The translations under genes and the position numbers were made by a program. This document shows, one piece after another, positions 1 to 64,000 of a DNA stretch of 64,000 nt (positions are counted from its first letter, which is position 1; every line of letters starts with the position of its first letter). Below the pieces are notes generated by a model. That model was not told where the DNA came from. It was given only the letters and a program-made list of their open reading frames with translations, and ran no database searches. The stretch covers positions 62,001-126,000 of the forward strand of contig NZ_PJCH01000016.1 of the NCBI RefSeq assembly GCF_002943565.1. The letters run 5' to 3'. This DNA is from Hyphococcus luteus (GTDB lineage: Bacteria > Pseudomonadota > Alphaproteobacteria > Caulobacterales > Parvularculaceae).

Positions 1-65
1 GGTCATCGTGACCGTCCCCATTGGAAGCTCCACCGCGAGTTCATCGCAAACTGGAGCCGTGACCC

Positions 66-521
66 ATGAGATCTTCCGTTTACGTCGCCGCCCTCGCCGC
101 GGCATTGTCGAGCGGCGCAGCGTCCGCAGACGAAGTTAAAGTATTCGAAGGCGGCCGCTATGTACGCGTCGTCGCCGTTCCCGCCCAGGAGCAGATCAAG
201 CCGCTGCAGACGATTGTGTCGGTCACTTTCCCGCGGCGGGAGATCGCGACTGTTGGCGACGCAGCAAAATATCTCCTGCGCCGCACTGGTTACGCGATGC
301 TTGCGGTCGACGCCGAAGCTTTTCCGGACCACGCCAGGGTTGCGAGCTTTCCCTTGCCGGAAATCCATCGCCGCTTCGACGGGGTGACCATCGCGTCGGC
401 GCTGGAGGCGCTCGCCGGCGGCGCCTACCGGCCGGTGATCGATGACGCCGAACGGACGGTCGTTTTCGAACTCAAGGAAGACGTCGATCGAGACGGCATA
501 CGCCGCAAGCGCGGGATTTGA
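66..521 (+). CDS. pilL: PilL-like ICE protein (TIGR03748 family, PFGI-1 class)
   Basis: This 151-residue exported protein has a signal peptide ending near Ala-Ser-Ala (residues 19-21). It carries the family pattern of an N-terminal GRYVRV strand, a VVAVPAQEQIKPLQ segment and a VGDAAKYLLRRTGYAML segment. In PFGI-1-class elements this short PilL-like protein opens the transfer operon and is presumed periplasmic; its biochemical role is not established. It is followed after 31 bases by the PEGA protein gene and then by the conserved transfer genes. The start is preceded by GGAG at 53-56, and the leader GGAGCCGTGACCCATGA recurs almost exactly before the gene at 60290. Family call from remembered signature; function inferred. 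Confidence 0.75.
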   Translation: MRSSVYVAALAAALSSGAASADEVKVFEGGRYVRVVAVPAQEQIKPLQTIVSVTFPRREIATVGDAAKYLLRRTGYAMLAVDAEAFPDHARVASFPLPEIHRRFDGVTIASALEALAGGAYRPVIDDAERTVVFELKEDVDRDGIRRKRGI

Positions 522-552
522 GGAATCGAACGAAGAGCAAAGGAAAACCCTC

Positions 553-1677
553 ATGTCCGGCGCCGCTTCCATTTCCGATGACAAGGAGCCTCGCTCGAAT
601 GTCACGCGGCTCGCGCGCTCAGGCGACGCGCTGCGAAGCGACGAAGAAGAGCAAAATCAGACGGCGGCCGATGACACTGCCGCTACAGAGGACGAAATAT
701 CGCCGGCCGCGTTGGAGGCCGACAATGAGCGCTCGCATGCGAATGCTGCAAAACGTCGCCGCTGGATAGCAGGCGGGCTGATAATCATCGCGGCCGCAAG
801 CATTGTCGCGCTAGCCGCATCTTACGGCCCCTGGACGGCGGATGAAGACCGGTTCGCCGAACGCATGACCGCGGAGCTTGACGATGTCAGGGAACGGATC
901 GACGCCCTCGAAGCGAGCGATCGCGAAGCCGCGGTCGCCCGAACGGACCTCGCCGCCGGCGCGGACGCCGTTAAGCGCGCCCTGCGCGGGCTGACCGCCG
1001 ATCTCGCCACGCTTGAAGCGCGCCTCGACACCGCGGAATCTCGCGACGCTGACTCTTCAGAGGCCATTGCAACGGTTCGTCAAAAACTGGCGGAAACGCA
1101 AACTTCGCTGGACGCATTCAGCGCGCGCCTTGAGAAGCTGCCAGCGCCGCAATCGGCGGCACGGACTTCTGTCATCACGCTGTCGCCGTCGGCCCCTGCG
1201 CCGGAGGGCGAAACAGATGACTCCCTGGACTTGCCGTTCACGCCGGTCGCCATCGACCTGTGGGCGGGCGCGCCGCAACTCGCGATCCGGAGCAAGGAGG
1301 GACTCGCTCACCTCGTGGCCGGCGAGACGCGTCAAGAATGGACACTTGTAAGCGCCGACCGCGACGCAGGCGCGGTCATTCTTCAGTCGGCGGACGGCGT
1401 CCCGCGCCGCTATGTGTTGGGCGAAGGCTTCGCAGACCCGCTGCGCGCACATCCGGCGGAGGCGACGCTCACGGTAAACGCAACGCCGGCCGACGCGCGC
1501 ATTCGCGTTATGAACATCAAGCCGATCTACGCGCCGCAAATGCCGCTCGCGCCCGGTCTTTACGATATCGAAGTGACGGCGCCGGGCTTTAGGCCCCACC
1601 GGCAATGGATCAGGATCGGCGACGACGCGCATAACTATAAAGTGACGCTTGAGAAATCACCGGAGCGCCCGTCATGA
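553..1677 (+). CDS. Membrane-anchored coiled-coil protein with C-terminal PEGA-like domain
   Basis: This 374-residue protein has an acidic N-terminal tail, one transmembrane helix (about residues 72-93), a long charged coiled coil (about 95-195), a proline-rich linker and a C-terminal PEGA-like beta domain (about 305-370, with APGLYDIEVTAPGFRPHRQW). PEGA domains usually sit on the periplasmic side of the envelope. ATG 553 is chosen over an in-frame start 111 bases upstream because AAGGAAA precedes it and the upstream start overlaps pilL. The stop overlaps the next gene by ATGA, so it is translationally coupled to the transfer operon. I do not recall it in the core PFGI-1 gene order; a structural envelope role is inferred. 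Confidence 0.7.
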   Translation: MSGAASISDDKEPRSNVTRLARSGDALRSDEEEQNQTAADDTAATEDEISPAALEADNERSHANAAKRRRWIAGGLIIIAAASIVALAASYGPWTADEDRFAERMTAELDDVRERIDALEASDREAAVARTDLAAGADAVKRALRGLTADLATLEARLDTAESRDADSSEAIATVRQKLAETQTSLDAFSARLEKLPAPQSAARTSVITLSPSAPAPEGETDDSLDLPFTPVAIDLWAGAPQLAIRSKEGLAHLVAGETRQEWTLVSADRDAGAVILQSADGVPRRYVLGEGFADPLRAHPAEATLTVNATPADARIRVMNIKPIYAPQMPLAPGLYDIEVTAPGFRPHRQWIRIGDDAHNYKVTLEKSPERPS

Positions 1678-2513
1678 CGCTCGCTCGGGCTATGCGCTGC
1701 GCGCAGCGGTTGCGAGGCTACGAAATCCTCATCGCCGCCTTCGCGATTGTGGTGCTCGGTTCGCCTTCGGCCGATGCCCAGACCCCCGTTCCGATCGAGC
1801 GCGCCGAGACGGAGCTGTCTGCGACGAAGTCGATGCCGCTGAAAGAGGCGGCGGATCGTTGGAGGCTCACCGAGGCTGAATATCGCCGCTATCAGAATTT
1901 GATGACCGGCCCGCGCGGCCGCCTCAGTGATCCCGCCATCACGCCGATCGAAGTGCTTGGTATTGAAGCGCGATCCATGGCCGAGCGCGAAAAATACGCC
2001 GAACTCTATGTGGAGATGATGGCGCGCGAGGCCGACAAGGCGCTCGCGTTCACGCGCACGGTGCACGCTACTTGGCGGCGCACTCATGGCGATGTCAAAG
2101 TACTGAACCACGCCCGGATCAATGCCGCGCGCGAAGATTTCGGCAGCCGCTACGGCCCCTTGCCTCTAGGACTCCGGCGTCCGGGCCGTTTGATGATCTT
2201 TACGCGTCTCGACTGCGGCCCGTGTCAGGATTCAGTGTCGGATGCGCTCGCCAAAATCGATGCCGGAACATTTATCGGCGCCGATATCTATTTTGTCGAA
2301 CTCGAGCAGGGGCGAGATGCAGAGATCCGCAAATGGGCGCGCGGCCTTGACCTCAGCCCCGAGAAAATCCGCAAACGCCGCATCACGCTCAATTACGACC
2401 AGGGCGAATATGAGTTCGTGAGCCGCCGCCTCGGGCGCAGTTTTGCGGGCAACACTGTTTTTATCGAGCGGCGCGGCGATGCATATGAGGCCGTGTCCCC
2501 AAATGCTCTGTAA
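1674..2513 (+). CDS. ICE transfer protein, PFL_4693 family (TIGR03759), thioredoxin-like C-terminus
   Basis: A 279-residue exported protein. It has an N-terminal hydrophobic signal, then the family segment WRLTEAEYRRYQNLMTGPRG and a conserved helical region (IEVLGIEARSMAEREKYAEL). The last third reads like a thioredoxin-type strand followed by Cys-Gly-Pro-Cys (Cys181, Cys184), which suggests disulphide exchange or redox sensing in the periplasm. The start overlaps the preceding stop (ATGA), and the next gene starts inside this one's end, so it belongs to one polycistron. Family membership is confident; the redox role is inferred from the CxxC. Confidence 0.85.
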   Translation: MTLARAMRCAQRLRGYEILIAAFAIVVLGSPSADAQTPVPIERAETELSATKSMPLKEAADRWRLTEAEYRRYQNLMTGPRGRLSDPAITPIEVLGIEARSMAEREKYAELYVEMMAREADKALAFTRTVHATWRRTHGDVKVLNHARINAAREDFGSRYGPLPLGLRRPGRLMIFTRLDCGPCQDSVSDALAKIDAGTFIGADIYFVELEQGRDAEIRKWARGLDLSPEKIRKRRITLNYDQGEYEFVSRRLGRSFAGNTVFIERRGDAYEAVSPNAL

Positions 2514-3069
2514 GTTCTATGCACTTCCCCTCGCTCTGGCGGCGCTGCCCTTGCCGCCCAATGCCGCCGCTCATGCGCAGTCGGACATTCCGCTTGCTTT
2601 TCGCGAGACCGCCGCGTTTTGGGATATTCCCGATCCCGCACTGCTCTACTCTGTTGCGCTCGCCGAATCCAAAAGACAGCTGCCCGAAGGCGCGCTGCGG
2701 CCCTGGCCCTGGACATTGAACGTCGCGGGCAAGGGTTATTTCTACGAGACGGAAACGCAAGCGTGGGCCGCGCTTTATGAGTTCATTGCGGCGGGCGAAC
2801 GCAATATCGACATCGGCCTGATGCAGATCAACTATCGCTGGAACGAGGATACGTTGATCGATCCTTATACGGCGCTCAATCCGGTCGCCAATCTCAATAT
2901 GGGCGCAAAAATCCTCGCCGCGGAATATCGCGTCAGCGGCGATTGGGAAATTGCGGTCGGGCGTTATCACTCGCCCGGAAGCTCGCCCGCCCAACGCGCC
3001 AGGGCGGCGCGCTATCGGGATCATGTCGCCGCGCTGCGCCGCGCGCTTCAATCTGAGACGGATCCATGA
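2479..3069 (+). CDS. Lytic transglycosylase (SLT domain), conjugation-associated
   Basis: This protein of about 196 residues has a signal peptide and a lysozyme-like SLT domain. The catalytic glutamate lies in ALAESKRQ, and the family motif IGLMQINYRWN is followed by NPVANLNMGAKIL. It would cut peptidoglycan locally in the periplasm so the mating apparatus can span the wall, as VirB1-type enzymes do. ATG 2479 is chosen because the translation then begins directly with a plausible signal peptide; ATG 2485 and 2443 are alternatives. The gene overlaps both the preceding and following genes. Confidence 0.88.
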   Translation: MHMRPCPQMLCKFYALPLALAALPLPPNAAAHAQSDIPLAFRETAAFWDIPDPALLYSVALAESKRQLPEGALRPWPWTLNVAGKGYFYETETQAWAALYEFIAAGERNIDIGLMQINYRWNEDTLIDPYTALNPVANLNMGAKILAAEYRVSGDWEIAVGRYHSPGSSPAQRARAARYRDHVAALRRALQSETDP

Positions 3070-3596
3070 CGCGACAGGCGCTCCTCTGCCTCCTCATATT
3101 TGTATGCGCGCCCGCTGCGGCGGAGGACCCTCGCGTTCTCTATTCGACAGGCGAGACGACGCCGATCGCCGATCTCTTCGCGGACCCGGCCTTACGCGAA
3201 AAACTTCATGCGAGCGCGCAGCAGCCCGTCACGCATCCGAATTTGTCGTCGGACTCCCTTTATCCAATCCGATCCAAGCGGCTCACCGTCGGACGTGTCG
3301 GCGACCGGTCGCTTGCGGTCCTGGCTGAAATCAAAAAGCGCCCCGGCATGCGGCCTGTTTTCTTGATCGGCGACGATCCCACGTCGGCCGCCTGGCTCAA
3401 GGGCAATGCGGACTATTTGAAGTCGAGCGGCGCCGTCGGGCTGGTCGTCAATGTGGAAAGCCGCGCCCGCTTCGAGGCGCTAGCGCGCGTTGCGCCCGAT
3501 CTTCCGCTTTTCGCCGGAGGCGGCGACGACATCGCGCGCGAGCTGGGGCTTTTTCACTATCCCGTCCTGATCACGCCTAACAGCGTACAACAGTAG
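3066..3596 (+). CDS. ICE transfer protein, PFL_4695 family (TIGR03765)
   Basis: A 176-residue exported protein with a clean signal peptide ending Ala-Ala-Ala. The mature part contains the family features: an early ETTPIADLF segment, the middle SLYPIRSKRLTVGRV, and the C-terminal LFHYPVLITPNSVQQ. It always sits between the transglycosylase and TraD genes in this ICE class, as here. The function is unknown; periplasmic location is predicted. ATG overlaps the previous stop (ATGA), so it is co-translated with the transglycosylase. Confidence 0.85.
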   Translation: MTRQALLCLLIFVCAPAAAEDPRVLYSTGETTPIADLFADPALREKLHASAQQPVTHPNLSSDSLYPIRSKRLTVGRVGDRSLAVLAEIKKRPGMRPVFLIGDDPTSAAWLKGNADYLKSSGAVGLVVNVESRARFEALARVAPDLPLFAGGGDDIARELGLFHYPVLITPNSVQQ

Positions 3597-3616
3597 TAAT
3601 GCTATTAGAGGCGGCG

Positions 3617-5842
3617 ATGAGCGACAAATACCAGGTCGAAGCGCTGTTGAGGCCGCCCGTCGAACTGTGGAGCGCGCTCATTTCATTCTGTGTCGCGGCC
3701 GTTGCGGCGATCGCGCCGGGCCTGACGCTGATGCCGCCGAAAGTCGCCTACGGCGCCAGCGCCGCGATCCTCCTCCTTGTGACCATTCCCCGTCTTCGAG
3801 AAGGCTGGCGGATCGTGACGTACCATCGTCATTTGAAACGCTTGCCGCGTTACGCCCTTCCCGCCGATCGGATCCCGGTGTCGAACCGCAAGCTGTTTCT
3901 AGGGCGGGGCTTTCAATGGGAGCAGAAACACACGCAGCGCCTGCGCGATACGTTGCGGCCCGAAGCGCAAGCTTACGTCCGTCCGGGCCCGCTCTATCGA
4001 TGGGCGCGCAAAGCGGAAGTCGCCTGGGAGCACGCGCCAAGCCTCTCCCTGATCGCGGGCTTTCTCAGCCGCGACGCCTGGTGGAACCCTTTAAGGCCGC
4101 TGCCGCCCGTCGGCGGCAATCCCGCAATCCATGCGATCGAGCCCCGCGAGCAGAGCGCTTTCATGGATTTGCGCGAACGCGTCGGCCACACGCTCGTTCT
4201 CGGCACGACGCGCGTCGGCAAGACTCGCCTCGCCGAGACGCTGATCACCCAGGACATCCGCCGCGGCGACGTCGTCATTACTTTCGACCCCAAGGGCGAC
4301 GCCGATCTCTTGAAACGCATGTACGCGGAAGCGGTCGCGGCGGGCCGCGAAGAACGATTCTACCTCTTCCATCTCGGCTTTCCGGCGCAATCGGCACGCT
4401 ACAACGCCATCGGCTCCTTCTCGCGGATCACCGAAGTGGCGACGCGGATCGCCGGCCAGCTTCCCAATGAAGGCAACGCTGCGGCCTTCCGGGAGTTCGC
4501 CTGGCGGTTCACCAATATCATCGCGCGCGCCCTCGTCGCCCTCGGCCGGCGCCCCGACTACAAGCAGATCCGTCAGTATATCAACAACATCGAAGGTCTC
4601 TTCATCGAATACGCCAATGTCTATTTGAGGGAGCATGGCGAGGCCGGCTGGTCACAAGCGATCGAGACCATTCGCAACAATATCGACGAACGCCATCTGC
4701 CCTTCGCCATGAAAGGTCGCAACCACGAAGCGATCGCGCTCTTTAAATATACAGCCAAAAAGAACGACTACGATCCCGTTCTCGACGGCCTCAAATCGGC
4801 CTGGCAATACGACCGGACCTATTTCGACAAAATCGTTTCCTCGCTCGGCCCCTTGATGGAGAAGCTGACCAGCGGTCAGGTCGCCGAGCTCCTCTCGCCC
4901 GATTATTGCAATCTCAATGACGATCGTCCGATCCTCGACTGGCGTCAGGTGATCCGCGAAAAGGGCATCGTTTATGTCGGCCTCGACGCGCTCTCGGACT
5001 TCACCGTGTCGAGCGCCGTCGGCAATTCCATGTTCGCCGACCTCGTCAGCGTCGCCGGCGAGATTTACAAGCACGGAATCGAGGACGGGTTGGCGACGAG
5101 CGATAGCGCAGCGGTCAAAGTTAAACAGCCCATCAACATCCATGCCGACGAATTCAACGAACTGATCGGCGATGAATTCATTCCCCTCGTCAACAAGGCG
5201 GGCGGCGCCGGCGTGCAGGTGACCGCTTACACCCAAACCTGGTCCGATATCGAGGCGCGGGTTAGGAGTCGCGCCAAGGCGGGACAGATCACGGGAAATT
5301 TCAACACGCTCATCATGCTGCGCGTCAAGGAGCAGGCGACGGCCGAGCTCTTGACCAACCAGCTAAGCGAGGTGGAGATTCAGCAAATGATGTCCGTCTC
5401 GGGCGTCAACGATTCGAGCGCGCCGGATTCGAGCTCGCATTTTACGAGCCGCAATGAAGACCGCGTCACCACCATGCGCGTTCCCATGGTGACGCCGTCG
5501 CAACTGATCCAGCTGCCCAAGGGGCAAGCCTTCGCCCTGCTCGAAGGCGGCACGCTGTGGAAACTGCGCTTGCCGCTGCCTGTCGAGCCGAGAAACGAGT
5601 CTCTGCCTGATGGCGTCGAAGGCATCGCCGAGGCCATGCGCGAGCGTTATGTCACCAATGATCTCTGGTTCCGCACCGAGGAGCCCTGGTGGCGCCGGGC
5701 CGCGAGCATAGCGAACGCCGGCGGCGCGCCCGTCAACATCACAGAAGAAGACGCAGCTCTAGACGTAGCGGTTGACGAGATCGCTACGCCGTCCCCGCCG
5801 GTTGGTTTTTTAGAGGCGGCAAACGCCGCTTCGGAGGATTGA
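3617..5842 (+). CDS. traD: Conjugative coupling ATPase TraD (SXT/TOL-type, TIGR03743)
   Basis: This 741-residue inner-membrane VirD4-type coupling protein brings the relaxase-DNA complex to the secretion channel. It has two N-terminal transmembrane helices (about residues 16-60). The Walker A motif is GTTRVGKT (196-203), followed by VVITFDPKGDADLL characteristic of TraD/TraG ATPases. A Walker B-like region, INIHADEFNEL, precedes QVTAYTQTWSDIEAR. ATG 3617 has GAGGCGGCG just upstream, so it is preferred over the earlier in-frame ATG 3599. Length matches the family. The acidic C-terminal tail may contact the relaxosome (inference). Confidence 0.95.
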   Translation: MSDKYQVEALLRPPVELWSALISFCVAAVAAIAPGLTLMPPKVAYGASAAILLLVTIPRLREGWRIVTYHRHLKRLPRYALPADRIPVSNRKLFLGRGFQWEQKHTQRLRDTLRPEAQAYVRPGPLYRWARKAEVAWEHAPSLSLIAGFLSRDAWWNPLRPLPPVGGNPAIHAIEPREQSAFMDLRERVGHTLVLGTTRVGKTRLAETLITQDIRRGDVVITFDPKGDADLLKRMYAEAVAAGREERFYLFHLGFPAQSARYNAIGSFSRITEVATRIAGQLPNEGNAAAFREFAWRFTNIIARALVALGRRPDYKQIRQYINNIEGLFIEYANVYLREHGEAGWSQAIETIRNNIDERHLPFAMKGRNHEAIALFKYTAKKNDYDPVLDGLKSAWQYDRTYFDKIVSSLGPLMEKLTSGQVAELLSPDYCNLNDDRPILDWRQVIREKGIVYVGLDALSDFTVSSAVGNSMFADLVSVAGEIYKHGIEDGLATSDSAAVKVKQPINIHADEFNELIGDEFIPLVNKAGGAGVQVTAYTQTWSDIEARVRSRAKAGQITGNFNTLIMLRVKEQATAELLTNQLSEVEIQQMMSVSGVNDSSAPDSSSHFTSRNEDRVTTMRVPMVTPSQLIQLPKGQAFALLEGGTLWKLRLPLPVEPRNESLPDGVEGIAEAMRERYVTNDLWFRTEEPWWRRAASIANAGGAPVNITEEDAALDVAVDEIATPSPPVGFLEAANAASED

Positions 5843-5846
5843 GCCA

Positions 5847-6521
5847 ATGGCGACGGCGCCAACCAGGACGCAAACGGAACAACGCGGCCTTGTCAGCTTC
5901 ATCATAGGTTCGGTGCTCGAAATCGTCGCCTGGTTGATGATCTCGCTGGTTTTCTCCGTCATCCTCGAATGGATCGGCATGGCGTTTTGGTGGAAAGAAG
6001 AAGGGGCTGAGCACAGTCTCAATCTCTTGCGCGCCGAAATCTCCAATCTCGCCCATGGGGCCAAGGCCGTGCTCACGGGCCGCCCTCCGTCCGACATCGC
6101 GGCCGACGCAGTCGATTGGACCTATGAACGGGTTTGGGAGCGCACTGGCGCGATCGAATGGTTTTCAAGGTTTGGCGGCGTCATCCGCGAATACGCCTTC
6201 GCCTTGGTCAACATCACTCAGGTGTTCGTCGTCCGCCTCACCATTCTCTCGCTCGCCATGCCGGTTTTCCTCCTCGCCGGCGTCGTCGGCCTGGCGGATG
6301 GTCTCGTCGAGCGCGACATCCGCCGATGGGGCGGCGGAAGGGAAAGCGGCTATGTGTTCCATATCGCTGCGCGGTTCATCAAACCAGCGATCATCTGGAC
6401 CTGGGTCCTCTATTTGTCGTCGCCGGTGAGGATCAATCCGGCCCTGGTGATATTGCCCTTCGCGGTTCTCTTCGGGCTCGCGCTCAGGGTCTCCTCGGCC
6501 AGCTTCAAGAAATATCTCTGA
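5847..6521 (+). CDS. ICE membrane protein, PFL_4697 family (TIGR03747, DUF4400)
   Basis: A 224-residue integral membrane protein with about four hydrophobic helices. The first spans LEIVAWLMISLVFSVILEWI; later ones lie in the VFVVRLTILSLAMPVFLL segment and near the C-terminus. A conserved loop carries the DUF4400 signature GLADGLVERDIRRWGGGRESG. It follows traD by four bases, the standard order in this ICE class, and probably belongs to the inner-membrane platform. The exact function is unknown. After this gene the transfer operon is interrupted by the cargo block. Confidence 0.88.
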   Translation: MATAPTRTQTEQRGLVSFIIGSVLEIVAWLMISLVFSVILEWIGMAFWWKEEGAEHSLNLLRAEISNLAHGAKAVLTGRPPSDIAADAVDWTYERVWERTGAIEWFSRFGGVIREYAFALVNITQVFVVRLTILSLAMPVFLLAGVVGLADGLVERDIRRWGGGRESGYVFHIAARFIKPAIIWTWVLYLSSPVRINPALVILPFAVLFGLALRVSSASFKKYL

Positions 6522-7182
6522 CAAGGCATGTACGATATTCGCGTTTATCCCAAACTGTAGTCGATTTAGGGCGAATGTCCGCTGACGGGTACGATGCCGA
6601 CAGAAGCAGATTTGTGAGTTTCACAGCAGGCGCCCTCTTCGCGTAATTCACCTGCGCTGGCGTATAGTCGTGCGCCACGCTCCAGCCTGGGCGGATGACG
6701 AGCGGTGATCGGACCCGATCGATGGAAGGCGGTGCGTATGACACGTCGTTGCCTGTGTTGAAGGCGTCCTGAACTTCCGTTACGAACTCCGGCGCGCAAA
6801 TGTCCGACGCGGGCGCGGACGAACGAATGAAAAGTCAGGCGTTCGCTGACCCCTCGCGCGTTTCGCGTTCATATTGCGGCGCCTTTCTTTAGGTGATATC
6901 AATCCTTTCGCGGGCCTGCAGCGGGCGCCCGCTGCAGGCGAGGTTTCGCCCAAGTCCCGCTTCGTGACGGCGTGATGGTCATCGCGCCGGGCAGCGGAGC
7001 GTCGGCATGAAGCGCCTTCCCATATCGAAGCTTAATCTCCCGGCGCCGGATCCGGCGTTGAAAGGCGCTGGGCAAGACCCAGCGCGGCCGCTCAATGCCC
7101 GGCCGGCAAACGCGTGCAGTGATGAGCGGCGCGCGGCGGCGCGCCGCATCGGAAGAGAACAAGTCGGGCGGGGATCGAAAAA
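6522..7182. other. Non-coding left junction of the cargo block
   Basis: About 660 bases without a convincing gene. This is the point where transfer genes give way to cargo. Short open frames on the minus strand (for example 6505-6744) have no ribosome-binding site and no recognisable product. A 59-codon plus-strand frame (7007-7186) ends by overlapping the chrA start, but it has no recognised homology. No terminal inverted repeats or direct repeats that would define an insertion sequence are apparent. Confidence 0.5.
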
Positions 7183-8577
7183 ATGACCGGTTCAACGCAA
7201 AAGGCGACCGCGCCGAACACGCATGGGCGATCCGTGTCATTCGGAGAGGCGTTCCGCGTCTGGCTGCGTGTCGCGGCGCTCTCCTTCGGCGGACCGGCGG
7301 GGCAGATTGCAGTGATGCATCGCATCCTTGTCGACGAGAAGAAGTGGATCAGCGAAAGCCGGTTCCTGCACGCCCTCAACTATTGCATGCTGCTGCCCGG
7401 GCCCGAGGCGCAGCAGCTCGCGACCTATATCGGCTGGTTGCTGCACCGGACGGCCGGCGGCCTCGTCGCCGGGACATTGTTCGTGCTGCCCGGCTTCATC
7501 AGTATCCTGATCTTGAGCGTCCTCTACGCCGGGTATCAGGAGCTTGCCTTCGTTCAGGCGATCTTCTTCGGCGTCAAGGCGGCCGTGCTGGCCGTGGTTG
7601 TGGAAGCCGTGCTCAGGATCGGCAAGCGCGTCCTGAAGAACAGCTACATGTATGCGATCGCCGCGGCGGCCTTTATCGGCATTTTCTTTCTCGATGCGCC
7701 GTTTCCCCTAATCGTCATCGGCGCCGCCTTGATCGGCTTTCTCGGCGAGCGGTTCGACCCCGACAAGTTCGTCGTCATCAAGGAACGCGAGGCCAAAGGG
7801 AACAGCGAGGAGCCGGCGGTCGACTCAATGCTTGCGGACGGGCGGGCGGACCACACGCGGCCAACGCTTGGCCGCGCCGTCAGGGTCGCGGGCGTCTGGC
7901 TTTCCCTGTGGTTTGCGCCGCTGATCGTCATCGCCGCCGTCCTTGGGCCGGATGATGTCTTCACCAGGATCGGGCTGTTCTTTTCGAAGCTCGCCGTCGT
8001 CACCTTCGGCGGCGCCTACGCCGTGCTCGCCTATATGGCGCAAGAGGCCGTGCAGAACTACGGCTGGCTCGCTCCCGGCGAGATGCTCGACGGTCTGGGC
8101 ATGGCGGAGACGACGCCGGGTCCCTTGATCCAGGTCGTGCAATTTGTGGCCTTCATGGGCGCCTTCCGGGAGGCCACCGGGCTCGATCCTTTCACGGCCG
8201 GCATGCTCGCGTCGGTGCTGGCGACATGGGTGACCTTCACACCGTGCTTCCTGTGGATCTTTCTTGGGGCGCCCTATGTCGAGCAGCTCAGAGGAAATCA
8301 ATCCTTGAGCGCGGCGCTTTCGGCGATCACGGCGGCGGTCGTCGGCGTGGTTCTCAACCTTGCAGTCTGGTTCTCCCTGCATGTGGTGTTCGCGGAGGTC
8401 GCAGTCTTCCGGGCTTACGGTCTCAGGCTGCAGATTCCGGCGATCGAAACCATCGATATCGCGAGCCTCGTGCTCGCCGCCGGCGCATTAATTGCGATGT
8501 TGCGCTTCCATGCGGGCATGATCCCGGTGCTCGGCGTCAGCGCCGCGCTGGGGGTCGCGTGGCGCATGCTGGCGTGA
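7183..8577 (+). CDS. chrA: Chromate transporter ChrA (CHR family)
   Basis: This 464-residue inner-membrane protein is a long-chain CHR-family chromate efflux transporter. Each half carries a CHR domain: the first has ALSFGGPAGQIAVMHR and the LLPGPEAQQLATYIGW helix, the second has VVTFGGAYAVLAYMAQ and the TTPGPLIQ motif. About 10-12 hydrophobic segments are visible. ChrA expels chromate using the membrane potential and confers chromate resistance. GGGCGGGG lies just upstream of ATG 7183. The gene overlaps the following MFS gene (GTGA), so the two form an operon. No chrB regulator is present here. Confidence 0.93.
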   Translation: MTGSTQKATAPNTHGRSVSFGEAFRVWLRVAALSFGGPAGQIAVMHRILVDEKKWISESRFLHALNYCMLLPGPEAQQLATYIGWLLHRTAGGLVAGTLFVLPGFISILILSVLYAGYQELAFVQAIFFGVKAAVLAVVVEAVLRIGKRVLKNSYMYAIAAAAFIGIFFLDAPFPLIVIGAALIGFLGERFDPDKFVVIKEREAKGNSEEPAVDSMLADGRADHTRPTLGRAVRVAGVWLSLWFAPLIVIAAVLGPDDVFTRIGLFFSKLAVVTFGGAYAVLAYMAQEAVQNYGWLAPGEMLDGLGMAETTPGPLIQVVQFVAFMGAFREATGLDPFTAGMLASVLATWVTFTPCFLWIFLGAPYVEQLRGNQSLSAALSAITAAVVGVVLNLAVWFSLHVVFAEVAVFRAYGLRLQIPAIETIDIASLVLAAGALIAMLRFHAGMIPVLGVSAALGVAWRMLA

Positions 8578-9776
8578 AACACGTGCGGTTTCACGCAACG
8601 ACATGCCTGTTCACGGCCCGTGCGCTGCGGGATTTCGGCGACGGCTTCGTTGCCGTCCTCTTGCCGGTCTACCTGCTCGCGCTCGGCCTTACGCCGCTCG
8701 AGGTCGGCGTCATCTCGACGGCATCGCTCTTGGGTTCGGCGTTTCTCACCATCGGCGTCGGCCTTCTCGGCGCGCGCTACGGCCATCGCCCGCTTCTACT
8801 TGGCGCGGCCAGCCTGATGATCGCAACCGGCGTCGCCTTTGCTGCGATCGACGCCTATGCGTTACTGCTGGTCGTGGCCTTCGCGGGCACGATCAATCCC
8901 TCGGCCGGGAGCGTCAGCGTCTTCGTGCCGCTGGAGCACGCGGCGCTCACTTCAGCCGTCAGCGATGCCGACCGCACGAAGATGTTCGCACGCTATAGCC
9001 TCGTCGGCGCCCTGGCCGCAGCGGTCGGCGCCCTCGTTGCGGGCGCACCCGACCTCCTCGCACGGATTGGAGTCGACACGCTGATCGCCATCAAGGCGAT
9101 GTTCATTCTCTATGCGCTTCTCGGCCTCATCGGGGGCGTTTTTTATGCCCGGATCCCGAAGCGGCGGCCGGTCCGAAACGCGCGCTCGGCGTCTGCGCTG
9201 GGTCCGTCCCGCGGGATCGTCTTCCGGCTGGCGGCGCTCTTCAGCTTTGACGCCTTCGCTGGCGGATTCGTTGTCCAGTCGTTGCTGGCCCTCTGGCTGT
9301 TCGAGCGGTTCGACCTGTCGCTGGCGGCCGCCGGCGTTTTCTTCTTTTGCTCCGGCGTGCTGTCGGCGTTCTCGTTTCCCGTCGCCGCCTGGCTCTCGCA
9401 GCGCATCGGGCTCATCAACACGATGGTGTTTACGCATATTCCTTCCAGCATCGCCCTGATGCTGGCCGCGATCGCCCCGACGCTTCCGTTGGCGTTAGGA
9501 CTCCTGCTCATCCGCGCCGCGCTCTCGCAGATGGACGTGCCGACGCGCTCCTCCTATGTGATGGCGGTCGTCACCGAGACGGAACGCGCCGCCGCCGCAA
9601 GCTTCACGGCAGTGCCGCGCAGCCTCGCGGCTGCGGCCAGCCCGGCAATGGCCGGAGCATTGTTCGCGGCTTCATATCAGGCCTTGCCTCTACTCATCTG
9701 CGGCATGCTGAAGATCGTCTACGATCTTCTTCTGCTCACGCAGTTCCGGAACATTAGGCCGCCGGAAGAGTCATGA
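8574..9776 (+). CDS. MFS transporter
   Basis: A 400-residue major facilitator protein with about 12 transmembrane helices. The loop between helices 2 and 3 reads GLLGARYGHRPLLLGAASL, an MFS-like pattern. The start is GTG 8574, which overlaps the chrA stop codon and gives VKHVRFHATTCLF followed directly by the first helix; upstream in-frame codons lie inside chrA. Coupling to chrA suggests export of a related toxic compound or oxyanion, but the substrate cannot be read from sequence. Confidence 0.85.
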   Translation: MKHVRFHATTCLFTARALRDFGDGFVAVLLPVYLLALGLTPLEVGVISTASLLGSAFLTIGVGLLGARYGHRPLLLGAASLMIATGVAFAAIDAYALLLVVAFAGTINPSAGSVSVFVPLEHAALTSAVSDADRTKMFARYSLVGALAAAVGALVAGAPDLLARIGVDTLIAIKAMFILYALLGLIGGVFYARIPKRRPVRNARSASALGPSRGIVFRLAALFSFDAFAGGFVVQSLLALWLFERFDLSLAAAGVFFFCSGVLSAFSFPVAAWLSQRIGLINTMVFTHIPSSIALMLAAIAPTLPLALGLLLIRAALSQMDVPTRSSYVMAVVTETERAAAASFTAVPRSLAAAASPAMAGALFAASYQALPLLICGMLKIVYDLLLLTQFRNIRPPEES

Positions 9777-9841
9777 GACGCCGCCGAAAGTATCAAAGTT
9801 CATCGCTTCCCGGGATTCAGCAAAGGCCGAGAAAGCGAGGG

Positions 9842-10744
9842 TCATTCCTTTTGTGCGTCGAGCGCCGCGCGAATGCCTGCGGCGAGCTCTTGCGCCGGAC
9901 CGCGGCCCCAGAAGTGGAGGAAGTAGGAGGTCGGCTCCTCCCCGATCATGTGGTTGTGCAGCGCGACGATATGGACGTCATGACGGCGCAAGGCGCGCAT
10001 GACGGGCTGGACCTCGTCGGCGGTCATCATGAAGTCGCCGGCGACGGCCGCCGCGGAATCATCGCCGATGAAGGCGGCCCAGGTGGTCAAACCCATCGAG
10101 CCGCCGATCCGCTGCCCGTGCATGACGCCTTCTCTGGCGAAGGTGAACTTCGCGACGCCGCCGTTCACGGACGCCGCGGCGCCGAGAATGCGCTCCAGCG
10201 CGGCGCTATCGAGATCGCCCGTTCCGACTTCGCCGGCGCCGCTGCTTCGCCGCGGCGCGGAATGCGCCGCGCGCACGGACCTGATCGCGTCCCACATCGC
10301 CTTGACGCCCTTGGCGAGCGCCTCCGCCTCGCCCTGGCCGCCGATATGCATGAAATAGACCGGCGGGTCGTCATAGATGAAATGATTGTGCAAGGCGGTG
10401 ACGGAAAGACCATTGGCGAACGCCGCGTCCATGGCGGGCGTGATCTCGTCCTCGAAAACCACGGTGTCTCCCATGAGCATGGCGTGGTCGCCCACGGCTG
10501 TGAAAGCCGCCCAGGAACCGAGGCCTGCGGCCGGCGGAAACGCGGCCCCGTCGATCCGCACCGGCGCGTCATCTCTTTGCCAGCCGATGCGCACGACGCC
10601 GTCACTCGTCACCGTCGCCGACATGTCCGCGCCGCGCTCCACAGCCGCCTTGATTGACGACTCTGCGCCGAGCGCAATGCTCGTATTGGAGAGCGCAAGC
10701 GCAAGCGCGAGCGCAAACGCGATAACTGTGCAGATTGTTCTCAT
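9842..10744 (-). CDS. Secreted DUF1259 (LppY/LpqO-like) protein, two domains
   Basis: A 300-residue protein with a clear signal peptide (cleavage near ALGAES). It contains two copies of a DUF1259-type repeat: each has a D-(E/V)-(I/V)-x-PAM/PVM segment followed by ALHNH (ALHNHFIYDDPP, then ALHNHMIGEEPT) and a FMHI/FLHF strand. The paired histidines suggest metal or ligand binding (inference). AAGGAAG precedes the start on the minus strand. It is 30 bases downstream of the sensor kinase gene on the same strand, so it is probably co-transcribed with the two-component system. The biochemical role of the family is not established. Confidence 0.8.
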   Translation of the reverse strand: MRTICTVIAFALALALALSNTSIALGAESSIKAAVERGADMSATVTSDGVVRIGWQRDDAPVRIDGAAFPPAAGLGSWAAFTAVGDHAMLMGDTVVFEDEITPAMDAAFANGLSVTALHNHFIYDDPPVYFMHIGGQGEAEALAKGVKAMWDAIRSVRAAHSAPRRSSGAGEVGTGDLDSAALERILGAAASVNGGVAKFTFAREGVMHGQRIGGSMGLTTWAAFIGDDSAAAVAGDFMMTADEVQPVMRALRRHDVHIVALHNHMIGEEPTSYFLHFWGRGPAQELAAGIRAALDAQKE

Positions 10745-10774
10745 GATTTCTTTCTTCCTTTTACTGACGATATC

Positions 10775-12148
10775 TCATTGATCTAGGTCGTGCGACGAGC
10801 GCCTAAAACGCAGCGTAAACCGCGCGCCGCCGCCAGGATTATCGGCGACCTCGACGCCGCCGCCATGGGCCTTCATCGTCTCCCGGACGATGGCAAGCCC
10901 GAGTCCGGCGCCCGCGCCGCGCGCGTCGCCGCGCCAGAAGCGGTCGAAGACGCGCTCGCGATCCTCCGGCGGAACGCCGGGGCCGTGATCGGAAACGCTA
11001 ACCTCGCCCCGCTCCAAAACTTCTACGCAGATTTCGGTTTGCGGCGGCGTGTGCGCGATGGCGTTTTCGATCAGATTCCTCAAGGCGTCTTCGATCGCAT
11101 ATCGATTGCCTTTGATGTGGACCGGACGATCAGCGCCAATGAAAGCAATCGAACGATCTTGCGCGATCGCCAGCGGCGCCATGTGCTCCACGACTTCGGT
11201 TGCGACCGCGGCGAGATCTGTCTCCGCCGAGACATCGAGGGCGACGCTGTCGAGTCGGGCGACGCGAAGCAGTTGCTCCACAAGCCGGTTCATCCGGGCG
11301 GCGTCCTGGCGGAGCTTGGCGATGTCGCCGTCGCCTTCGATCGTCTCCAGGGCGCCTGAGATGATGGCGAGCGGCGTGCGCAATTCGTGGGCCGCGTTGG
11401 CCGTGAACTGGCGCTGCAGGGCGAAGCCTTGTTCAAGGCGGTCGAGCGCCTTGTTCACGGCGGCGACCAGCGGCTCGATCTCGCCCGGCAGATCGCGCGT
11501 CGACAGGCGCTGCGAGATGGCGCCCGGCTCGATCATGGCGGCTTGCGCCGAGACTTCGCGCAATGGCTTGAGACCGCCGCGGATGGCGAGCACGCCGACA
11601 AGAAGCGTTGCGGCGACGAAGATCGGGATGGTCCAGGCCGCATCGAAGATGAACTCGCGCAACATGGCGTGCAGGAGGGCCTCTGCTTCGCTCGCCTCTG
11701 CGACCGTGACGAAGATCGGCCCGGCGGCGCTCTCCAATCGCTGGTCAAGACCATAATACTCGCGCCCCGACACGTTGAAGCGGAAGAAACGCGGCTCGTC
11801 ATCGGCCGGCGGACGCCCTGCCGCCAGCGTCGCGATCTCGTCTCGGGAAGCGGCGATCACCCGGCCGCCCGCATCGCGGATCGCGAACGCCGAGACGCCG
11901 TCGGAAGAGCCATAGGCGGCGGCGAGCCGCGGGGGAAGGTCGATGACGGATGCGTTGTTGTCTTCGCGCTTGACGAGCCGCGCGAGATCATTGGCGCGCT
12001 CGATCAGGTTCCGCTCGCCGAGCGAGTCCGCGGCCTCATATGTCTGATAGACAAGAGCGCCGGTCGCAAGAAGGCTCGCCGCAAGAAACAACGCTCCCAG
12101 ACGCAGGGCGAGCCGAAGCTGAAGCGAGCGCAGGCGAAGGGCTTTCAT
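10775..12148 (-). CDS. Sensor histidine kinase (OmpR-partner type)
   Basis: A 457-residue inner-membrane kinase. It has two transmembrane helices (about residues 12-35 and 172-190) flanking a periplasmic sensor region, then a HAMP-like linker. The H-box is AAHELRTPLAIIS with phosphoacceptor His254. The N-box is NLIENAIAHTPP, and the G-boxes are DHGPGVPPEDRERVF and GAGLGLAIVRETMKAHGG. It overlaps the response-regulator gene by four bases and is read after it. The input signal is unknown; context points to an oxyanion or metal stress (inference). Confidence 0.92.
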   Translation of the reverse strand: MKALRLRSLQLRLALRLGALFLAASLLATGALVYQTYEAADSLGERNLIERANDLARLVKREDNNASVIDLPPRLAAAYGSSDGVSAFAIRDAGGRVIAASRDEIATLAAGRPPADDEPRFFRFNVSGREYYGLDQRLESAAGPIFVTVAEASEAEALLHAMLREFIFDAAWTIPIFVAATLLVGVLAIRGGLKPLREVSAQAAMIEPGAISQRLSTRDLPGEIEPLVAAVNKALDRLEQGFALQRQFTANAAHELRTPLAIISGALETIEGDGDIAKLRQDAARMNRLVEQLLRVARLDSVALDVSAETDLAAVATEVVEHMAPLAIAQDRSIAFIGADRPVHIKGNRYAIEDALRNLIENAIAHTPPQTEICVEVLERGEVSVSDHGPGVPPEDRERVFDRFWRGDARGAGAGLGLAIVRETMKAHGGGVEVADNPGGGARFTLRFRRSSHDLDQ

Positions 12149-12822
12149 GGCTTCGGCTCGGCAAGCATGTAGCCAATCCCCCGCACGGTGTGGATTTCCG
12201 CAGCGGCGCCGTTTTCAAGAAGCTTGCGCCGCAGATGATGGACGTGGACGGGAATGGCGTTGGAGTCGACCTCTTCCTCGATCCCGTAGAGCTTTTCTTC
12301 GAGCACGCCTCTCGGCACGACCCGGCCGAGCCGGCGCATCAGATGCTCGAGAATGGCGATCTCGCGCCGCGATAGCGAAACCGGCCGGTCATCGACTTTC
12401 GCGTCGCGGCCGATGGTGTCGAGGGTGAGGTTGCCGGCCGTCAGAACCGCGCCCAACGCGCCCCCCGGCCGGCGCAGGAGCGCCTTGACGCGGGCGATGA
12501 GCTCGGCGGTCGCGAAGGGCTTGACGAGATAGTCGTCGGCTCCGCTGTCGAGACCCAATACCCGGTCCTCGACGGCGTCGCGCGCGGTCAGGATCAGGAC
12601 GGGCGCATTTCCGCCGGCGGTCCGCGCCGCCGCGAGCACGTCAAGCCCGTCGCCATCCGGCAGACCGAGATCGAGGATCACGGCATCGTAGGGAATAGCC
12701 GCAAGCGCCTCGCCCGCATCGGCGGCCGTCCCGGCGGCGTCGACCGTAAATCCCGCCTTGCGCAGCGCGGCAGTGAGGATTTCGACGATCCGATCCTCGT
12801 CCTCGACGATCAAAATGCGCAA
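12145..12822 (-). CDS. Response regulator, OmpR/PhoB family
   Basis: A 225-residue transcription factor with an N-terminal receiver domain: acidic pocket EDED (residues 7-10), phosphoacceptor Asp51 in AVILDLGLPDGDG, Thr in LILTARDAVEDR and Lys in YLVKPFATAELIAR. The C-terminal winged helix includes VSLSRREIAILEHLMRR and IPVHVHHLRRKLLENG. It is the first gene of a minus-strand operon with the kinase and DUF1259 genes, divergent from the DUF1080-like gene. An inverted repeat at 12877-12919 in the shared upstream region is a candidate binding site. Confidence 0.94.
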   Translation of the reverse strand: MRILIVEDEDRIVEILTAALRKAGFTVDAAGTAADAGEALAAIPYDAVILDLGLPDGDGLDVLAAARTAGGNAPVLILTARDAVEDRVLGLDSGADDYLVKPFATAELIARVKALLRRPGGALGAVLTAGNLTLDTIGRDAKVDDRPVSLSRREIAILEHLMRRLGRVVPRGVLEEKLYGIEEEVDSNAIPVHVHHLRRKLLENGAAAEIHTVRGIGYMLAEPKP

Positions 12823-12876
12823 ACCGGCTGCCTCGCTTCCATGTCCGCTGGGTCACCCTCGCCGGGCGTCATTATC

Positions 12877-12919
12877 GCAGTATTAAGCGGAGGGCGGCGG
12901 CGCATAATACTGCCTTAAT
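12877..12919. promoter_or_regulatory. Inverted repeat between divergent genes, candidate response-regulator operator
   Basis: GCAGTATTA (12877-12885) is repeated inverted as TAATACTGC (12905-12913), 28 bases apart. The flanks ATTAAG (12882-12887) and CTTAAT (12914-12919) are also complementary. The element lies 55 bases upstream of the response-regulator start and about 78 bases before the divergent DUF1080-like gene, in an AT-richer patch. OmpR-type regulators commonly bind paired half-sites in such positions. Binding is inferred. Confidence 0.5.
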
Positions 12920-12996
12920 GAAGCCGGACCAGCCTCATCGAGCGGGCGCTCAGTGTCAAAGCGGATCAGCGTTCAACAGGCATGAAGGAGCAGCCA

Positions 12997-13614
12997 ATGA
13001 AAACCCTATTCATAGCGGCGGCAATGGCGACGGTGTCAACGGCGGCCCTCGCCGGCAATGAAAACTTCGATGCGGCGGCGCCCGGCGCGCTTGCCGAGGA
13101 TTGGACATGCGGCGTGACAGGAAAGGGCGCGCCGATCTGGAAGGTCGAAACGAACGAGACGGCGCCGACGCCGCCCAATGTTCTAAAACAATCCGGGCGC
13201 GGGGATTTTCCGTGGTGTGCGTATACGCCCGCATCGATCGCCGACGGATATGTGGAGGTCAGATTCCGACCGCTTGAGGGGAAAAAAGATCAGGCCGGCG
13301 GACTGATGTGGCGCTGGAAGGACGGCGACAATTATTACGTCGCGCGCGCCAACGCGCTTGAAAATAACGTTTCGCTGTACCACACGACGAAAGGCAGGCG
13401 CCGGACGATCAAATATGTCGACGCGCCGGTGGCGTTGAACGAATGGCATGTGCTGCGCGTGGAATTCGCCGGGCAGAAAATCAATGTGTTCCTCGATGGC
13501 GTTCAATATATTGATCTCGAAGATGATCATATTTCCGGCGCGGGCGCCGTCGGCGTATGGACCAAAGCGGACAGCGTCACCGAATTCGACGACTTTGCAT
13601 TCGGCGCTCAATGA
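12997..13614 (+). CDS. Secreted DUF1080-like (concanavalin-fold) protein
   Basis: A 205-residue exported protein: signal peptide to about residue 20 (ending ALA-GN), then a single beta-rich domain. Typical features of the DUF1080/LamG-like jelly-roll fold are YVEVRFRPLEGKKDQAGGL, DNYYVARANALENNVSLYH, LNEWHVLRVEFAGQKINVFLD and the final GAVGVWTKADSVTEFDDFAF. Such domains usually bind carbohydrate. AAGGAG lies upstream of an in-frame ATG 15 bases earlier (12982), while ATG 12997 gives the cleaner signal peptide. It is divergent from the two-component operon and may be its target (inference). Confidence 0.75.
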   Translation: MKTLFIAAAMATVSTAALAGNENFDAAAPGALAEDWTCGVTGKGAPIWKVETNETAPTPPNVLKQSGRGDFPWCAYTPASIADGYVEVRFRPLEGKKDQAGGLMWRWKDGDNYYVARANALENNVSLYHTTKGRRRTIKYVDAPVALNEWHVLRVEFAGQKINVFLDGVQYIDLEDDHISGAGAVGVWTKADSVTEFDDFAFGAQ

Positions 13615-13675
13615 CATCTCGGCCTGTTGGCTGAAAAACAAGGGGGCGTGACCGTCGCCCGGAAGGAATGAGCCC

Positions 13676-14710
13676 ATGAGCAGAGTGTTTTTGATCGCGA
13701 TCGCAGCGCTCGCCCTCGTTCTCGCCCTCGCTGTGTGGCGGCCCTGGAGCGGGCGCGACGCCGGAGAAGTCGTTGTCTATACCTCGGTCGACGATGTGTT
13801 CGCCCGGCCGATCGCAGAGGCGTTTCAGAAGGAAACCGGCGTTGCCGTCCGCCTTGTCCCCGATACTGAGGAAGCAAAGAGCACGGGCCTGCTCAACCGG
13901 CTGATCGCGGAAAAGAATCGTCCGCAAGCGGATGTGTTCTGGAGCGGCGATCCGGTTCGCGCGGAGATCCTGAAGAAACAGGGCGTCGCGACGCCGTACA
14001 AGTCGCCGCAAGCCGATGGGCTGCCTGCTGCGTTTTCCGACCCGCAAGGCTACTGGACGGGGTTCTCCGCCCGGGCGCGAGTGCTCATTTATAACAAAGA
14101 CAGGGTCGCCGCCGGCGACGCGCCCCGCTCCGTCATGGATCTGGTCAACCCTCGATTTCAAGGGCGCGCCTGTCTCGCCAATCCGCTTTTTGGCACGACG
14201 TCCATGCATGCGGCGGCGCTCTTTGCGGTGCTGGGCGAGGAAGGCGCGAAGCGCTTCTTCAACGAATTCCTGGCGAATGGCGGACAGCTCGCCTCCTCGA
14301 ATGGCGACGTGCGGCGGCTTGTCGCCGAAGGCCGTTGCGCCATCGGTGTCACGGATACCGATGACGCCAATGTCGCGCTTATGGAAGGAAAGCCCATCGA
14401 GATCGTCTATCCCGATGCGGACGGCATGGGGACGCTTGTCATCCCCAACGCAGCCGTCCTGATTGCGGGCGGCCCCAATCCGGAAAACGGCGAGCGCTTT
14501 ATCGACTATCTGCTGCGGCCCGCGACCGAAGAGGCCCTTGCGACAAGCGCCGCCGCGCAATTTCCATTACGCGCCGGCGTCGCCGTCCCGGAGGAAATGA
14601 TTACCCTCGATCAAATGCGCCCGATGGAAGTCGATTATACGGCGCTCGCCGGCCGGCTTGAGGAGCTCAACCGCGGTTTCCTCAAGGACTTCGCCGACCG
14701 CGCCCGGTGA
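13676..14710 (+). CDS. Periplasmic substrate-binding protein, iron(III)-type ABC importer
   Basis: This 344-residue family 1 extracellular solute-binding protein starts with a hydrophobic signal/anchor. It has the FbpA/FutA-like opening VVVYTSVDDVFARPIAEAFQ and the hallmark block AEKNRPQADVFWSGDPVRAE. It would deliver its ligand to the permease and ATPase encoded next. Related proteins bind ferric iron, but the same fold also serves phosphonates and other anions, so the substrate is open. GGAAGGA precedes ATG 13676. The gene opens a four-gene transport operon ending with an outer-membrane protein. Confidence 0.85.
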   Translation: MSRVFLIAIAALALVLALAVWRPWSGRDAGEVVVYTSVDDVFARPIAEAFQKETGVAVRLVPDTEEAKSTGLLNRLIAEKNRPQADVFWSGDPVRAEILKKQGVATPYKSPQADGLPAAFSDPQGYWTGFSARARVLIYNKDRVAAGDAPRSVMDLVNPRFQGRACLANPLFGTTSMHAAALFAVLGEEGAKRFFNEFLANGGQLASSNGDVRRLVAEGRCAIGVTDTDDANVALMEGKPIEIVYPDADGMGTLVIPNAAVLIAGGPNPENGERFIDYLLRPATEEALATSAAAQFPLRAGVAVPEEMITLDQMRPMEVDYTALAGRLEELNRGFLKDFADRAR

Positions 14711-14717
14711 AACGGGA

Positions 14718-14762
14718 GCGCGATGCAAAAAAGCGGGAACCGGCTTTTTGCGAGAATCGCGC
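14718..14762. repeat. REP-like palindromic element
   Basis: A nested stem-loop between the binding-protein and permease genes. The outer arms are GCGCGAT (14718-14724) and ATCGCGC (14756-14762); the inner arms are GCAAAAA and TTTTTGC, around GCGGGAACCGGC. From memory, AAAGCGGGAACCGGTTT-type palindromes are dispersed in many Hyphomicrobiales genomes, which hints at the origin of this cargo. It could also act as an intra-operon mRNA stabiliser, explaining lower permease than binding-protein expression (inference). Confidence 0.65.
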
Positions 14763-14789
14763 GACACACAAGAATCCGGAAGGACCGGC

Positions 14790-16379
14790 ATGAACGCTGA
14801 CGCGCCGCCGATACGTTCCCTGCAATCCGGACCTGTTTCGCCGCTTGTTCTGGAAGCGCCGGGCGCATGGCGCGGACTCGTGATCGCCGGGATCTTCCTC
14901 CTCGCCATTACGCCGGCCTTGCCGCTTCTCGCAGAGGCGCTGACGTCGAGCGGCCAAGCCGTCATGAGCGGCGTCTTCGCCGCCGCCGTCCAGGGCGGGC
15001 TCGTGATCGGCGTCCTTGCAGCTTCCGTTGCGCTCGTCCTTGGCGTTCCGACGGGCGTTGCGCTGACGCTTTACGACTTTCCGGGCCGCCGCGCGCTCAT
15101 GGTCGTTCTTGCGCTTCCGCTCCTCCTGCCGCCTTTTCTCATCGCGCTTGGATGGTCGATGCTCGCGGGCGGCGGGCTCGACGGCCCGGCCGGTCCCATC
15201 GTCGTCTTCGCCTCGTGGATTTTGCCGCTCGTGGCTTTTGCGACCTACGCCGGGGGCGCGGGATTGTCGGCGACGGCGGTCGAGGCGGCGCGGCTTGCGG
15301 GCGGCGAGCGGGGCGCGATCGTGCTTACGGCCCGCCACGCTTTCGTTCCGGCCATGGCGGCGGCGGGTCTCGGCGCCGCGCTCTCGATCGCCGACCCCGG
15401 CCCCGGACAGGTGTTCCGTGTGCAAACAGCGGCTTCAGAAATCCTGGCGAGCTTCGCCGCCCTCGGCGACTTCGGCCTCGCCGCGCGGCAAAGCGTCACC
15501 GTCGCGGCCATCATCCTGGCTGCGGCGGGCCCGCTTGCATTTCTTGTCGCGCCGCGCATCGCAGAGGCGCTGATGGCGCGCGAGACGCGGCGCGTGCGGC
15601 GCGCGCGCATGCGCGGTCCGCGGGCTGCGGCCGGTGCGGCGGCCGCAGTCATGATCATGGCGGCCTTGCTGACGCCGATGATCGGTCTCGTTTCGCCGTT
15701 GGCCTACTCTCTTGTCGAGGGGGGCGATTTGCGCTGGCTTTCGCGCGCCTTTTCGGAGCTCCTGCGGACAGGAGGCGATACGCTTGTCTACGCGGCGGGC
15801 GCGGGATTTATCGCCGTTCTTCTTGGATTCGCTTTGGCCGTTGCGGTCGGGCGCGATGCGGGACGTCGGCGCTTCGCGATCGCGGCCTGTCTCTTTCTTC
15901 TGTGCCTGCCGCCGGCGCTTGCCGCGCTCGGCATGATCCAGCTGGCGACGGCGGCGCCGGCCTGGGCCGATCCGGTCCTGCGAAGCCGGTTCGCTTTATG
16001 CCTGACGTTGGGCCTCCGGCTGTTTCCGGTCGCCGCCCTTTTCGGCCTGAGAGCGCAAGCGACATCCTCGCCGTCATGGACGCACGCCGCCGCCGTGCAT
16101 GGCGTGCCTCTGGCGTTGTTTTTGAAACGTGTGACGGCGCCGCATCTGGCCCCGGCCGCCGCCGCGGCGTTCCTGCTCGCCGGTCTTCTCGCCATCGCCG
16201 ATATCGGGACGGCGCTGCTGCTCCATCCGCCCGGCGCGGCCTCGTTTCCGCTTGCCATCTTCACGGTGATGGCGAACGCGCCCGAGGCGTTCGTCGCCGC
16301 GCTCGCGCTGGTCTATGTCGCGATCGCCGCCATGCTCCTGTTCGCCTTGTGGCGCCTCGTCGGATGGAAGCGCGCATGA
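14790..16379 (+). CDS. ABC transporter permease, fused double domain (FbpB-like)
   Basis: A 529-residue inner-membrane protein with about 12 hydrophobic helices. Two tandem binding-protein-dependent permease domains are visible, each with an EAA-type loop: TAVEAARLAGGERGAIV in the first half and THAAAVHGVPLALFLKRVTAP in the second. This single-chain dimer is typical of ferric-iron-type importers. ATG 14790 follows GGAAGGACC; earlier in-frame codons would overlap the binding-protein gene and lack a ribosome-binding site. Its stop overlaps the ATPase start (ATGA). Confidence 0.88.
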   Translation: MNADAPPIRSLQSGPVSPLVLEAPGAWRGLVIAGIFLLAITPALPLLAEALTSSGQAVMSGVFAAAVQGGLVIGVLAASVALVLGVPTGVALTLYDFPGRRALMVVLALPLLLPPFLIALGWSMLAGGGLDGPAGPIVVFASWILPLVAFATYAGGAGLSATAVEAARLAGGERGAIVLTARHAFVPAMAAAGLGAALSIADPGPGQVFRVQTAASEILASFAALGDFGLAARQSVTVAAIILAAAGPLAFLVAPRIAEALMARETRRVRRARMRGPRAAAGAAAAVMIMAALLTPMIGLVSPLAYSLVEGGDLRWLSRAFSELLRTGGDTLVYAAGAGFIAVLLGFALAVAVGRDAGRRRFAIAACLFLLCLPPALAALGMIQLATAAPAWADPVLRSRFALCLTLGLRLFPVAALFGLRAQATSSPSWTHAAAVHGVPLALFLKRVTAPHLAPAAAAAFLLAGLLAIADIGTALLLHPPGAASFPLAIFTVMANAPEAFVAALALVYVAIAAMLLFALWRLVGWKRA

Positions 16380-17134
16380 CCGGGAACAGCGGCTTCGAAT
16401 TGCACAATGTCTCGAAGCGCTACGGACGGCAGGTTGTTCTGAGCGATATTTCCTGCACGCTGCCAGCGGGCCGTCATACGGCTCTTCTCGGTCCTTCCGG
16501 GTGCGGAAAATCGACGCTCCTGCGCCTTCTCGCCGGCCTTGAGCCGCCGGACTCCGGCGAGGTTGTTCAGGGCGGCAAGCTCGCCTCGACGCCCGAGGGG
16601 ATGCTGATCGCTCCGCACAAGCGCGGCGTCGGCATGGTATTCCAGGACCTGGCGCTCTGGCCCAATCTCTCGGTCCTCGACAATGTGCGCCTGGGGCGCT
16701 CCGTGAGCGACGCCCGAGCGCGCGAGGCGCTTGCGCACTGCGGTATCGAGCCATTGGCGAAGCGCCGGCCGGGGGAATTGTCCGGCGGCGAACAGCAGCG
16801 CGCGGCGCTCGCGCGCGCCATCGCCGCGCATCCGGCGTTTCTGTTTCTGGACGAGCCGTTTGCCGGACTCGACTGGGAGACAAAATCGGCGCTGCTCGAA
16901 ATGATTTCAGCGCTCGCGCGCGAGACGGGGCCGACCATCCTGCTCGTGAGCCACGACCCCGCGGAAGTGCTGGCGCTTGCCCGCTACCTGATCGTTCTCG
17001 AAACGGGAAACATCGCCGAAGAGGGCTCAATTCACGACGCTATCAATCAACCGAAGACCAGCGCCGCGCGGCATCTGCGGACCTATACGCTCGGCCTCGG
17101 GCGGGCGAACCCTCAGGAGGCGGATCAACCATGA
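16376..17134 (+). CDS. ABC transporter ATPase subunit
   Basis: A 252-residue cytoplasmic ATPase. The Walker A motif is GPSGCGKS (residues 39-46), the signature LSGGEQQRAALARAI starts at 135, and Walker B with its glutamate is FLFLDEPFAGLD. The Q-loop is GMVFQDLALWP and the switch histidine lies in LLVSHDPAE. It energises the permease encoded immediately upstream. The chain is shorter than FbpC/PotA-type ATPases and lacks their C-terminal regulatory domain, so feedback inhibition by substrate is not expected. It overlaps both neighbours by four bases. Confidence 0.94.
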   Translation: MTGNSGFELHNVSKRYGRQVVLSDISCTLPAGRHTALLGPSGCGKSTLLRLLAGLEPPDSGEVVQGGKLASTPEGMLIAPHKRGVGMVFQDLALWPNLSVLDNVRLGRSVSDARAREALAHCGIEPLAKRRPGELSGGEQQRAALARAIAAHPAFLFLDEPFAGLDWETKSALLEMISALARETGPTILLVSHDPAEVLALARYLIVLETGNIAEEGSIHDAINQPKTSAARHLRTYTLGLGRANPQEADQP

Positions 17135-17880
17135 CGGCGCGTCTTTTATGCATCGCCGCGTTCATCGCCGTCCTGCTGGCGCCCAAAGAGGCCGACGCCT
17201 ACCGGCCCTTCGAGTCGACCGACGCCGACGTCGTCAAGCGAGGCGAGCTTGAAATCGAGCTTGGTCCGCTGACGGTCGAGCGCGACGACGGGAGGACAGC
17301 CTATATCGCGCCCAGTCTCGTGGCGAACTATGGCCTGACGGACACGCTGGAACTCGTCGGCGAGTTCGAGCTGGAGCGGCCGCCGGACGAATCCTGGCGG
17401 GTCGCCGATCCCGGCGTCTTTCTAAAGGCGTTGCTCAAGGAGGGCGCGCTTCAGAACCGATCAGGCCTTTCCATCGCGGCGGAAGTCGGAGCGCTCTTGC
17501 CGGAGAGCGGCGCCTCCGATCCCCCCGACCAGATCGGGGGCGGGGGGAACGATCTCGGCGGCGAAGCCGTTCTCATCGCGAGCGGCGCGCTTGCATCATT
17601 CACCTATCACATCAATGTCGGCGGCGGCGTCGATCGCGCCGGAAATGCTTTCTGGACATGGGGCGTCATCGGGGAGCTTTCCGTCTCCGATAAGCTGACA
17701 TTGGCGGGCGAGGTCGCGGCAGAAGACGCGGCCGGCGCGGCGCCCGATCGATCTGTCCTTTTCGGCGCGCGCTTTCAGCCCAAGCAATCGTCGATCGTCT
17801 TCGATCTGGGCGTTCGTCGCGGTCTCTCAAGCGCTTCACCCGAGTGGGCGGCGACGGCCGGCCTCACCTTCGGATTCTGA
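17131..17880 (+). CDS. Predicted outer-membrane beta-barrel protein
   Basis: A 249-residue protein with a signal peptide (cleavage near EADAYR) and repeated amphipathic beta strands such as TLELVGEFELERP, FTYHINVGGGVDRAG, KLTLAGEVAAED and the C-terminal aromatic strand ending GLTFGF. A terminal phenylalanine is typical of proteins inserted by the BAM machinery. It overlaps the ATPase gene, so it probably supplies the outer-membrane step or a sensor for the same transported compound. I recognise no specific family beyond a MetA/transporter-like barrel. Confidence 0.7.
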   Translation: MTARLLCIAAFIAVLLAPKEADAYRPFESTDADVVKRGELEIELGPLTVERDDGRTAYIAPSLVANYGLTDTLELVGEFELERPPDESWRVADPGVFLKALLKEGALQNRSGLSIAAEVGALLPESGASDPPDQIGGGGNDLGGEAVLIASGALASFTYHINVGGGVDRAGNAFWTWGVIGELSVSDKLTLAGEVAAEDAAGAAPDRSVLFGARFQPKQSSIVFDLGVRRGLSSASPEWAATAGLTFGF

Positions 17881-18412
17881 TGCCATCATGTTTTTCCCTT
17901 GCGCGGAAGCCTAACATTATGACTTGGCCGCTTCACCTCGCGCCGAAAACGTCTCTTCAAGCATGGAAAGCCGACGATAAATTGAGCTTCGGCGATCGAC
18001 CGTTCCTGCCCCAAGGCGGAACAAGGCCCCATCTCACCTTTTCGCTACCCCGTCGTATTCGCTACCAATCAGTACATTATGCGTAGCGACCCCGTTGCCG
18101 TTGGCCAAAAATTCGTCTCCGGCAGCTCGCCCGTGAGGTCGAGCAGCTCGCGATATTCCTCCCAGGTGAGTGACGCCCAAAATCGTCCGCACATTGGGCG
18201 ACAATAGAGCGGCGTCCGCCAAATCGCCAGGTCGCATGGAAACACTGGAATTCGGGTCCTCTCGCCCAATCTCGATCTGAACACGTCCGACTTAAACAAG
18301 CGGACTCAATCGTTTCTCGACAAGCGGCGTCTGACATTTCGATTCCCAAATCTCCCCGCCCGCCGCAGCCTTCGCGCGTAACCGAACGAAAGTCCTTGCG
18401 AAGGAGAACGGC
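17881..18412. other. Right junction of the cargo block, no intact gene
   Basis: About 530 bases between the outer-membrane protein and the resumption of the transfer operon. The only recognisable content is a truncated SRAP gene (18069-18194, minus strand). The last 30 bases hold the ribosome-binding site of the RAQPRD gene. No terminal repeats of a transposon are visible. Confidence 0.6.
18069..18194 (-). pseudogene. N-terminal remnant of an SRAP/YedK (HMCES-like) protein
   Basis: On the minus strand, ATG 18194 begins MCGRFWASLTWEEYRELL, then LTGELPETNFWPT, and ends at a stop 41 codons in. Cys2 after the initiator methionine is the catalytic residue of SRAP proteins, which crosslink to abasic sites in single-stranded DNA; the full protein has about 220 residues and continues with a YNVAPTQ block. 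Only the N-terminus is left here, so it is a decayed fragment. There is no good ribosome-binding site. It probably marks a past deletion or insertion at the cargo edge. Confidence 0.6.
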
Positions 18413-18766
18413 ATGATGAGAGGCATAAGAGCTGTCATAGCATCGGGGCTCGTCCTGGCCGCCGCGCCTTTGCGGGCGGAAGAGATGCCCACGCCTGACA
18501 GCGCCGCCGCCCAACGCTCCGCGGAAGCCGAACGCGAAGCGCTCGCGCGCGCTCTCCAGGAATTCCAGGCGATCGAGCGCTTGATCGCCGACGCCGAAGC
18601 ACGCCGCCTCTCAGGCGCCCGCATCTACTTTGATTACGACGCGCTTCGCGCGGAGCTGACGCAAGTCAAACTCGGCATTCGTCAATATCTCGACGAACGC
18701 CGCCCGCAACCGCGAACCTTCGAACCGCTGGAGGCTTCCTATGTGGTCGTCGATCCGGCGCAATAG
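18413..18766 (+). CDS. RAQPRD-family ICE protein (TIGR01690)
   Basis: A 117-residue exported protein: signal peptide to about residue 22, then a mostly helical mature part rich in Glu and Arg. The family motif appears in variant form as RRPQPRTFEPL near residues 95-105. Members occur at this position in PFGI-1-class transfer operons; the function is not known. GAAGGAG is upstream; ATG 18413 and the following ATG 18416 are both possible starts. This gene restarts the transfer operon after the cargo block. Confidence 0.85.
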   Translation: MMRGIRAVIASGLVLAAAPLRAEEMPTPDSAAAQRSAEAEREALARALQEFQAIERLIADAEARRLSGARIYFDYDALRAELTQVKLGIRQYLDERRPQPRTFEPLEASYVVVDPAQ

Positions 18767-19064
18767 CATAGCCGCGGGTCTAGTCTTCGGACTCGTCGCG
18801 CTCGCGATCGCCGAGCCGGCAATCGCGCAGATGTCGGCGGCGTCTGAAGCCGAGTTCCAGACAGGCTCGGGTCAGGCGGCGGGGACGATGAAAACCGTCA
18901 TCGCGCAGTTTGTCGGCGTCATGACGGCGTTCGTCATCGTCTGGATCTTGTTTGGCGCATTCCAGGGATGGGCGAAAGCGCGCCTTGAGTCCCGCGAACT
19001 CTTATGGGTCGGGCTCCGGATTTCCCTGGTGGCGCTGTTTGTGGGGTTTTTCATTCGGCCGTGA
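18741..19064 (+). CDS. Small ICE membrane protein, PFL_4701 family (TIGR03758)
   Basis: A 107-residue protein with an N-terminal signal, a short polar stretch (MSAASEAEFQTGSGQAAG) and two transmembrane helices, the second ending in SLVALFVGFFIRP. Size, topology and position between RAQPRD and PFL_4702 genes match the family. It probably contributes to the inner-membrane base of the mating apparatus or to the pilus; no direct function is known. It overlaps the RAQPRD gene by 26 bases. Confidence 0.85.
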   Translation: MWSSIRRNSIAAGLVFGLVALAIAEPAIAQMSAASEAEFQTGSGQAAGTMKTVIAQFVGVMTAFVIVWILFGAFQGWAKARLESRELLWVGLRISLVALFVGFFIRP

Positions 19065-19101
19065 ACGGCGGCCCGCATCTTTAAAAGGAGAGAAGGAAGC
19101 C

Positions 19102-19479
19102 ATGTCGAAATTGATAAAACGCAGCGCTCAAATCCTTGAACGCGCCGTCCTGGCGGCCGGAATCGCCGCGACGATCATCATCGCCCCGGCGGCGGCGCAA
19201 TTGCCGGCCCCGCCGACGCCGTCCGACGGCGCCGCCGACGGCAATATTCTGCAGCTGACCAACAACTCGGCGAAAGATCTCACGGACGTCGCCGCCGTCG
19301 TCTTCCTGACGCTGATTTCGTTCGGCTTTATCGCCGCCGTCGTCATGAAGTTCATTCAATGGCGTCAGAACCGCGCCGAACTCGGCGAAGTCGCCATGGT
19401 CGGCGGCGTCGGCGCCATCGTCGTCGGCATAGCCGCCGTCATCCTCAACAACGCCACCGGCTACATCACCGCCCTCTAA
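19102..19479 (+). CDS. ICE protein PFL_4702 family (TIGR03745), pilin-like
   Basis: A 125-residue protein with a long signal peptide ending PAAAQ, a polar segment (NILQLTNNSAKDLTDVA) and two hydrophobic helices separated by the basic loop KFIQWRQNRAELGE. Small size, cleavable signal and two helices resemble VirB2/TraA conjugative pilins, making it the best pilin candidate in this operon (inference). AAAAGGAGAGAAGGA directly precedes ATG 19102, a strong initiation site consistent with high expression. Confidence 0.85.
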   Translation: MSKLIKRSAQILERAVLAAGIAATIIIAPAAAQLPAPPTPSDGAADGNILQLTNNSAKDLTDVAAVVFLTLISFGFIAAVVMKFIQWRQNRAELGEVAMVGGVGAIVVGIAAVILNNATGYITAL

Positions 19480-19511
19480 GACGAAGCAACAAAGGTTTGA
19501 GTTCGCCCGTC

Positions 19512-19877
19512 ATGTCTTCCCCCCGAGACGATCTGGACCATGTCCTCGCGATCCGCGTAAACGATCCGCCCACCGTTTTTCGCGGATGCACGGCGGGCGA
19601 ACTCATCTTCATCGCCGTCCTCTCCCTCGCCATGCTCCTGCCGCTTTGCACATTTGTCGCGTCATTTGTCGGCGGCTGGATGCTGGGTCTCGGCGCCGCC
19701 TTTCTCCTGATGCTGGGGTCGGTCTTTGTCTCAGCCACCATCCTCCAGCGGATCAAGCGCAACCGTCCGCCCGGCTACTATCAACAATTGATCCCTATCG
19801 CCTTGCACCGGCGCGGGATTGTCAAATCCCGCTTCCGGCTGCCGAAGGGCAAGCTCGCACTGGGGCGAACAAGATGA
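19512..19877 (+). CDS. Conjugative transfer protein TIGR03750 family (TraL-like)
   Basis: A 121-residue membrane protein. The N-terminus RDDLDHVLAIRVNDPPTVFRG is the family signature, followed by two helices (VLSLAMLLPLCTFVASFVGG and the next segment) and a basic C-terminus KRNRPPGYYQQ typical of TraL-like proteins of F-type systems. It probably sits in the inner membrane and anchors the outer ring of the secretion channel. ATG 19512 is preferred because longer in-frame starts lie inside the upstream gene. It overlaps the next gene by ATGA. Confidence 0.85.
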   Translation: MSSPRDDLDHVLAIRVNDPPTVFRGCTAGELIFIAVLSLAMLLPLCTFVASFVGGWMLGLGAAFLLMLGSVFVSATILQRIKRNRPPGYYQQLIPIALHRRGIVKSRFRLPKGKLALGRTR

Positions 19878-20551
19878 CCCGGAAACGCTTCACCGACGCC
19901 GTCGCTTCGAAAGACTCCCACATCCTCACCTTGCGAATCGCCTTGAGCGGTTGCGTCGCCCTCATGTTTCTACTGTGGATGGGCTGGCGGTCGGCGCCCA
20001 GGCAGTTGACGGTTCACATCCCGCCGGACATGCGCCAGACCTCGGTTCAGAACGCCGGCGCCGTACCGACCGCCAATGTCTACACATTCGCGTCTTACAT
20101 TTTTCAGCAGCTGCAATACTGGCGGGAAGACGGCGATAGCGACTATCCGAAAAACATCTATCGGCTTCAGGCCTTCCTGACGCCCGACTATCAAGCCTAT
20201 CTGACGGCGGATTTCGATCGCCGGCACGGCAAGGGCGAAACCCGCGGCCGCAGGCGCTCGATCGCCGAGCTGCCCGGCGCGAGTTTCACGCCGGACCGCG
20301 TCCATGTCGAAAGCGACGGGTCCTGGATCGTCTGGTTCGATTCCGAAATCCGCGAATACGCCGAAGGCATGCATGTGAAGACGGCCTATGTGCGCTGGCC
20401 GCTGCGCATCGTTCGCTATGACGTCAATCGCGAGCTCAATCCCTGGGGCCTCGCTCTTGACGGTTATCCGGAAGGGTATTTCCCGGAAAAGCTCGATCTC
20501 ACACTCGCTGAAACGGCGTCGCAGAGCGCATCGAACGGAGGCGGTCAATGA
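19874..20551 (+). CDS. ICE transfer protein PFL_4703 family (TIGR03746), TraE/VirB8-like
   Basis: A 225-residue bitopic protein: a short cytoplasmic N-terminus, one transmembrane helix (about residues 22-40) and a periplasmic domain. Family features include TVHIPPDMRQT, NVYTFASYIFQQLQYW and the LNPWGLALDGYPEGYF block. In F-type and SXT-like systems this position is taken by TraE-like assembly factors of the channel. The start overlaps the upstream stop (ATGA) and the end overlaps the next gene. Confidence 0.87.
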   Translation: MTRKRFTDAVASKDSHILTLRIALSGCVALMFLLWMGWRSAPRQLTVHIPPDMRQTSVQNAGAVPTANVYTFASYIFQQLQYWREDGDSDYPKNIYRLQAFLTPDYQAYLTADFDRRHGKGETRGRRRSIAELPGASFTPDRVHVESDGSWIVWFDSEIREYAEGMHVKTAYVRWPLRIVRYDVNRELNPWGLALDGYPEGYFPEKLDLTLAETASQSASNGGGQ

Positions 20552-21366
20552 TCCGTATGGCGCTACTGGCGGCTCTCGCGGCGGCCGCGCTCATCGCTTG
20601 CGTTTTTCCGGCCTCGGCTGAGGCTCCGGCTGGCGCGGAGACGATCGCGTGGGACAAGACGCCCATCACGCTCTCTCTGCCGGTCGGGAAAGAGCGCATG
20701 ATCAGCTTTCCCGGCGCCGTGCAGCCCGGCCTTCCGCGCAAGCTCGCCAGCACGTTGCGGGTCCAGACCGTCGCCGACACGCTTTATATCACGGCGGCCG
20801 AAGGGTTTGAGACGACGCGCATGCCGGTGCGCGAAATCGGAACGGGACGCATCTATCTCCTGGATCTCAAAGGCGAGACGTCCGCCCCGACGACGCCTGT
20901 GCGAATCGCCGTCGCCGGCGAAGCGGCGCCGGGGACGACTGTCACGCTCCGGACGACGGCGCCCGCGAGCACCGGGCCGGCGCCGGATTACGGTTTGATG
21001 CCCCTCACCCGCTTCGCGGCACAGCAGGTCTACGCGCCTGAGCGATTGATCGCGCCGCTCGCGGGCGTGACGCGCACGCCGGTGACGCGAACCGTCGCGC
21101 CGCAGATATTCGAGGGGGCGTATGTCGAGGTGACGCCGCTTGCGTCCTGGCGCGCCCGGAACGGCCTTTATGTAACGGCGCTCAAACTCAAGAACCGCTT
21201 GAACGAGCGCTTTGACGTCGATCCGAGGCGGCTGAGGGGCGAGTGGCTGGCGACGACGCTGCATCATCGCACGCTCGGACCCCGCGGCGCCGATAGCGAC
21301 ACCACGACCGCGTATGTGGTTTCCGAAGAGCGGTTCGAGGAGGCCGCCGCACCATGGCTCGACTGA
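20548..21366 (+). CDS. ICE transfer protein PFL_4704 family (TIGR03749), TraK-like
   Basis: A 272-residue exported protein with a signal peptide ending ASAEA. The beta-rich mature part (for example ITLSLPVGKERMISFPGAV and DTLYITAAEGFETTRM) resembles TraK/VirB9-type secretins of the outer-membrane core complex. A conserved C-terminal block reads YVTALKLKNRLNERFDVDPR. It is flanked by TraE-like and TraB-like genes in the canonical order, with overlaps on both sides. Confidence 0.87.
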   Translation: MIRMALLAALAAAALIACVFPASAEAPAGAETIAWDKTPITLSLPVGKERMISFPGAVQPGLPRKLASTLRVQTVADTLYITAAEGFETTRMPVREIGTGRIYLLDLKGETSAPTTPVRIAVAGEAAPGTTVTLRTTAPASTGPAPDYGLMPLTRFAAQQVYAPERLIAPLAGVTRTPVTRTVAPQIFEGAYVEVTPLASWRARNGLYVTALKLKNRLNERFDVDPRRLRGEWLATTLHHRTLGPRGADSDTTTAYVVSEERFEEAAAPWLD

Positions 21367-22787
21367 GCGCCAACAAGATCGTTCCGGTCCTCGGCGTCGG
21401 AGCCGTGCTGTTCCTCGGATTTATCGGCATTCGCATGTCCGGTCCTGAAAAGCCGGCGGTCGTCAAATCGGGCGAGATGCTGACGGAGGTCCCGGCCCCG
21501 TCTGCGTCGCCCGACGGCGACACGCCCGCCGACACGATCCGTACGCTGAAGGCGCAGGTCGAAAAGACCAACAATAAATACAAGTCCGTCGAGGCCGATC
21601 TCGACGACATGCGCGCCGAGAACGAGATGCTGAAACGGAAAGCCCGCGAAATCCGGACCGATCTCGCCGCGGAGTTCGACCGCAAGCTCGCCGAACAAAA
21701 GACCGCCGCCGCGCGCGACGGCGCCGCCGATATGAGCCGTTTGCAGGCTCATGTGATGCGCCTTGAAAGCCTCATCGAAGGCATGAAGACCACCATTCCG
21801 ATCGGCGGCTCGGAAGGGAACGATGCGACAATGGCGGACGCGCGCGGCCTGCCGGCCGGTTTCGGCCTCGACGGCGTCACGGGCGGCGACTATCTATGGC
21901 TCGACCCGATGGACGCGCGAAAAGGCGACGACGGCGGCCTTCTGCCCGCGAGCTTCGACAAAATCGCCAGGACGACGGCCCCGGGCAACGCCTCGCCCGA
22001 TGCGCCGCTTCCGGCCGAGCCGTATTTCACGATCAACAATCTGGCGACGCTGGCCGGAAGCACGGCGTTCACGGCGATTATCGGCCGGGTGCCGATCGAC
22101 GGACAGATCAGCGATCCCGTGCCCTTCCGCGTCCTCGTCGGCAAGGAAAATCTCTCGGCCAGCGGGTTGCATGTTCCATCGGAAATCATCGCCATGGTGT
22201 TCGAAGGCGACGCGGTCGGCGACTGGACCCTCGGTTGCGCCACGGGCCGCCTCCATACGGCGACCTTCATCTTTGAGGACGGCACGATCCGCACCGTCTC
22301 GACCCGGACGAATGCGGGCGGCGTCGGCTTCGGCGATAAGCCCGGCGGCGCAAGCAGCCGGTCCGGGGAGCGTCTCGGCTATATCGCCGACCGCTACGGC
22401 GTCCCGTGCATTTCCGGCAAGCGCGTCTCCAACGCCCGCAGTTATCTCGCCGGTCAAATCGCGCTGTCGGCGGCGGGCGCGGCGGCCGACGCCGCGGCGG
22501 CGGCGGAAACGTCGCAAATCATCGGCGCGGGAACAGGCACAGTCGTCGACATTATCGACGGCGATGTCGGCCGCTATGTCGCCGGGCGCTCCATCGCCGG
22601 CGGCTTTTCCGCGGCAGAAGATTACCTCGCGCAACGGCTCAACGACTCGTTCGATGTCGTTTTCATCGAGCCGGGCCGGGAAGTGGCGATCCTGATCGAG
22701 AAGGAAATCGCCATCGATTACGACCCCAATGGAAGGAAGCTCGATTATGCCCAAGCCCAGAACGGCGCGGCGCGCCGCCTTGATTAG
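21354..22787 (+). CDS. ICE transfer protein PFL_4705 family (TIGR03752), TraB/VirB10-like
   Basis: A 477-residue envelope-spanning protein: N-terminal transmembrane helix (about residues 8-25), a proline-containing linker, a coiled coil (about 60-140) and a C-terminal TraB/VirB10-like beta domain. The family shows FTAIIGRVPIDGQI, CATGRLHTATFIFEDGT and a final IEPGREVAILIEKEIAIDYD. VirB10-like proteins bridge inner and outer membranes and respond to ATPase activity. It overlaps the TraK-like gene and the lipoprotein gene starts inside its end. Confidence 0.9.
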   Translation: MARLSANKIVPVLGVGAVLFLGFIGIRMSGPEKPAVVKSGEMLTEVPAPSASPDGDTPADTIRTLKAQVEKTNNKYKSVEADLDDMRAENEMLKRKAREIRTDLAAEFDRKLAEQKTAAARDGAADMSRLQAHVMRLESLIEGMKTTIPIGGSEGNDATMADARGLPAGFGLDGVTGGDYLWLDPMDARKGDDGGLLPASFDKIARTTAPGNASPDAPLPAEPYFTINNLATLAGSTAFTAIIGRVPIDGQISDPVPFRVLVGKENLSASGLHVPSEIIAMVFEGDAVGDWTLGCATGRLHTATFIFEDGTIRTVSTRTNAGGVGFGDKPGGASSRSGERLGYIADRYGVPCISGKRVSNARSYLAGQIALSAAGAAADAAAAAETSQIIGAGTGTVVDIIDGDVGRYVAGRSIAGGFSAAEDYLAQRLNDSFDVVFIEPGREVAILIEKEIAIDYDPNGRKLDYAQAQNGAARRLD

Positions 22788-23274
22788 CGCCGCTGCGCTT
22801 CTTGCCGGCTGCGCGACCAATAAGGACAAGGTTTTCGACACCGCGAACGCGCCCTCCATGGTGGAGATCTATGAAAACCATCTGGCGCGCGCCGGCAGGC
22901 CTTACTCGACATCGACGAAAGATGCGGACCGCCGGGATGTCAAACCCGGTCACATGACGACAATCGAAACAGCCGCGCGCAACTCCCATGATTATGACCG
23001 CCTCGTCGCCTGGTCCCGGACGCAAGCGTCGGAGACGCTCAATCTCTTTCCGACGCTCCCCAATCCCATTCTTGTGATGTATGTCCATCCGCACCTCGCC
23101 GGCGAGGAAGGCCTGCCTGTCCCCGGCTACGCGACGGCGTTCACGCTTTATGAAAAGACACATTTCGCCTTGCCGGGCGAGACGCGTTTTGTCGAACCTG
23201 CGCCTGCGGCCACGCCGAGCCTCGCGCCAGGCGACGATCGGCTGATCAACGCCGAATTCGCGCCGGGAGAGTGA
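22747..23274 (+). CDS. Conjugative transfer lipoprotein (TIGR03751)
   Basis: A 175-residue lipoprotein: basic N-terminus, hydrophobic core and the lipobox LLAGC, giving an acylated Cys near residue 21. The mature part includes the family block APSMVEIYENHLARAG and a YVHPHLAGEEGLPVPGYATA segment. It probably corresponds to the TraV/VirB7 role of anchoring the core complex in the outer membrane (inference). ATG 22747 follows GGAAGGA, so it is preferred over the in-frame start 18 bases upstream; it overlaps the TraB-like gene by 41 bases. Confidence 0.88.
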   Translation: MPKPRTARRAALISAAALLAGCATNKDKVFDTANAPSMVEIYENHLARAGRPYSTSTKDADRRDVKPGHMTTIETAARNSHDYDRLVAWSRTQASETLNLFPTLPNPILVMYVHPHLAGEEGLPVPGYATAFTLYEKTHFALPGETRFVEPAPAATPSLAPGDDRLINAEFAPGE

Positions 23275-23278
23275 GACG

Positions 23279-26038
23279 ATGGCGGCGCGAACGGAACGCT
23301 GGGGCGCCAGCCTCTTCCTTGATTTCTTAAAGCCTGGAACCTCGTCCGGCGCCGGCGCGGCGAAAGAGCGCTGGCGATCACCTCCACGGCCCGAGCCCCA
23401 GGATAATTTCACTGACGAATTGCCCTGGCGGGAATATTGTCCTGAGACGGAGAGTTTTCTGCTCGAAGACGGAAGGTCCGTCGGCGCGATCTGGGAAGTG
23501 GAGCCGATCAGCACCGAAGGCCGCTCGGACGCTTCCAAAGCGGAACTCTGCAACGATCTTGCCGGCATTGTTGCGGATACGATTCCCGAAATCGACCCCA
23601 TGCCCTGGGTGATGCAGATCTATGTGTCGGACGAACCCGACCTTGCCTTTATGGCCGAGCGCTTCAGGTCTTATCAGAACGGCGCCGCCGGAGGGTCCGC
23701 CTATTCCCGACATTACGCCGAGCGCATGGCGGCGCATCTTAAAAATGTCTCGCGCGAGGGCGGGTATTTCGAAGACAAGGAAGTGACCGACGCGCCCTGG
23801 CGCGGAAAACAGCGGCGCGTCAGACTCGTTCTCTATCGTCGGCTCGGCCGCCAGCAGCCGATCGGCGGTCTGACGCCCGATGAAGAACTCGCCGAGACCG
23901 CCGCGAGCCTCGAACAGGCGTTCAAGACGGCGGGCGTTTCCTGGCGCCGCTATGGCGGCGCCGATTTCTACGCGTGGATGGTGAAATGGTTCAATCCGAA
24001 GCCTGCGCTGACGGGCGGCGATGCGGCCGCGCTTCTTGCGCTCGCGCCCTATCCCGGCGACGACGATCTCCCTTACGGCCGCGACTTCGCCGACATGCTG
24101 CTCTTCGCAGAGCCCGTCGCCGATGGGAAGCACGGCGTTCTTTATTTCGATGGCGCGCCCACATCCATCGTAACCACCCTGGGATTTAAGAAGGCGCCGA
24201 AACCCGGTCATTTCACCTGCGAGCAGAAGAAGAACAATCGCGCCTTCGCCTTGTTCGACAAGCTTCCCGAGAGAACGATCCTCGTTATGACCATCATTTT
24301 CCAGCCTCGCGACGCGACGGAAAACCATATCGCCGATGTCGAAGACAACGCCCTCGGCGGCGAAATGGGCGTGGGTCTCGTCAAGGAAGAAGCCCAGCTC
24401 GTCAAACTGAAAATGGCGAAAGGCGACGATCTCTACCCGCTTGAAATCGCCGCCTATATTCGCGGGAACGATCTCGCGGGGCTTCGACGGGCGCAGCGGG
24501 AAGTTTCATCGCTCTTTCACCAGACGGGCCTCCACGCGATCGACAATCGCCACGAGCTCCTCTTGCTCGACCGCTGGTTCGACAATTTGCCCATGGCCTA
24601 TCGGGCCGATCGCCTGAAGTCCCACCGGCGCAGCCGCCTTCATTACGCCTCCCACATCGCGCGCATGCTGCCCCTATTCGGCCGCTCGCGCGGAACCGGC
24701 AATCCGGGGCTCCTCTTCTTCAACCGCGGCGGCGAGCCGCTGACCATCGACCCATTGCAGAAATCCGACCGCGCAAAGAACGCGCATCTCCTCCTGCTCG
24801 GCCCCACGGGCGCCGGCAAGTCCGCGACGCTCGTCGCGATGCTGATGTCGATCGTTGCGGCCCACAAGCCGCGGCTCTTCATCATCGAGCGGGGACGGAG
24901 CTTCAATCTCCTCGGCGATTATTTCGCGCGGGAAGGATTGTCCGTGAATGCCCTCGATCTTCGCCCCGGCTGCAACGTCTCCCTGCCGCCTTTTGCCGAC
25001 ACCTGGCGGTTGCTCGACAAAAGGTACGAACGCGAATTCGTCGCACAGACGGAAGACTCGCTCGACGCCTCCGACAATGAAGACGAAGGCGAGGATCACC
25101 GCGACGTTCTCGGGGAACTCGAAATCATCGCCCGGCTGATGATCACCGGCGGGGAAGACAAGGAGGACGCCCGGATCACAAGGTCGGATCGGCTGGTCAT
25201 CCGCGAAGCGATCCTCAAGGCGGCGAAAACGGCCCGTGCGCGAGGGCGTGCGACCGTGCGCCCCGGCCATATCGTCGACGTGATGAACGAAATGGCGGCG
25301 GCGCCCGTCCACAGCGGCGGAAGGCGCGAGCGGATCAAGGAAATGGCCGACGCCATGGCGCTCTTCACCGACCCGCGCTCCATCGGCGGCGAGCTTTTCA
25401 ATCGCGGGGGCCAAGCCTTTCCGGAATGCGACGTCACCCTGGTCGATCTCGGCGCGCTCGCCAATGACGGGAACGAAGGCGAGCTCGCCGTCGCCTATAT
25501 TTCGCTCATCAATCGGATCTCCGCCCTCGTGGAGCGGGACGAATATGACGAACGGCCGACCATCGTCGTCACCGACGAAGGGCATATGATCACCACCAAT
25601 CCCTTGCTGGCGCGCTATGTGGTGAAGATCACCAAGATGTGGCGCAAGCTCGGCGCCTGGTTCTGGCTCGCGACGCAAAATCTCGCCGACTTTCCGGACG
25701 CGTCGGAAAAAATGCTCAACATGGCGGAGTTCTGGATCCTCCTGACCATGCCGAAAGACGAGATCGAGCAGGTCGCGCGCTTCAAAGACCTCGACGCGGA
25801 AACCAAGGCGCTGCTCTTGAGCGCCCGGAAAGAGGATCGAAAATACACCGAAGGCGTCATTCTGTCGGACCGGCTGCAAAGCCTTATCCGCATCGTGCCG
25901 CCGTCGATCGCGCTGGCGCTCGCGCAAACCGAAAAGCATGAAAAGGCGCGCCGCGCCCATTTGATGGAAGAGCACGGCCTCGCAACGGAGCTCGAAGCCG
26001 CCGAACGCATCGCAGCCGAGCTGGACGCCCAGCGATGA
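23279..26038 (+). CDS. Conjugative transfer ATPase, PFL_4706 family (TIGR03744), VirB4/TraC-like
   Basis: A 919-residue cytoplasmic ATPase that powers assembly of the secretion channel and pilus. The N-terminal half matches TraC-like proteins. The C-terminal half holds Walker A GPTGAGKS (residues 508-515), an acidic insertion around 600-620, a Walker B-like TIVVTDEGHMITTN, and the VirB4 motif GAWFWLATQNLADFPDA. Length fits the family. It starts four bases after the lipoprotein gene and overlaps the next gene by ATGA. Confidence 0.95.
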   Translation: MAARTERWGASLFLDFLKPGTSSGAGAAKERWRSPPRPEPQDNFTDELPWREYCPETESFLLEDGRSVGAIWEVEPISTEGRSDASKAELCNDLAGIVADTIPEIDPMPWVMQIYVSDEPDLAFMAERFRSYQNGAAGGSAYSRHYAERMAAHLKNVSREGGYFEDKEVTDAPWRGKQRRVRLVLYRRLGRQQPIGGLTPDEELAETAASLEQAFKTAGVSWRRYGGADFYAWMVKWFNPKPALTGGDAAALLALAPYPGDDDLPYGRDFADMLLFAEPVADGKHGVLYFDGAPTSIVTTLGFKKAPKPGHFTCEQKKNNRAFALFDKLPERTILVMTIIFQPRDATENHIADVEDNALGGEMGVGLVKEEAQLVKLKMAKGDDLYPLEIAAYIRGNDLAGLRRAQREVSSLFHQTGLHAIDNRHELLLLDRWFDNLPMAYRADRLKSHRRSRLHYASHIARMLPLFGRSRGTGNPGLLFFNRGGEPLTIDPLQKSDRAKNAHLLLLGPTGAGKSATLVAMLMSIVAAHKPRLFIIERGRSFNLLGDYFAREGLSVNALDLRPGCNVSLPPFADTWRLLDKRYEREFVAQTEDSLDASDNEDEGEDHRDVLGELEIIARLMITGGEDKEDARITRSDRLVIREAILKAAKTARARGRATVRPGHIVDVMNEMAAAPVHSGGRRERIKEMADAMALFTDPRSIGGELFNRGGQAFPECDVTLVDLGALANDGNEGELAVAYISLINRISALVERDEYDERPTIVVTDEGHMITTNPLLARYVVKITKMWRKLGAWFWLATQNLADFPDASEKMLNMAEFWILLTMPKDEIEQVARFKDLDAETKALLLSARKEDRKYTEGVILSDRLQSLIRIVPPSIALALAQTEKHEKARRAHLMEEHGLATELEAAERIAAELDAQR

Positions 26039-26493
26039 TCGGGATGCGTTTTCTTCTCGCCCTTCTTCTCGCAATTGGTGCGCTTGCCATCGCAAGCCCC
26101 GCGCATGCCGGCGCCGACATCGAAATATTCACGACAGCCGATTACGAAATCGTCCTGCCCTCGCCCTGGGCCCCCTATACCCAAGCCGGCTATCGCGTTG
26201 TTGTGTTCAAGCTCGACGATTTCGACCGCATCGCCGAGGAACTAAGCGCCGGACTGCCGGCGGACCCGGCGCGCGCCAAGGCTGAAGCAAGAGCACGGTT
26301 CGCCGCCAATGGCGACGCCTTGCGCCGGCGCGCTCGGCGCGTCTCCGTCGGACTTGAGCGGGCCTTTTCGCTCAAGCTGACGCATGTCCCGGCCATCGTC
26401 TTCAACGCTGGCGAGGCCGTTGTCTATGGCGAAACCGATGTTGCGCGGGCGATCGCTGCCTTTGAACGCGCCAAGGAGACCGGCCGTGAATAA
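26035..26493 (+). CDS. ICE transfer protein PFL_4709 family (TIGR03757, DUF1525)
   Basis: A 152-residue exported protein with a signal peptide ending PAHAG. The mature part, IEIFTTADYEIVLPSPW then RVVVFKLDDFDRIAEELS and HVPAIVFNAGEAVVYGETD, fits the DUF1525 family and looks like a thioredoxin fold without the CxxC pair, comparable to TrbC-type proteins of F systems. It is likely periplasmic. The start overlaps the ATPase stop (ATGA). Confidence 0.83.
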   Translation: MIGMRFLLALLLAIGALAIASPAHAGADIEIFTTADYEIVLPSPWAPYTQAGYRVVVFKLDDFDRIAEELSAGLPADPARAKAEARARFAANGDALRRRARRVSVGLERAFSLKLTHVPAIVFNAGEAVVYGETDVARAIAAFERAKETGRE

Positions 26494-27529
26494 GCGCGTT
26501 TGCATTTTGTTGTACGTTGCGGCGATTCTGGCCGCATCGCCTTTCGCTCAGCCGGCAGCGGCCAGGGACTCGATCACGACGCCGGAGATCGTCGCCGCCT
26601 CGTCGAATTTCGGCTGCATGGAATGGCGGATCTCTGGAGCGTGCTTCTGGCTCGATTGCGGCATTACGGCCTGTTCCGTCGAAGTTTCGATCAAGGTCAG
26701 CCATAGAAGCCCATCCCTTGTTGTCAGCGCTTACGACACGGCAGGCGAAAGTCCGTGGGTCGAGACACGCGCCTTGTACGCCGCCGCGCAGCTCACCGCT
26801 CATAAGACGCAATATGCGGCGCAGGGCGTCAATATGAACCGCGAGATGCCCGGCGGCAAATTCGTCAACAACACGAATCCGAACCGCGAGGACACGCATT
26901 TCAAATCGGCCGACGTCATCGGGGGGCCGGGCAATATCGCGACCATCGCGAGCGGTTTCGGATTGCCGCTCTTTTGTCCGATGACGGATATCGCCCCGCT
27001 CGCGCCCTATTTCCTGTCAGGCATTGATGCGATCGCCTGGACCACGGGGACGACGGAGCTCATCTACGCCGCGAGTTGGGTTCCGGGCTTAAGAGAAATC
27101 GGCGACCGCTCGCTCACGAACCCGCTCGGCAACACATGGGGGCCGCTCTTTCCGCGCTTCGGATTCCTGCGCAATCCGGACGACGTCAAATCCGGCGCCG
27201 TCATTGCGCAGCGCGCCGCCGACATCGTCTACAAATCCGGGCAGCCGCACATTTATATCCGTGTCGGCAATCTGCCTGGCCGGCCCGACGGCGGGATGCG
27301 CGTCTGGGAGCCTGGCGAACTGCGCGAGAATGATCCCGACAATTCGGTCTGGCAAATGCTTGTGCCGCTGACGGAAGACGAATGCGAAGCGTTCGGCGTC
27401 GACGACCGGCTCAAAGCGAACGCCTGGTCCGACGGAAAGTTCGACAAGGCCGATTACACATTCAATTTGTGGCGGCCTTATTCCTGTTGCGAGGATGAGG
27501 GGATCTTCATCACCAGCATCGACTTTTAG
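26486..27529 (+). CDS. ICE transfer protein PFL_4710 family (TIGR03756), TraU-like
   Basis: A 347-residue exported, cysteine-rich protein resembling TraU, which helps form mating pairs. After the signal peptide (ending PAAARD) come the conserved NFGCMEWRISGACFWLDCG and the later GLPLFCPMTDIAPLAPYFLS; the C-terminus ends with WRPYSCCEDEG. The cysteines are probably paired in the periplasm. GTG 26486 is chosen: AAGGAGA lies just upstream, it gives a proper signal peptide, and it overlaps the previous gene by eight bases. Confidence 0.87.
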   Translation: MNKRVCILLYVAAILAASPFAQPAAARDSITTPEIVAASSNFGCMEWRISGACFWLDCGITACSVEVSIKVSHRSPSLVVSAYDTAGESPWVETRALYAAAQLTAHKTQYAAQGVNMNREMPGGKFVNNTNPNREDTHFKSADVIGGPGNIATIASGFGLPLFCPMTDIAPLAPYFLSGIDAIAWTTGTTELIYAASWVPGLREIGDRSLTNPLGNTWGPLFPRFGFLRNPDDVKSGAVIAQRAADIVYKSGQPHIYIRVGNLPGRPDGGMRVWEPGELRENDPDNSVWQMLVPLTEDECEAFGVDDRLKANAWSDGKFDKADYTFNLWRPYSCCEDEGIFITSIDF

Positions 27530-27540
27530 GAAACGACGCC

Positions 27541-28887
27541 ATGCGCATACCCTTACGCCTATTGATCACCGTCGCCGCCACGCTGCCACTCGCCGCAAAC
27601 GACGCGCTTGCGCAGCAGCCCGTATCGGGCTCCGGCGAATGGTATTACGCTATCGGCGGCGCCGAACCGGTAAGCGCGGCGCCCAATGCGACGGTTTTCA
27701 CGGCGGAGATCACCGGCTCTGACGGCTTGCGACTGCCCAACGCCTGCACCTCGCTCGACCCGGTGGTGTCGGTGTCGAATATCCTCGACGACATCAAGGA
27801 CGGCGTCGACCAGTTCGAATCCGCCATGGTGCTCTCGGCGAACAACGCCATCGCCGCGCTGCCGTCGATCGTCCTGCAGCGCGCCCTGCCGGGCGTCTAC
27901 GATCATTTCCAGAACGCCCTCATTCGGGCTGAGGCCCAGGTCGATATCGCGGTGAAATCCTGCCGGGAGATGGTCGACGACGCCGCAACCGGTCAGGATC
28001 CTTTTCGCGACTGGGTGAAAGTCTCCCGCCGCAACACCATGCGCGCCGAGATCTTAACGCCGGGCAACGATCCTGTCAGCGCGGCGGAAAACGTCGATCT
28101 CGCCAATGGCGACGACGGCGTGCCCTGGCTGGGCGGCGCGAACGCCGGAGGCGCCGACCAGCCGCCCATTCGCGTCGTCCACGACACGGTGAGAGCCGGC
28201 TACAACATCACCGTGGGCGAGCCGCCCGAGCAGACGGGGCCCCCGGCCGTCGCCGGAACGCCGCGAATTGTCGAGCTGTGGCCCGATCCGATCGCGGCGG
28301 CGGACTGGGGCCAGCAGGTGCTCGGCGATGAAATCATCACGACCTGCCAGGGTTGCGTCCCCGGAACTGTGCCCGGAACCGGCCTCATGCCCCGCTATGA
28401 AGCCGAGAAAGTCGCGCTGCGTCCGTTAATCGTCGACCTTGTTACGGGCGCGAGCGATCCGACGCCGGCGAACCGCCGCGCGGCGTCGGCGTCCAATATT
28501 GAAGTGACGACGCAGCTCATCGGCGCGATCCGGAACATCAGCGACGATCAGGAGCGCGATCTCGCGGTCGGCCGCCTCGTCAGCGACATCGCGACGGCGC
28601 GGACCGTGGAGAAAGCGCTCGCGATCCGGCGCGCGATCATCACCGGCCAGAAAGTCCCGGAAATCTCAGGCGTCCGCGAAGCGCTTGACGCCCAGGCGGA
28701 CCTTGTCGACATCATCGAAAGAGAGATCGACAATTTTCTTTATGAAGACCAGATTCGCGAACGCCTTGTATCGCGAACCGCGCAAATCGTGCTCGAGCGC
28801 GAAGAGAGCCGGCGTCAATTGGCCCGTGACCAGTCGGTCACGGATCCGTCCGATCCCAATCCTTTGATAAACGGGAAGGTCGAATAG
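27541..28887 (+). CDS. ICE transfer protein PFL_4711 family (TIGR03755)
   Basis: A 448-residue exported protein: signal peptide to about residue 24 (ending ALAQQ), a GEWYYAIGGAEPVSAAPN block, and the conserved SLDPVVSVSNILDDIKDGVDQ. Members follow the TraU-like gene in PFGI-1-class elements and occupy the place of TraH in F-type systems, suggesting a role in pilus assembly (inference). The GCVPGTVPGTGLMP region and a long helical C-terminus (residues about 300-440) are visible. Confidence 0.85.
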   Translation: MRIPLRLLITVAATLPLAANDALAQQPVSGSGEWYYAIGGAEPVSAAPNATVFTAEITGSDGLRLPNACTSLDPVVSVSNILDDIKDGVDQFESAMVLSANNAIAALPSIVLQRALPGVYDHFQNALIRAEAQVDIAVKSCREMVDDAATGQDPFRDWVKVSRRNTMRAEILTPGNDPVSAAENVDLANGDDGVPWLGGANAGGADQPPIRVVHDTVRAGYNITVGEPPEQTGPPAVAGTPRIVELWPDPIAAADWGQQVLGDEIITTCQGCVPGTVPGTGLMPRYEAEKVALRPLIVDLVTGASDPTPANRRAASASNIEVTTQLIGAIRNISDDQERDLAVGRLVSDIATARTVEKALAIRRAIITGQKVPEISGVREALDAQADLVDIIEREIDNFLYEDQIRERLVSRTAQIVLEREESRRQLARDQSVTDPSDPNPLINGKVE

Positions 28888-29322
28888 GTGACCGGCAGGC
28901 GGTGCATCGGACGCGGAGGCTTCGCCGCGCTCAGCATCGGCGCCGTCCTTTGCACCGTCGCGGTCATTGGCGCCGTCCTGCACAGCCTCGCGGGCGCCCA
29001 TGGGCTCGCCCACGTTCAATCCTGGACGGAAACTTTTGACGGCGTAATGCGCTTTGTGCGTCCGATGCTTCTGATCTTGGGCGTAAGCTTCTGGCGGCAG
29101 GGCGCGAGGCTTGCCATGCGGCTTAATCTTATCAGCGAATCGTTTGCCGCGCGCGCGACGCGCTATTGGCTGCACTGCGCGCTTTGGATCGCCGTTATCG
29201 AGATCGCCATCGGCCAGGGGCTGGTGTTGTTCGGCGTCTTGCTCGGCGTCCCCCTCTTCGTCGCTTCGCGCCGGCGGCTGATCCCGTTGATCCGAGAAGA
29301 TGCGCAGGGAGAGGACGGATGA
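28888..29322 (+). CDS. Small ICE membrane protein upstream of traG
   Basis: A 144-residue protein starting at GTG 28888, directly after the previous stop. Three hydrophobic segments are visible: one near residues 10-35, one around 50-65 (FVRPMLLILGVSFW) and one near 95-125 (LWIAVIEIAIGQGLVLFGVL). A basic C-terminus (ASRRRLIPLI) follows. The position between PFL_4711 and TraG matches a small membrane protein found there in related elements. It overlaps the traG gene by ATGA. Function unknown. Confidence 0.72.
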   Translation: MTGRRCIGRGGFAALSIGAVLCTVAVIGAVLHSLAGAHGLAHVQSWTETFDGVMRFVRPMLLILGVSFWRQGARLAMRLNLISESFAARATRYWLHCALWIAVIEIAIGQGLVLFGVLLGVPLFVASRRRLIPLIREDAQGEDG

Positions 29323-30956
29323 TCACATTCGATTCCCCCTTGTCTCTATTCACGACGTTGTTCGGCTGGCAATTCTACAATGTCATCTGGGACGTGCTGG
29401 TGGGTACGGGAATCGCTTTCCTTCCCTTTCTTGGGCTCCTTATAACCACGGTCATCGACACGCGAACGGAAGGCGATCTCACCGATAGCCAGTCCAAAGT
29501 AGCGCTTGCGCGGTTGGAAACGCAGCTTCTGGTCATGCTGATCGTCATCGGTTTCGCCGGCACTCCGATGGATCTCACATCCTTTCAGCATGACAACATC
29601 CAGGCGCGTCCTTACGCGAAGACGATTTCCGATCCGGCGCCGGCGACCGTGACGCCGGCGGCGTCAGACTCAACATATGATGCAGTGTTCGGCTGTCCCG
29701 CCGGAGACGCCTCTTGCACCGGCACGGACATTCCCCTTCCCGCGTGGTGGTATGGCGTCGTCGCCTTCAGCGAAGGCTTCAACCGCGCCGTCATCGCCGG
29801 CCTGCCGAGCCTCGAAGGCCTTAGAGATGTCATCGCAACGTCCAAGCTCGCCAATATCGCCGACCCGGCGGTGCAGGCCGAGACGAATATGTTCTACTCG
29901 CAATGTTTTACGCCGGCCCGGTCGAAGCTTCAGGAATTACGGCCCGCCGCCTTCGATCCGCGCGAACTCTGGCTCGGCTCCGCAACGTTCCTCACGCAGA
30001 ACCGGTTCTATCGGCGCGACCTGCGCGCCCGGGTGGCTATAGAAGGATTTCCATACGACGCGAGCCGCGATTTCGAGTGGGAGACGGCGCCGGCGGACGG
30101 CTGGGGCAAACCCACCTGCCGGCAATGGTGGCTCGGCGAGGGAGCGGCCGCCGGGGCGCAGGGCCTCCGCGCCAAGCTCATCGATGAGGTGAACGCCACC
30201 GCCGCCGGCCTGATTCCGGCGATCGCCGCGGCGTTTCCGGGATGGGCGACGCCCGGCGCCGTTGATAATTTCGCGGTGCGCAAACTGATTGAAAACAACC
30301 CGCCCTCCTTTTCGAACGAGGACCTGCTGTTGTCGCGGAACAACTATGCCGGCGTCGGCGGGACCATGCGCACAGCGGCACGGGAACTGGGGCTGGGCTC
30401 GGGACGCCAGGACGTCCTCACCAAGCTTGAAACGATGTTGCTCGCAGCGCCAATGCTTCAGGCGCTGATCAAGCTCGGCATATTCGGGCTGCTGCCGTTT
30501 CTTCTCGTCGCCAGCCGCTACAGCCTGTCGACGCTCATTGTCGGCGCCGTCGCGATCTTCACCGTCTCGTCCTGGTCGAGCTGGTGGTATATGGCGAGCT
30601 GGGTCGATGAGAACCTGATGAAGTCATTCTGGCCCGATGTGAATTATCTCGATACGTTGTTCTCGACCCATTACAATACGAACACCGGCGGTTTGATATC
30701 GCCGGTTGGCGGGACGACGAAGTTCAACCTGCTGAACCTCGTAACAGCCAGCACGTATATTTTCTTTCCCCTGATCTTTTCGACGTTGATGGGGCTCGCC
30801 GGCTATCAAGCTGCCCGCGCCGCGTCGACATTGCAGGTGGCCGCTTCAGCTCCTGCCGTCAACACGGCGGCGACTGGCGCATTCAATGCAGGCAGGAAAG
30901 TCAGCGGCAAAGTTGCTACTGTCGGCCGGGCCAGTGCAGCGAAAATAGGAAAATAG
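29319..30956 (+). CDS. traG: TraG N-terminal family mating-pair protein
   Basis: A 545-residue inner-membrane protein with the TraG_N pattern: N-terminal helices (QFYNVIWDVLVGTGIAFLPF), an integral cytoplasmic loop (RTEGDLTDSQSKVALARLE), a large periplasmic domain, and a C-terminal helix bundle (LGIFGLLPFLLVASRYSLS and following). TraG in F-type systems acts in pilus assembly and mating-pair stabilisation; the ICE version is shorter and lacks the long secreted C-terminal region. ATG 29319 overlaps the preceding stop. This is the last transfer gene on this strand before the defence island. Confidence 0.88.
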   Translation: MITFDSPLSLFTTLFGWQFYNVIWDVLVGTGIAFLPFLGLLITTVIDTRTEGDLTDSQSKVALARLETQLLVMLIVIGFAGTPMDLTSFQHDNIQARPYAKTISDPAPATVTPAASDSTYDAVFGCPAGDASCTGTDIPLPAWWYGVVAFSEGFNRAVIAGLPSLEGLRDVIATSKLANIADPAVQAETNMFYSQCFTPARSKLQELRPAAFDPRELWLGSATFLTQNRFYRRDLRARVAIEGFPYDASRDFEWETAPADGWGKPTCRQWWLGEGAAAGAQGLRAKLIDEVNATAAGLIPAIAAAFPGWATPGAVDNFAVRKLIENNPPSFSNEDLLLSRNNYAGVGGTMRTAARELGLGSGRQDVLTKLETMLLAAPMLQALIKLGIFGLLPFLLVASRYSLSTLIVGAVAIFTVSSWSSWWYMASWVDENLMKSFWPDVNYLDTLFSTHYNTNTGGLISPVGGTTKFNLLNLVTASTYIFFPLIFSTLMGLAGYQAARAASTLQVAASAPAVNTAATGAFNAGRKVSGKVATVGRASAAKIGK

Positions 30957-30964
30957 CGCCGACA

Positions 30965-31195
30965 TTAGCCGCGCAGATCATCTATAGATTTCTCGTCGAT
31001 TACATCAACATCATAGATGCCACCAGCCGTCGGCAGATCAATCGCCTCTCCCGTCTGGTAGTTGAAGAAGCGTTCGTCAACATGTTCAGTTAGCTCCTCC
31101 ACCTCTGCATCACTGCGCAGGAGGTCCTCTATGAGAGTGAAAAAGAATTTGAACATTCCGGCGACTTTCACAATTCGTGGCTCGGTTCTGGTCAA
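30965..31195 (-). CDS. Small acidic hypothetical protein (uncertain)
   Basis: A 76-codon frame, or 63 codons from ATG 31156, on the strand opposite the transfer operon. The product is acidic with a short hydrophobic start (MFKFFFTLIEDLL) and an ordered-looking middle, HVDERFFNYQTGEAIDLPTA. Related ICEs often carry a small minus-strand gene just after traG, which supports a real gene, but I do not recognise this family. Ribosome-binding sites are weak for both starts. Confidence 0.4.
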   Translation of the reverse strand: MTRTEPRIVKVAGMFKFFFTLIEDLLRSDAEVEELTEHVDERFFNYQTGEAIDLPTAGGIYDVDVIDEKSIDDLRG

Positions 31196-31658
31196 TTGCG
31201 CTTTCGTTGAAATAGCCCGATAAGCCCTGATTCCGAAATCGATCCGAAAACCTCCATCTCACAAAATTAACATTGCGCTCAAAGAGGGCGACAAAAGGGC
31301 GAAACGGGAAAAAGTGAAACGGCCCAATGGCTAAGGGACTGTGAATGGTAATGGGCTTATTTGAAAGGGCCCCAAACAAGATTGGGGAAAGGATATCGGG
31401 ATAAAGAATATGCGTGGCCGTCCTGCAATAACCTCCAGCGTCACCACCGAATGAACTAGTTTGACGCGGTCCGGATGCGTTAAACCGCGATTGAACGGCT
31501 ACCCAATGCTCGCTAGCCCTTGATATCGAGCAGGCCATGCATAGCGTCGCCATTAAAGTGGCCCACCCTCGCTTTGATATCATCACATTTAAAATAACCC
31601 CATTATTTTCAACGACTTAATTTCCGCCACCGATCTCTTTCAGCCGTAATATAGCCGT
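31196..31658. other. AT-richer intergenic stretch before the defence island
   Basis: About 460 bases with clearly lower GC than the transfer operon. A 158-codon minus-strand frame (31110-31586) covers most of it but has no recognisable protein features and overlaps the small gene downstream. I see no RNA gene. The composition change fits the junction of a separately acquired island. Confidence 0.45.
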
Positions 31659-31694
31659 TGCAAACTGTCAGAAACTAGGCTATATTTTCTGACA
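31659..31694 (+). promoter_or_regulatory. Promoter with overlapping operator for the AbiE operon
   Basis: TTGCAA (31659-31664) and TATATT (31681-31686) are separated by 16 bases, a good sigma-70-type promoter. An inverted repeat with nine-base arms, TGTCAGAAA (31666-31674) and TTTCTGACA (31686-31694), brackets the spacer and overlaps the -10 box. AbiEi-type antitoxins are known to repress their own operon by binding inverted repeats, so this is the likely autoregulatory site. Confidence 0.7.
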
Positions 31695-31707
31695 TATGGA
31701 GACAGAG

Positions 31708-32295
31708 ATGACCACTGCGGAATCAATTCTGCGATATACGGAGCCCCTGCCCGAAGGCGCGCCGATCGCCGCGAAGGAGCTGTTGCACCTTGGCGAACGC
31801 GCGAGCATCGACCAGGCGCTCTCCCGGCTTGTGAAACGCGGCGCGCTCATCCGCGCGGGCCGCGGCGTCTATACGCGTCCCGTCTCCTCACGTTTCGGCA
31901 AGCGGGCACCCACGCCGGAGAAGTTCATCAAGCAGCTTTCCGCACGCACCGGTGAGACCGTCGCGCCGAACGGCGCGGCGGCGGCGAACATGCTCGGACT
32001 GACCACCCAGAATCCCTCCGCCCTAGTTTACCTGACATCCGGCCGAACGCGATCTCTGTCGCTCGGCGGGCAAAAGGTCGAACTGCGCCATGCGGCGCCT
32101 TGGATGCTGCTACGGCCTTTGGCGAAATCGGGACATGCTGTCCGCGCCCTTGCCTGGATGGGAAAGGAACGTGCAGCCGAAACCACAATGCGCCTCGGCG
32201 GCGCTTTGAATGCGACTGAAAAACAGGAATTGCTCTCCATGCGGACACGCATGCCTGAATGGATGGCGAAAGAGTTGAGCAGCCTTGCCGCCTGA
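31708..32295 (+). CDS. AbiEi-type antitoxin/transcriptional regulator (DUF6088)
   Basis: This 195-residue protein has an N-terminal winged-helix domain (AKELLHLGERASIDQALSRL, then KRGALIRAGRGVYTRP) and a C-terminal AbiEi-like region. It should repress the operon through the inverted repeat overlapping its promoter and neutralise the nucleotidyltransferase toxin encoded next, as in AbiE type IV toxin-antitoxin systems. ATG 31708 has GGAGA six bases upstream; the in-frame ATG 31696 lies only a few bases past the expected transcription start. The end overlaps the toxin gene. Confidence 0.85.
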   Translation: MTTAESILRYTEPLPEGAPIAAKELLHLGERASIDQALSRLVKRGALIRAGRGVYTRPVSSRFGKRAPTPEKFIKQLSARTGETVAPNGAAAANMLGLTTQNPSALVYLTSGRTRSLSLGGQKVELRHAAPWMLLRPLAKSGHAVRALAWMGKERAAETTMRLGGALNATEKQELLSMRTRMPEWMAKELSSLAA

Positions 32296-33331
32296 CGAAC
32301 AGCATCCTCCCTTCCTCTCCCTGCCCGAGCCGGACAAAGCCGAGGCGCTTGCGATCGCGGCTGATCAAACGGGGCGACCCATGCATCTGCTCGAAAAAGA
32401 CGCATGGGTCGTCTGGACGCTGAAGACGCTCTTCGAAGCTCCGTTTGGAGATAAGTTGGTGTTCAAAGGCGGTACGTCGCTCTCCAAAGCGTATAAAATC
32501 ATCAATCGCTTCTCGGAAGACATCGACCTTACTTACAATGTCACCGCTCTCATCCCTGAACTCGCAAGCAATGCTGACGGCTTGCCGAAAAATCGATCGC
32601 AGGCAAACAAATGGACCAAGGAGATCCGACAACGGTTGCCGGAATGGGTATCTGAAACAACGCTGCCAACCATAGGAAAAGCGCTGCAGGAAGATGGCCT
32701 TACCGCAGAGCCGTCAGTAGACGGCGACGCGCTCATTATAAGCTATCCGCCAGCGAGCGCTGGCAGCGGATATGTAAAGCCAGTTGTCCTTGCCGAATTC
32801 GGCGCCCGCTCCACGGGCGAACCCTCAAAGGAAATCGGCATTGATTGCGACGCGGCCCCTGCGCTCCCAATGCTTGCCTTTCCATCAACTACCGTTCGCG
32901 CCATGACCCCCGAGCGGACGTTCTGGGAAAAGGCGACCGCAGTTCATGTCTATTGCGCCGGCGGCCGTAATCGAGGACGCCCCGCTTTCGCGCGCCATTG
33001 GCATGACCTCGGCCGTCTCCACAACGCCGGAACGGCTCAAAGCGCCATTGCAGACAAATCGCTTGCCGCCGCTGTTGCTCAGCACAAGACGCTCTTTTTC
33101 CGGGAGCCGGGGCCGGACGGAGGCGCTATCGACTATAACCTCGCAGTCAACGGAGCGCTTAACCTCATCCCGGACGGAGACCGCCTGAATGAACTTCAAA
33201 AAGACTATGAGGCAATGGTCGCGGATGGCCTTCTACTGAACGACGCCTCGACCTTTGAGGAGTTGTTGAGCATCATCAAAGAAGTCGAAACAATCGCCAA
33301 TTCAGCGCATAAAAAAACATCAGCGACATGA
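32285..33331 (+). CDS. AbiEii/AbiGii-type nucleotidyltransferase toxin
   Basis: A 348-residue nucleotidyltransferase of the AbiEii family. The active-site signature is FKGGTSLSK (GGTS at 62-65) followed by SEDIDLTY with Asp79 and Asp81. Related toxins add nucleotides to tRNA acceptor ends or other targets and cause growth arrest on phage infection. The likely start is TTG 32285, inside the antitoxin gene; an ATG 32 codons later would remove conserved sequence. The start of the next gene overlaps the stop (ATGA). Confidence 0.85.
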   Translation: MPPDEQHPPFLSLPEPDKAEALAIAADQTGRPMHLLEKDAWVVWTLKTLFEAPFGDKLVFKGGTSLSKAYKIINRFSEDIDLTYNVTALIPELASNADGLPKNRSQANKWTKEIRQRLPEWVSETTLPTIGKALQEDGLTAEPSVDGDALIISYPPASAGSGYVKPVVLAEFGARSTGEPSKEIGIDCDAAPALPMLAFPSTTVRAMTPERTFWEKATAVHVYCAGGRNRGRPAFARHWHDLGRLHNAGTAQSAIADKSLAAAVAQHKTLFFREPGPDGGAIDYNLAVNGALNLIPDGDRLNELQKDYEAMVADGLLLNDASTFEELLSIIKEVETIANSAHKKTSAT

Positions 33332-34149
33332 CCGATTTCGAGCCGCCCGATATTCCCCCACTACGCAAAGTGAAAAATGACGGCAGTCCCTATGTCAGGC
33401 AGCCGCAGATCGAGTCACGACTCCCTGAGTTGCTTTCGCTACCTCTGGAAGCGTTTTCAGATCGAGCCCTCATCAAAAACCGGCGCGACCCTGATTACAT
33501 CCCGTCAGAAATCCTGATGCATCGGCTGAGAAGATGCCGTCGGCATAATTCGAATGCTGAATTCGACGCCATATTTTCAATTGTTTCTGAACGCATCAAA
33601 CGCGCCTGCCCCAAGGCCGAAACCCGCATCGAGGACAAGCCCGCGGAAATCTCCCACCTCGCGGCCATCCTGGAACAGACCCTCGACAGATTTACCGAAC
33701 TCGTCCTGCTAGACCGTCAGGATTATGAGGAACGTCTGGACATTTTCGAAGCCGTGTTCGACCGAGCCGTCGTCACCCTCCGACACAGCGCCATTCGAAA
33801 AGTCATGACACGTCAAAAGCCCCTCGCCCCTCTTGAATATGACGAGAGCGGCGATGTTCCTGCTGAGGTCGAGGAGAGTCTGGATTTTCTCGGACCCCAA
33901 TCCCTGTCCCCGGAAGAGGAACTCACTTACCGGTTTCAAGTTCGGGCCGCGATTGACTCTCTCCCGGAGGAAGAAAGGAGAGTTATCGAGATGCAGGAAG
34001 CGGGAATTCAGGACGAAAGCAAAGATGAAGATACCCCCTCGATCTCGCGTATCATCGGGCGCACGCCCAAAACAGTACGCGCCATCCGTAGCCGGGCCAT
34101 CAAAAAACTGAGAGAAAAGCTTGGAATAGAGGTTCACCATGACGTCTGA
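33328..34149 (+). CDS. Sigma-70-like protein (region 4 clear)
   Basis: A 273-residue protein. Its C-terminus is a clear sigma-70 region 4: AAIDSLPEEERRVIEMQEAG, then SISRIIGRTPKTVRAIRSRA and IKKLREKLG, a helix-turn-helix. A helical block around residues 115-170 (RFTELVLLDRQDYEERLDIF) may be a divergent region 2. A long N-terminal extension has no recognised fold. It could direct RNA polymerase to island promoters or act only as a DNA-binding regulator. It overlaps both neighbours, placing it in the AbiE-to-UvrD operon. Confidence 0.7.
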   Translation: MTDFEPPDIPPLRKVKNDGSPYVRQPQIESRLPELLSLPLEAFSDRALIKNRRDPDYIPSEILMHRLRRCRRHNSNAEFDAIFSIVSERIKRACPKAETRIEDKPAEISHLAAILEQTLDRFTELVLLDRQDYEERLDIFEAVFDRAVVTLRHSAIRKVMTRQKPLAPLEYDESGDVPAEVEESLDFLGPQSLSPEEELTYRFQVRAAIDSLPEEERRVIEMQEAGIQDESKDEDTPSISRIIGRTPKTVRAIRSRAIKKLREKLGIEVHHDV

Positions 34150-34705
34150 ATATGATCCAGAAGACGTCCTTTCCGACTTCGCAATGGAACAGCCGCTCAA
34201 TCACGCGGTTCTGCGTGATTATATCTGCCGTTATCCAGAATTAGCGCTCGAACTGACAGATCTCTTCCACGAACTGACTCTGTGCGACCTGGAAGTTCAA
34301 ATCGACGCCGCAACGCTGGAAACCAAATCTGTCAAAGAAGTGACGGCGAAAGGTTTCGCTGCTTTGGACGCAGCCTTCTCCGGCGAGGGTTTAAGAGCAT
34401 TCGCGAAGTCTATCGGTTTGCCGCGCGATTTTTTGTGCGGGTTCAGAGACGCCAAGGTTCGGGTTGAAACCGTCCCTCTCCCCATCCTGTTGGGCCTTGC
34501 TCGTAAGCTCGGCGTTGGTGTCCATATTTTCCTGACCTATCTTCAGTCACGGCCGCAGAATCAAACAGCGCTCGCTTTCAAAGCAGACAGCAAACCAACC
34601 CCTCAGGCCGCTCTGGATTTCGAGACCTTCGTCGGAAACCTGGGACTGACAGAAGCGGAGTCGGCCGCGTTAAAGCGGCTGGGCGAACGAGATGGATCCG
34701 CTTGA
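34139..34705 (+). CDS. HTH-like regulator paired with the sigma-like protein
   Basis: A 188-residue acidic protein of no family I can name. Residues about 77-118 ([18 protein letters not shown] then [14 protein letters not shown]) look like a degenerate XRE-type helix-turn-helix. The C-terminus ([20 protein letters not shown]) is another helical pair. By position between the sigma-like gene and an ImmA-UvrD fusion, it may be an anti-sigma factor or a repressor cleaved by the ImmA protease (inference). GAGG precedes ATG 34139; both ends overlap neighbouring genes. Confidence 0.6.
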
Positions 34706-37700
34706 AGTCGCCCGCCAGCGAGCCGCCGCGTTACACAAAGCGCTCGTTGATGGTGGCGCGAGCCCGAATGATCCCTATGCCTTTGTTCTTCGCGAAGCCG
34801 AGCGACGTGATATCGAAGTCCGATCCTATCCTCCAGGAGACCAGATGCTGGAGGGAGGGCGCGCCCTCCTCGATCCCGAAGCCCGTTCGATACGCCATGA
34901 GCAAACAGGCGATAGATTTCTCGACGCCTTCTTCGTAGCTCACGAAATCGGCCACGATGAATTTGGCGGCCGTGTCGATCTCTCGGCGACGTCCGAAATG
35001 GACCTTGCGCGCTCGGCTGATCCCGCCGCGACGGGCGCCGACCGGGTAGTCGATTACAGCCAAAAGGCCCGCCAGGAAGTCCAGATGGACCTATTCGCGA
35101 GGGAGTTTCTGCTGCCCCGCCCGGTCGCCAGACAGTGGCATGTCGAACACGGAATGTCAGCCGCCAAGATCGCTGAAAAGCTCGGCGCTCCTTACGATAT
35201 GGTCGCCGTGCAACTCTTCGACGCACTCCTCCTGCCAGACGTGCAGCTTGAGCAAGTAAAACCAGCCTCGCCAAAGCCGCTCAATGTAAAGCAATCAGAT
35301 GCAGCATCCCACGACGGACCCGCCCTTTTGCTAAGGGCCGGTCCCGGCACCGGTAAAACCCAGACCCTGATCGGTCGCCTCTCCTCCTTGAAGGACAAAT
35401 CGATCGATCCCGCCTCTATCCTTGTGCTGACCTTTTCCAACAAGGCTGCCGAGGAGATGACAAACCGGGCAATGCAGGTTTGGCCAGATGCGGCGGGCTC
35501 GCTTTGGATCGGTACGTTCCACGCCTTCGGGCTCGACCTTATCCGGCGGTTTCATGATCGTCTTGATTTGCCTCAGGATCCGAGGCTCCTCGATGCCGCC
35601 GAAGCGATTTCCCTTCTGGAAAATGAGTTTGCACGTCTCGATCTCAAGCATTTCCGCGATCTCTGGGATCCGACCGATAAGCTGCGCGATATCCTTTCCG
35701 CAATTTCACGCGCAAAGGATGAGGTTGCCGACGCTGATCTTTATGCGGCGCTTGCGCAAACCATGCGTGACACCGCCACGAACGATGACGATCGTATCCG
35801 AGCGGAAAAATGTCTGGAGATTGCGACCATCTACCAGACCTACGAAATCCTGAAGGCACAACACGGGGCGGTTGATTTCGGCGATCTCGTCGCCCGACCC
35901 GCCTCACTTCTCGAAAACGACTCTTCTGTGCGGAATCAGCTCCGAACGAGATATAAACATATCCTCGTCGACGAGTATCAGGACGTCAATCGCGCAAGCG
36001 TCCGCCTCCTGACCGCACTCAAGCCAAGCGGCGAAGGGCTCTGGGTCGTCGGTGACAGCAAGCAGTCAATCTACCGATTCCGCGGCGCATCCTCATACAA
36101 TATGTCGCGTTTCGGTAATGAGGATTTCCCAGGCGGCGTGGTCAAGGATCTGCTGACCAATTATCGTTCGCGCCAGGAGATCTGCGATGCTTTCGCCGGC
36201 TTCGCCTCCCAAGAAATGATCGCAGCGGAGCCTGGTTTCTCCGTAGATGCGCACCGCGGCGCTTCCGGTCTCAAGCCGCTGCTCGTCACGGTCGGTACAA
36301 AAGACGACGAACTGGAAGAGATCGCAGCACGCATTAAAGCGCTTGAGGCAGCTGGCGTTCCGTATAAAGATCAGGCGGTTCTCTGCAAGGCGAATGATCG
36401 CCTTTCCGAAGTTGCCGGAGGGCTTGAAGGTCGCGGCGTGCCTGTCCTTTTTCTCGGCCCGCTCTTTGACCGACCAGAAGTCAAGATCGCTCTTTCTCTA
36501 CTTTCGTTGTTGGTCGATCCGCGCGCCATGGGCCTCGCCGCTACCTCTCGGCTCCCCGAATTCTCAATCCCACTCAACGACATCGCAGAGTGTGCCAGCG
36601 TCCTGGCGACGGCATCGGGACTCGCACCGCTCGAATGGAAGACTCGCCTCGCCGAGTCGAGCGTGCTTTCCAGGTCCGGAAAAGTCGGCTTTGACGGATT
36701 GGTGGAGGCGTTACGGGATTTGTCGCCCGAAACAACGCCCTGGCGCGCCTTCGCCTCCATCTATCTCGATCATTCCCGTCTCGCTGCCAAGGCCCATCAT
36801 GACATCGCCGCCGGAAACCCGCTTCCGGCAATCGCCTTATGGCAGTTCCAGAATTTCCTTAGATCAGCGCGTTACGAACGGCGCGGATTTCCGATTACGG
36901 ATCTCCTGAACCACATCCGCCGCCTCGTGGTGCTGGCAGATGAACGTGAACTTCGTGACCTTCCCGCCGCCGCTCAATCATTGAATGCCGTTCGCCTGCT
37001 GACTATCCACAAGAGCAAGGGGCTGGAGTTCAAAGCGTTGCACTTGCCGTCATTGACGAAAGGCTCGCTTCCTCAACACGCAGGACAGATGCGCGGACTT
37101 CCGCCGCCAGACGGCATGATCGAAAGTGCGCCGCATCGGGGTGAAGACGCCCTCAAATCCGGGCATGACGAAGAACAGGAATGTTTGTTCTTTGTCGCGC
37201 TGTCCCGTGCCGAAGATCGCCTCATTCTTTACGCCCCGTCCTTGCAAAAGGGAGGACGGCGTCAAAACCGTTCGCCCTTCATTGATCGCATTGCCGATCT
37301 CCTGGTGTCCGAAAAACCCTTATCCGGCAACGGCGCCGACACGTCGCCGGAGCGAAGGGTCGAGGTCTCCTTTGACAGCCCTCTCACGATCTCTCCGGCG
37401 CAGCTTGCCCTCTTCGAGAAATGTCCTCGGAGATTCTTTTACACCCATGTCCTGCGGCTCGGCGGGCGGCGCACAGAAACCCCTTACATGAAAATGCACG
37501 CTTCGGTTCAGTCGGCCATCGATGCATTGCTTCGCGGGGATGACGACGATTTCGAGCGTCACTGGGCGGAACGGGGACCGGCGGACGATCCGAACGCCGC
37601 CGCCTATAAAGCGGCGGCGGAAAGGCTCCTTGGCTATTTGAAACGGCTGCGTGACGGCGATGAGCCGCTTCCGCTGGAAGAACTGAGCTTTGACATTGGC

Positions 37701-38069
37701 GACGCAAAGATCGTCGTGAGGCCCCATGATCGCGTCCGCGCCAGAGATGGCCGCATCATACTGCGCCGCATCTGGACCGGCCGCCAGACTTCCGGCGCGA
37801 TGGAAGATCTCGACGCCACGGCTTTCCAGCTGGCTGGCGGCACCTCAGCCAATATTCAGTTCGTCTTTCTGACGGACGAGATCGCCGAGCCGGTGCACCT
37901 CACAGGCACCAAGCTAAATAATCGTCGGGATCGGATCGAAACGGTTGTCGCCGCTATCCAAGTGGGATCATTTCCCGCCGCACCGAGCCGCTCCTGCCCT
38001 CGCTGCCCTCACTTCTTTATCTGCTCCGACCCGCCTGCCGGTCGGCTTCTTAAAAAAAACCTCTTCTGA
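34692..38069 (+). CDS. ImmA/IrrE protease fused to UvrD-type helicase with AddB-like Fe-S domain
   Basis: This 1125-residue protein has three parts. The N-terminus (about 1-170) is an ImmA/IrrE-type metalloprotease with the zinc motif HEIGH at 84-88. Then comes an SF1 UvrD/AddA-like helicase: Walker A GPGTGKT (217-223), motif II DEYQD (427-431), [17 protein letters not shown] and [15 protein letters not shown]. The C-terminal PD-(D/E)XK-like region has an AddB/Cas4-type cysteine set: Cys911, then Cys1102, Cys1105 and Cys1111 (CX2CX5C). The nuclease core reads [20 protein letters not shown], so the usual catalytic DxK is missing and nuclease activity is doubtful. It overlaps the upstream gene. 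Confidence 0.85.
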
Positions 38070-38078
38070 CTTACCGGT

Positions 38079-38132
38079 TCGCGCCACCGGGCGCGATTGA
38101 CCTTCTGCAAGCGGGCGCGAGGTCGCGCTCGC
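38079..38132 (+). promoter_or_regulatory. Tandem GC-rich hairpins between the helicase and ubiquitin-like genes
   Basis: Two stem-loops fill the 85-base gap. The first is TCGCGCC (38079-38085) with GGCGCGA (38090-38096) around a four-base loop. The second is GCGGGCGCGA (38111-38120) with TCGCGCTCGC (38123-38132), ten pairs including one G-U and a two-base loop as drawn. Neither is followed by a T-run, so they could be weak or factor-dependent terminators or mRNA processing sites that set off the ubiquitin-like cassette. Confidence 0.45.
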
Positions 38133-38154
38133 CCCAATAGAAGGACTTTGTTTA

Positions 38155-39069
38155 GTGACTGATTTTCCTGACGAAAACGATGTCGACGACCTCGCCGAGG
38201 CCGTCCGCGACAATCGCCCCCTGCGTGCTGGGGCTCGCTTCCGCGTGCTCATGGCAGATGAGACGCTCGACTTCAAGCCCGTCATCTTTGACGACCCGAA
38301 GCCGCTCGGCCGCCAATTCGTTGAAGCGGTCGGCGGGGCGCCCGTTCACGAATATGTCGCGATCGCCATTCTGCCCGATGGCGATTTCGAGGATATCCGA
38401 CTCGATGAGCAGTATGATCTACGCGGCCGCGGTGCCGAGCGCGTGCTCGTCGTCCGGACCGACCGGAAATTTCTCTTCAAGATCGACGACGCTGATCTTG
38501 AATGGCCGCGCCGTTTCATCAGCGGTTTCGTTGCGAAAAAACTCGCCCGACTCGCGCCCAACTACGCGCTCTGGCTCGACGTTCCGGGCGGCCACGACCA
38601 AAAGATCCAGGATTGCGATCTCATCGATCTCGGCAAGCCGGGCGTTGAGCGCTTTATCTCGATTATCGACGAAACGACCGAAGGACGGGAGCTGATCCCG
38701 TCCGCGGACCGCAGCTTCCTCGAGAGTCACGACGTCGCCTTCGAGGTGCTCAACGAGGGCGGGAAGATCGCCGTGATTCTCGAGGACTTTCCGCTTCCGG
38801 ACGGCAAGTTCGATCACGCGACCGCCGACATTTTGATCATCTTGCCGCCGGGCTATCCGGACGTGGCGCCCGATATGTTCTACACCTCGCCGCGCCTCAA
38901 ACTCGCCAGCATCGGACGTGAACCGCGGGCCGCCAACGCCGCTTACGATTTCGGCGGCCGTACATGGCAGCGCTGGTCTCGCCACTGCAACGCCTGGCGG
39001 CCCGGCATTGACGGGCTGCAGACCATGGTCGCCCGCGTACGTCGCGCCCTTGAAGAAGCGCGCGCCTGA
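38155..39069 (+). CDS. Tandem ubiquitin-like domains fused to a prokaryotic E2 (family E)
   Basis: A 304-residue protein. Residues about 28-100 and 104-170 are two beta-grasp repeats of the multiubiquitin type, the second ending DLIDLGKPGVERFISI. Residues about 178-304 match prokaryotic E2 family E: LIILPPGYPDVAPDMFY and then TWQRWSRHCNAWRPGID. Cys278 is the only cysteine in the E2 part and the candidate catalytic residue. There is no terminal diglycine, so a ubiquitin-like unit could only be released by processing within the chain. The GTG start has GAAGGA upstream. The stop overlaps the E1-JAB gene by one base. Confidence 0.8.
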   Translation: MTDFPDENDVDDLAEAVRDNRPLRAGARFRVLMADETLDFKPVIFDDPKPLGRQFVEAVGGAPVHEYVAIAILPDGDFEDIRLDEQYDLRGRGAERVLVVRTDRKFLFKIDDADLEWPRRFISGFVAKKLARLAPNYALWLDVPGGHDQKIQDCDLIDLGKPGVERFISIIDETTEGRELIPSADRSFLESHDVAFEVLNEGGKIAVILEDFPLPDGKFDHATADILIILPPGYPDVAPDMFYTSPRLKLASIGREPRAANAAYDFGGRTWQRWSRHCNAWRPGIDGLQTMVARVRRALEEARA

Positions 39070-40466
39070 TGACTGAGCTCGACCTCATTCTGCAGGCGCC
39101 GCACGAGGCCGATATTCGGTCCTTGCTGTCGATGGGAGCCGGCGTCGAAACCGCCGGCTACCTCCTTTTTGGCCTCGCCGACATCGCCGCGGACCCCTGG
39201 AGCGGGCGTCCGCGGCGGCGTTTCGTCTCGCACGCGTTTCGCTCCATTCCCGCAGCGCACGCGGTATCGGCCTCAGCCGTCCATGTCACCTGGTCGACGG
39301 ACGGCTTCATGCGGCTACTAGGCGACGCCGTAAATGAGGGGCTCATTCCCGCCATCGTGCACACCCACCCCGGAGGTCCCGCCGCATTTTCCGGCCAGGA
39401 CGACCGTAATGAAGCGGAGCTTGCGCGAACGGCCTCGCTGAAAGGCGCTCCGGGGTTAATCAGCCTCCTAATTAATGGCGAGGGCTTGATCGCCGCACGG
39501 TATTGGGCCGGGCGAGATCGGCACGAACCAATCTCCCGCATTCTACATGCCGGTTCGCGGATTACGATTACAGAGACGGCGGGCCCTGGCGTCTCGCCGG
39601 ACTTCCTCGATCGTCAAATCCGTCTTTTCGGGGATAGGGCCAATGCGACGATCGCAAATCTTCGGTGCGGCGTAGCCGGCGGCGGCGGGACGGGCAGCGC
39701 AGTGCTTCCGCTGCTAATGCGTCATGGCGTGCGCAACGCCATATTGTTCGAAAAGGATGCTGCGGACCATTCCAATCTCAATCGTCTCCACGGCGCCCGC
39801 CGCACTGACGCCGATGTGGGGGCGCCGAAAGCCGAGATCCATCAACGCACTGTCCGTGAAGCCGATCTAGGCATGAATCTCGTCACACTGAACGCTTTCG
39901 CAGGCGATCCGGAAAGTTGGGATGCATTGAAGGCCTGCGACGTGATCTTTTCTTGTACGGACGATCACGCCGGCCGTCTCTTTCTCAACCGGTTCAGTCG
40001 TTTCTACGGCATCCCCGTTATCGATGTGGGTCTCGCGATGCAGCGGCGCACTGACGGCGGTTTCGACCTTTTTGCGCGGGTCTCGACGCTTGTGGCGGGA
40101 CATGCCTGCCTCGTCTGCGGAAACAATGTCAATCCCCGCCGCGCCCGAGAAGAAACCCTGATGCGACGCGATCCGGACGCCTACGAGGCGTTGAAAAAGG
40201 AAGCCTATGTGCTGGGCGAAGGCGAGCCTGCGCCTGCCGTCGCCGCTTTCACGACGGAAGCAGGCTGTCTAGCGATTGGCGAACTCCTTGCCGCGGTGAC
40301 CGGGTTTCATGGCGACTCCGGCATGCGCCCCGTCCGTATCCGGCGGTTTCACGCCTGCGACGACCGGTTTCCAGCGATCGCAAAGAGTCCAGAGTGCCCG
40401 GCTTGCGAAGCGACCTCCACGCTGGGCCGCGGCGACTGCGATCCCTTTTTGGACATGGTGACGTGA
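39069..40466 (+). CDS. JAB-type deubiquitinase fused to a ThiF/E1-like activating enzyme
   Basis: This 465-residue fusion begins with a JAB/JAMM metalloprotease domain: Glu27, and HTHPGGPAAFSGQD giving His98, His100, Ser108 and Asp111, a complete zinc site. From about residue 180 it is a ThiF/MoeB-like E1: GGGGTGS (204-210) for ATP, then KDAADHSNLNR, and structural zinc pairs CLVC (347, 350) and CPAC (443, 446). Cys in TTEAGCLAIGEL is a candidate catalytic residue. One chain thus offers activation and deconjugation of a ubiquitin-like protein, whose substrate is encoded immediately upstream. Confidence 0.88.
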   Translation: MTELDLILQAPHEADIRSLLSMGAGVETAGYLLFGLADIAADPWSGRPRRRFVSHAFRSIPAAHAVSASAVHVTWSTDGFMRLLGDAVNEGLIPAIVHTHPGGPAAFSGQDDRNEAELARTASLKGAPGLISLLINGEGLIAARYWAGRDRHEPISRILHAGSRITITETAGPGVSPDFLDRQIRLFGDRANATIANLRCGVAGGGGTGSAVLPLLMRHGVRNAILFEKDAADHSNLNRLHGARRTDADVGAPKAEIHQRTVREADLGMNLVTLNAFAGDPESWDALKACDVIFSCTDDHAGRLFLNRFSRFYGIPVIDVGLAMQRRTDGGFDLFARVSTLVAGHACLVCGNNVNPRRAREETLMRRDPDAYEALKKEAYVLGEGEPAPAVAAFTTEAGCLAIGELLAAVTGFHGDSGMRPVRIRRFHACDDRFPAIAKSPECPACEATSTLGRGDCDPFLDMVT

Positions 40467-40467
40467 T

Positions 40468-40842
40468 ATGAAGAGCTTGTTCATCAATATCGTCCGCCGC
40501 CTTGGGTTCCTGAAGGCGGATTTTATCGCCGAGACGAGGCCGCGCCTTCCCAGACAGGACGGATCCGTCTCGCCGGATTTCGTGCTCGCCAAGGACGGCG
40601 GGATCAAAAAATGGGCGTCCTTGCGCTGTCCTGGCGGCTGCGGACGACGGATCGATCTCTCACTCAACCCTCATCAGCGGCCTCGCTGGTCCGTCACCCT
40701 TGATTGGTGGCGACGCCCGACCGTCAGCCCATCGGTTCACCAGCGAAACGCCTGCGGGTGCCATTTCTGGATAAAAAGGGGCCAGGTGAACTGGTGCAAG
40801 AACGGACGGCCGCAAATGCACTTGAATGCCGCGAAGAAATAA
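40468..40842 (+). CDS. DUF6527 protein of the ubiquitin-like cassette
   Basis: A 124-residue protein starting one base after the E1-JAB stop. It has the DUF6527 pattern: a hydrophobic basic N-terminus (LFINIVRRLGFLKADFI), KKWASLRCPGGCGRRIDLSL, RWSVTLDWWRRPTVSPSV, then ACGCHFWIKRGQVNWC. Cys54, Cys58, Cys96, Cys98 and Cys110 could bind zinc. The family is found next to prokaryotic E1/E2/JAB genes; a RING-like or substrate-binding role is possible but unproven. Tight spacing supports one operon of three genes. Confidence 0.75.
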   Translation: MKSLFINIVRRLGFLKADFIAETRPRLPRQDGSVSPDFVLAKDGGIKKWASLRCPGGCGRRIDLSLNPHQRPRWSVTLDWWRRPTVSPSVHQRNACGCHFWIKRGQVNWCKNGRPQMHLNAAKK

Positions 40843-40972
40843 CTTGCGGGAATAAGGCTTTGGGTGGTGTTTTGAAGAAGTTATTGTCGCCTTTACAGCG
40901 GCGATTTCTGATCCGCTATTTCCTCAGATCGCGCATTGTCTGCGCCCTGAGAAGGAGAGTTTGGAGATTCCG

Positions 40973-42102
40973 ATGGCCTTTCGCCTGATTCATGCGTCTG
41001 ACCTACACCTCGGTAGGCGGTTTGCAAATATTCCGCAGCCGCCGGACGGAAATATCCGTGGTCGGCTCATGGAGGCGCGGCATGCGTCGATTTCCCGAAT
41101 TGCAAAGGTTGCTCATGACAGAAATGCAAAGCATATCCTCCTCGCAGGGGATACGTTCGACACCGCAACGCCCTCAGATTCGGTGGTGCGGCAGGCCCTT
41201 ACCGCCATGGGTGAGAATGCGGACATTCACTGGTGGCTCCTGCCCGGCAATCACGACAATCTGAAGGATGCAGAGCCTCTCTGGGAAACGATCACACGCG
41301 ACGCGCCCGCGAATGTACACGCGCTGGCCGACGCGTCGGCCGTCGAACTGGCGCCTAAGATATTTCTTTTCCCCTGCCCGGTCGCTTTTCGTTCCTCTGG
41401 ACGCGATCTGACAGCGAACTTAATGGATATACCGGCGACAAAGGGCGCCTTGCGGATCGGTCTCGCGCATGGTGGCGTCGTCGATTTACCGACAGCGGTG
41501 CTCACATTCCGCCCGACAGAGACCGTAGCGCCCGGCTCGATTATCTTGCGCTTGGCGACTGGCACGGACGTCTCCAAATCAGCGATCGCACACATTATAG
41601 CGGCAGCCCCGAACAGGATCGGTTCAAGCATGGACGGCGCGGTGTCTGCCTGAGCGTGACATTAGAAGGTCCTGGCGCGCCGCCTACGGTCGAAGAGGTC
41701 GAGACGGGCGCGTTTCTGTGGATCAACACCGAATTACCGCTTCTTCCGAACACGGATTGTGCACGAGCGCTGGAGGCGGTGTTACCAGATGAAGGCCGCC
41801 GCGACATTCTGATCCGCGTCCGAGCGACAGGCTGGGCCAGTCTGCAACAGCAAGCGGATTTGCGCCAGGCGGCTGCTCGTCTCGGGCCGGACTTTGCGCA
41901 CTTCGACTTTGATACGAATATGCTCGGCACAACCTACGACGACGCCGACCTCGATGACATCGACAAGGCAGGCGCGCTCCGGCTTGCTGCAAATCGCCTA
42001 AAAGAAGGCACCGAGTCGGAAACGCTATCCGCAGAGGAACGCGCTGTGTCGGCTGGCGCTCTCGCCCGCTTGTATGCATATGTGAAGGAGGCGGCGGAAT
42101 GA
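40973..42102 (+). pseudogene. SbcD/Mre11-like nuclease gene with a one-base frameshift
   Basis: The first part (from ATG 40973, TTGGAG upstream) encodes metallophosphoesterase motifs DLHLG, GDTFD, GNHDN and AHGG. The frame then runs out of register. Reading one frame over from about 41485 gives FTDSGAHIPPDRDRSARLDY followed by LALGDWHGRLQ, the missing last catalytic motif (GDWH), and continues to the stop at 42102. The break is at the TTT run 41485-41487: one extra T would restore a single 376-residue SbcD-like protein. Either a real mutation or a sequencing error in a homopolymer. The repaired gene overlaps the SbcC-like gene by ATGA. Confidence 0.85.
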
Positions 42103-44717
42103 GAATTCGATCTATTTCTCTCAACAACGTCCGGCGCTTCACCAGTCCTGTCCGCCTGGAGGGATTGAGCAACGGGCTCAACGTCCTCTGTAAACCGAAT
42201 GAGTTCGGCAAGTCCACTCTGTTCGATGCGCTACAGGCGGTCTTCTTCAAGGCCCACAGTTCGAGCGACAAGGACATCAAGGCACTCCGTCCGCATGCGG
42301 GCGGCGCGCCGGAAGTCACCGTCGAAATCGAAACTGACGATGGCCGCTTCACGATCGCCAAAAGATGGATGTCGAAACCTTCCGCCACCATCGAGAAGGA
42401 CGGCAGGCTAATTGCGCAGGCCGATGAAGCCGAGTCCTGGATCTCGCAGCTGCTTGGCGGCGGGGATGGCGGACCCTCGGGCCTTCTCTGGGTTCGCCAG
42501 GGACTGACCGCCTTGACGGAGGGGTCAAAGAAGGAACAGAAAGCAGCGCTGGAAGCTAGGCGCGATCTTCTTTCCTCTGTGACCGGAGAAGTCGAAGCCA
42601 TGACAGGCGGTCGCCGGATGGACATGGCGCTGGCGCGATGTCGCGAGGAACTCCTCAACTTCGCAACGCCGAAAGGACGACCGAAGGCAGGCGGACCGTG
42701 GAAAGCTGCCGAGGAACTCGTCGAAGCTCTTCTCGCCGAGCACAAGAATCTAGCCACCACTGCGACAAACCTTCGCCATGACCTGAAGGAGCGCAAACGC
42801 AAGCGCCGCGAGTTGACGGAATTGGAAGATCCGGAAGCTGCCGCCTCGCGCAAAGAGCGCCTGAAGGACGCGACCGCCGAACTCCAGGCCGCAGAGCGCC
42901 ATGCAGAGGCGGTTGAATCTGAATCCCGGAAAGTCGACGCAGCGCGTCTCATCGTAACAAACCTTAAAACGCGCCTCACGACCCTGAGGGACTCCACAAA
43001 GGAGCGAACCGATGCCGAGGAAGCTGTCGCGAACGCCTCCAAGGAGGCTACGGCGGCAAGTCTCAATCTTGAGTCGGCTGAAGCGACACGTGCGAAGGCC
43101 CAACTGCAACTCAAAGAATCGCAGATCGCCTATAAGAACGCACTAGATGCGCTTCGTGCATCGCAACGCCGGCAAGCAGCGCTGGATGGCGCTGAGAGAC
43201 GGAAAGAACTTATTGAGCGAATTAAGAATGCACAGACAGCGCGTAATAACATGGAATCCGCCGCTGCGGAGGCGAAGCGCGGACCCGATTCCAAATCGCT
43301 GCGTCAGCTGGAAGATCTGGCTTCAGACTTGACCACTGCACGCGCCATCCGTGACGGCGAGGCGGCGCAATTGATCATGGCTTATGACGAGGGCTCCGAA
43401 GGCAAGATCAAACGCAATGGCGAGGAATTGCCGGGGGACCGTCCGTTGGCGATCCCCAATGGCGCGGATCTCGCTATTGAAGGCATCGGTGTCCTGACAG
43501 TCAGCGCTGGTACGGGCGGTCAGGACGACGGGTCTGTAGATAAGGCCGAAAAAGCGCTTTTCGCTGCGCTCGAACGACATGGCTGCACCACGATTGAAGA
43601 AGCCCGTAACGCCGCAGAGGCCAGAGATGCGGCGGAACACCGTCGTATGGAAGCGAAAGCGTCACTCGATTCGCTTGCCCCTGACGGCATTGAGGACCTA
43701 CGTGCCAAGCTTGCCGCGATCCCCGAACTGAAAGAGGTTGAGGAGGATGTCCCTCCGCTGGCGGATGCTGAGCAGCTCTTGGCGCAGGCCGATGACACGC
43801 GACTCAAAGCCGAAACCAGTCGGACCGCCGCAACAGACCACCTCTCAGACGCCCGTTCGACCTCTTCGCGCATAGATGCTGAATTGAAGGCCGCGCAAGA
43901 ACGTCTCTCAAGAGCGACTGCTTCTTTGGGCCGACTCGGCGACACTGACGAAACAGCCCTCAACGATGAGCTGCGTCGCGCCACGACAGCGCTTGAAGCT
44001 GCCGAAGCGCTGCATTCGGAGAAGGTCCGGTCCTCCCCGGATCTTGCAGCCGCCGAAGCGAAGCTCAAACGAGCCCAATCGGTCGAGGAAACAGCCCGCG
44101 CTGAAATCGTCCGGCTCAAACCTGAACTAGCGACGCTCGACGAGCGTATCGCCCGAAGTGCCGGCGACGCCGTTGAAGAACGGCTTGCCGAGACCGATCA
44201 GAAGCTTGAAGTCGCGCAGGCCACGCTTGCTAGGATCGAACAGGAGGTTGCCGTCCTTCTGAGATTGGAAACAGTGCTTGAAGAAGCCCGCAGCGACGCG
44301 CGAGAACGCTATTTCGAACCAGTCGCCATCGAATTGAAGCCGCTCTTGCAACTTCTCTGGCCCGACGCGGAGCTCTCCTGGGGCGACAAGACGTTGTTGC
44401 CGACGGCCCTGATCCGTAATGGACAGGAAGAGCCGATTGAGATTCTCTCAGGCGGCACGAAGGAGCAGGTCGCCCTCCTAGTCCGTCTTGCTTTCGCCCG
44501 AATGCTCGCAAAGCATGGACATAATGCTCCCGTGATTCTCGATGACGCCCTGGTCTTCACTGACGATGACCGGATTGAACTAATGTTCGACGCGCTGCAC
44601 CGGCAAGCCGACGACCTACAGATTCTCGTCTTATCCTGCAGGCAGCGCGCATTCCGAAACCTCGGCGGCAATTCCGTGCGCGTGACAACCCGAAGCCTAT
44701 CGAGCAACACGGCGTGA
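42099..44717 (+). CDS. SbcC/Rad50-like SMC-family ATPase
   Basis: An 872-residue ATPase: N-terminal Walker A NEFGKST (starting near residue 34), long coiled coils to each side of a central hinge (about 430-470), and a C-terminal signature LSGGTKEQVALLVRLAFARM (from 783) with Walker B APVILDDALVFTDD. It pairs with the SbcD-like nuclease to process DNA ends, as SbcCD or Rad50-Mre11. The hinge lacks a CxxC zinc hook; instead it has a beta-rich insert (KIKRNGEELPGDRPLAIPNG). It is shorter than housekeeping SbcC (about 1050 residues), closer to accessory YhaN-like proteins. Confidence 0.82.
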   Translation: MRIRSISLNNVRRFTSPVRLEGLSNGLNVLCKPNEFGKSTLFDALQAVFFKAHSSSDKDIKALRPHAGGAPEVTVEIETDDGRFTIAKRWMSKPSATIEKDGRLIAQADEAESWISQLLGGGDGGPSGLLWVRQGLTALTEGSKKEQKAALEARRDLLSSVTGEVEAMTGGRRMDMALARCREELLNFATPKGRPKAGGPWKAAEELVEALLAEHKNLATTATNLRHDLKERKRKRRELTELEDPEAAASRKERLKDATAELQAAERHAEAVESESRKVDAARLIVTNLKTRLTTLRDSTKERTDAEEAVANASKEATAASLNLESAEATRAKAQLQLKESQIAYKNALDALRASQRRQAALDGAERRKELIERIKNAQTARNNMESAAAEAKRGPDSKSLRQLEDLASDLTTARAIRDGEAAQLIMAYDEGSEGKIKRNGEELPGDRPLAIPNGADLAIEGIGVLTVSAGTGGQDDGSVDKAEKALFAALERHGCTTIEEARNAAEARDAAEHRRMEAKASLDSLAPDGIEDLRAKLAAIPELKEVEEDVPPLADAEQLLAQADDTRLKAETSRTAATDHLSDARSTSSRIDAELKAAQERLSRATASLGRLGDTDETALNDELRRATTALEAAEALHSEKVRSSPDLAAAEAKLKRAQSVEETARAEIVRLKPELATLDERIARSAGDAVEERLAETDQKLEVAQATLARIEQEVAVLLRLETVLEEARSDARERYFEPVAIELKPLLQLLWPDAELSWGDKTLLPTALIRNGQEEPIEILSGGTKEQVALLVRLAFARMLAKHGHNAPVILDDALVFTDDDRIELMFDALHRQADDLQILVLSCRQRAFRNLGGNSVRVTTRSLSSNTA

Positions 44718-44952
44718 AGGCACATTTTGCATCCCTGCTGAGGTGAATCGATGAAGTTAACCAGTTCAAGATCAAATTCGGCGGACCATCCTCATGCCAT
44801 CGAGTTCGACTCGCTCACGCAGCATCCAACCAGAAGTTTTTAATTACCGGTTCGATACGCCAATCCCGCATCCAATTCGCCCGAGGAAAAAGCGGTAAGG
44901 CAGGATTTACGCGAACTCGGCAATCTTCCAAATCGCGAAGAACCGTGGCCTT

Positions 44953-47900
44953 TTACTTCATGATCGTTCGATTTTCAGCCTTAACGACATTTTCAATGAG
45001 GGCTTTACGTACATAGCTCCCGACCAGCACTTCGATTTCTTCGCCCTGTTCCGCGCCAAGCAGCGCCGTGGCAAGCGGCTCATGCGCGGATATTATTCCG
45101 TTATCAGGATCGTTCAACTTGTCGTTTATGATTACCTGCAGGGTGGATTGTGAGCCAGTAAGGTAACGAACCCGGACCTGATCGCCGATTTCAATGAAGG
45201 GAGATGGGTTGGAGGTCTGCAGCGCTTCAGCAGAGTCTTCTGCCTGCCGTTCTTTCGGGTCACCCGGCGTTTGCGCATCCAGTTCGATTTGCGATTTAGC
45301 CAGCCTTTCAGAAGGCGCGGCCGCCAAGTCGCTTTGGACATCTTCCAGGACGTGCTCAGGGGGTGCTGGTGGCGTAAAGCGTTCTCGCTGAGACGACAAT
45401 TCGGCGAGCCTTGCTTCGATGGATTCACGCAACCGCTGCGCCTCGCGAATGGGATCGTTAAACCAGTCTGTCGACCAGATGCGATGGAATTTCCAGCCGC
45501 GGCGTTCCAGCACTTCCTGCCGCAAGCGATCGCGATCCCGCGCCGAACGGCAAGAATGATAGCTTGCCCCGTCACATTCTACGGCCAGGATATATCCGTA
45601 TGGCCAATCCGGATGTTTCACGCCAATATCTATGTAATAGCCGGCTGCGCCGACTTGAGGCACTGGCTCGCAGCCCATCGACTTGAGCTGTTGAATCACA
45701 TAATCCTCAAAATCGGAATCCGTGCTCGCATGTGATTGGTCGGTCGCTTCGAGAACGCCGCTCGCGGAATATTCCAGCCAGCGCTTGAGCATGTATGTGC
45801 CGGGATTGAAATTCTCGTCGGCGCGGATATCAGACGGCCTCATCGAAGAGAATGTCACGATTTGCAGCTTGGCGCGGGAAAAAAGAACATTGAGCCTGCG
45901 CCGCCCCGCTTTTCCATTGATCGGGCCGAAGCGCTGCATAACGGGTCCACCCGGCTGCTCCGGACCGTATACGGTGCCTATGAAGATGACATCCCGCTCG
46001 TCGCCTTGAACATTTTCAAGGTTCTTAATGAAAAACGACTCAAGCCCGTCATTGCGTACCGCCCAATCCTCTACGTATGCATTCGCAGCGCGATCCTTAT
46101 CGAGGGCATAGTTCATTTCATCGATCAACAGGTCACGCTGTTTTTGATTGAGCGTAACAATCCCTAAAGATCTATCCGGAAAGGTTTGCATAAAGCGAAT
46201 GGCCGCTTCGACGATGGCTTGTGCTTCATCGAGATTAACTCCTGATCTATAACGTCCTTCCACCGGTACGAGCGATACGCCCATATCGGCGCGCTGTTCG
46301 GATGCGGACGGGAAAATCACCAGATCGTTGTGATAGACCAGCTCATTTGAAAACCGAATAAGCCCGGAATGTTGCGAGCGGTAATGCCACCGTAGGCGCC
46401 GTGCCGGGCGAAAGCGGGAATTCGCGATTTCAAGAATCGATTCCTCGTCAACCAGAGCATCTTCGTCTTCATCTTCGCCGTCATTCAGCATCTTCTGAAA
46501 GAAGTTGGACGGCGGAAGCTGGTTAGTATCACCGACAATCATGGCTTGGGAGCAACGCGCAAGAGCGCCGATAGCATCTTCCGGCCGCATCTGCGACGCT
46601 TCATCTATGATGCAGAGGTCAAAGGAAACCTCGCCCGCAGGAAGATACTGCGCGACAGCCAACGGCGACATCATCCAACACGGCTTAAGCTCTTGAAGCG
46701 AACGCCGTGCGCGTTGCGTCAGGTCACGCACAGCAATGAATCTTTGTTTCTTGCTCGTTTCGTTCTCAAGCAAAGCCATTTCTGTCCAGCGTGATTTTGG
46801 CCCCGATCCAATGCCTGACGGAGGATTGGCGCTGCCCGCGACCATAGACCGGAGTTGTTGTTGGGCTAAACGTATTATTTGCGAATCGAGGCCGGCAAGT
46901 TTCGCTCGAAGCGCATCGAGCTGCGTACCAGGAAAACGGTCAAGCACAGCCCCGTGCGTCGACATGAGCTGGAGCGCCATAGCGCGAATAACAGAAGCTT
47001 CGATGATTTCGCCAAAGCCTCTTAGCGCCTGTTCTTGGCCCAATAGCGCTGTCGTCGCCCAGCCGAAGCCTAGCTCATCGACGCGGCGGCGAGCGCGGGC
47101 GTATTTCGCATGTGCCTGAAGGCCGGATTCATCACTGCACGCGGCATCAAGAAAAACAGCAACTTCACCGTGATCTCTGCCTTCCGTGATTTGCGATTGT
47201 GGAATATGCGAGCGATCACAAAGCGCTTCAAGGGCTTCACGGGCGAACGCATCGCGTTCTTGCACGCTTTGAAGCGCTTTCAAGCAGGGTATAATCGAAC
47301 CCGCCTCAACTTGCGTCAGGATTTCATCGGCATAGGCATCATTTGATGTAGCGATTTGAGCGATCGTCAAATTCCGCGCTAGCTCTTCGATATCGGTTAC
47401 GGCTCCGTGGAATTTGTCTTCAAGAGTGCCTGCAATCACTGTATCGCTATCAAGTTCATGTTTACGTTTAACATTCGCCTCAATTTGCTTGGCAAGTTCC
47501 AGCAGAGCGTCAATGCGCATTTTTGCAGGCGCTATGAAGCAATTGCACAGCTCTTTTAATTCCTGGTGCGCCGCTTCGAGCGCCTGGGTTTGCGATGCAA
47601 GTTCGGCACGTTTACGGGAAAGATCAGAGATTTTTCCGTCCCACTGCGTTTTTGGAAGCTCGGGAACGGCAAGGAGCGCATCTAAATCGCCTTCCTTTAA
47701 AAAGTTGCGCAGATTGCGGTTGCCATTGCCTTTCAGGCGTTGGTCTACTTTCTCGTAGTAATGGCCAAGCCTTTCAAACGCATCAAAATCCGTCTCTATA
47801 CCTTTGAAATGCATGCCGAAGCAGGCTTTGGCTTGCTCATCTGCCAGAAACTTCGCTTCCGAAGCTTTCCAATCCGCCAGAGCCTGAAGCTGCCGAACGC

Positions 47901-50463
47901 CTTCGTCCTTCTTCACGCGGCCGGCGCGAGACAGAGTGCGCATTATGCGTTTTGCATTTCGGCAGGAGCTTGAGAGGAACGAGAAGACACTTGAATCACG
48001 TAAGGCGGCAGCGTGTCCGGCCAGCTCCGTCGAAGTCAAATCAGGTGGGATGATCAGACGTTCTTCGAGATTCGTCTTTTCATCACGCAACTTCCTTCCT
48101 GTTTGTGCCGCCTGCTTGACGATGAGAGCAGCTGCCGGATTAGCATTCGCCGAAGTACGCAAAGCGAGAGATTCTGGTGAAGAATTGGCGATGAGGTCAT
48201 GCGCTACGCGGATCGCATCGATGTTCAGGCTCTCCGATCCCGCAATGTCTTCAGGTAAATCCGATAGAGATGATTCAACCTGTTCCAGCGACGCAAGTTC
48301 GTGTCGGTCTGACTCAATACGGCGAAGCAGCGCTTCCAGGTCGAGCGAACTTATGTCGTTCTGCGTGCAAAGCGCATATATTCTGCGCACGCGTTCCGCG
48401 AGCATATCATCAGACGGCGCGGTGAGGAATTTCTTCAGTTTCCCGAAGATTGTCTGATAGCGAGCGCAAGCCTCGTGGAATCTTACAATTTCATCAAGTA
48501 CGCCACTTTTCGCCATGCGCACAATAAATGCCGCATCACAATCTCCAATCTTTGATTTAATCTCCTTAAGCGCGCCTTCGATAGCAGCGACACCGCTTTG
48601 CTGCAGCTTAGGATCAATATTAAAGTCCTGAAGCGCTTCCCGTTCACGCGCCGCCGCCTCACAAGCATCCTTGGCGCCCTTGGCGAGCGCCAGGATTTGC
48701 TCCAGCGTGAATCGGTCTGCGCTATCAATATCGAGGCCGCGCCAATATTCTGCTGCTTGGGATGCCTCGTTGCTCGCCGCATCCAACCGATCCCCAGCAT
48801 GACGAAGCGTTTCAAGACGAATTTTGTCAAAGGATTCCGGATCGCTGATAGGCGGATTTAGAAATACGTCAGGCCGGTCTCTTAACATATCATTGGACCA
48901 CATGGCTCTGCCGAGCACGTCGTAGACTTTGAGGCCAGTAGCGCCGTAAGGCGATGAAATAACATCAATATATGTCGTCAGCTCAGACCGGACCTTTTTG
49001 AATTGTGCAAGCTTTGATTCGTAGTCTGGCGCCGCACGCGGCGCGCCCATTTCCATTCGTTCCTTGACGGAAGATATCACCTGTTCGCGCGTCGAGCGTT
49101 CTGCCTGCAACGGCAGAACAAACTCGCCAAGGCCGACCGATTCCAGGCGGGATTTTACAACTTCCAGCGCGGCCATTTTCTCTGCAACAAACAATATTTT
49201 TTTGCCGCCTGCTATAGCGCTCGCAATCGTATTGACGATCGTCTGAGATTTGCCAGTGCCGGGCGGGCCCTCGACGGCAAGATTGCGGCCATCGGCTATG
49301 TCCGCGATGACGCTGAGCTGCGAAGAATCGGCGTCCATAACCAGGCAGGAAATCTTCGCCTCGACTTCAGGGGCGTCAACATCATACTCATCCGCGAAAG
49401 GCGAATCTTCTGAAGAATCCGCGCCACCGAGAAGCTGCTTCACCAATTCCTGATTGTGAAATGAGGTCTTCGACGTATCGAGGTCGTGATACATAGCCAT
49501 GCGCGCCGAGGGAAAAACGCCAAAGGTGGCCTGCCTGCGCACTTTCCATTTCAAATTGCGTGGCTTTAGCGCTGCGACTTCCGCCAGATAGTCTTCAATG
49601 GACCCTTCTGAGAATTTTGGCAGATCGATCCCGAAATCATTGCGGAGCATTTCGGCAAGCACAAGATTCGATTCTCCGGCGTCTCCCAGCCCCTTTACCC
49701 AGAACTCGGGTCCTTCCGGCGTTTTATTCTTTGTAATGCCGACCGGCATGAGGACGAGCGGCGCAAAGGCGCTGCTGCGCGATCTGTCATCCTGCCATTC
49801 CAGAAAGCCGAATGCCGCATGCAAAACATTGATTCCGGTTTCTTGCAACCACGTCCGGCACTTTGTCGTAATGCCGGTCATTTTCCTCTCAAGATCATCC
49901 GCCAGCAAGAGCGTTTGTATGTCTTCGTCCCGGTGCCGTCCGTCTTGATGTTCCTCGCTCGGATCGGGCAAGTCATAGGACGGAGAAATCCCGTGCAGCT
50001 TAGCGTGCTGTGCGAGTGAAATGTCGGCGCCTGTTTGACGCGGTGGCAAATCTAAGCGTTCGCGCACACGGTCTTTTAGCTCCCGCTCAAGACGCCGCAT
50101 TTCGTCCTGAGCTTCGTCACCGCCATTTTGAATTGTCTTGGTCGCTTCCAGGTATATTTCGTCAGTGCGGCGAGCTCCCGCCAGCGCTACACGAAAATCC
50201 GGCCGCAGCTCATCTTTGGGATCAAGTTCGAGAGAAGGAAGCGGAACAAACCGCATGCTTTGCTGATTGCTGAGTTCGAATGCGAGCACATCGGGCAACT
50301 CATCAACAACGCGAACGTAGGAATTGGACCGCGGCGTAAGTTTTGTGGAAATCAGCGGATTTCTGCGGGTGAGATCAAGCAGCCGCGGGCGCAGCGCTTC
50401 GATGCGTGTCCGGACCCACGCCTCAAGTTCATGTTCGTCTGTTGCGGCAGCATCGGCGGTCAC
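44953..50463 (-). CDS. Giant DUF4011 SF1 helicase with Vsr/DUF559-like nuclease and GreA/B-like C-terminus
   Basis: An 1836-residue protein. The N-terminus has the DUF4011 pattern RPRLLDLTRRNPLISTKL. The SF1 helicase has Walker A EGPPGTGKSQT near residue 400, and after a long coiled-coil insertion, motif II CIIDEASQMRPEDAIG (about 1286), LRWHYRSQHSGLIRFSN and GRRRLNVLFSRAK. Near 1620-1660 an endonuclease-like core follows: DIGVKHPDWPYGYILAVECD, then RRGWKFHRIWSTDW. The last ~90 residues (RVRYLTGSQSTLQVIIND and GIISAHEPLATALLGAEQGE) resemble the GreA/GreB C-terminal domain. GTG 50463 has GGGGAGG upstream. The gene is visibly more AT-rich than its surroundings. A phage-defence role is inferred. 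Confidence 0.82.
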   Translation of the reverse strand: MTADAAATDEHELEAWVRTRIEALRPRLLDLTRRNPLISTKLTPRSNSYVRVVDELPDVLAFELSNQQSMRFVPLPSLELDPKDELRPDFRVALAGARRTDEIYLEATKTIQNGGDEAQDEMRRLERELKDRVRERLDLPPRQTGADISLAQHAKLHGISPSYDLPDPSEEHQDGRHRDEDIQTLLLADDLERKMTGITTKCRTWLQETGINVLHAAFGFLEWQDDRSRSSAFAPLVLMPVGITKNKTPEGPEFWVKGLGDAGESNLVLAEMLRNDFGIDLPKFSEGSIEDYLAEVAALKPRNLKWKVRRQATFGVFPSARMAMYHDLDTSKTSFHNQELVKQLLGGADSSEDSPFADEYDVDAPEVEAKISCLVMDADSSQLSVIADIADGRNLAVEGPPGTGKSQTIVNTIASAIAGGKKILFVAEKMAALEVVKSRLESVGLGEFVLPLQAERSTREQVISSVKERMEMGAPRAAPDYESKLAQFKKVRSELTTYIDVISSPYGATGLKVYDVLGRAMWSNDMLRDRPDVFLNPPISDPESFDKIRLETLRHAGDRLDAASNEASQAAEYWRGLDIDSADRFTLEQILALAKGAKDACEAAAREREALQDFNIDPKLQQSGVAAIEGALKEIKSKIGDCDAAFIVRMAKSGVLDEIVRFHEACARYQTIFGKLKKFLTAPSDDMLAERVRRIYALCTQNDISSLDLEALLRRIESDRHELASLEQVESSLSDLPEDIAGSESLNIDAIRVAHDLIANSSPESLALRTSANANPAAALIVKQAAQTGRKLRDEKTNLEERLIIPPDLTSTELAGHAAALRDSSVFSFLSSSCRNAKRIMRTLSRAGRVKKDEGVRQLQALADWKASEAKFLADEQAKACFGMHFKGIETDFDAFERLGHYYEKVDQRLKGNGNRNLRNFLKEGDLDALLAVPELPKTQWDGKISDLSRKRAELASQTQALEAAHQELKELCNCFIAPAKMRIDALLELAKQIEANVKRKHELDSDTVIAGTLEDKFHGAVTDIEELARNLTIAQIATSNDAYADEILTQVEAGSIIPCLKALQSVQERDAFAREALEALCDRSHIPQSQITEGRDHGEVAVFLDAACSDESGLQAHAKYARARRRVDELGFGWATTALLGQEQALRGFGEIIEASVIRAMALQLMSTHGAVLDRFPGTQLDALRAKLAGLDSQIIRLAQQQLRSMVAGSANPPSGIGSGPKSRWTEMALLENETSKKQRFIAVRDLTQRARRSLQELKPCWMMSPLAVAQYLPAGEVSFDLCIIDEASQMRPEDAIGALARCSQAMIVGDTNQLPPSNFFQKMLNDGEDEDEDALVDEESILEIANSRFRPARRLRWHYRSQHSGLIRFSNELVYHNDLVIFPSASEQRADMGVSLVPVEGRYRSGVNLDEAQAIVEAAIRFMQTFPDRSLGIVTLNQKQRDLLIDEMNYALDKDRAANAYVEDWAVRNDGLESFFIKNLENVQGDERDVIFIGTVYGPEQPGGPVMQRFGPINGKAGRRRLNVLFSRAKLQIVTFSSMRPSDIRADENFNPGTYMLKRWLEYSASGVLEATDQSHASTDSDFEDYVIQQLKSMGCEPVPQVGAAGYYIDIGVKHPDWPYGYILAVECDGASYHSCRSARDRDRLRQEVLERRGWKFHRIWSTDWFNDPIREAQRLRESIEARLAELSSQRERFTPPAPPEHVLEDVQSDLAAAPSERLAKSQIELDAQTPGDPKERQAEDSAEALQTSNPSPFIEIGDQVRVRYLTGSQSTLQVIINDKLNDPDNGIISAHEPLATALLGAEQGEEIEVLVGSYVRKALIENVVKAENRTIMK

Positions 50464-50857
50464 GGATTTCCTCCCCTGTCGAGCACACGAAACTGGCAGC
50501 ACTGGCCGGAGCTACTGGGCGCGAATTAAACGCTGTGGAAACGCTACAAATGCGGTTACGCTAATCGCAGTTTGAGTTAAAATCGCTTAAAATCAATAAT
50601 TTGTTAATTGTTCAGCGTGCGCTTAATTTTTTAGAGGAATGACTACAGATATTCAACAATCATTCTGTGAAGAAGAATAGTCACAAACACGCTCATAGTG
50701 GTAGGAGTCTGACGGATAGCACCGTCGATCAGGCGATGGAATCCAGCGTTCTGCCGATTTGCACGGACTCATCCGTTCGATTTCTACCGCCAGCTAATTC
50801 AGTCTGAAGCTAAGAATAAGACGCCGACTGGCCAACGTGAGCTTAAGGATTCCGGGC

Positions 50858-50962
50858 ATGTCCCAAGCGGACGACACCCCAGAACAGCCATGGACCAGCG
50901 GCCGTGTGCTCGGTCAGAAGTTATTGTCCTGCTTTATCGACGAACGCTGCTATTCTCGGTAA
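50858..50962 (+). pseudogene. N-terminal fragment of a tyrosine recombinase (tentative)
   Basis: A 34-codon frame beginning MSQADDTPEQPWTSGRVLGQ and ending soon after. From memory, short tyrosine recombinases common in proteobacteria begin with a PWTSGRLIGQK-like segment followed by a KPKHVWAIRVRL block. Here the similarity stops right after GQK, so at most the first twenty residues remain. The match is short and could be chance. Confidence 0.35.
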
Positions 50963-51009
50963 GCCGGAGTCAGAGCGCACTCGCTCTATTGCCCAGAGCG
51001 GACCCGCAG

Positions 51010-51240
51010 CTAAGTCCGCATCGAGCGTTCAACGACGCAGTCAAACAGCCCCTCCTCATAAGGATGAGCGATCTTCAAAAGCTGGTCGCGCCGGAAGGTG
51101 ATGGAACCGCCGCCGTAATCAGGCCGCGGCTTGGCGTGCCCAATGAGCTGGCAACGCAGTTCGTAGTCGGTCCCTGCTTCGAGCATACGTTTTTCGAAAG
51201 CATGGCGGAAAGAATATATCCGATGTACAGGAGTAGGCAT
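51010..51240 (-). pseudogene. C-terminal fragment of a tyrosine recombinase
   Basis: The minus-strand product contains HRIYSFRHAFEKRMLEAG, then LRCQLIGHAKPRPDYG and RRDQLLKIAHPYEEG. This fits the end of an integrase catalytic domain: the Arg-His pair in SFRH and the LIGH box are visible, but the N-terminal domain, first catalytic Arg and nucleophilic Tyr context are missing. The frame stays open upstream to the relaxase gene without a good start. It is a non-functional remnant lying just downstream of traI. Confidence 0.6.
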
Positions 51241-51319
51241 ACGGTAAGCGTGTCCACTAGGCGCGGCGTTATGTACGCTTCGATTTTCTATAGCGTTCCA
51301 GCAACATTTCGCTGACGGA

Positions 51320-53155
51320 CTAAAACTCGCTCATTCGCATCAAGCGATTATTCAATTTCGGCAGTTTCACGTCCAGGAAGGTTTCCGGATCCTCCAACAC
51401 AAGGCCGCGGAGCTTGGACGCGCTGTTTTTTCCTTCGACCCGGTAAAGGAAGATGTTCTGTCCGTTCGCGGTTCGAATGTGGCGCCCGGCGCGGATCATT
51501 TTCTTTTGAACCGTGGTCCAGGGGCCGTCCTCTCCCGCATAAGCCTTGAATATGAGCGGGCTCACGAGGAATAGCCCTTCCGCGACCACATGCAGCTGCG
51601 CCTTCGAATTATTGACCGTCAGGTCTCCCTCCCGAATGCCGCGGGCGAGCCAGTCGAAAAACGCTTCCGGCTCTCCGTCGAGACGAATGTCGCCCTTGCG
51701 AATGCGGCCGCCATGATCGACGGAGCGTGCAATCTCACGCCCGTCGTCAATATCCGGATGGTGACTCTCCTCCTTTGTATGAGCGCCCGAGTTGTCTTCG
51801 CCCGCCTGCGGGGGCGCATCCTGGCGCGTAGACTTTGGCTCAACGGCTTCATCTGACGGCTGCGCGGGGTCGGGGTCGTCCGGGGACAATTGCGCGTTCG
51901 CTGGCTGCGCAGCGGCCGACTCGGAAGATCGCGGTTCCGTCGCTGCGGCCTCGACACTCTTCGGCTCGACCTCGCCCTCATACGGTTCGGGCCCCCGCGC
52001 CGGCGCAGGCCATAGGGCGCGGACCGGAAATTTCAGAAACGATAGCTCCTGATCGAAATTCCCATCCGGAGAGCGAACCCGCGCCCGCCAGATCGCGCGC
52101 CCGTCCGAATTCGGAATAATCACGCCTTGACCTTGCATGTCGTCCATGAACGTGTCGTTGCGCGGCGCGATGTTAGCGGCGCCCGTTTCGCGCAGCTTGG
52201 CGCGGATCCGGTCCATCCCGCGTTTCGAAACCAGCCACAAAGAATCATCGCTGATGAACCCGCCGGCCCCGGGACGGTTAATGGGAATCTCGCCAGTGTC
52301 GATTAGATCCCGGATGGTTTCGCGAACGACAACGGCGAGACTCTTACGGCGAGCGCCTGGCATCTGGACAGCATCGCCGCCAAGCGCGGACGCGGCGGAC
52401 TGCTGGTCGGCGAGACCGATAATTTCGGAAAGCGCGCGCCCGGCAGTTGCATGATGCGACAGCGCACCGATCAAGACCGGCATCACTTGCGCGTCTTGGC
52501 CCACCCAGGCGATCGCCTCTTGCGGCAACAGTTGCGCTGCCAGAAAGGCCGCGACCGTCTCGTGGTCCTGATAAACTCGCGAGGTCCGAAACCGCATGAA
52601 ATAATAACCCCCCGGCGTCATCGGCCCCGCCCAGGGATTCCATATTCCGATCTTGGACCCGTCTGCCGCGTACAGCTCGATCTCCTGATCCGTCGCCGGC
52701 TTGCCGGCGTCGTGCAGAAGGGCTGAAACAAACGCTGCATAGGTCCACCGATCCGCAGCCCGCGTCGCGACTTCGGGCGGCGCGCCCACGGGGAGCATGT
52801 ATTGACGGCGTATCAACAGCGCGCGCCTTGCGACATCGAGTGAATGGTCGAGAAGGCCGCCCTGATGCGCATGATGATGCGCTTCCGACGCGGGGAGCTC
52901 TTGGGCGAACGCCGCCCAGCGCATAAGCGTGGCGCGATAGACGGTCTCAAAATGCCGATCCGTCGCGGAGACGAGCGCCTTGATCTGACGGATCGCAGCG
53001 GCGCGTTTCGGCGCGCTGAGAAGCACGTCGGGCGAACGGACCGGCAGCGCATACTCAACCGGCGCGGGACCGTGCGCGCCAGGCGAAGACGACGCCCTTT
53101 CAAATAGCCGAAACCAACCTGGTCCCAGTCGCAGAGCTTTAGCGCGAGCCAGCAT
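51320..53155 (-). CDS. traI: MobH-family relaxase TraI
   Basis: A 611-residue relaxase that would nick at oriT and pilot the strand through TraD. The N-terminal TraI_2 (HD-like) domain has SEAHHHAHQGGLLDHSLDVA, then ALLHDAGKPATD and further ligands in QDHETVAAFL and GALSHHATAGRAL. The centre is a disordered, acidic, proline-rich linker (about 390-480). The C-terminal DUF1528 domain contains AFFDWLARGIREGDLTVNN and TANGQNIFLYRVEGKN. MobH relaxases are standard for this ICE class. The gene is divergent from the parB operon, with 517 bases between them that probably hold oriT. Confidence 0.93.
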   Translation of the reverse strand: MLARAKALRLGPGWFRLFERASSSPGAHGPAPVEYALPVRSPDVLLSAPKRAAAIRQIKALVSATDRHFETVYRATLMRWAAFAQELPASEAHHHAHQGGLLDHSLDVARRALLIRRQYMLPVGAPPEVATRAADRWTYAAFVSALLHDAGKPATDQEIELYAADGSKIGIWNPWAGPMTPGGYYFMRFRTSRVYQDHETVAAFLAAQLLPQEAIAWVGQDAQVMPVLIGALSHHATAGRALSEIIGLADQQSAASALGGDAVQMPGARRKSLAVVVRETIRDLIDTGEIPINRPGAGGFISDDSLWLVSKRGMDRIRAKLRETGAANIAPRNDTFMDDMQGQGVIIPNSDGRAIWRARVRSPDGNFDQELSFLKFPVRALWPAPARGPEPYEGEVEPKSVEAAATEPRSSESAAAQPANAQLSPDDPDPAQPSDEAVEPKSTRQDAPPQAGEDNSGAHTKEESHHPDIDDGREIARSVDHGGRIRKGDIRLDGEPEAFFDWLARGIREGDLTVNNSKAQLHVVAEGLFLVSPLIFKAYAGEDGPWTTVQKKMIRAGRHIRTANGQNIFLYRVEGKNSASKLRGLVLEDPETFLDVKLPKLNNRLMRMSEF

Positions 53156-53343
53156 CGGCGCAGTCTACCCGCGTCGCCGGCGCATGCAGAGCGCAAATTC
53201 TACCGAGCCTTTAAAGACATGCGCTGGCGGCGCTGTGTGGATTGGGTTCGCTAATGATAGCGGAAACACCAGCACCACGCGCGTGCTCAGCTCATCGCGC
53301 ACTTTGCCGACGCGATCCGTTGCTGGGTGCTTCGGGGCGCACG

Positions 53344-53368
53344 ACGCCTTCGTCTCAGGGCAAGGCGT
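53344..53368. repeat. Stem-loop in the relaxase-parB intergenic region, oriT candidate
   Basis: ACGCCTT (53344-53350) pairs with AAGGCGT (53362-53368) around an 11-base loop. A second short hairpin, AGCGA and TCGCT, follows at about 53373-53385. Inverted repeats next to the relaxase gene are typical of oriT regions, but no nic consensus for MobH relaxases can be confirmed here. Confidence 0.4.
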
Positions 53369-53402
53369 TTCAAGCGACGCTCGCTTCGGCGTGCGTCATG
53401 AG

Positions 53403-53507
53403 TCGCCGAAACAAAACCGCAAACCGATGAAATTTTGAGCGGAGTAGGTGAAACAAGCTCGGCAACCGATGAAAATTTATGTCGGGTCGATGAAAACCAG
53501 CATTGGT
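53403..53507. repeat. Five direct repeats in exact 21-bp register (iteron-like)
   Basis: The nonamers TCGCCGAAA (53403), CCGATGAAA (53424), TAGGTGAAA (53445), CCGATGAAA (53466) and TCGATGAAA (53487) start exactly 21 bases apart, each followed by an A/T-rich tract. The spacing is two helical turns, so a protein binding each copy would lie on one DNA face. The array is 166 bases upstream of parB and 248 bases from the traI start. It may be an iteron origin, a ParB/parS-like centromere or an operator. The first and third copies are degenerate. Confidence 0.7.
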
Positions 53508-53586
53508 TAACAAAGCGAATCCGCTATGCAATCATCTCAATCATTTATCCGTGTACGTTGTCGATCAGCGCTAAATCATGTTTGGT

Positions 53587-53615
53587 TTGAACAGACATAG
53601 AAATTGCCCAATTAT
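53587..53615 (+). promoter_or_regulatory. Candidate parB promoter
   Basis: TTGAAC (53587-53592) and AATTAT (53610-53615) with a 17-base spacer lie in an AT-rich patch 58 bases before the parB start. Both boxes are imperfect. The 21-bp repeat array ends 79 bases upstream, so a protein bound there could regulate this promoter. Confidence 0.3.
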
Positions 53616-53672
53616 TTGCATTGAAATCGCGTTTTCAACCTCGCGCGCGGTCGCAACCAGGAATGAACTCCG

Positions 53673-55250
53673 ATGAACGCCGCGCTCGACTCTCCGTCGA
53701 ACCGAGAAGCCGGCGATTATCGCAGGTTGGATATCGATCAGATCGAGCCCTATGACCGAAACCCCCGTCAGTTACCGAATCCAAAGACTCATGATCTCGA
53801 AGCATCGTTGCGAGCGTCCGGCGGCCTCGAGCGTGTTCTGGCGGTGACGCGCCGGCCCGGCGCCGGCGCTTACATGGTCCTCGAAGGCGGCAACACGACG
53901 CTTATCCTTTTGAAGAAGCTGCTTTCTGAAACGAACGATGAGCGCTTCCGCCATGTGACGGCCGACATTCGGCCCTGGCCCGGCGATCTCGACGTCATGG
54001 CGCGCCATTATCGCGAGAACAACACCCGCGGCGATCTCTCATTCGGCGAGCGCAGTCTCGAAATGCTCGCGCTCTACCGGCAATACTGCGAAGAAGCCGC
54101 GCCGACCGATAGCAGGCCGACCGTCGCAAAATTCTGCAGTTACCTCGCTAAGCGTTTCGGCATCCCCTGCGCGCCGTCCAATTTCTCGCTTTACAAGTTC
54201 ACGGCGGAGCCGCTCGCCGAGGCGATGCCGTTTCTGGTGCGCCGAACCCGTTTCACCAAGGCCCAGGCGGTCGCGATCCGGGGACGCTACAACAAAATCA
54301 AGGCGGTATGGTGCGACAAGGACGCAGGGACGAAGGACGAATTCGACGAAGCGTTCTTCGGACTGCTCGCGCGCCAGGATAAAGCGCTTGAAAAGACCTT
54401 CGCGCGGGAAATTGCGGACGATCCCTCAAGCCTGCCGGATATCGCCTACAACGACGACGAGTTGATTTCCGGACTACAGAACGAGTTCGCGCGCTCGGAA
54501 GCGATCGACTGCAGCTATGCTCAAGCCGGCGTCTGGATCAGCGCCGCCCTGCACGGCGGCCCCAAAATCATTCCGCGGGATGCGCTTGAGGCGGACGGCG
54601 ACGAACTTCCCCAGGCCGACATCAGCACTTCGCCGCAGACGCGGGCGACGCTACCCGACGTTCACACGTTTTCCAAGGATCAAACGTCTGAAACGAAAGA
54701 TCCGCCGGGGAACGGCCATGACGCCATCGAGATTGCCCTGGCGCATTCCGTGCGGTCGGATTCGTTAGCGCCCCACCCCCTGAGTCCGCCGAAAGAGGGC
54801 GACGATCTGCCTGCTCTGCGCCGCAATGCCTACGGCTACGCCTCGCGGATCGCCATACGCAACGGGCTTCAGGATCTCGTGGTCGCCCTGCCGGACTCAG
54901 GGTTCGGCTACCTTCTCATCGAAGTCCATGACGATCTTATGCAGGCTGCCCGGACCGTCTCACCGAGCATTGTCGCCTGGTGGGCGCTCGCAGCGGGATG
55001 CGCATTGTCGATGACGCCCGAAGCCGTGCGGGATCGTGTGATGCCGGAGGACTCCTTCCTTCGCACCACGCTCGACCAGGGAAATATCGAGTTACTGGCC
55101 CAGGGATACCCTTTCCAGTCTTTCGACCAGTCAGGGCGGTTTTGGGACGCGCTGAAAGCAAAGGACTGGTCCGACTTCCTCGCGATTCAAAAGCTCTTCA
55201 AGGCAATGACCGTCGCCGTCCGCGGCCTTCACAATCTATGGAGCCTTTAA
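53673..55250 (+). CDS. parB: ParB-family protein, PFGI-1 class ICE (TIGR03764)
   Basis: A 525-residue ParB-like protein. The N-terminus has the ParB-type domain: LDIDQIEPYDRNPRQLPNPK, then LRASGGLERVLAVTRRPG and YMVLEGGNTTLILLKKL. A ParB helix-turn-helix region follows (TVAKFCSYLAKRFGIPCAPS). The long C-terminus (RNAYGYASRIAIRNGLQDLV) is typical of the ICE version. It should bind a centromere-like site and help maintain the excised circle. No parA or dnaB-like gene precedes it here, unlike in pKLC102-type elements; the divergent relaxase gene takes that place. Confidence 0.9.
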   Translation: MNAALDSPSNREAGDYRRLDIDQIEPYDRNPRQLPNPKTHDLEASLRASGGLERVLAVTRRPGAGAYMVLEGGNTTLILLKKLLSETNDERFRHVTADIRPWPGDLDVMARHYRENNTRGDLSFGERSLEMLALYRQYCEEAAPTDSRPTVAKFCSYLAKRFGIPCAPSNFSLYKFTAEPLAEAMPFLVRRTRFTKAQAVAIRGRYNKIKAVWCDKDAGTKDEFDEAFFGLLARQDKALEKTFAREIADDPSSLPDIAYNDDELISGLQNEFARSEAIDCSYAQAGVWISAALHGGPKIIPRDALEADGDELPQADISTSPQTRATLPDVHTFSKDQTSETKDPPGNGHDAIEIALAHSVRSDSLAPHPLSPPKEGDDLPALRRNAYGYASRIAIRNGLQDLVVALPDSGFGYLLIEVHDDLMQAARTVSPSIVAWWALAAGCALSMTPEAVRDRVMPEDSFLRTTLDQGNIELLAQGYPFQSFDQSGRFWDALKAKDWSDFLAIQKLFKAMTVAVRGLHNLWSL

Positions 55251-55273
55251 CCCGTCAGCACCAGGAGCAACCG

Positions 55274-55849
55274 ATGACCGCTATCCCTTCCGCCAGAGCC
55301 AAGGACAGCCATCTCGTCCAGGCCGCGATTCTCTACATCGTGAAAGCGTGCGCCGATCGCGACACGCAGGCCATCCGGCAGATCGGGATAACGGAAGATC
55401 AGATCGCAAGACTTACGAAATTGACGGCTCAGGACCTCCTCGCCAATGCCGATCTCGCCGGCGCGCCGGTCGCCGTGCAAATAGACGCCCCCGCCTTCGA
55501 CGCCTGGCTGTCGGCCGTTGAAAACGCCAGGAAGACGGAGGAGCTCGTTATGCGCTGCGTTTCAGCGGAAGCCCCGTACAATATGATGGCGTATTTCTTT
55601 CACATCAGCACGCGCCAATATAAAAAGCTCTGCGATTTCGCCGGCAAGAAATGCCAGATGGGCCGCACCCCGCGCGCCAGGCCGGATGAGAACGTGGCGA
55701 TCTATAATCACATTGCCGAGCACGAGGGCGACATCACGGCCGAGACCATTCTCGACATCGCCGAGCGCTGCCGCGCCGACGTCCGGGTGGTCTGGAAGGA
55801 GATGGAGCCGGTGCTGGCCTATGGCATCGACGCCTATCACGTCGCCTGA
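55274..55849 (+). CDS. DUF2857 ICE protein (STY4528-type)
   Basis: A 191-residue cytoplasmic protein with the DUF2857 order: QAAILYIVKACADRDTQAIR, IARLTKLTAQDLLANADL, then MAYFFHISTRQYKKLCDFAG and a C-terminal helical block DITAETILDIAERC. It follows parB in related ICEs and looks like a small DNA-associated regulator, but no function is established. ATG 55274 with AGGAGCAACCG upstream is chosen over longer in-frame starts inside parB. Confidence 0.82.
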   Translation: MTAIPSARAKDSHLVQAAILYIVKACADRDTQAIRQIGITEDQIARLTKLTAQDLLANADLAGAPVAVQIDAPAFDAWLSAVENARKTEELVMRCVSAEAPYNMMAYFFHISTRQYKKLCDFAGKKCQMGRTPRARPDENVAIYNHIAEHEGDITAETILDIAERCRADVRVVWKEMEPVLAYGIDAYHVA

Positions 55850-55948
55850 CCGGCCCGAAATCGTTCGCATCCCGTCGCCGATCCCGCTCGCGCGGATGCG
55901 CGCCCGGCAGCCATAGTCTGCTCTTGACTATGTACATGGAGGCGATGT

Positions 55949-56776
55949 GTGACCGGCCCTAAACCAGAGAGCGCGGCGAACGCCAACAAGCCGGCCGGCG
56001 ATGAACCCGGCGCCCTCGCCGGCGTCACCAGGATCACGCTGCATACGCGCCAGGCCCAGCGACTGTTCAAGGGCCGGCGCAAAGGCGAGTTCTACAAGAA
56101 CGGCGAACCCAAGCCGCCGATCCCCGGCGTTTACGGTTTCGGCAACCTCGCCAAACAGCTGCAGACCGGCTCCATGGCGGGCGATCCTTATGCGGATTGG
56201 CATTTTGTGCGGATCGATACGGAGTTTGCGGAAATCGAAACGGACTATGACGCGCTCGAACGCAAGCTCGATGATCTCCTCGGCAACGCTACGGGCTTCG
56301 ACGTCGCGCTGCATCTTTCGAAAAAGCCGGCGACCGAAGAAGTTTCGTTCTTTTCTCCCTACAGCTTCAAAGCCTGCCATATCGTGCTGCAGGCCGATCG
56401 CTTGATGACCAAGCTTCTTGGCGCCAACCACTATGCGCTCGTCAAACGCAGTTATACGGAGAAGACCCAGAACGAGATTTTCGCGCGCGTCCGGCGCCTG
56501 TTCGCGATCCCCGCAAAATACCGTTTCACGGGAACCACGCGCGCCGACTTCCTGCCGCAGCCGAATGCGCGGGCCCAGCGCGCCATCGAGGCGCATGGCG
56601 CGGTGCCCGAAGCGATCCTGTTGCGGTCCGTCGAACCGGCCTATGGCAACTGGCGCAGCGCCGACGGCGCATCTGAAAAGACAGAGGATGATCAGGGCGA
56701 CGCCCAGGAAGACGCCGCCGACGCGAATGACCCTTCATCGGACGACGGCGCCGCCAGCATCGCCGCTGCGGAATAA
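55949..56776 (+). CDS. ICE protein PFL_4669 family (TIGR03761, DUF1845-like)
   Basis: A 275-residue cytoplasmic protein. The family pattern is clear: TLHTRQAQRLFKGRRKG, VYGFGNLAKQLQTGSMAGDP, SFFSPYSFKACHIVLQADRL and the ANHYALVKRSYTEKTQNEIF region. It ends in an acidic tail (about 235-270). In this ICE class it accompanies ParB, SSB and topoisomerase genes, which suggests a role in replication or DNA processing of the element. GTG 55949 follows GGAGGCG. The 755 bases downstream are gene-free and hold the palindromic repeats. Confidence 0.83.
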   Translation: MTGPKPESAANANKPAGDEPGALAGVTRITLHTRQAQRLFKGRRKGEFYKNGEPKPPIPGVYGFGNLAKQLQTGSMAGDPYADWHFVRIDTEFAEIETDYDALERKLDDLLGNATGFDVALHLSKKPATEEVSFFSPYSFKACHIVLQADRLMTKLLGANHYALVKRSYTEKTQNEIFARVRRLFAIPAKYRFTGTTRADFLPQPNARAQRAIEAHGAVPEAILLRSVEPAYGNWRSADGASEKTEDDQGDAQEDAADANDPSSDDGAASIAAAE

Positions 56777-56784
56777 GCCCCCAA

Positions 56785-57198
56785 AAGTTATCCCGGGATA
56801 AGTTTTTGCCGTCCCCACGGCGCAGCCTCCCCGGGCAAGTTATCCCGGGATAAGTTCTCGCCGACCAACAGCGCAGTCCGCCTGAAAAGTTATCCCGGGA
56901 TAACTTCTCGAAGATGTGGCGCAATCGTCCGGCGGCCGAGACGGCGTCCGCGCCGCAGCCTGAACCGGCCGTGTGATGGCGCATTCTTCCTTTAAGGGTA
57001 AGGGGGCGGAGAAGGGGCCAAAGGATCGGCTTGGGTTCAGGCTCAGGATTTGTCCCAGCCGGATCATCTCCTCGGACTTTGGCAATCCCATTCCTCGATT
57101 ACAGGCGCAACGTCGCGCCGGACATGTTATCCCGGGATAAGTTTTCGCCGGCGCCATGGCGCAGCCTCCGCGACCAAAAAGTTATCCCGGGATAACTT
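56785..57198. repeat. Five palindrome-bearing repeats in a gene-free region, candidate ICE origin
   Basis: The 14-base palindrome TTATCCCGGGATAA occurs at 56788, 56840, 56890, 57127 and 57182, always inside AGTTATCC...GGATAA(G/C)TT except the fourth, which has TGTTATCC. Spacings within the clusters are 52, 50 and 55 bases, and the spacers also share GGCGCAGCCTCC-like sequence, so the true unit is 50-55 bases. Copies 3 and 5 extend to the perfect 20-base palindrome. From memory, the related plasmid-island pKLC102 has an oriV of 57-base repeats, making an origin the leading idea; a ParB or regulator site is the alternative. Confidence 0.8.
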
Positions 57199-57531
57199 TT
57201 GCAAAAGCGGCCTCGGGCCTCGTTCGCCGCGCCGCGCTTGCGCAAAGGATAGCGAGGGAAAGGATCCGGAAGATGGCGCAGTTCCTGATTCAGTGTTTGT
57301 GTTTCGACATGGCTGCCGGCGATCCATCCGATCACTTCGACAAAATAGTCCGTCCCCCCACCTGCGCCGGCGTTGTCGCAACCTATTTGCTGGCTGGCGC
57401 TCGACGCCTCGCGCCAACGTCTTTGGCTTGCCGAACTCGGCGCCAGCGCGTCGGCGATGTCGCTGGCGCTGCACAGTCGTCTCTCCTAGCCTCACTGTCT
57501 GTGACCCAATCGTTTCAGTCAGGAGGATGAC
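56904..57531. other. Gene-free DNA around the palindrome clusters
   Basis: Between repeat 3 and repeat 4, and from repeat 5 to ssb, there is no convincing gene: open frames here read through the repeats and show no protein-like pattern. The last ~330 bases before ssb would hold its promoter. AGGAGG lies just upstream of the ssb start. Confidence 0.5.
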
Positions 57532-57933
57532 ATGTCCGTGAAATTCGCCGCCGTCGGCAGGGTCGGCACCAACCCTGAGCAACTCACCATCGGAACCGGC
57601 GAGGACGCCAGCCCCCTTGTCCGTTTCCGCGTTTATTTCGATGGCTCCGTCAAATCCGAAGACGGATATGAAGACAAATACGGGTTCTGGCGCGATATCG
57701 AAATCTGGCGCGAAGGCCTCGGCAAACGCGTCGCCCAGCACATTCGCAAAGGCATGCTGATCGCCGTTCAAGGGACGGAAATCTGCAAAAAGCGCGAAAA
57801 AGACGGCGAAGAATATGAAAACTACGCCATTCGCGCCGATGCCGTCAGCCTGGAGCTCGTGGGCGTTAAATCCATCGAGATGGCGCCGAAAGCCTCGGAC
57901 GCCGAGGACGACAGTGCGCGCGACGCCGCCTGA
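57532..57933 (+). CDS. ssb: Single-stranded DNA-binding protein (ICE-borne)
   Basis: A 133-residue OB-fold protein: VKFAAVGRVGTNPEQLTIG, LVRFRVYFDG, FWRDIEIWREGLGKRVAQHI and KGMLIAVQGTEI match the SSB pattern, with aromatic residues on the binding strands. The C-terminus is acidic but lacks the DDDIPF tip of housekeeping SSB, so it may not recruit the same host partners. It would coat the transferred or replicating strand. AGGAGG precedes ATG 57532, and the repeat region lies just upstream. Confidence 0.82.
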   Translation: MSVKFAAVGRVGTNPEQLTIGTGEDASPLVRFRVYFDGSVKSEDGYEDKYGFWRDIEIWREGLGKRVAQHIRKGMLIAVQGTEICKKREKDGEEYENYAIRADAVSLELVGVKSIEMAPKASDAEDDSARDAA

Positions 57934-58042
57934 TCCGGGGACAAGCCGCCGTTTTTTGGAGCCTTCATGGATTCCAGAACCGGCCCAACCTCATCGGCGC
58001 GATCGTTCGAACATCGCGCCGCTCCGCTTCAGGAGACGGGAT

Positions 58043-58294
58043 ATGTTCGGATTATTGCGGCGGGCGTTCACTGTCACGCCCGAAAGACGCGCCGAACGCC
58101 GCGAGGAGCGACACGCCGCGCTGCAGGAGCATCGCGAAGCCCAGGCGGCCGAGCGCCGGGAAGCCGAGTTCTGCGCATACTGCCGCGGCTCGCGCACGTG
58201 TCATTTCTGCGGAGGCGTACGGAACAATTCACCGCATGAACTTGGAGCCGATTGCCGCCATTGTCGTGACGGCCGCTGCGCTTATTGCAGTTAA
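58043..58294 (+). CDS. Small four-CxxC zinc-binding protein
   Basis: An 83-residue protein: hydrophobic-basic N-terminus (MFGLLRRAFTVTPERRAERR), a charged helix, then a cysteine-rich C-terminus with CAYC, CHFC, CRHC and CAYC. Four CxxC pairs recall the DnaJ cysteine-rich domain, without the J domain, and could bind two zinc ions. CAGGAGACGGG upstream of ATG 58043 supports the start; the longer in-frame reading overlaps ssb. The role is unknown; a link to DNA processing is suggested only by position. Confidence 0.65.
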   Translation: MFGLLRRAFTVTPERRAERREERHAALQEHREAQAAERREAEFCAYCRGSRTCHFCGGVRNNSPHELGADCRHCRDGRCAYCS

Positions 58295-58370
58295 ATACAG
58301 CACAGAGATTATCATTCATTGTCTTGCATGAGTCGCCGCCATAGAAAAACAAATCTCCTTTAAATGAAGC

Positions 58371-58399
58371 TTGACGATGCGCGTGATGTCGTCGATATT
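58371..58399 (+). promoter_or_regulatory. Candidate promoter for the DUF3577 gene
   Basis: TTGACG (58371-58376) and GATATT (58394-58399) with an ideal 17-base spacer. It would give a leader of about 180 bases before the gene at 58587, which contains two inverted repeats (58520-58551 and 58574-58585). Confidence 0.4.
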
Positions 58400-58519
58400 T
58401 ATCTTCGTGTTTGGAGCCTCGCGGCCCGGCGCCATCGACGCAGTCGATGTTTTAAAGACCTGGTGCGAACGGTGAAACAGGTCCGCGGCTCTTCAGCCGT
58501 CCGTTCATTTTGACCCAGC

Positions 58520-58551
58520 GGGTGCGTCGCGCCCGCAAGGGACACGCACCC
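58520..58551 (+). promoter_or_regulatory. Leader hairpin, possible attenuator
   Basis: GGGTGCGT (58520-58527) pairs with ACGCACCC (58544-58551), followed by CTCTTTTCC. The short T-run makes it a possible weak terminator in the leader of the DUF3577 gene. A second palindrome, GGACACGTGTCC (58574-58585), covers the ribosome-binding site and could hide it. Confidence 0.4.
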
Positions 58552-58586
58552 CCTCTTTTCCAACCATAGAAAAGGACACGTGTCCC

Positions 58587-59108
58587 ATGACTTTGACGAA
58601 GTTCAAATCGAACAATCAGGCATCCGCAAACTCCCCATCATCCGATAACGACGAGCGGGGATATTTCGACCTGTATATCCGAGGCATCGGATATCTGAAT
58701 CGCCTGCGCACGGTTGAACCCAAGCGCGCGCGCAAGGGCGACGCCTACCTCGCGGTGCAGATCGCCGCCATGGAAGGCGACAAGAACAATCCGGACTATC
58801 GGTATTTCGACGCCATCGTGGTCGGCGAGACGGCGAAACAGCTGGCTAAAGAGCTGGAGGCCGGAATCAACGACAAGGACGTGAAAGTTCTTGTCGGCTT
58901 TACCTGCGGCGGCGTGCGGCCCGAAATCTATCAGCCGAAAAAGGGCGCCGCCGCCGGCGAAAACCGCGTTTCCCTGAAAACGCGGTTGCTCAGGCTCTCC
59001 TGGGTGAAAGTCAAAGAGTCCGATAGCGGCGATTATGAAACCGTCTATCAGGCGGAGACGACTGCGGAAGAAGAGACAAGCGCGGACGAAAATCGCGACG
59101 CGGCCTAA
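58587..59108 (+). CDS. DUF3577 / STY4534-type ICE replication protein
   Basis: A 173-residue protein with the DUF3577 pattern: GYFDLYIRGIGYLNRLRTVE, KGDAYLAVQIAAMEGDKN and RYFDAIVVGETAKQLAKELE. The fold is probably OB-like, and family members are annotated as ICE replication proteins. The C-terminal tail is acidic. AAAGGA lies inside a 12-base palindrome directly before ATG 58587, so translation may be controlled by RNA folding or by a protein bound there. Confidence 0.82.
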   Translation: MTLTKFKSNNQASANSPSSDNDERGYFDLYIRGIGYLNRLRTVEPKRARKGDAYLAVQIAAMEGDKNNPDYRYFDAIVVGETAKQLAKELEAGINDKDVKVLVGFTCGGVRPEIYQPKKGAAAGENRVSLKTRLLRLSWVKVKESDSGDYETVYQAETTAEEETSADENRDAA

Positions 59109-59185
59109 ATTCTCTCTTCCTGTTTGAACCCTATCGCGCCCTGGACTTTTCAAAGTTCAGGGCGCTTTTCATTGGAGAGCATCTT

Positions 59186-59803
59186 ATGACGACACGCAAC
59201 ACAGTGCTCGTAGAGGGCACGCTTTTTGTGAAGTCCATCCATGGGCAGTTCGGCCGGTTCAACGTGGGCAAGCTCGTCTGCCCGTTCGGCGAATTCTGCA
59301 TCAAGGACAAAATCATCGATCAGTATGAGGAAGGCGCCTATGAGGGCGCCTTCGAGCTTGGCAACGTCTTCCAGGCCGAACGGCGCGTCGCCGGCGGCGG
59401 TTACATCATTGAACTGCGCGCCCGTCTCGACGCAATGACGCTGTTCGATGAGGCTTCGCTCCCGGATGACGCGCCTGTGGGCGTCTCAGAGACAGACCCC
59501 ATCGAAGAAGACGAAGACGTTTCCGGCGCAGAAGCCATCGGCGACGACAAGCCGAAAAGCCTTCTGAAGCGGAAAGTCGCCAGCCAGCCGGCGGAGAAGC
59601 CCGCTGCGGGCGAAACGGATGCGCGAGACGCATCGGGTTTGAGCCGCGCCGACCTCTTCGGACCGTTATGGCCGCTTGGCGAGACCGTCAAGCTGGACGC
59701 GACCGTTGATCGCGCCGTATTCCGGCGCCAGCGGGACGTCCTCAAGCAACTCGGCTATCGATTCCAGTCGAAAGATCAAATCTGGCGATTGATTGCCGAA
59801 TGA
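59186..59803 (+). CDS. DUF3275 ICE protein
   Basis: A 205-residue protein. The N-terminal half is the conserved DUF3275 domain: VEGTLFVKSIHGQFGRFNVG, KLVCPFGEFCIKDKIIDQYE and GYIIELRARLDAMTLFD. A low-complexity acidic linker follows, then a C-terminal domain (DLFGPLWPLGETVKLDATVD and QRDVLKQLGYRFQSKDQIWR). Found beside DUF3577 in this ICE class. It probably binds DNA or a replication protein, but no function is proven. GGAGAGC precedes the start. Confidence 0.78.
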   Translation: MTTRNTVLVEGTLFVKSIHGQFGRFNVGKLVCPFGEFCIKDKIIDQYEEGAYEGAFELGNVFQAERRVAGGGYIIELRARLDAMTLFDEASLPDDAPVGVSETDPIEEDEDVSGAEAIGDDKPKSLLKRKVASQPAEKPAAGETDARDASGLSRADLFGPLWPLGETVKLDATVDRAVFRRQRDVLKQLGYRFQSKDQIWRLIAE

Positions 59804-60289
59804 TCGCGACGCAGCAAGGTTCGCGGGGGCGACCCCGCGGCCTTCGACAAGAACCCGGGAACGCCATTGCCGGATCCTTTTCGAAGGCGGGACGACATGG
59901 ACCCGGCCTTCTCAACCGCAAAGGCTTGCCCGCCGGCCTTATCGGCGCGGCCCCTTAGTTGGATTCACCCCAGCACCCGTGTACTCGGTCTTCGATCCCC
60001 TGAGATATGACCGTGAGGATGGATGTCGCGAGACTCGCGAGGGATTTGCGACGCGTTCTCCTGGGGCGCACTCCACCGGCCTGCTCCGCCTGCTGACGTT
60101 TGAGGCGGCGCGGATTCTTTCAAGCGCTCGGGGTTTTCCCGCTTCAACCCAACCGGCTCGCCGTCCGGGCGAGCCTTCTCCAGCGGCGTCGCTCACTTTC
60201 ATTTAACGCCGCTGCAGAAGGCGTCGCGAGGGGGCTCTTCGCCCGCGCGCCTTGTTTCCGCGCATAACCCCAAGAAGGAGCTGTGACCC
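59804..60289. other. Structured non-coding stretch
   Basis: 486 bases without a convincing gene. Open frames on both strands here are arginine/proline-rich and lack protein-like conservation. Stable hairpins are visible: CGCGGGGGCGACCCCGCG (59821-59838) and GGCTCGCC with GGGCGAGCC at about 60158-60178. The region could hold an untranslated leader or small RNA for the gene at 60290. AAGGAG (60275-60280) is that gene's ribosome-binding site. Confidence 0.4.
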
Positions 60290-60769
60290 ATGACTATCAT
60301 CTATATATGGCCCGACCGTCGAACAGTGACGGAAGCCGCCTTGCCCGATGCGCCGAATATGCGGCGCAATTTCCTGCGCGTTCTTCTCCACGCGCGGCGA
60401 GTCATGCCGTTCTGCAAATTGGAGAACGGCGACGTCGTCGTCATTGACGAGAAGGCGCACGCAATCGCCGAGCACTATGTCCTGCTGCCTGGCGTCTCTT
60501 TGCCGGTTCCCGGCCGTATGGCCGTCATCGGACAGAATGAACGCGGCCTGCCGCTATCCTGCGTCACGCCCTTGGACGCGATCGCAGGCCGCGTCTCCTA
60601 TCTCGATCGCGCCGCCTATTATATGGCGCTGATGCGCGGCGATTATCGCACGGTCGCACCGCCGCTCTCTGTACGGAGGGTCTGTGAGGTCATCCCGTTT
60701 CCTGCGCGCGATCGCTCTACGGCTGAGCCGGCGAAAAGCGACAGGACCAAAAGATTGGCGGCGAAGTAG
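60290..60769 (+). CDS. Hypothetical ICE protein
   Basis: A 159-residue protein I do not recognise. The N-terminus MTIIYIWPDRRTVTEAALPD is followed by a region with RRNFLRVLLHARRVMPFCKL and ENGDVVVIDEKAHAIAEHYV, then ALDAIAG-like and aromatic helices; the tail is basic. AAGGAG lies upstream, and the leader GGAGCTGTGACCCATGA matches the pilL leader in 16 of 17 bases. It precedes the SNF2-type helicase gene by 172 bases and may be its partner. Confidence 0.65.
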   Translation: MTIIYIWPDRRTVTEAALPDAPNMRRNFLRVLLHARRVMPFCKLENGDVVVIDEKAHAIAEHYVLLPGVSLPVPGRMAVIGQNERGLPLSCVTPLDAIAGRVSYLDRAAYYMALMRGDYRTVAPPLSVRRVCEVIPFPARDRSTAEPAKSDRTKRLAAK

Positions 60770-60941
60770 CTTCGCTTGTCATCGCCGGCGCCGCCGGCGG
60801 CCAAAGGACCTGGCTCGAACGGGGCGGGAGGTCCGCAAGGCGCGAAGCCTTGTCCGTTCATGTCCAACCCGGATGGGATTTCGCGAAAACCCCCGGACGG
60901 GACAGTCGCATCTCCCATTCGCCAACCAAGGAGATGCAGCA

Positions 60942-63236
60942 ATGTTCGACGAACTCGATCCGTCGGTAGAGACGGAGGCCGCCTATCCGTTGGCGGCGTT
61001 TCTTGACGATTTCGGCGACAGCCTCCTCGAGGCCGTCTCAGACCAGCACCCGCCGATTTATGAAGCCCCCTGCCCCAGGCGCGCGAACGTTTTGGAAAAC
61101 CTTGCGCGTTCACCCTACCCGGAGCAGGCCGATTGCGTTCAGGCGCTGCTCGCGCTTTTGCAGGATCAGGGCGAAAAGGCCGCAATCCTCAACGCCGACA
61201 TGGGAACCGGAAAGACGATCATGGGGATATCCGCCGCGGCGGCGCTCCATGAAGAGGGCGTTAGGCGCACGCTTGTCCTGAGCCCGCCGCACCTCGTCTA
61301 CAAATGGCGCCGCGAAATCCTGATGACCGTCCCGAACGCTGAAGTGTGGGTGCTCAACGGCCCCGACACGCTGGTGAAGCTTTTCAAATTGCAGGAAACG
61401 ATCCGTTCCGGCGTAAGGCCTGCGGTTCCGGCCTTCTACATTCTCGGCCGCGTCCGCATGCGGATGGGCTTTCATTGGCGCCACGCCGTCGCGCCCGTCC
61501 GCCGGCATTTGAAAGTCGCGATTCCGCAAGAAAACGCGAAACCCAAAACCAAATGGGTCACGCAAACCTACGCCGGCTGCTCGGGGTGCGGCACGATCGT
61601 CCGGGAGCAAATGCCCGACGGCGAACGCGTTCCTGTGAAGTTCGACGACTATAACGCGGCTTCGCGACGGTTTTGCGTGCATTGCGGCGACCCCTTGTGG
61701 ACGCTGCAGCACCGCGACAAAGAGGCCGCCGATCCGCGCGCCAGCGTGGTCGCGGCGTTGAAGAAGCTGCCGACAATCGGCGAGAAGACTGCCGATAAGC
61801 TCGTGAGCATATTCGGGCACGAACAGCTCGCGGCGCTCCTCGCCGACAATGTCTATGAGTTCATCAACCTGATGGACGACGACGGCGAGCTTGTGTTCTC
61901 GGACCGCCAGGCGGCGCGTCTTGAACGCGCCTTCGGGCGGATGGAGTTCTCCTTCGGCCAGGGCTCTTATCAACCGAGCGAGTTCATCAAGCGCTTCCTG
62001 CCCAAAGGCACCTTCGGGCTGTGTCTCGTGGACGAAGGCCACGAATACAAGGCCGAAGGCTCGGCCCAGGCCGAGGCCATGACGGTGCTCGCGCTCATAT
62101 CGACCAAGGTCATTCTGCTCACCGGCACGCTTATGGGCGGTTATGCGGACGACCTTTTCTACCTTCTGTTCCGGCTGCTCCCGCAACGGATGATCGAGGA
62201 CGGCTTCACGTACAACGCCCGCAACACGCTCGGAACGGCGGCGACGCAGTTCATGCGCGAGCATGGCATCCTGAAAGAGGTCATCCGCGAACATGAGAGC
62301 GCGTCGTTCAAGACCTCGCGGGCCAAAAGCCGCTCTTCTACCGTCAAGCGGGCGCCCGGATTCGGCCCCAAGGGCGTCACCCGTTTCGTTCTGCCCTTTA
62401 CGGTCTTCCTGAAGCTCACCGATATCGGCGGCGACATTTTGCCGCCCTATCGCGAGCACTATGTCGAAGTGCCGATGGCGGCGCACCAGGAGGCGTCCTA
62501 CCGACGTCTCGCCGACAGCCTGACGACGGAGCTTCGCGCCGCGCTCGCACGCGGCGACAACACGCTCTTAGGGCTTGTCCTGAGCGTCCTGTTGCGGCGC
62601 CCCGATACGGGGTTTCGGGCGGAGGAGGTCATCCATCCCCGCTCGCGCATGCGGATCGACTTCGCGGCGCCGGATTTTTCCGCGGACGAACTCTCGCCCA
62701 AGGAAGAAAAGCTGGTGCAGCTCTGCAAACAGGAAAAGGCGAAAGGCCGGCGGTCTCTTGTCTACACAATCTACACCGGCAAGCACGATCTCGGACCCCG
62801 GCTGAAACGCATCCTGCAGGACGCTGGGCTGAAAGTCGCGGTGCTGCGGTCGTCCGTGCCGACCGAGGAGCGTGAAGACTGGATCGCCGACCAGGTAGAG
62901 CGCGGGATCGACGTCCTCATCGCCAATCCCGAGCTCGTCAAGACAGGGCTTGATTTGCTGGAATTCCCGACACTCGTCTTTATGCAGACGGGATATTCTG
63001 TCTTCACGCTCATGCAAGCCTCGCGCCGGTCCTGGCGGATCGGCCAGAAAGAGCCGGTGGATGTTTATTTCCTCGGCTATGCGAATACGGCGCAGACGGA
63101 ATGCCTCAGCCTCATGGCCGAGAAAATCTCCGTCGCGCAGTCGACGAGCGGCTCGATGCCGGAGACGGGCCTTGACGTCCTGAACCAGTCGACCGATTCC
63201 GTTGAAATCGCGCTCGCCAAGAAACTGGCGGCGTAG
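60942..63236 (+). CDS. SNF2-type SF2 helicase with internal zinc finger
   Basis: A 764-residue helicase/translocase. Walker A lies in NADMGTGKTIMGIS (GTGKT 88-92), motif II is LVDEGHEYKAEG (DEGH 364-367), and motif III-like LLTGTLMGGYADD follows. The second RecA domain has SLVYTIYTGKHDLGPRLKRI, DVLIANPELVKTGLDLLEFP and the SNF2 signature QASRRSWRIGQKEPVDVYFL. Between motifs I and II a zinc finger sits at Cys213, Cys216, Cys245 and Cys248. ATG 60942 has AAGGAGA upstream. A role in ICE replication or restart is likely from position; the target is unknown. A terminator follows. Confidence 0.85.
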   Translation: MFDELDPSVETEAAYPLAAFLDDFGDSLLEAVSDQHPPIYEAPCPRRANVLENLARSPYPEQADCVQALLALLQDQGEKAAILNADMGTGKTIMGISAAAALHEEGVRRTLVLSPPHLVYKWRREILMTVPNAEVWVLNGPDTLVKLFKLQETIRSGVRPAVPAFYILGRVRMRMGFHWRHAVAPVRRHLKVAIPQENAKPKTKWVTQTYAGCSGCGTIVREQMPDGERVPVKFDDYNAASRRFCVHCGDPLWTLQHRDKEAADPRASVVAALKKLPTIGEKTADKLVSIFGHEQLAALLADNVYEFINLMDDDGELVFSDRQAARLERAFGRMEFSFGQGSYQPSEFIKRFLPKGTFGLCLVDEGHEYKAEGSAQAEAMTVLALISTKVILLTGTLMGGYADDLFYLLFRLLPQRMIEDGFTYNARNTLGTAATQFMREHGILKEVIREHESASFKTSRAKSRSSTVKRAPGFGPKGVTRFVLPFTVFLKLTDIGGDILPPYREHYVEVPMAAHQEASYRRLADSLTTELRAALARGDNTLLGLVLSVLLRRPDTGFRAEEVIHPRSRMRIDFAAPDFSADELSPKEEKLVQLCKQEKAKGRRSLVYTIYTGKHDLGPRLKRILQDAGLKVAVLRSSVPTEEREDWIADQVERGIDVLIANPELVKTGLDLLEFPTLVFMQTGYSVFTLMQASRRSWRIGQKEPVDVYFLGYANTAQTECLSLMAEKISVAQSTSGSMPETGLDVLNQSTDSVEIALAKKLAA

Positions 63237-63237
63237 C

Positions 63238-63270
63238 AAAAGCCCCCTGGCCTTTGGTCAGGGGGCTTTT
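63238..63270 (+). terminator. Intrinsic terminator of the replication module
   Basis: AAAAGCCCCCTG pairs with CAGGGGGCTTTT around a nine-base loop, directly after the helicase stop codon. GC-rich stem plus T-run is a textbook Rho-independent terminator; the A-tract on the left makes it usable from the opposite direction too. Confidence 0.88.
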
Positions 63271-63340
63271 GTATTTCATCGATCTCAAACGTAATGCTGA
63301 CCGCAGTTTGAATGGAGGGCGCAATAAGCGTTTCGGCGCA

Positions 63341-63985
63341 CTATAAGTCGATCCTGTCCTCAATTCCCTTGACGGCGCGGAATTCGCGAACGAACGGTTC
63401 CGGATCGATCGCCGTCAGGACGCCTTTGGTATAGGCGCGCGCCGGCATTTTCTTTGCGTTTCGCCATTTATCAAATCCGCGCAGCGCCCGTGAGAAAAGT
63501 TCGGCCTGGTAAGCGGCGCCGCGGCCGGGCTCTTTAAGTTCGGTGATCAGGGCCAAGTGGAGCACGCTTTCCGCCGGGTCCATCATGCCGTCGACCTTGT
63601 TTCCACGTTTGGCCGCAATGCGCTCGATAAATTCTTTCGCGTCAGGATCGACTGCGAGCGCAATGATCGCCATGGCGAGTATACCCGAATAGAATGTCCG
63701 AGACGAACAGCCGAGCTTGTCCAGAAAAACGAGTTCTCCTTTGATGAGGCCGACCGCTTCGCGAAGATTGATCGGCGCGGCCGTAGGATGATTATCGTCT
63801 TCGAAGACCGAGCCGCGAAAGGCGAGATAGATAGCACTGCCGATTGCGCCGCGCGCAAGACGATGGCTCGTCATTTTCATGTCGAACGCATCATAAGCGC
63901 CTTTAACGGCGTCGGCGCTTCTTTCAACCCGTTGTGACGCCTGATAGGCTGCGGCGATCGTTTCGGCTTGCGCCAGACTCATCAA
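63341..63985 (-). CDS. Hypothetical protein
   Basis: A 214-residue soluble, mainly helical protein that I cannot assign. It has an N-terminal AQAETIAAAYQASQRVERSA helix, a middle GELVFLDKLGCSSRTFYSGI and a basic C-terminus (FSRALRGFDKWRNAKKMPAR). It is convergent with the helicase gene and separated from it by the terminator. MM at the start, with the second ATG three bases in, leaves the exact initiation codon open. The upstream region lies at the window edge. Confidence 0.6.
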   Translation of the reverse strand: MMSLAQAETIAAAYQASQRVERSADAVKGAYDAFDMKMTSHRLARGAIGSAIYLAFRGSVFEDDNHPTAAPINLREAVGLIKGELVFLDKLGCSSRTFYSGILAMAIIALAVDPDAKEFIERIAAKRGNKVDGMMDPAESVLHLALITELKEPGRGAAYQAELFSRALRGFDKWRNAKKMPARAYTKGVLTAIDPEPFVREFRAVKGIEDRIDL

Positions 63986-64000
63986 TTGATGGACGGTGAC

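Follow-up and report, generated by a model that had tools for sequence, protein, structure and literature searches.

A fused UBL-UBL-E2 protein in a Bub-type operon of Hyphococcus luteus, and the ImmA/IrrE-UvrD protein encoded beside it

Introduction

Row 6e of Table 1 in Iyer, Burroughs and Aravind (2006) lists an operon for a poly-ubiquitin-like protein (polyUbl), an E2/RWD-like protein, a JAB-E1 protein and a metal-binding protein, and includes a polyUbl-E2 fusion. The E2-like domain of this family is described there as lacking the E2 cysteine, and is called inactive. The closest solved systems are the Bub (bacterial ubiquitination-like) proteins of Citrobacter (PDB 9ea4, 9ea5, 9ea8, 9eae, 9eav, 9d59) and a multi-ubiquitin protein of Methylobacterium (8u38, 9d5b); the PDB titles of 9d59 and 9d5b speak of multi-ubiquitin filaments. 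According to a 2026 paper (PMC13373217), Bub at large has not been demonstrated to act against phage. The same text associates CapW, or CapH together with CapP, with 219 of 544 Bub operons, and describes CapP as a protease that is activated by single-stranded DNA and cleaves CapH.

Results and Discussion

The operon and its family

The window analysed here is a stretch of 64,000 nt of Hyphococcus luteus (GCF_002943565.1, contig NZ_PJCH01000016.1, 62,001-126,000, forward strand), and positions below are those of the window. Three ORFs at 38155-40842, where a sequence-only reading had placed a compact UBL conjugation cassette, are present as proposed:

38155-39069, + strand: P0001, UBL-UBL-E2 protein (BubA-BubB), 304 aa, GTG start
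39069-40466, + strand: P0002, JAB-E1 protein (BubCD), 465 aa
40468-40842, + strand: P0003, DUF6527 protein, probably the small metal-binding protein of Iyer et al. (2006), 124 aa

The Pfam matches are well outside chance: Multi_ubiq (6e-25, in two stretches) and Prok-E2_E (3.6e-45) in P0001, Prok-JAB (1.3e-8) and ThiF (1.2e-28) in P0002, and DUF6527 (6.5e-24) in P0003, which also bears out the small DUF6527 protein proposed downstream of JAB-E1. P0001 combines a Multi_ubiq protein whose UBL part ends in glycine with an E2 family E (BubB-like) domain that has no conserved catalytic cysteine, P0002 carries a JAB domain with an intact JAMM site N-terminal to the E1, and the DUF6527 protein, with its putative metal binding, completes the set. 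The operon is thus a Bub operon of the fused, or precursor, type, and adds to a family that was described only recently. The sequence-only reading was right about the parts, by Pfam and by fold. The layout is not a new one, since every component as well as the polyUbl-E2 fusion already stands in type 6e. The junction glycine and the helicase neighbour treated below do not come up in the passages on type 6e in that source.

Comparison with L008 gives pN of 0.16-0.25 and pS of 0.75-0.84 (saturated) for the three genes, indicating purifying selection. The E2 family is rare: with the window genome counted in each set, it was found in 7 of 199 relatives, in 4 of 385 genomes from the class, of which 3 exceeded the cut-off, and in 9 of 398 from the phylum, of which 6 did. 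A Multi_ubiq search of the genome matched only the two repeats of P0001, and thus gave no separate Multi_ubiq protein encoded elsewhere. Phage records and viral contigs held no relatives of P0001 at the search settings used, and DNA of the three Bub genes was not found in the E. coli genomes; a three-UBL Bub type is present on two E. coli plasmids of another collection. Against the PADLOC library, P0001 and P0003 had no match and P0002 gave weak E1-E2 matches only. Type II CBASS (Cap2/Cap3) was considered and set aside, as a Pfam scan of nine main genes at 33328-50502 gave no match to a cGAS-like CD-NTase.

Conjugative genes (TraD, TraC, TraG_N, TraI_2, DUF3438, DUF2857, DUF3577 and DUF3275) surround the operon, AbiEi/AbiEii genes lie just upstream, and on the contig an integrase ORF is 134 bases from a tRNA-Pro gene. 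The conjugative genes and the integrase agree with the earlier placement of the locus on an ICE. Within the contig stretch, no att repeat of at least 18 bases was found near the tRNAs, though the element may extend past the contig end, so an ICE is plausible, short of proven.

The upstream trio

The least expected part of the locus is an ImmA/IrrE-UvrD fusion that recurs beside ubiquitin-like operons. Its gene is the last of three:

33328-34149, + strand: DNA-binding protein resembling sigma-70 region 4, opens the putative controller trio (Pfam, neighbourhood)
34139-34705, + strand: conserved partner of the putative controller, no Pfam match (Pfam scan, neighbourhood)
34692-38069, + strand: ImmA/IrrE peptidase, UvrD helicase and apparently inactivated PD-(D/E)XK domain with conserved cysteines, 1125 aa, probable controller (Pfam, motifs, neighbourhood)

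The peptidase part matches PF06114 (4e-8) and has the HExxH motif as HEIGH at residues 84-88. Its relatives retain HExxH, the Walker motifs and the last domain's cysteines. The catalytic motif of the PD-(D/E)XK domain, which we take to be D-x-K, has R, C or S at the place of the aspartate in every row shown, while its lysine is kept in some (RRVKTG in L010-L016). A PDB alignment of this part for an active-site check returned one meaningless match, and the apparent inactivation is therefore read from this presumed motif.

The trio precedes a fused two-UBL operon at nine genome_contigs loci with a full-length helicase frame (L008, L010-L016 and L030) and on the plasmids L045 and L049, although these loci were picked through P0001 and are biased to that extent. 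At L047 the helicase is split between two frames, while at L021 only the first two genes of the trio were matched and the helicase was not. Picking by the helicase instead gave 93 plasmid records; in five of them the region was read, and a putative ubiquitin-like operon follows in all five. In four of these (L063-L066) the operon consists of Multi_ubiq, DUF6791-E1 and DUF6527 genes with no E2 gene between, and L067 has DUF7665, a weak JAB match and a small protein with Gly as its last residue. When 289 genomes from the class were searched for the helicase, there were three full-length matches, the window among them, all with a ubiquitin-like operon; a fourth, weak match (E 9e-5), confined to part of ImmA, was not counted.

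An ImmA/IrrE-type peptidase with HExxH and a DNA-binding partner stand beside the operon here, as do CapP and CapH elsewhere; in the window the candidate counterparts of CapH would be the sigma-like protein at 33328-34149 and the partner at 34139-34705. The window differs in two respects: its peptidase shares a chain with a UvrD helicase and a degenerate nuclease, and its DNA-binding gene is sigma-like, not a plain HTH. The CapP/CapH precedent and its association with Bub operons lead us to read the trio, by analogy, as a helicase-fused controller of that kind, probably one that ties ubiquitin-like operons to DNA damage. More tentatively, and at somewhat less than even likelihood, the ImmA-UvrD protein may be a new kind of DNA-damage sensor, in which an ATP-driven helicase with an inactivated nuclease domain that bears cysteines would recognise broken phage or host DNA and the peptidase would be fired at the sigma-like protein or the small partner, switching on at least three types of operon (JAB-E1 with E2, the E2-less DUF6791-E1 type, and the DUF7665/JAB type seen at L067).

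The protein could instead be an effector nuclease and no controller, since the pairing of UvrD with PD-(D/E)XK is reminiscent of helicase-nucleases, PADLOC places the helicase part with GajB/DRT helicases, and the motif lysine survives in some rows. The fused ImmA is also only weakly similar to the unfused ImmA genes that neighbour Bub operons: L051 matches at 26% over 112 residues (E 1e-4), while L053 and L055 gave nothing significant. The loss of the motif aspartate in every row shown, the retention of HExxH and the Walker motifs, and the presence of unfused ImmA/IrrE and HTH genes, divergently placed, beside other Bub operons make an effector somewhat unlikely and favour the controller. A literature search for ImmA with UvrD found no such fusion among the matches listed (best 10 of 664), and in PMC13373217 "helicase" and "ImmA" are absent and "uvrD" occurs three times, always for a deletion strain of E. 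coli.

Domains and predicted fold of P0001

The chain is divided as follows:

38236-38463, + strand: UBL1 (beta-grasp 1), residues 28-103 (Multi_ubiq, strands and helix of the model, match to 9d5b/8u38)
38467-38685, + strand: UBL2 (beta-grasp 2), residues 105-177, TTEG at its end (Multi_ubiq, model, VIA-align to BubA)
38674-38685, + strand: TTEG, residues 174-177, putative UBL C-terminus and processing site, with predicted cleavage after Gly177 (motif conservation, low pLDDT)
38686-39066, + strand: BubB-like domain of E2 family E, residues 178-304, lacking a conserved cysteine (Pfam, alignment, fold)

Two beta-grasp repeats and an E2 family E domain in one 304-residue chain had been proposed, and Pfam, an AlphaFold model and fold matches agree on them. 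The model, built on a 29-row alignment, has a mean pLDDT of 83 and a pTM of 0.47, and resolves the beta-grasp pair and the UBC domain on which the proposal was to stand or fall; at the joint (residues 173-178) pLDDT is below 50. The E2 part superimposes on Citrobacter BubB (Z 19.8, rmsd 1.8, 124 aligned), UBL2 (105..177) on BubA 155..229 (Z 11.0, rmsd 2.4, 73 aligned, VIA-align), and the UBL folds match Multi-UBL chains at Z 11-13. By sequence, the closest solved structures are the multi-ubiquitin chains 9d5b and 8u38 (Methylobacterium) and 9d59 (Citrobacter by title), together with Citrobacter BubB.

The Citrobacter operon shares with the window its gene order, its fusions and the meeting of UBL and E2 at a glycine. 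It has a further beta-grasp domain and NNG at the joint, whereas the window has two beta-grasp domains and TTEG, and two Citrobacter plasmid operons have other regulators upstream, unlike the trio. The BubA chains in the PDB end in ...DVNNG, and the BubB chain 9eae_C starts, in terms of the homologous plasmid ORF, at the residue directly after it, its numbering (238..361) following that of BubA (155..229). The strain studied therefore very probably encodes one chain. No plasmid record was identical to the Citrobacter PDB chain (best 83.5%), and in C. freundii pOZ181 BubA and BubB form one 362-aa ORF, with a DUF6527 gene in the homologous operon. The Methylobacterium protein is about 40% identical to P0001 over the UBL1-UBL2 pair and has no part matching the E2 domain.

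The glycine at the junction

Among 58 loci with an E2 match, 37 have the UBL and E2 domains fused and 21 have them split, a ratio that is not a frequency, most loci having been found by similarity to P0001 and redundant rows kept. In 13 of the split loci the UBL protein stops exactly at a glycine, typically in FFTGxxQTTEG, and in six it runs 2-8 residues beyond (TTEGAA, TTEGVA, TTEGGVV, QDGAL and longer); at L040 the UBL ends in FGL, and at L041 no UBL was found. All 37 fused rows, the window's own copy (L001) and several much alike rows of Burkholderiales included, keep the glycine at the joint, 34 by motif search and L005, L038 and L039 (DNG/VNG) by eye. It is followed in the motif-matched rows by R, D, L, E, Q or A and lies 2-11 residues before the E2 motif. 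In the window it belongs to the TTEG of residues 174-177.

A midpoint-rooted tree of E2 and JAB-E1 (58 rows, 582 columns) has fusion arising five times from a split ancestor by Fitch count, and the fused/split sister pairs L046/L020 and L054/L053 have support of 100. In L017-L020, L022 and L053 the UBL and E2 genes are kept apart by a single in-frame stop codon, which suggests a likely way for fusion to come about.

The sequence-only reading had remarked that the UBLs precede the E2 with no terminal diglycine. This is literally correct and incomplete: the puzzle dissolves because in most split relatives the UBL stops at a single glycine or shortly beyond it, and the window keeps that glycine, as residue 177, at its fusion junction. 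A terminal glycine kept inside the chain through several separate fusions matches the prediction for a cleaved precursor, and with the JAMM site intact in all the fused rows (see below) the chain is best read in this way. P0001 is thus very probably a precursor that would be cut after Gly177, to judge from sequence conservation.

The candidate protease: JAB or DUF6527

P0002 has two domains:

39099-39458, + strand: JAB/JAMM protease domain, residues 11-130 (Pfam, active-site conservation)
39609-40400, + strand: E1/ThiF adenylating domain, residues 181-444, with CxxC at 347/350 and 443/446 (Pfam, solved-structure match, alignment)

The last CxxC cysteine lies just beyond the Pfam ThiF match. 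The full JAMM site proposed earlier (E27, H98, H100, S108, D111) is confirmed, each residue being present in 37 of 39 aligned JAB-E1 rows, and so is the fusion of JAB to an E1 with two CxxC pairs, whose cysteines occur in 32-33 of the 39. Cys296 (38 of 39 rows) lies in a CTD motif that we presume, from ThiF/MoeB sequences, to be structural, and the column of Cys400 is mixed (C 15, S 10, T 9 of 39 rows); by alignment, the E1 cysteines shared across the family are only the presumably structural Cys296 and those of CxxC. The closest solved structure by sequence is Citrobacter BubCD (E 8e-19).

Every one of the 37 fused rows has an intact JAMM site, as do 18 of 21 split rows. The exceptions (L018, L026 and L027) form one clade, and in all three the genes are split and the UBL ends exactly at Gly, so that trimming is not needed; the only JAB-dead clade is therefore an unfused one. 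In the JAB-less, E2-less relatives (L063-L066 and L068, of which L063, L066 and L068 look much alike) the UBLs end without Gly. These two correlations suggest that the JAB domain of P0002 is probably what cuts P0001, and the glycine could also serve folding, or be read by the E1 within the fused chain.

A different protease might be sought in P0003 (model pLDDT 84.5), whose Ser89 and His99, with Asp79, resemble a serine-protease site. In the 37-row alignment Ser89 and His99 are each present in 36 (one gap) and Asp79 in 34, the PS...SH pattern also occurs in the JAB-less type, and DUF6527 is encoded at all 43 loci with at least 517 bases beyond JAB-E1. At the position of Cys98, 26 rows have C, 7 have A and 3 have S. 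However, sequence, profile and fold searches found no clear solved relative, DUF6527 also occurs together with UBLs that lack the Gly, and the PDB title of a JAB mutant, BubCD(D104A), solved with BubA(155-229) points to JAB as the reader of the glycine. With the JAMM site intact in every fused row this makes DUF6527 as the processing protease the less likely choice, and an unlikely one. DUF6527 accompanies operons with and without E2, and the E2-less type gets by without E2 and without Gly.

An uncut chain, and the E2 cysteine

It had been reasoned that the UBL must be cut out or used in fused form. In the second case the whole UBL-UBL-E2 chain would be a fused carrier or a filament subunit, with no free UBL, as the filaments of related multi-ubiquitin proteins and the glycine-less UBLs of E2-less relatives might suggest. 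Set against this are the glycine at the joint in every fused row after about five separate fusions, and the Citrobacter proteins, which the depositors made as separate chains split at that very residue. The first branch is the better supported, and an uncut P0001 seems quite improbable.

The E2 domain was aligned in 40 rows, the window included and L001 left out, that remained of 52 relatives after removal of similar rows. Y234, D240, W274, H277, W281 and D286 are invariant, and Ser275 is present in 38 rows, the other two being gaps; Ser275 and His277 are the conserved polar residues near Cys278. Bub chemistry may use serine oxyesters, and no reading given here draws on this. The sequence-only reading had named Cys278 as the E2 cysteine, and the E2 domain of P0001 indeed has no other, yet a classical thioester E2 using it is hardly credible, since the column is C in only two of the 40 rows (the window and L008) and N in 24, next to a conserved serine and histidine, and Iyer et al. 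(2006) describe the family as lacking this cysteine. Whatever the residue does here, an E2 cysteine is not common to the family.

Proposed working of the operon

The reading that we consider likely as a whole is that P0001 is a BubA-BubB precursor, with two beta-grasp UBLs whose true C-terminus would be Gly177, a flexible joint and a cysteine-less BubB-like domain. The JAB domain of P0002 would most likely cut after Gly177, the E1 half would adenylate the freed di-UBL, and the E2 domain would aid its transfer; JAB may also reverse conjugation, with DUF6527 as a putative extra component. The sigma-like protein, its small partner and the ImmA-UvrD sensor protease would probably switch on expression upon DNA damage.

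The fused chain raises the question of how a UBL placed ahead of its E2 stays usable. About five fusions have kept the terminal glycine together with an intact JAB, which is what a precursor needs and a fused carrier does not. The protease-helicase module travels with several types of ubiquitin-like operon, and this may link them to DNA damage.

Variation among the ubiquitin-like operons

In a clade of Sphingomonas loci (L018, L026 and L027) the JAMM active-site residues are gone from the JAB domain; here the UBL is unfused, and the terminal glycine is its exact last residue. A Bub-like type (L063–L066 and L068) has an E1 with DUF6791, and its three-UBL protein ends in FNVT(R/K)TxxS, without the glycine. 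This type also lacks JAB and an E2 gene; taken together, these traits suggest another chemistry, or none at all. Cysteines 58 and 96 of DUF6527 are jointly absent from three loci (L022, L023 and L033), as expected if they share a metal site or a bond.

The plasmid region L067 carries another candidate, behind the same probable controller trio (sigma-70 region 4-like gene, small partner and ImmA/IrrE-UvrD gene).

L067:9507–12441: putative ubiquitin-like operon

It encodes a small protein with a TNG C-terminus, a DUF7665 protein whose WQRH stretch resembles BubB, a weak JAB match and a Rossmann-like protein of 487 aa, for which Pfam gave no match.

Genes around the operon

Window 31696–33331: AbiEi/AbiEii genes (DUF6088, AbiEii), beside the trio
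Window 34692–38069 (+): ImmA/IrrE peptidase, UvrD helicase and PD-(D/E)XK domain in one fusion
Window 40961–44717: SbcC/SbcD-like genes, behind the Bub operon
Window 44953–50502 (−): DUF4011/AAA helicase (1849 aa) with MTES_1575 nuclease and C-terminal GreA/GreB match

The fusion gene is found repeatedly in front of ubiquitin-like operons of several types; in the window its PD-(D/E)XK domain, which has conserved cysteines, is apparently inactivated. AbiEi/AbiEii (DUF6088, AbiEii) genes adjoin the trio in at least three loci (window, L045 and L063). The SbcD-like part may be divided between two ORFs in different frames (40961–41653 and 41656–42102), perhaps by a frameshift; at the equivalent position L067 has exonuclease and AAA ATPase genes. 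The 1849-aa helicase is a possible additional defence gene.
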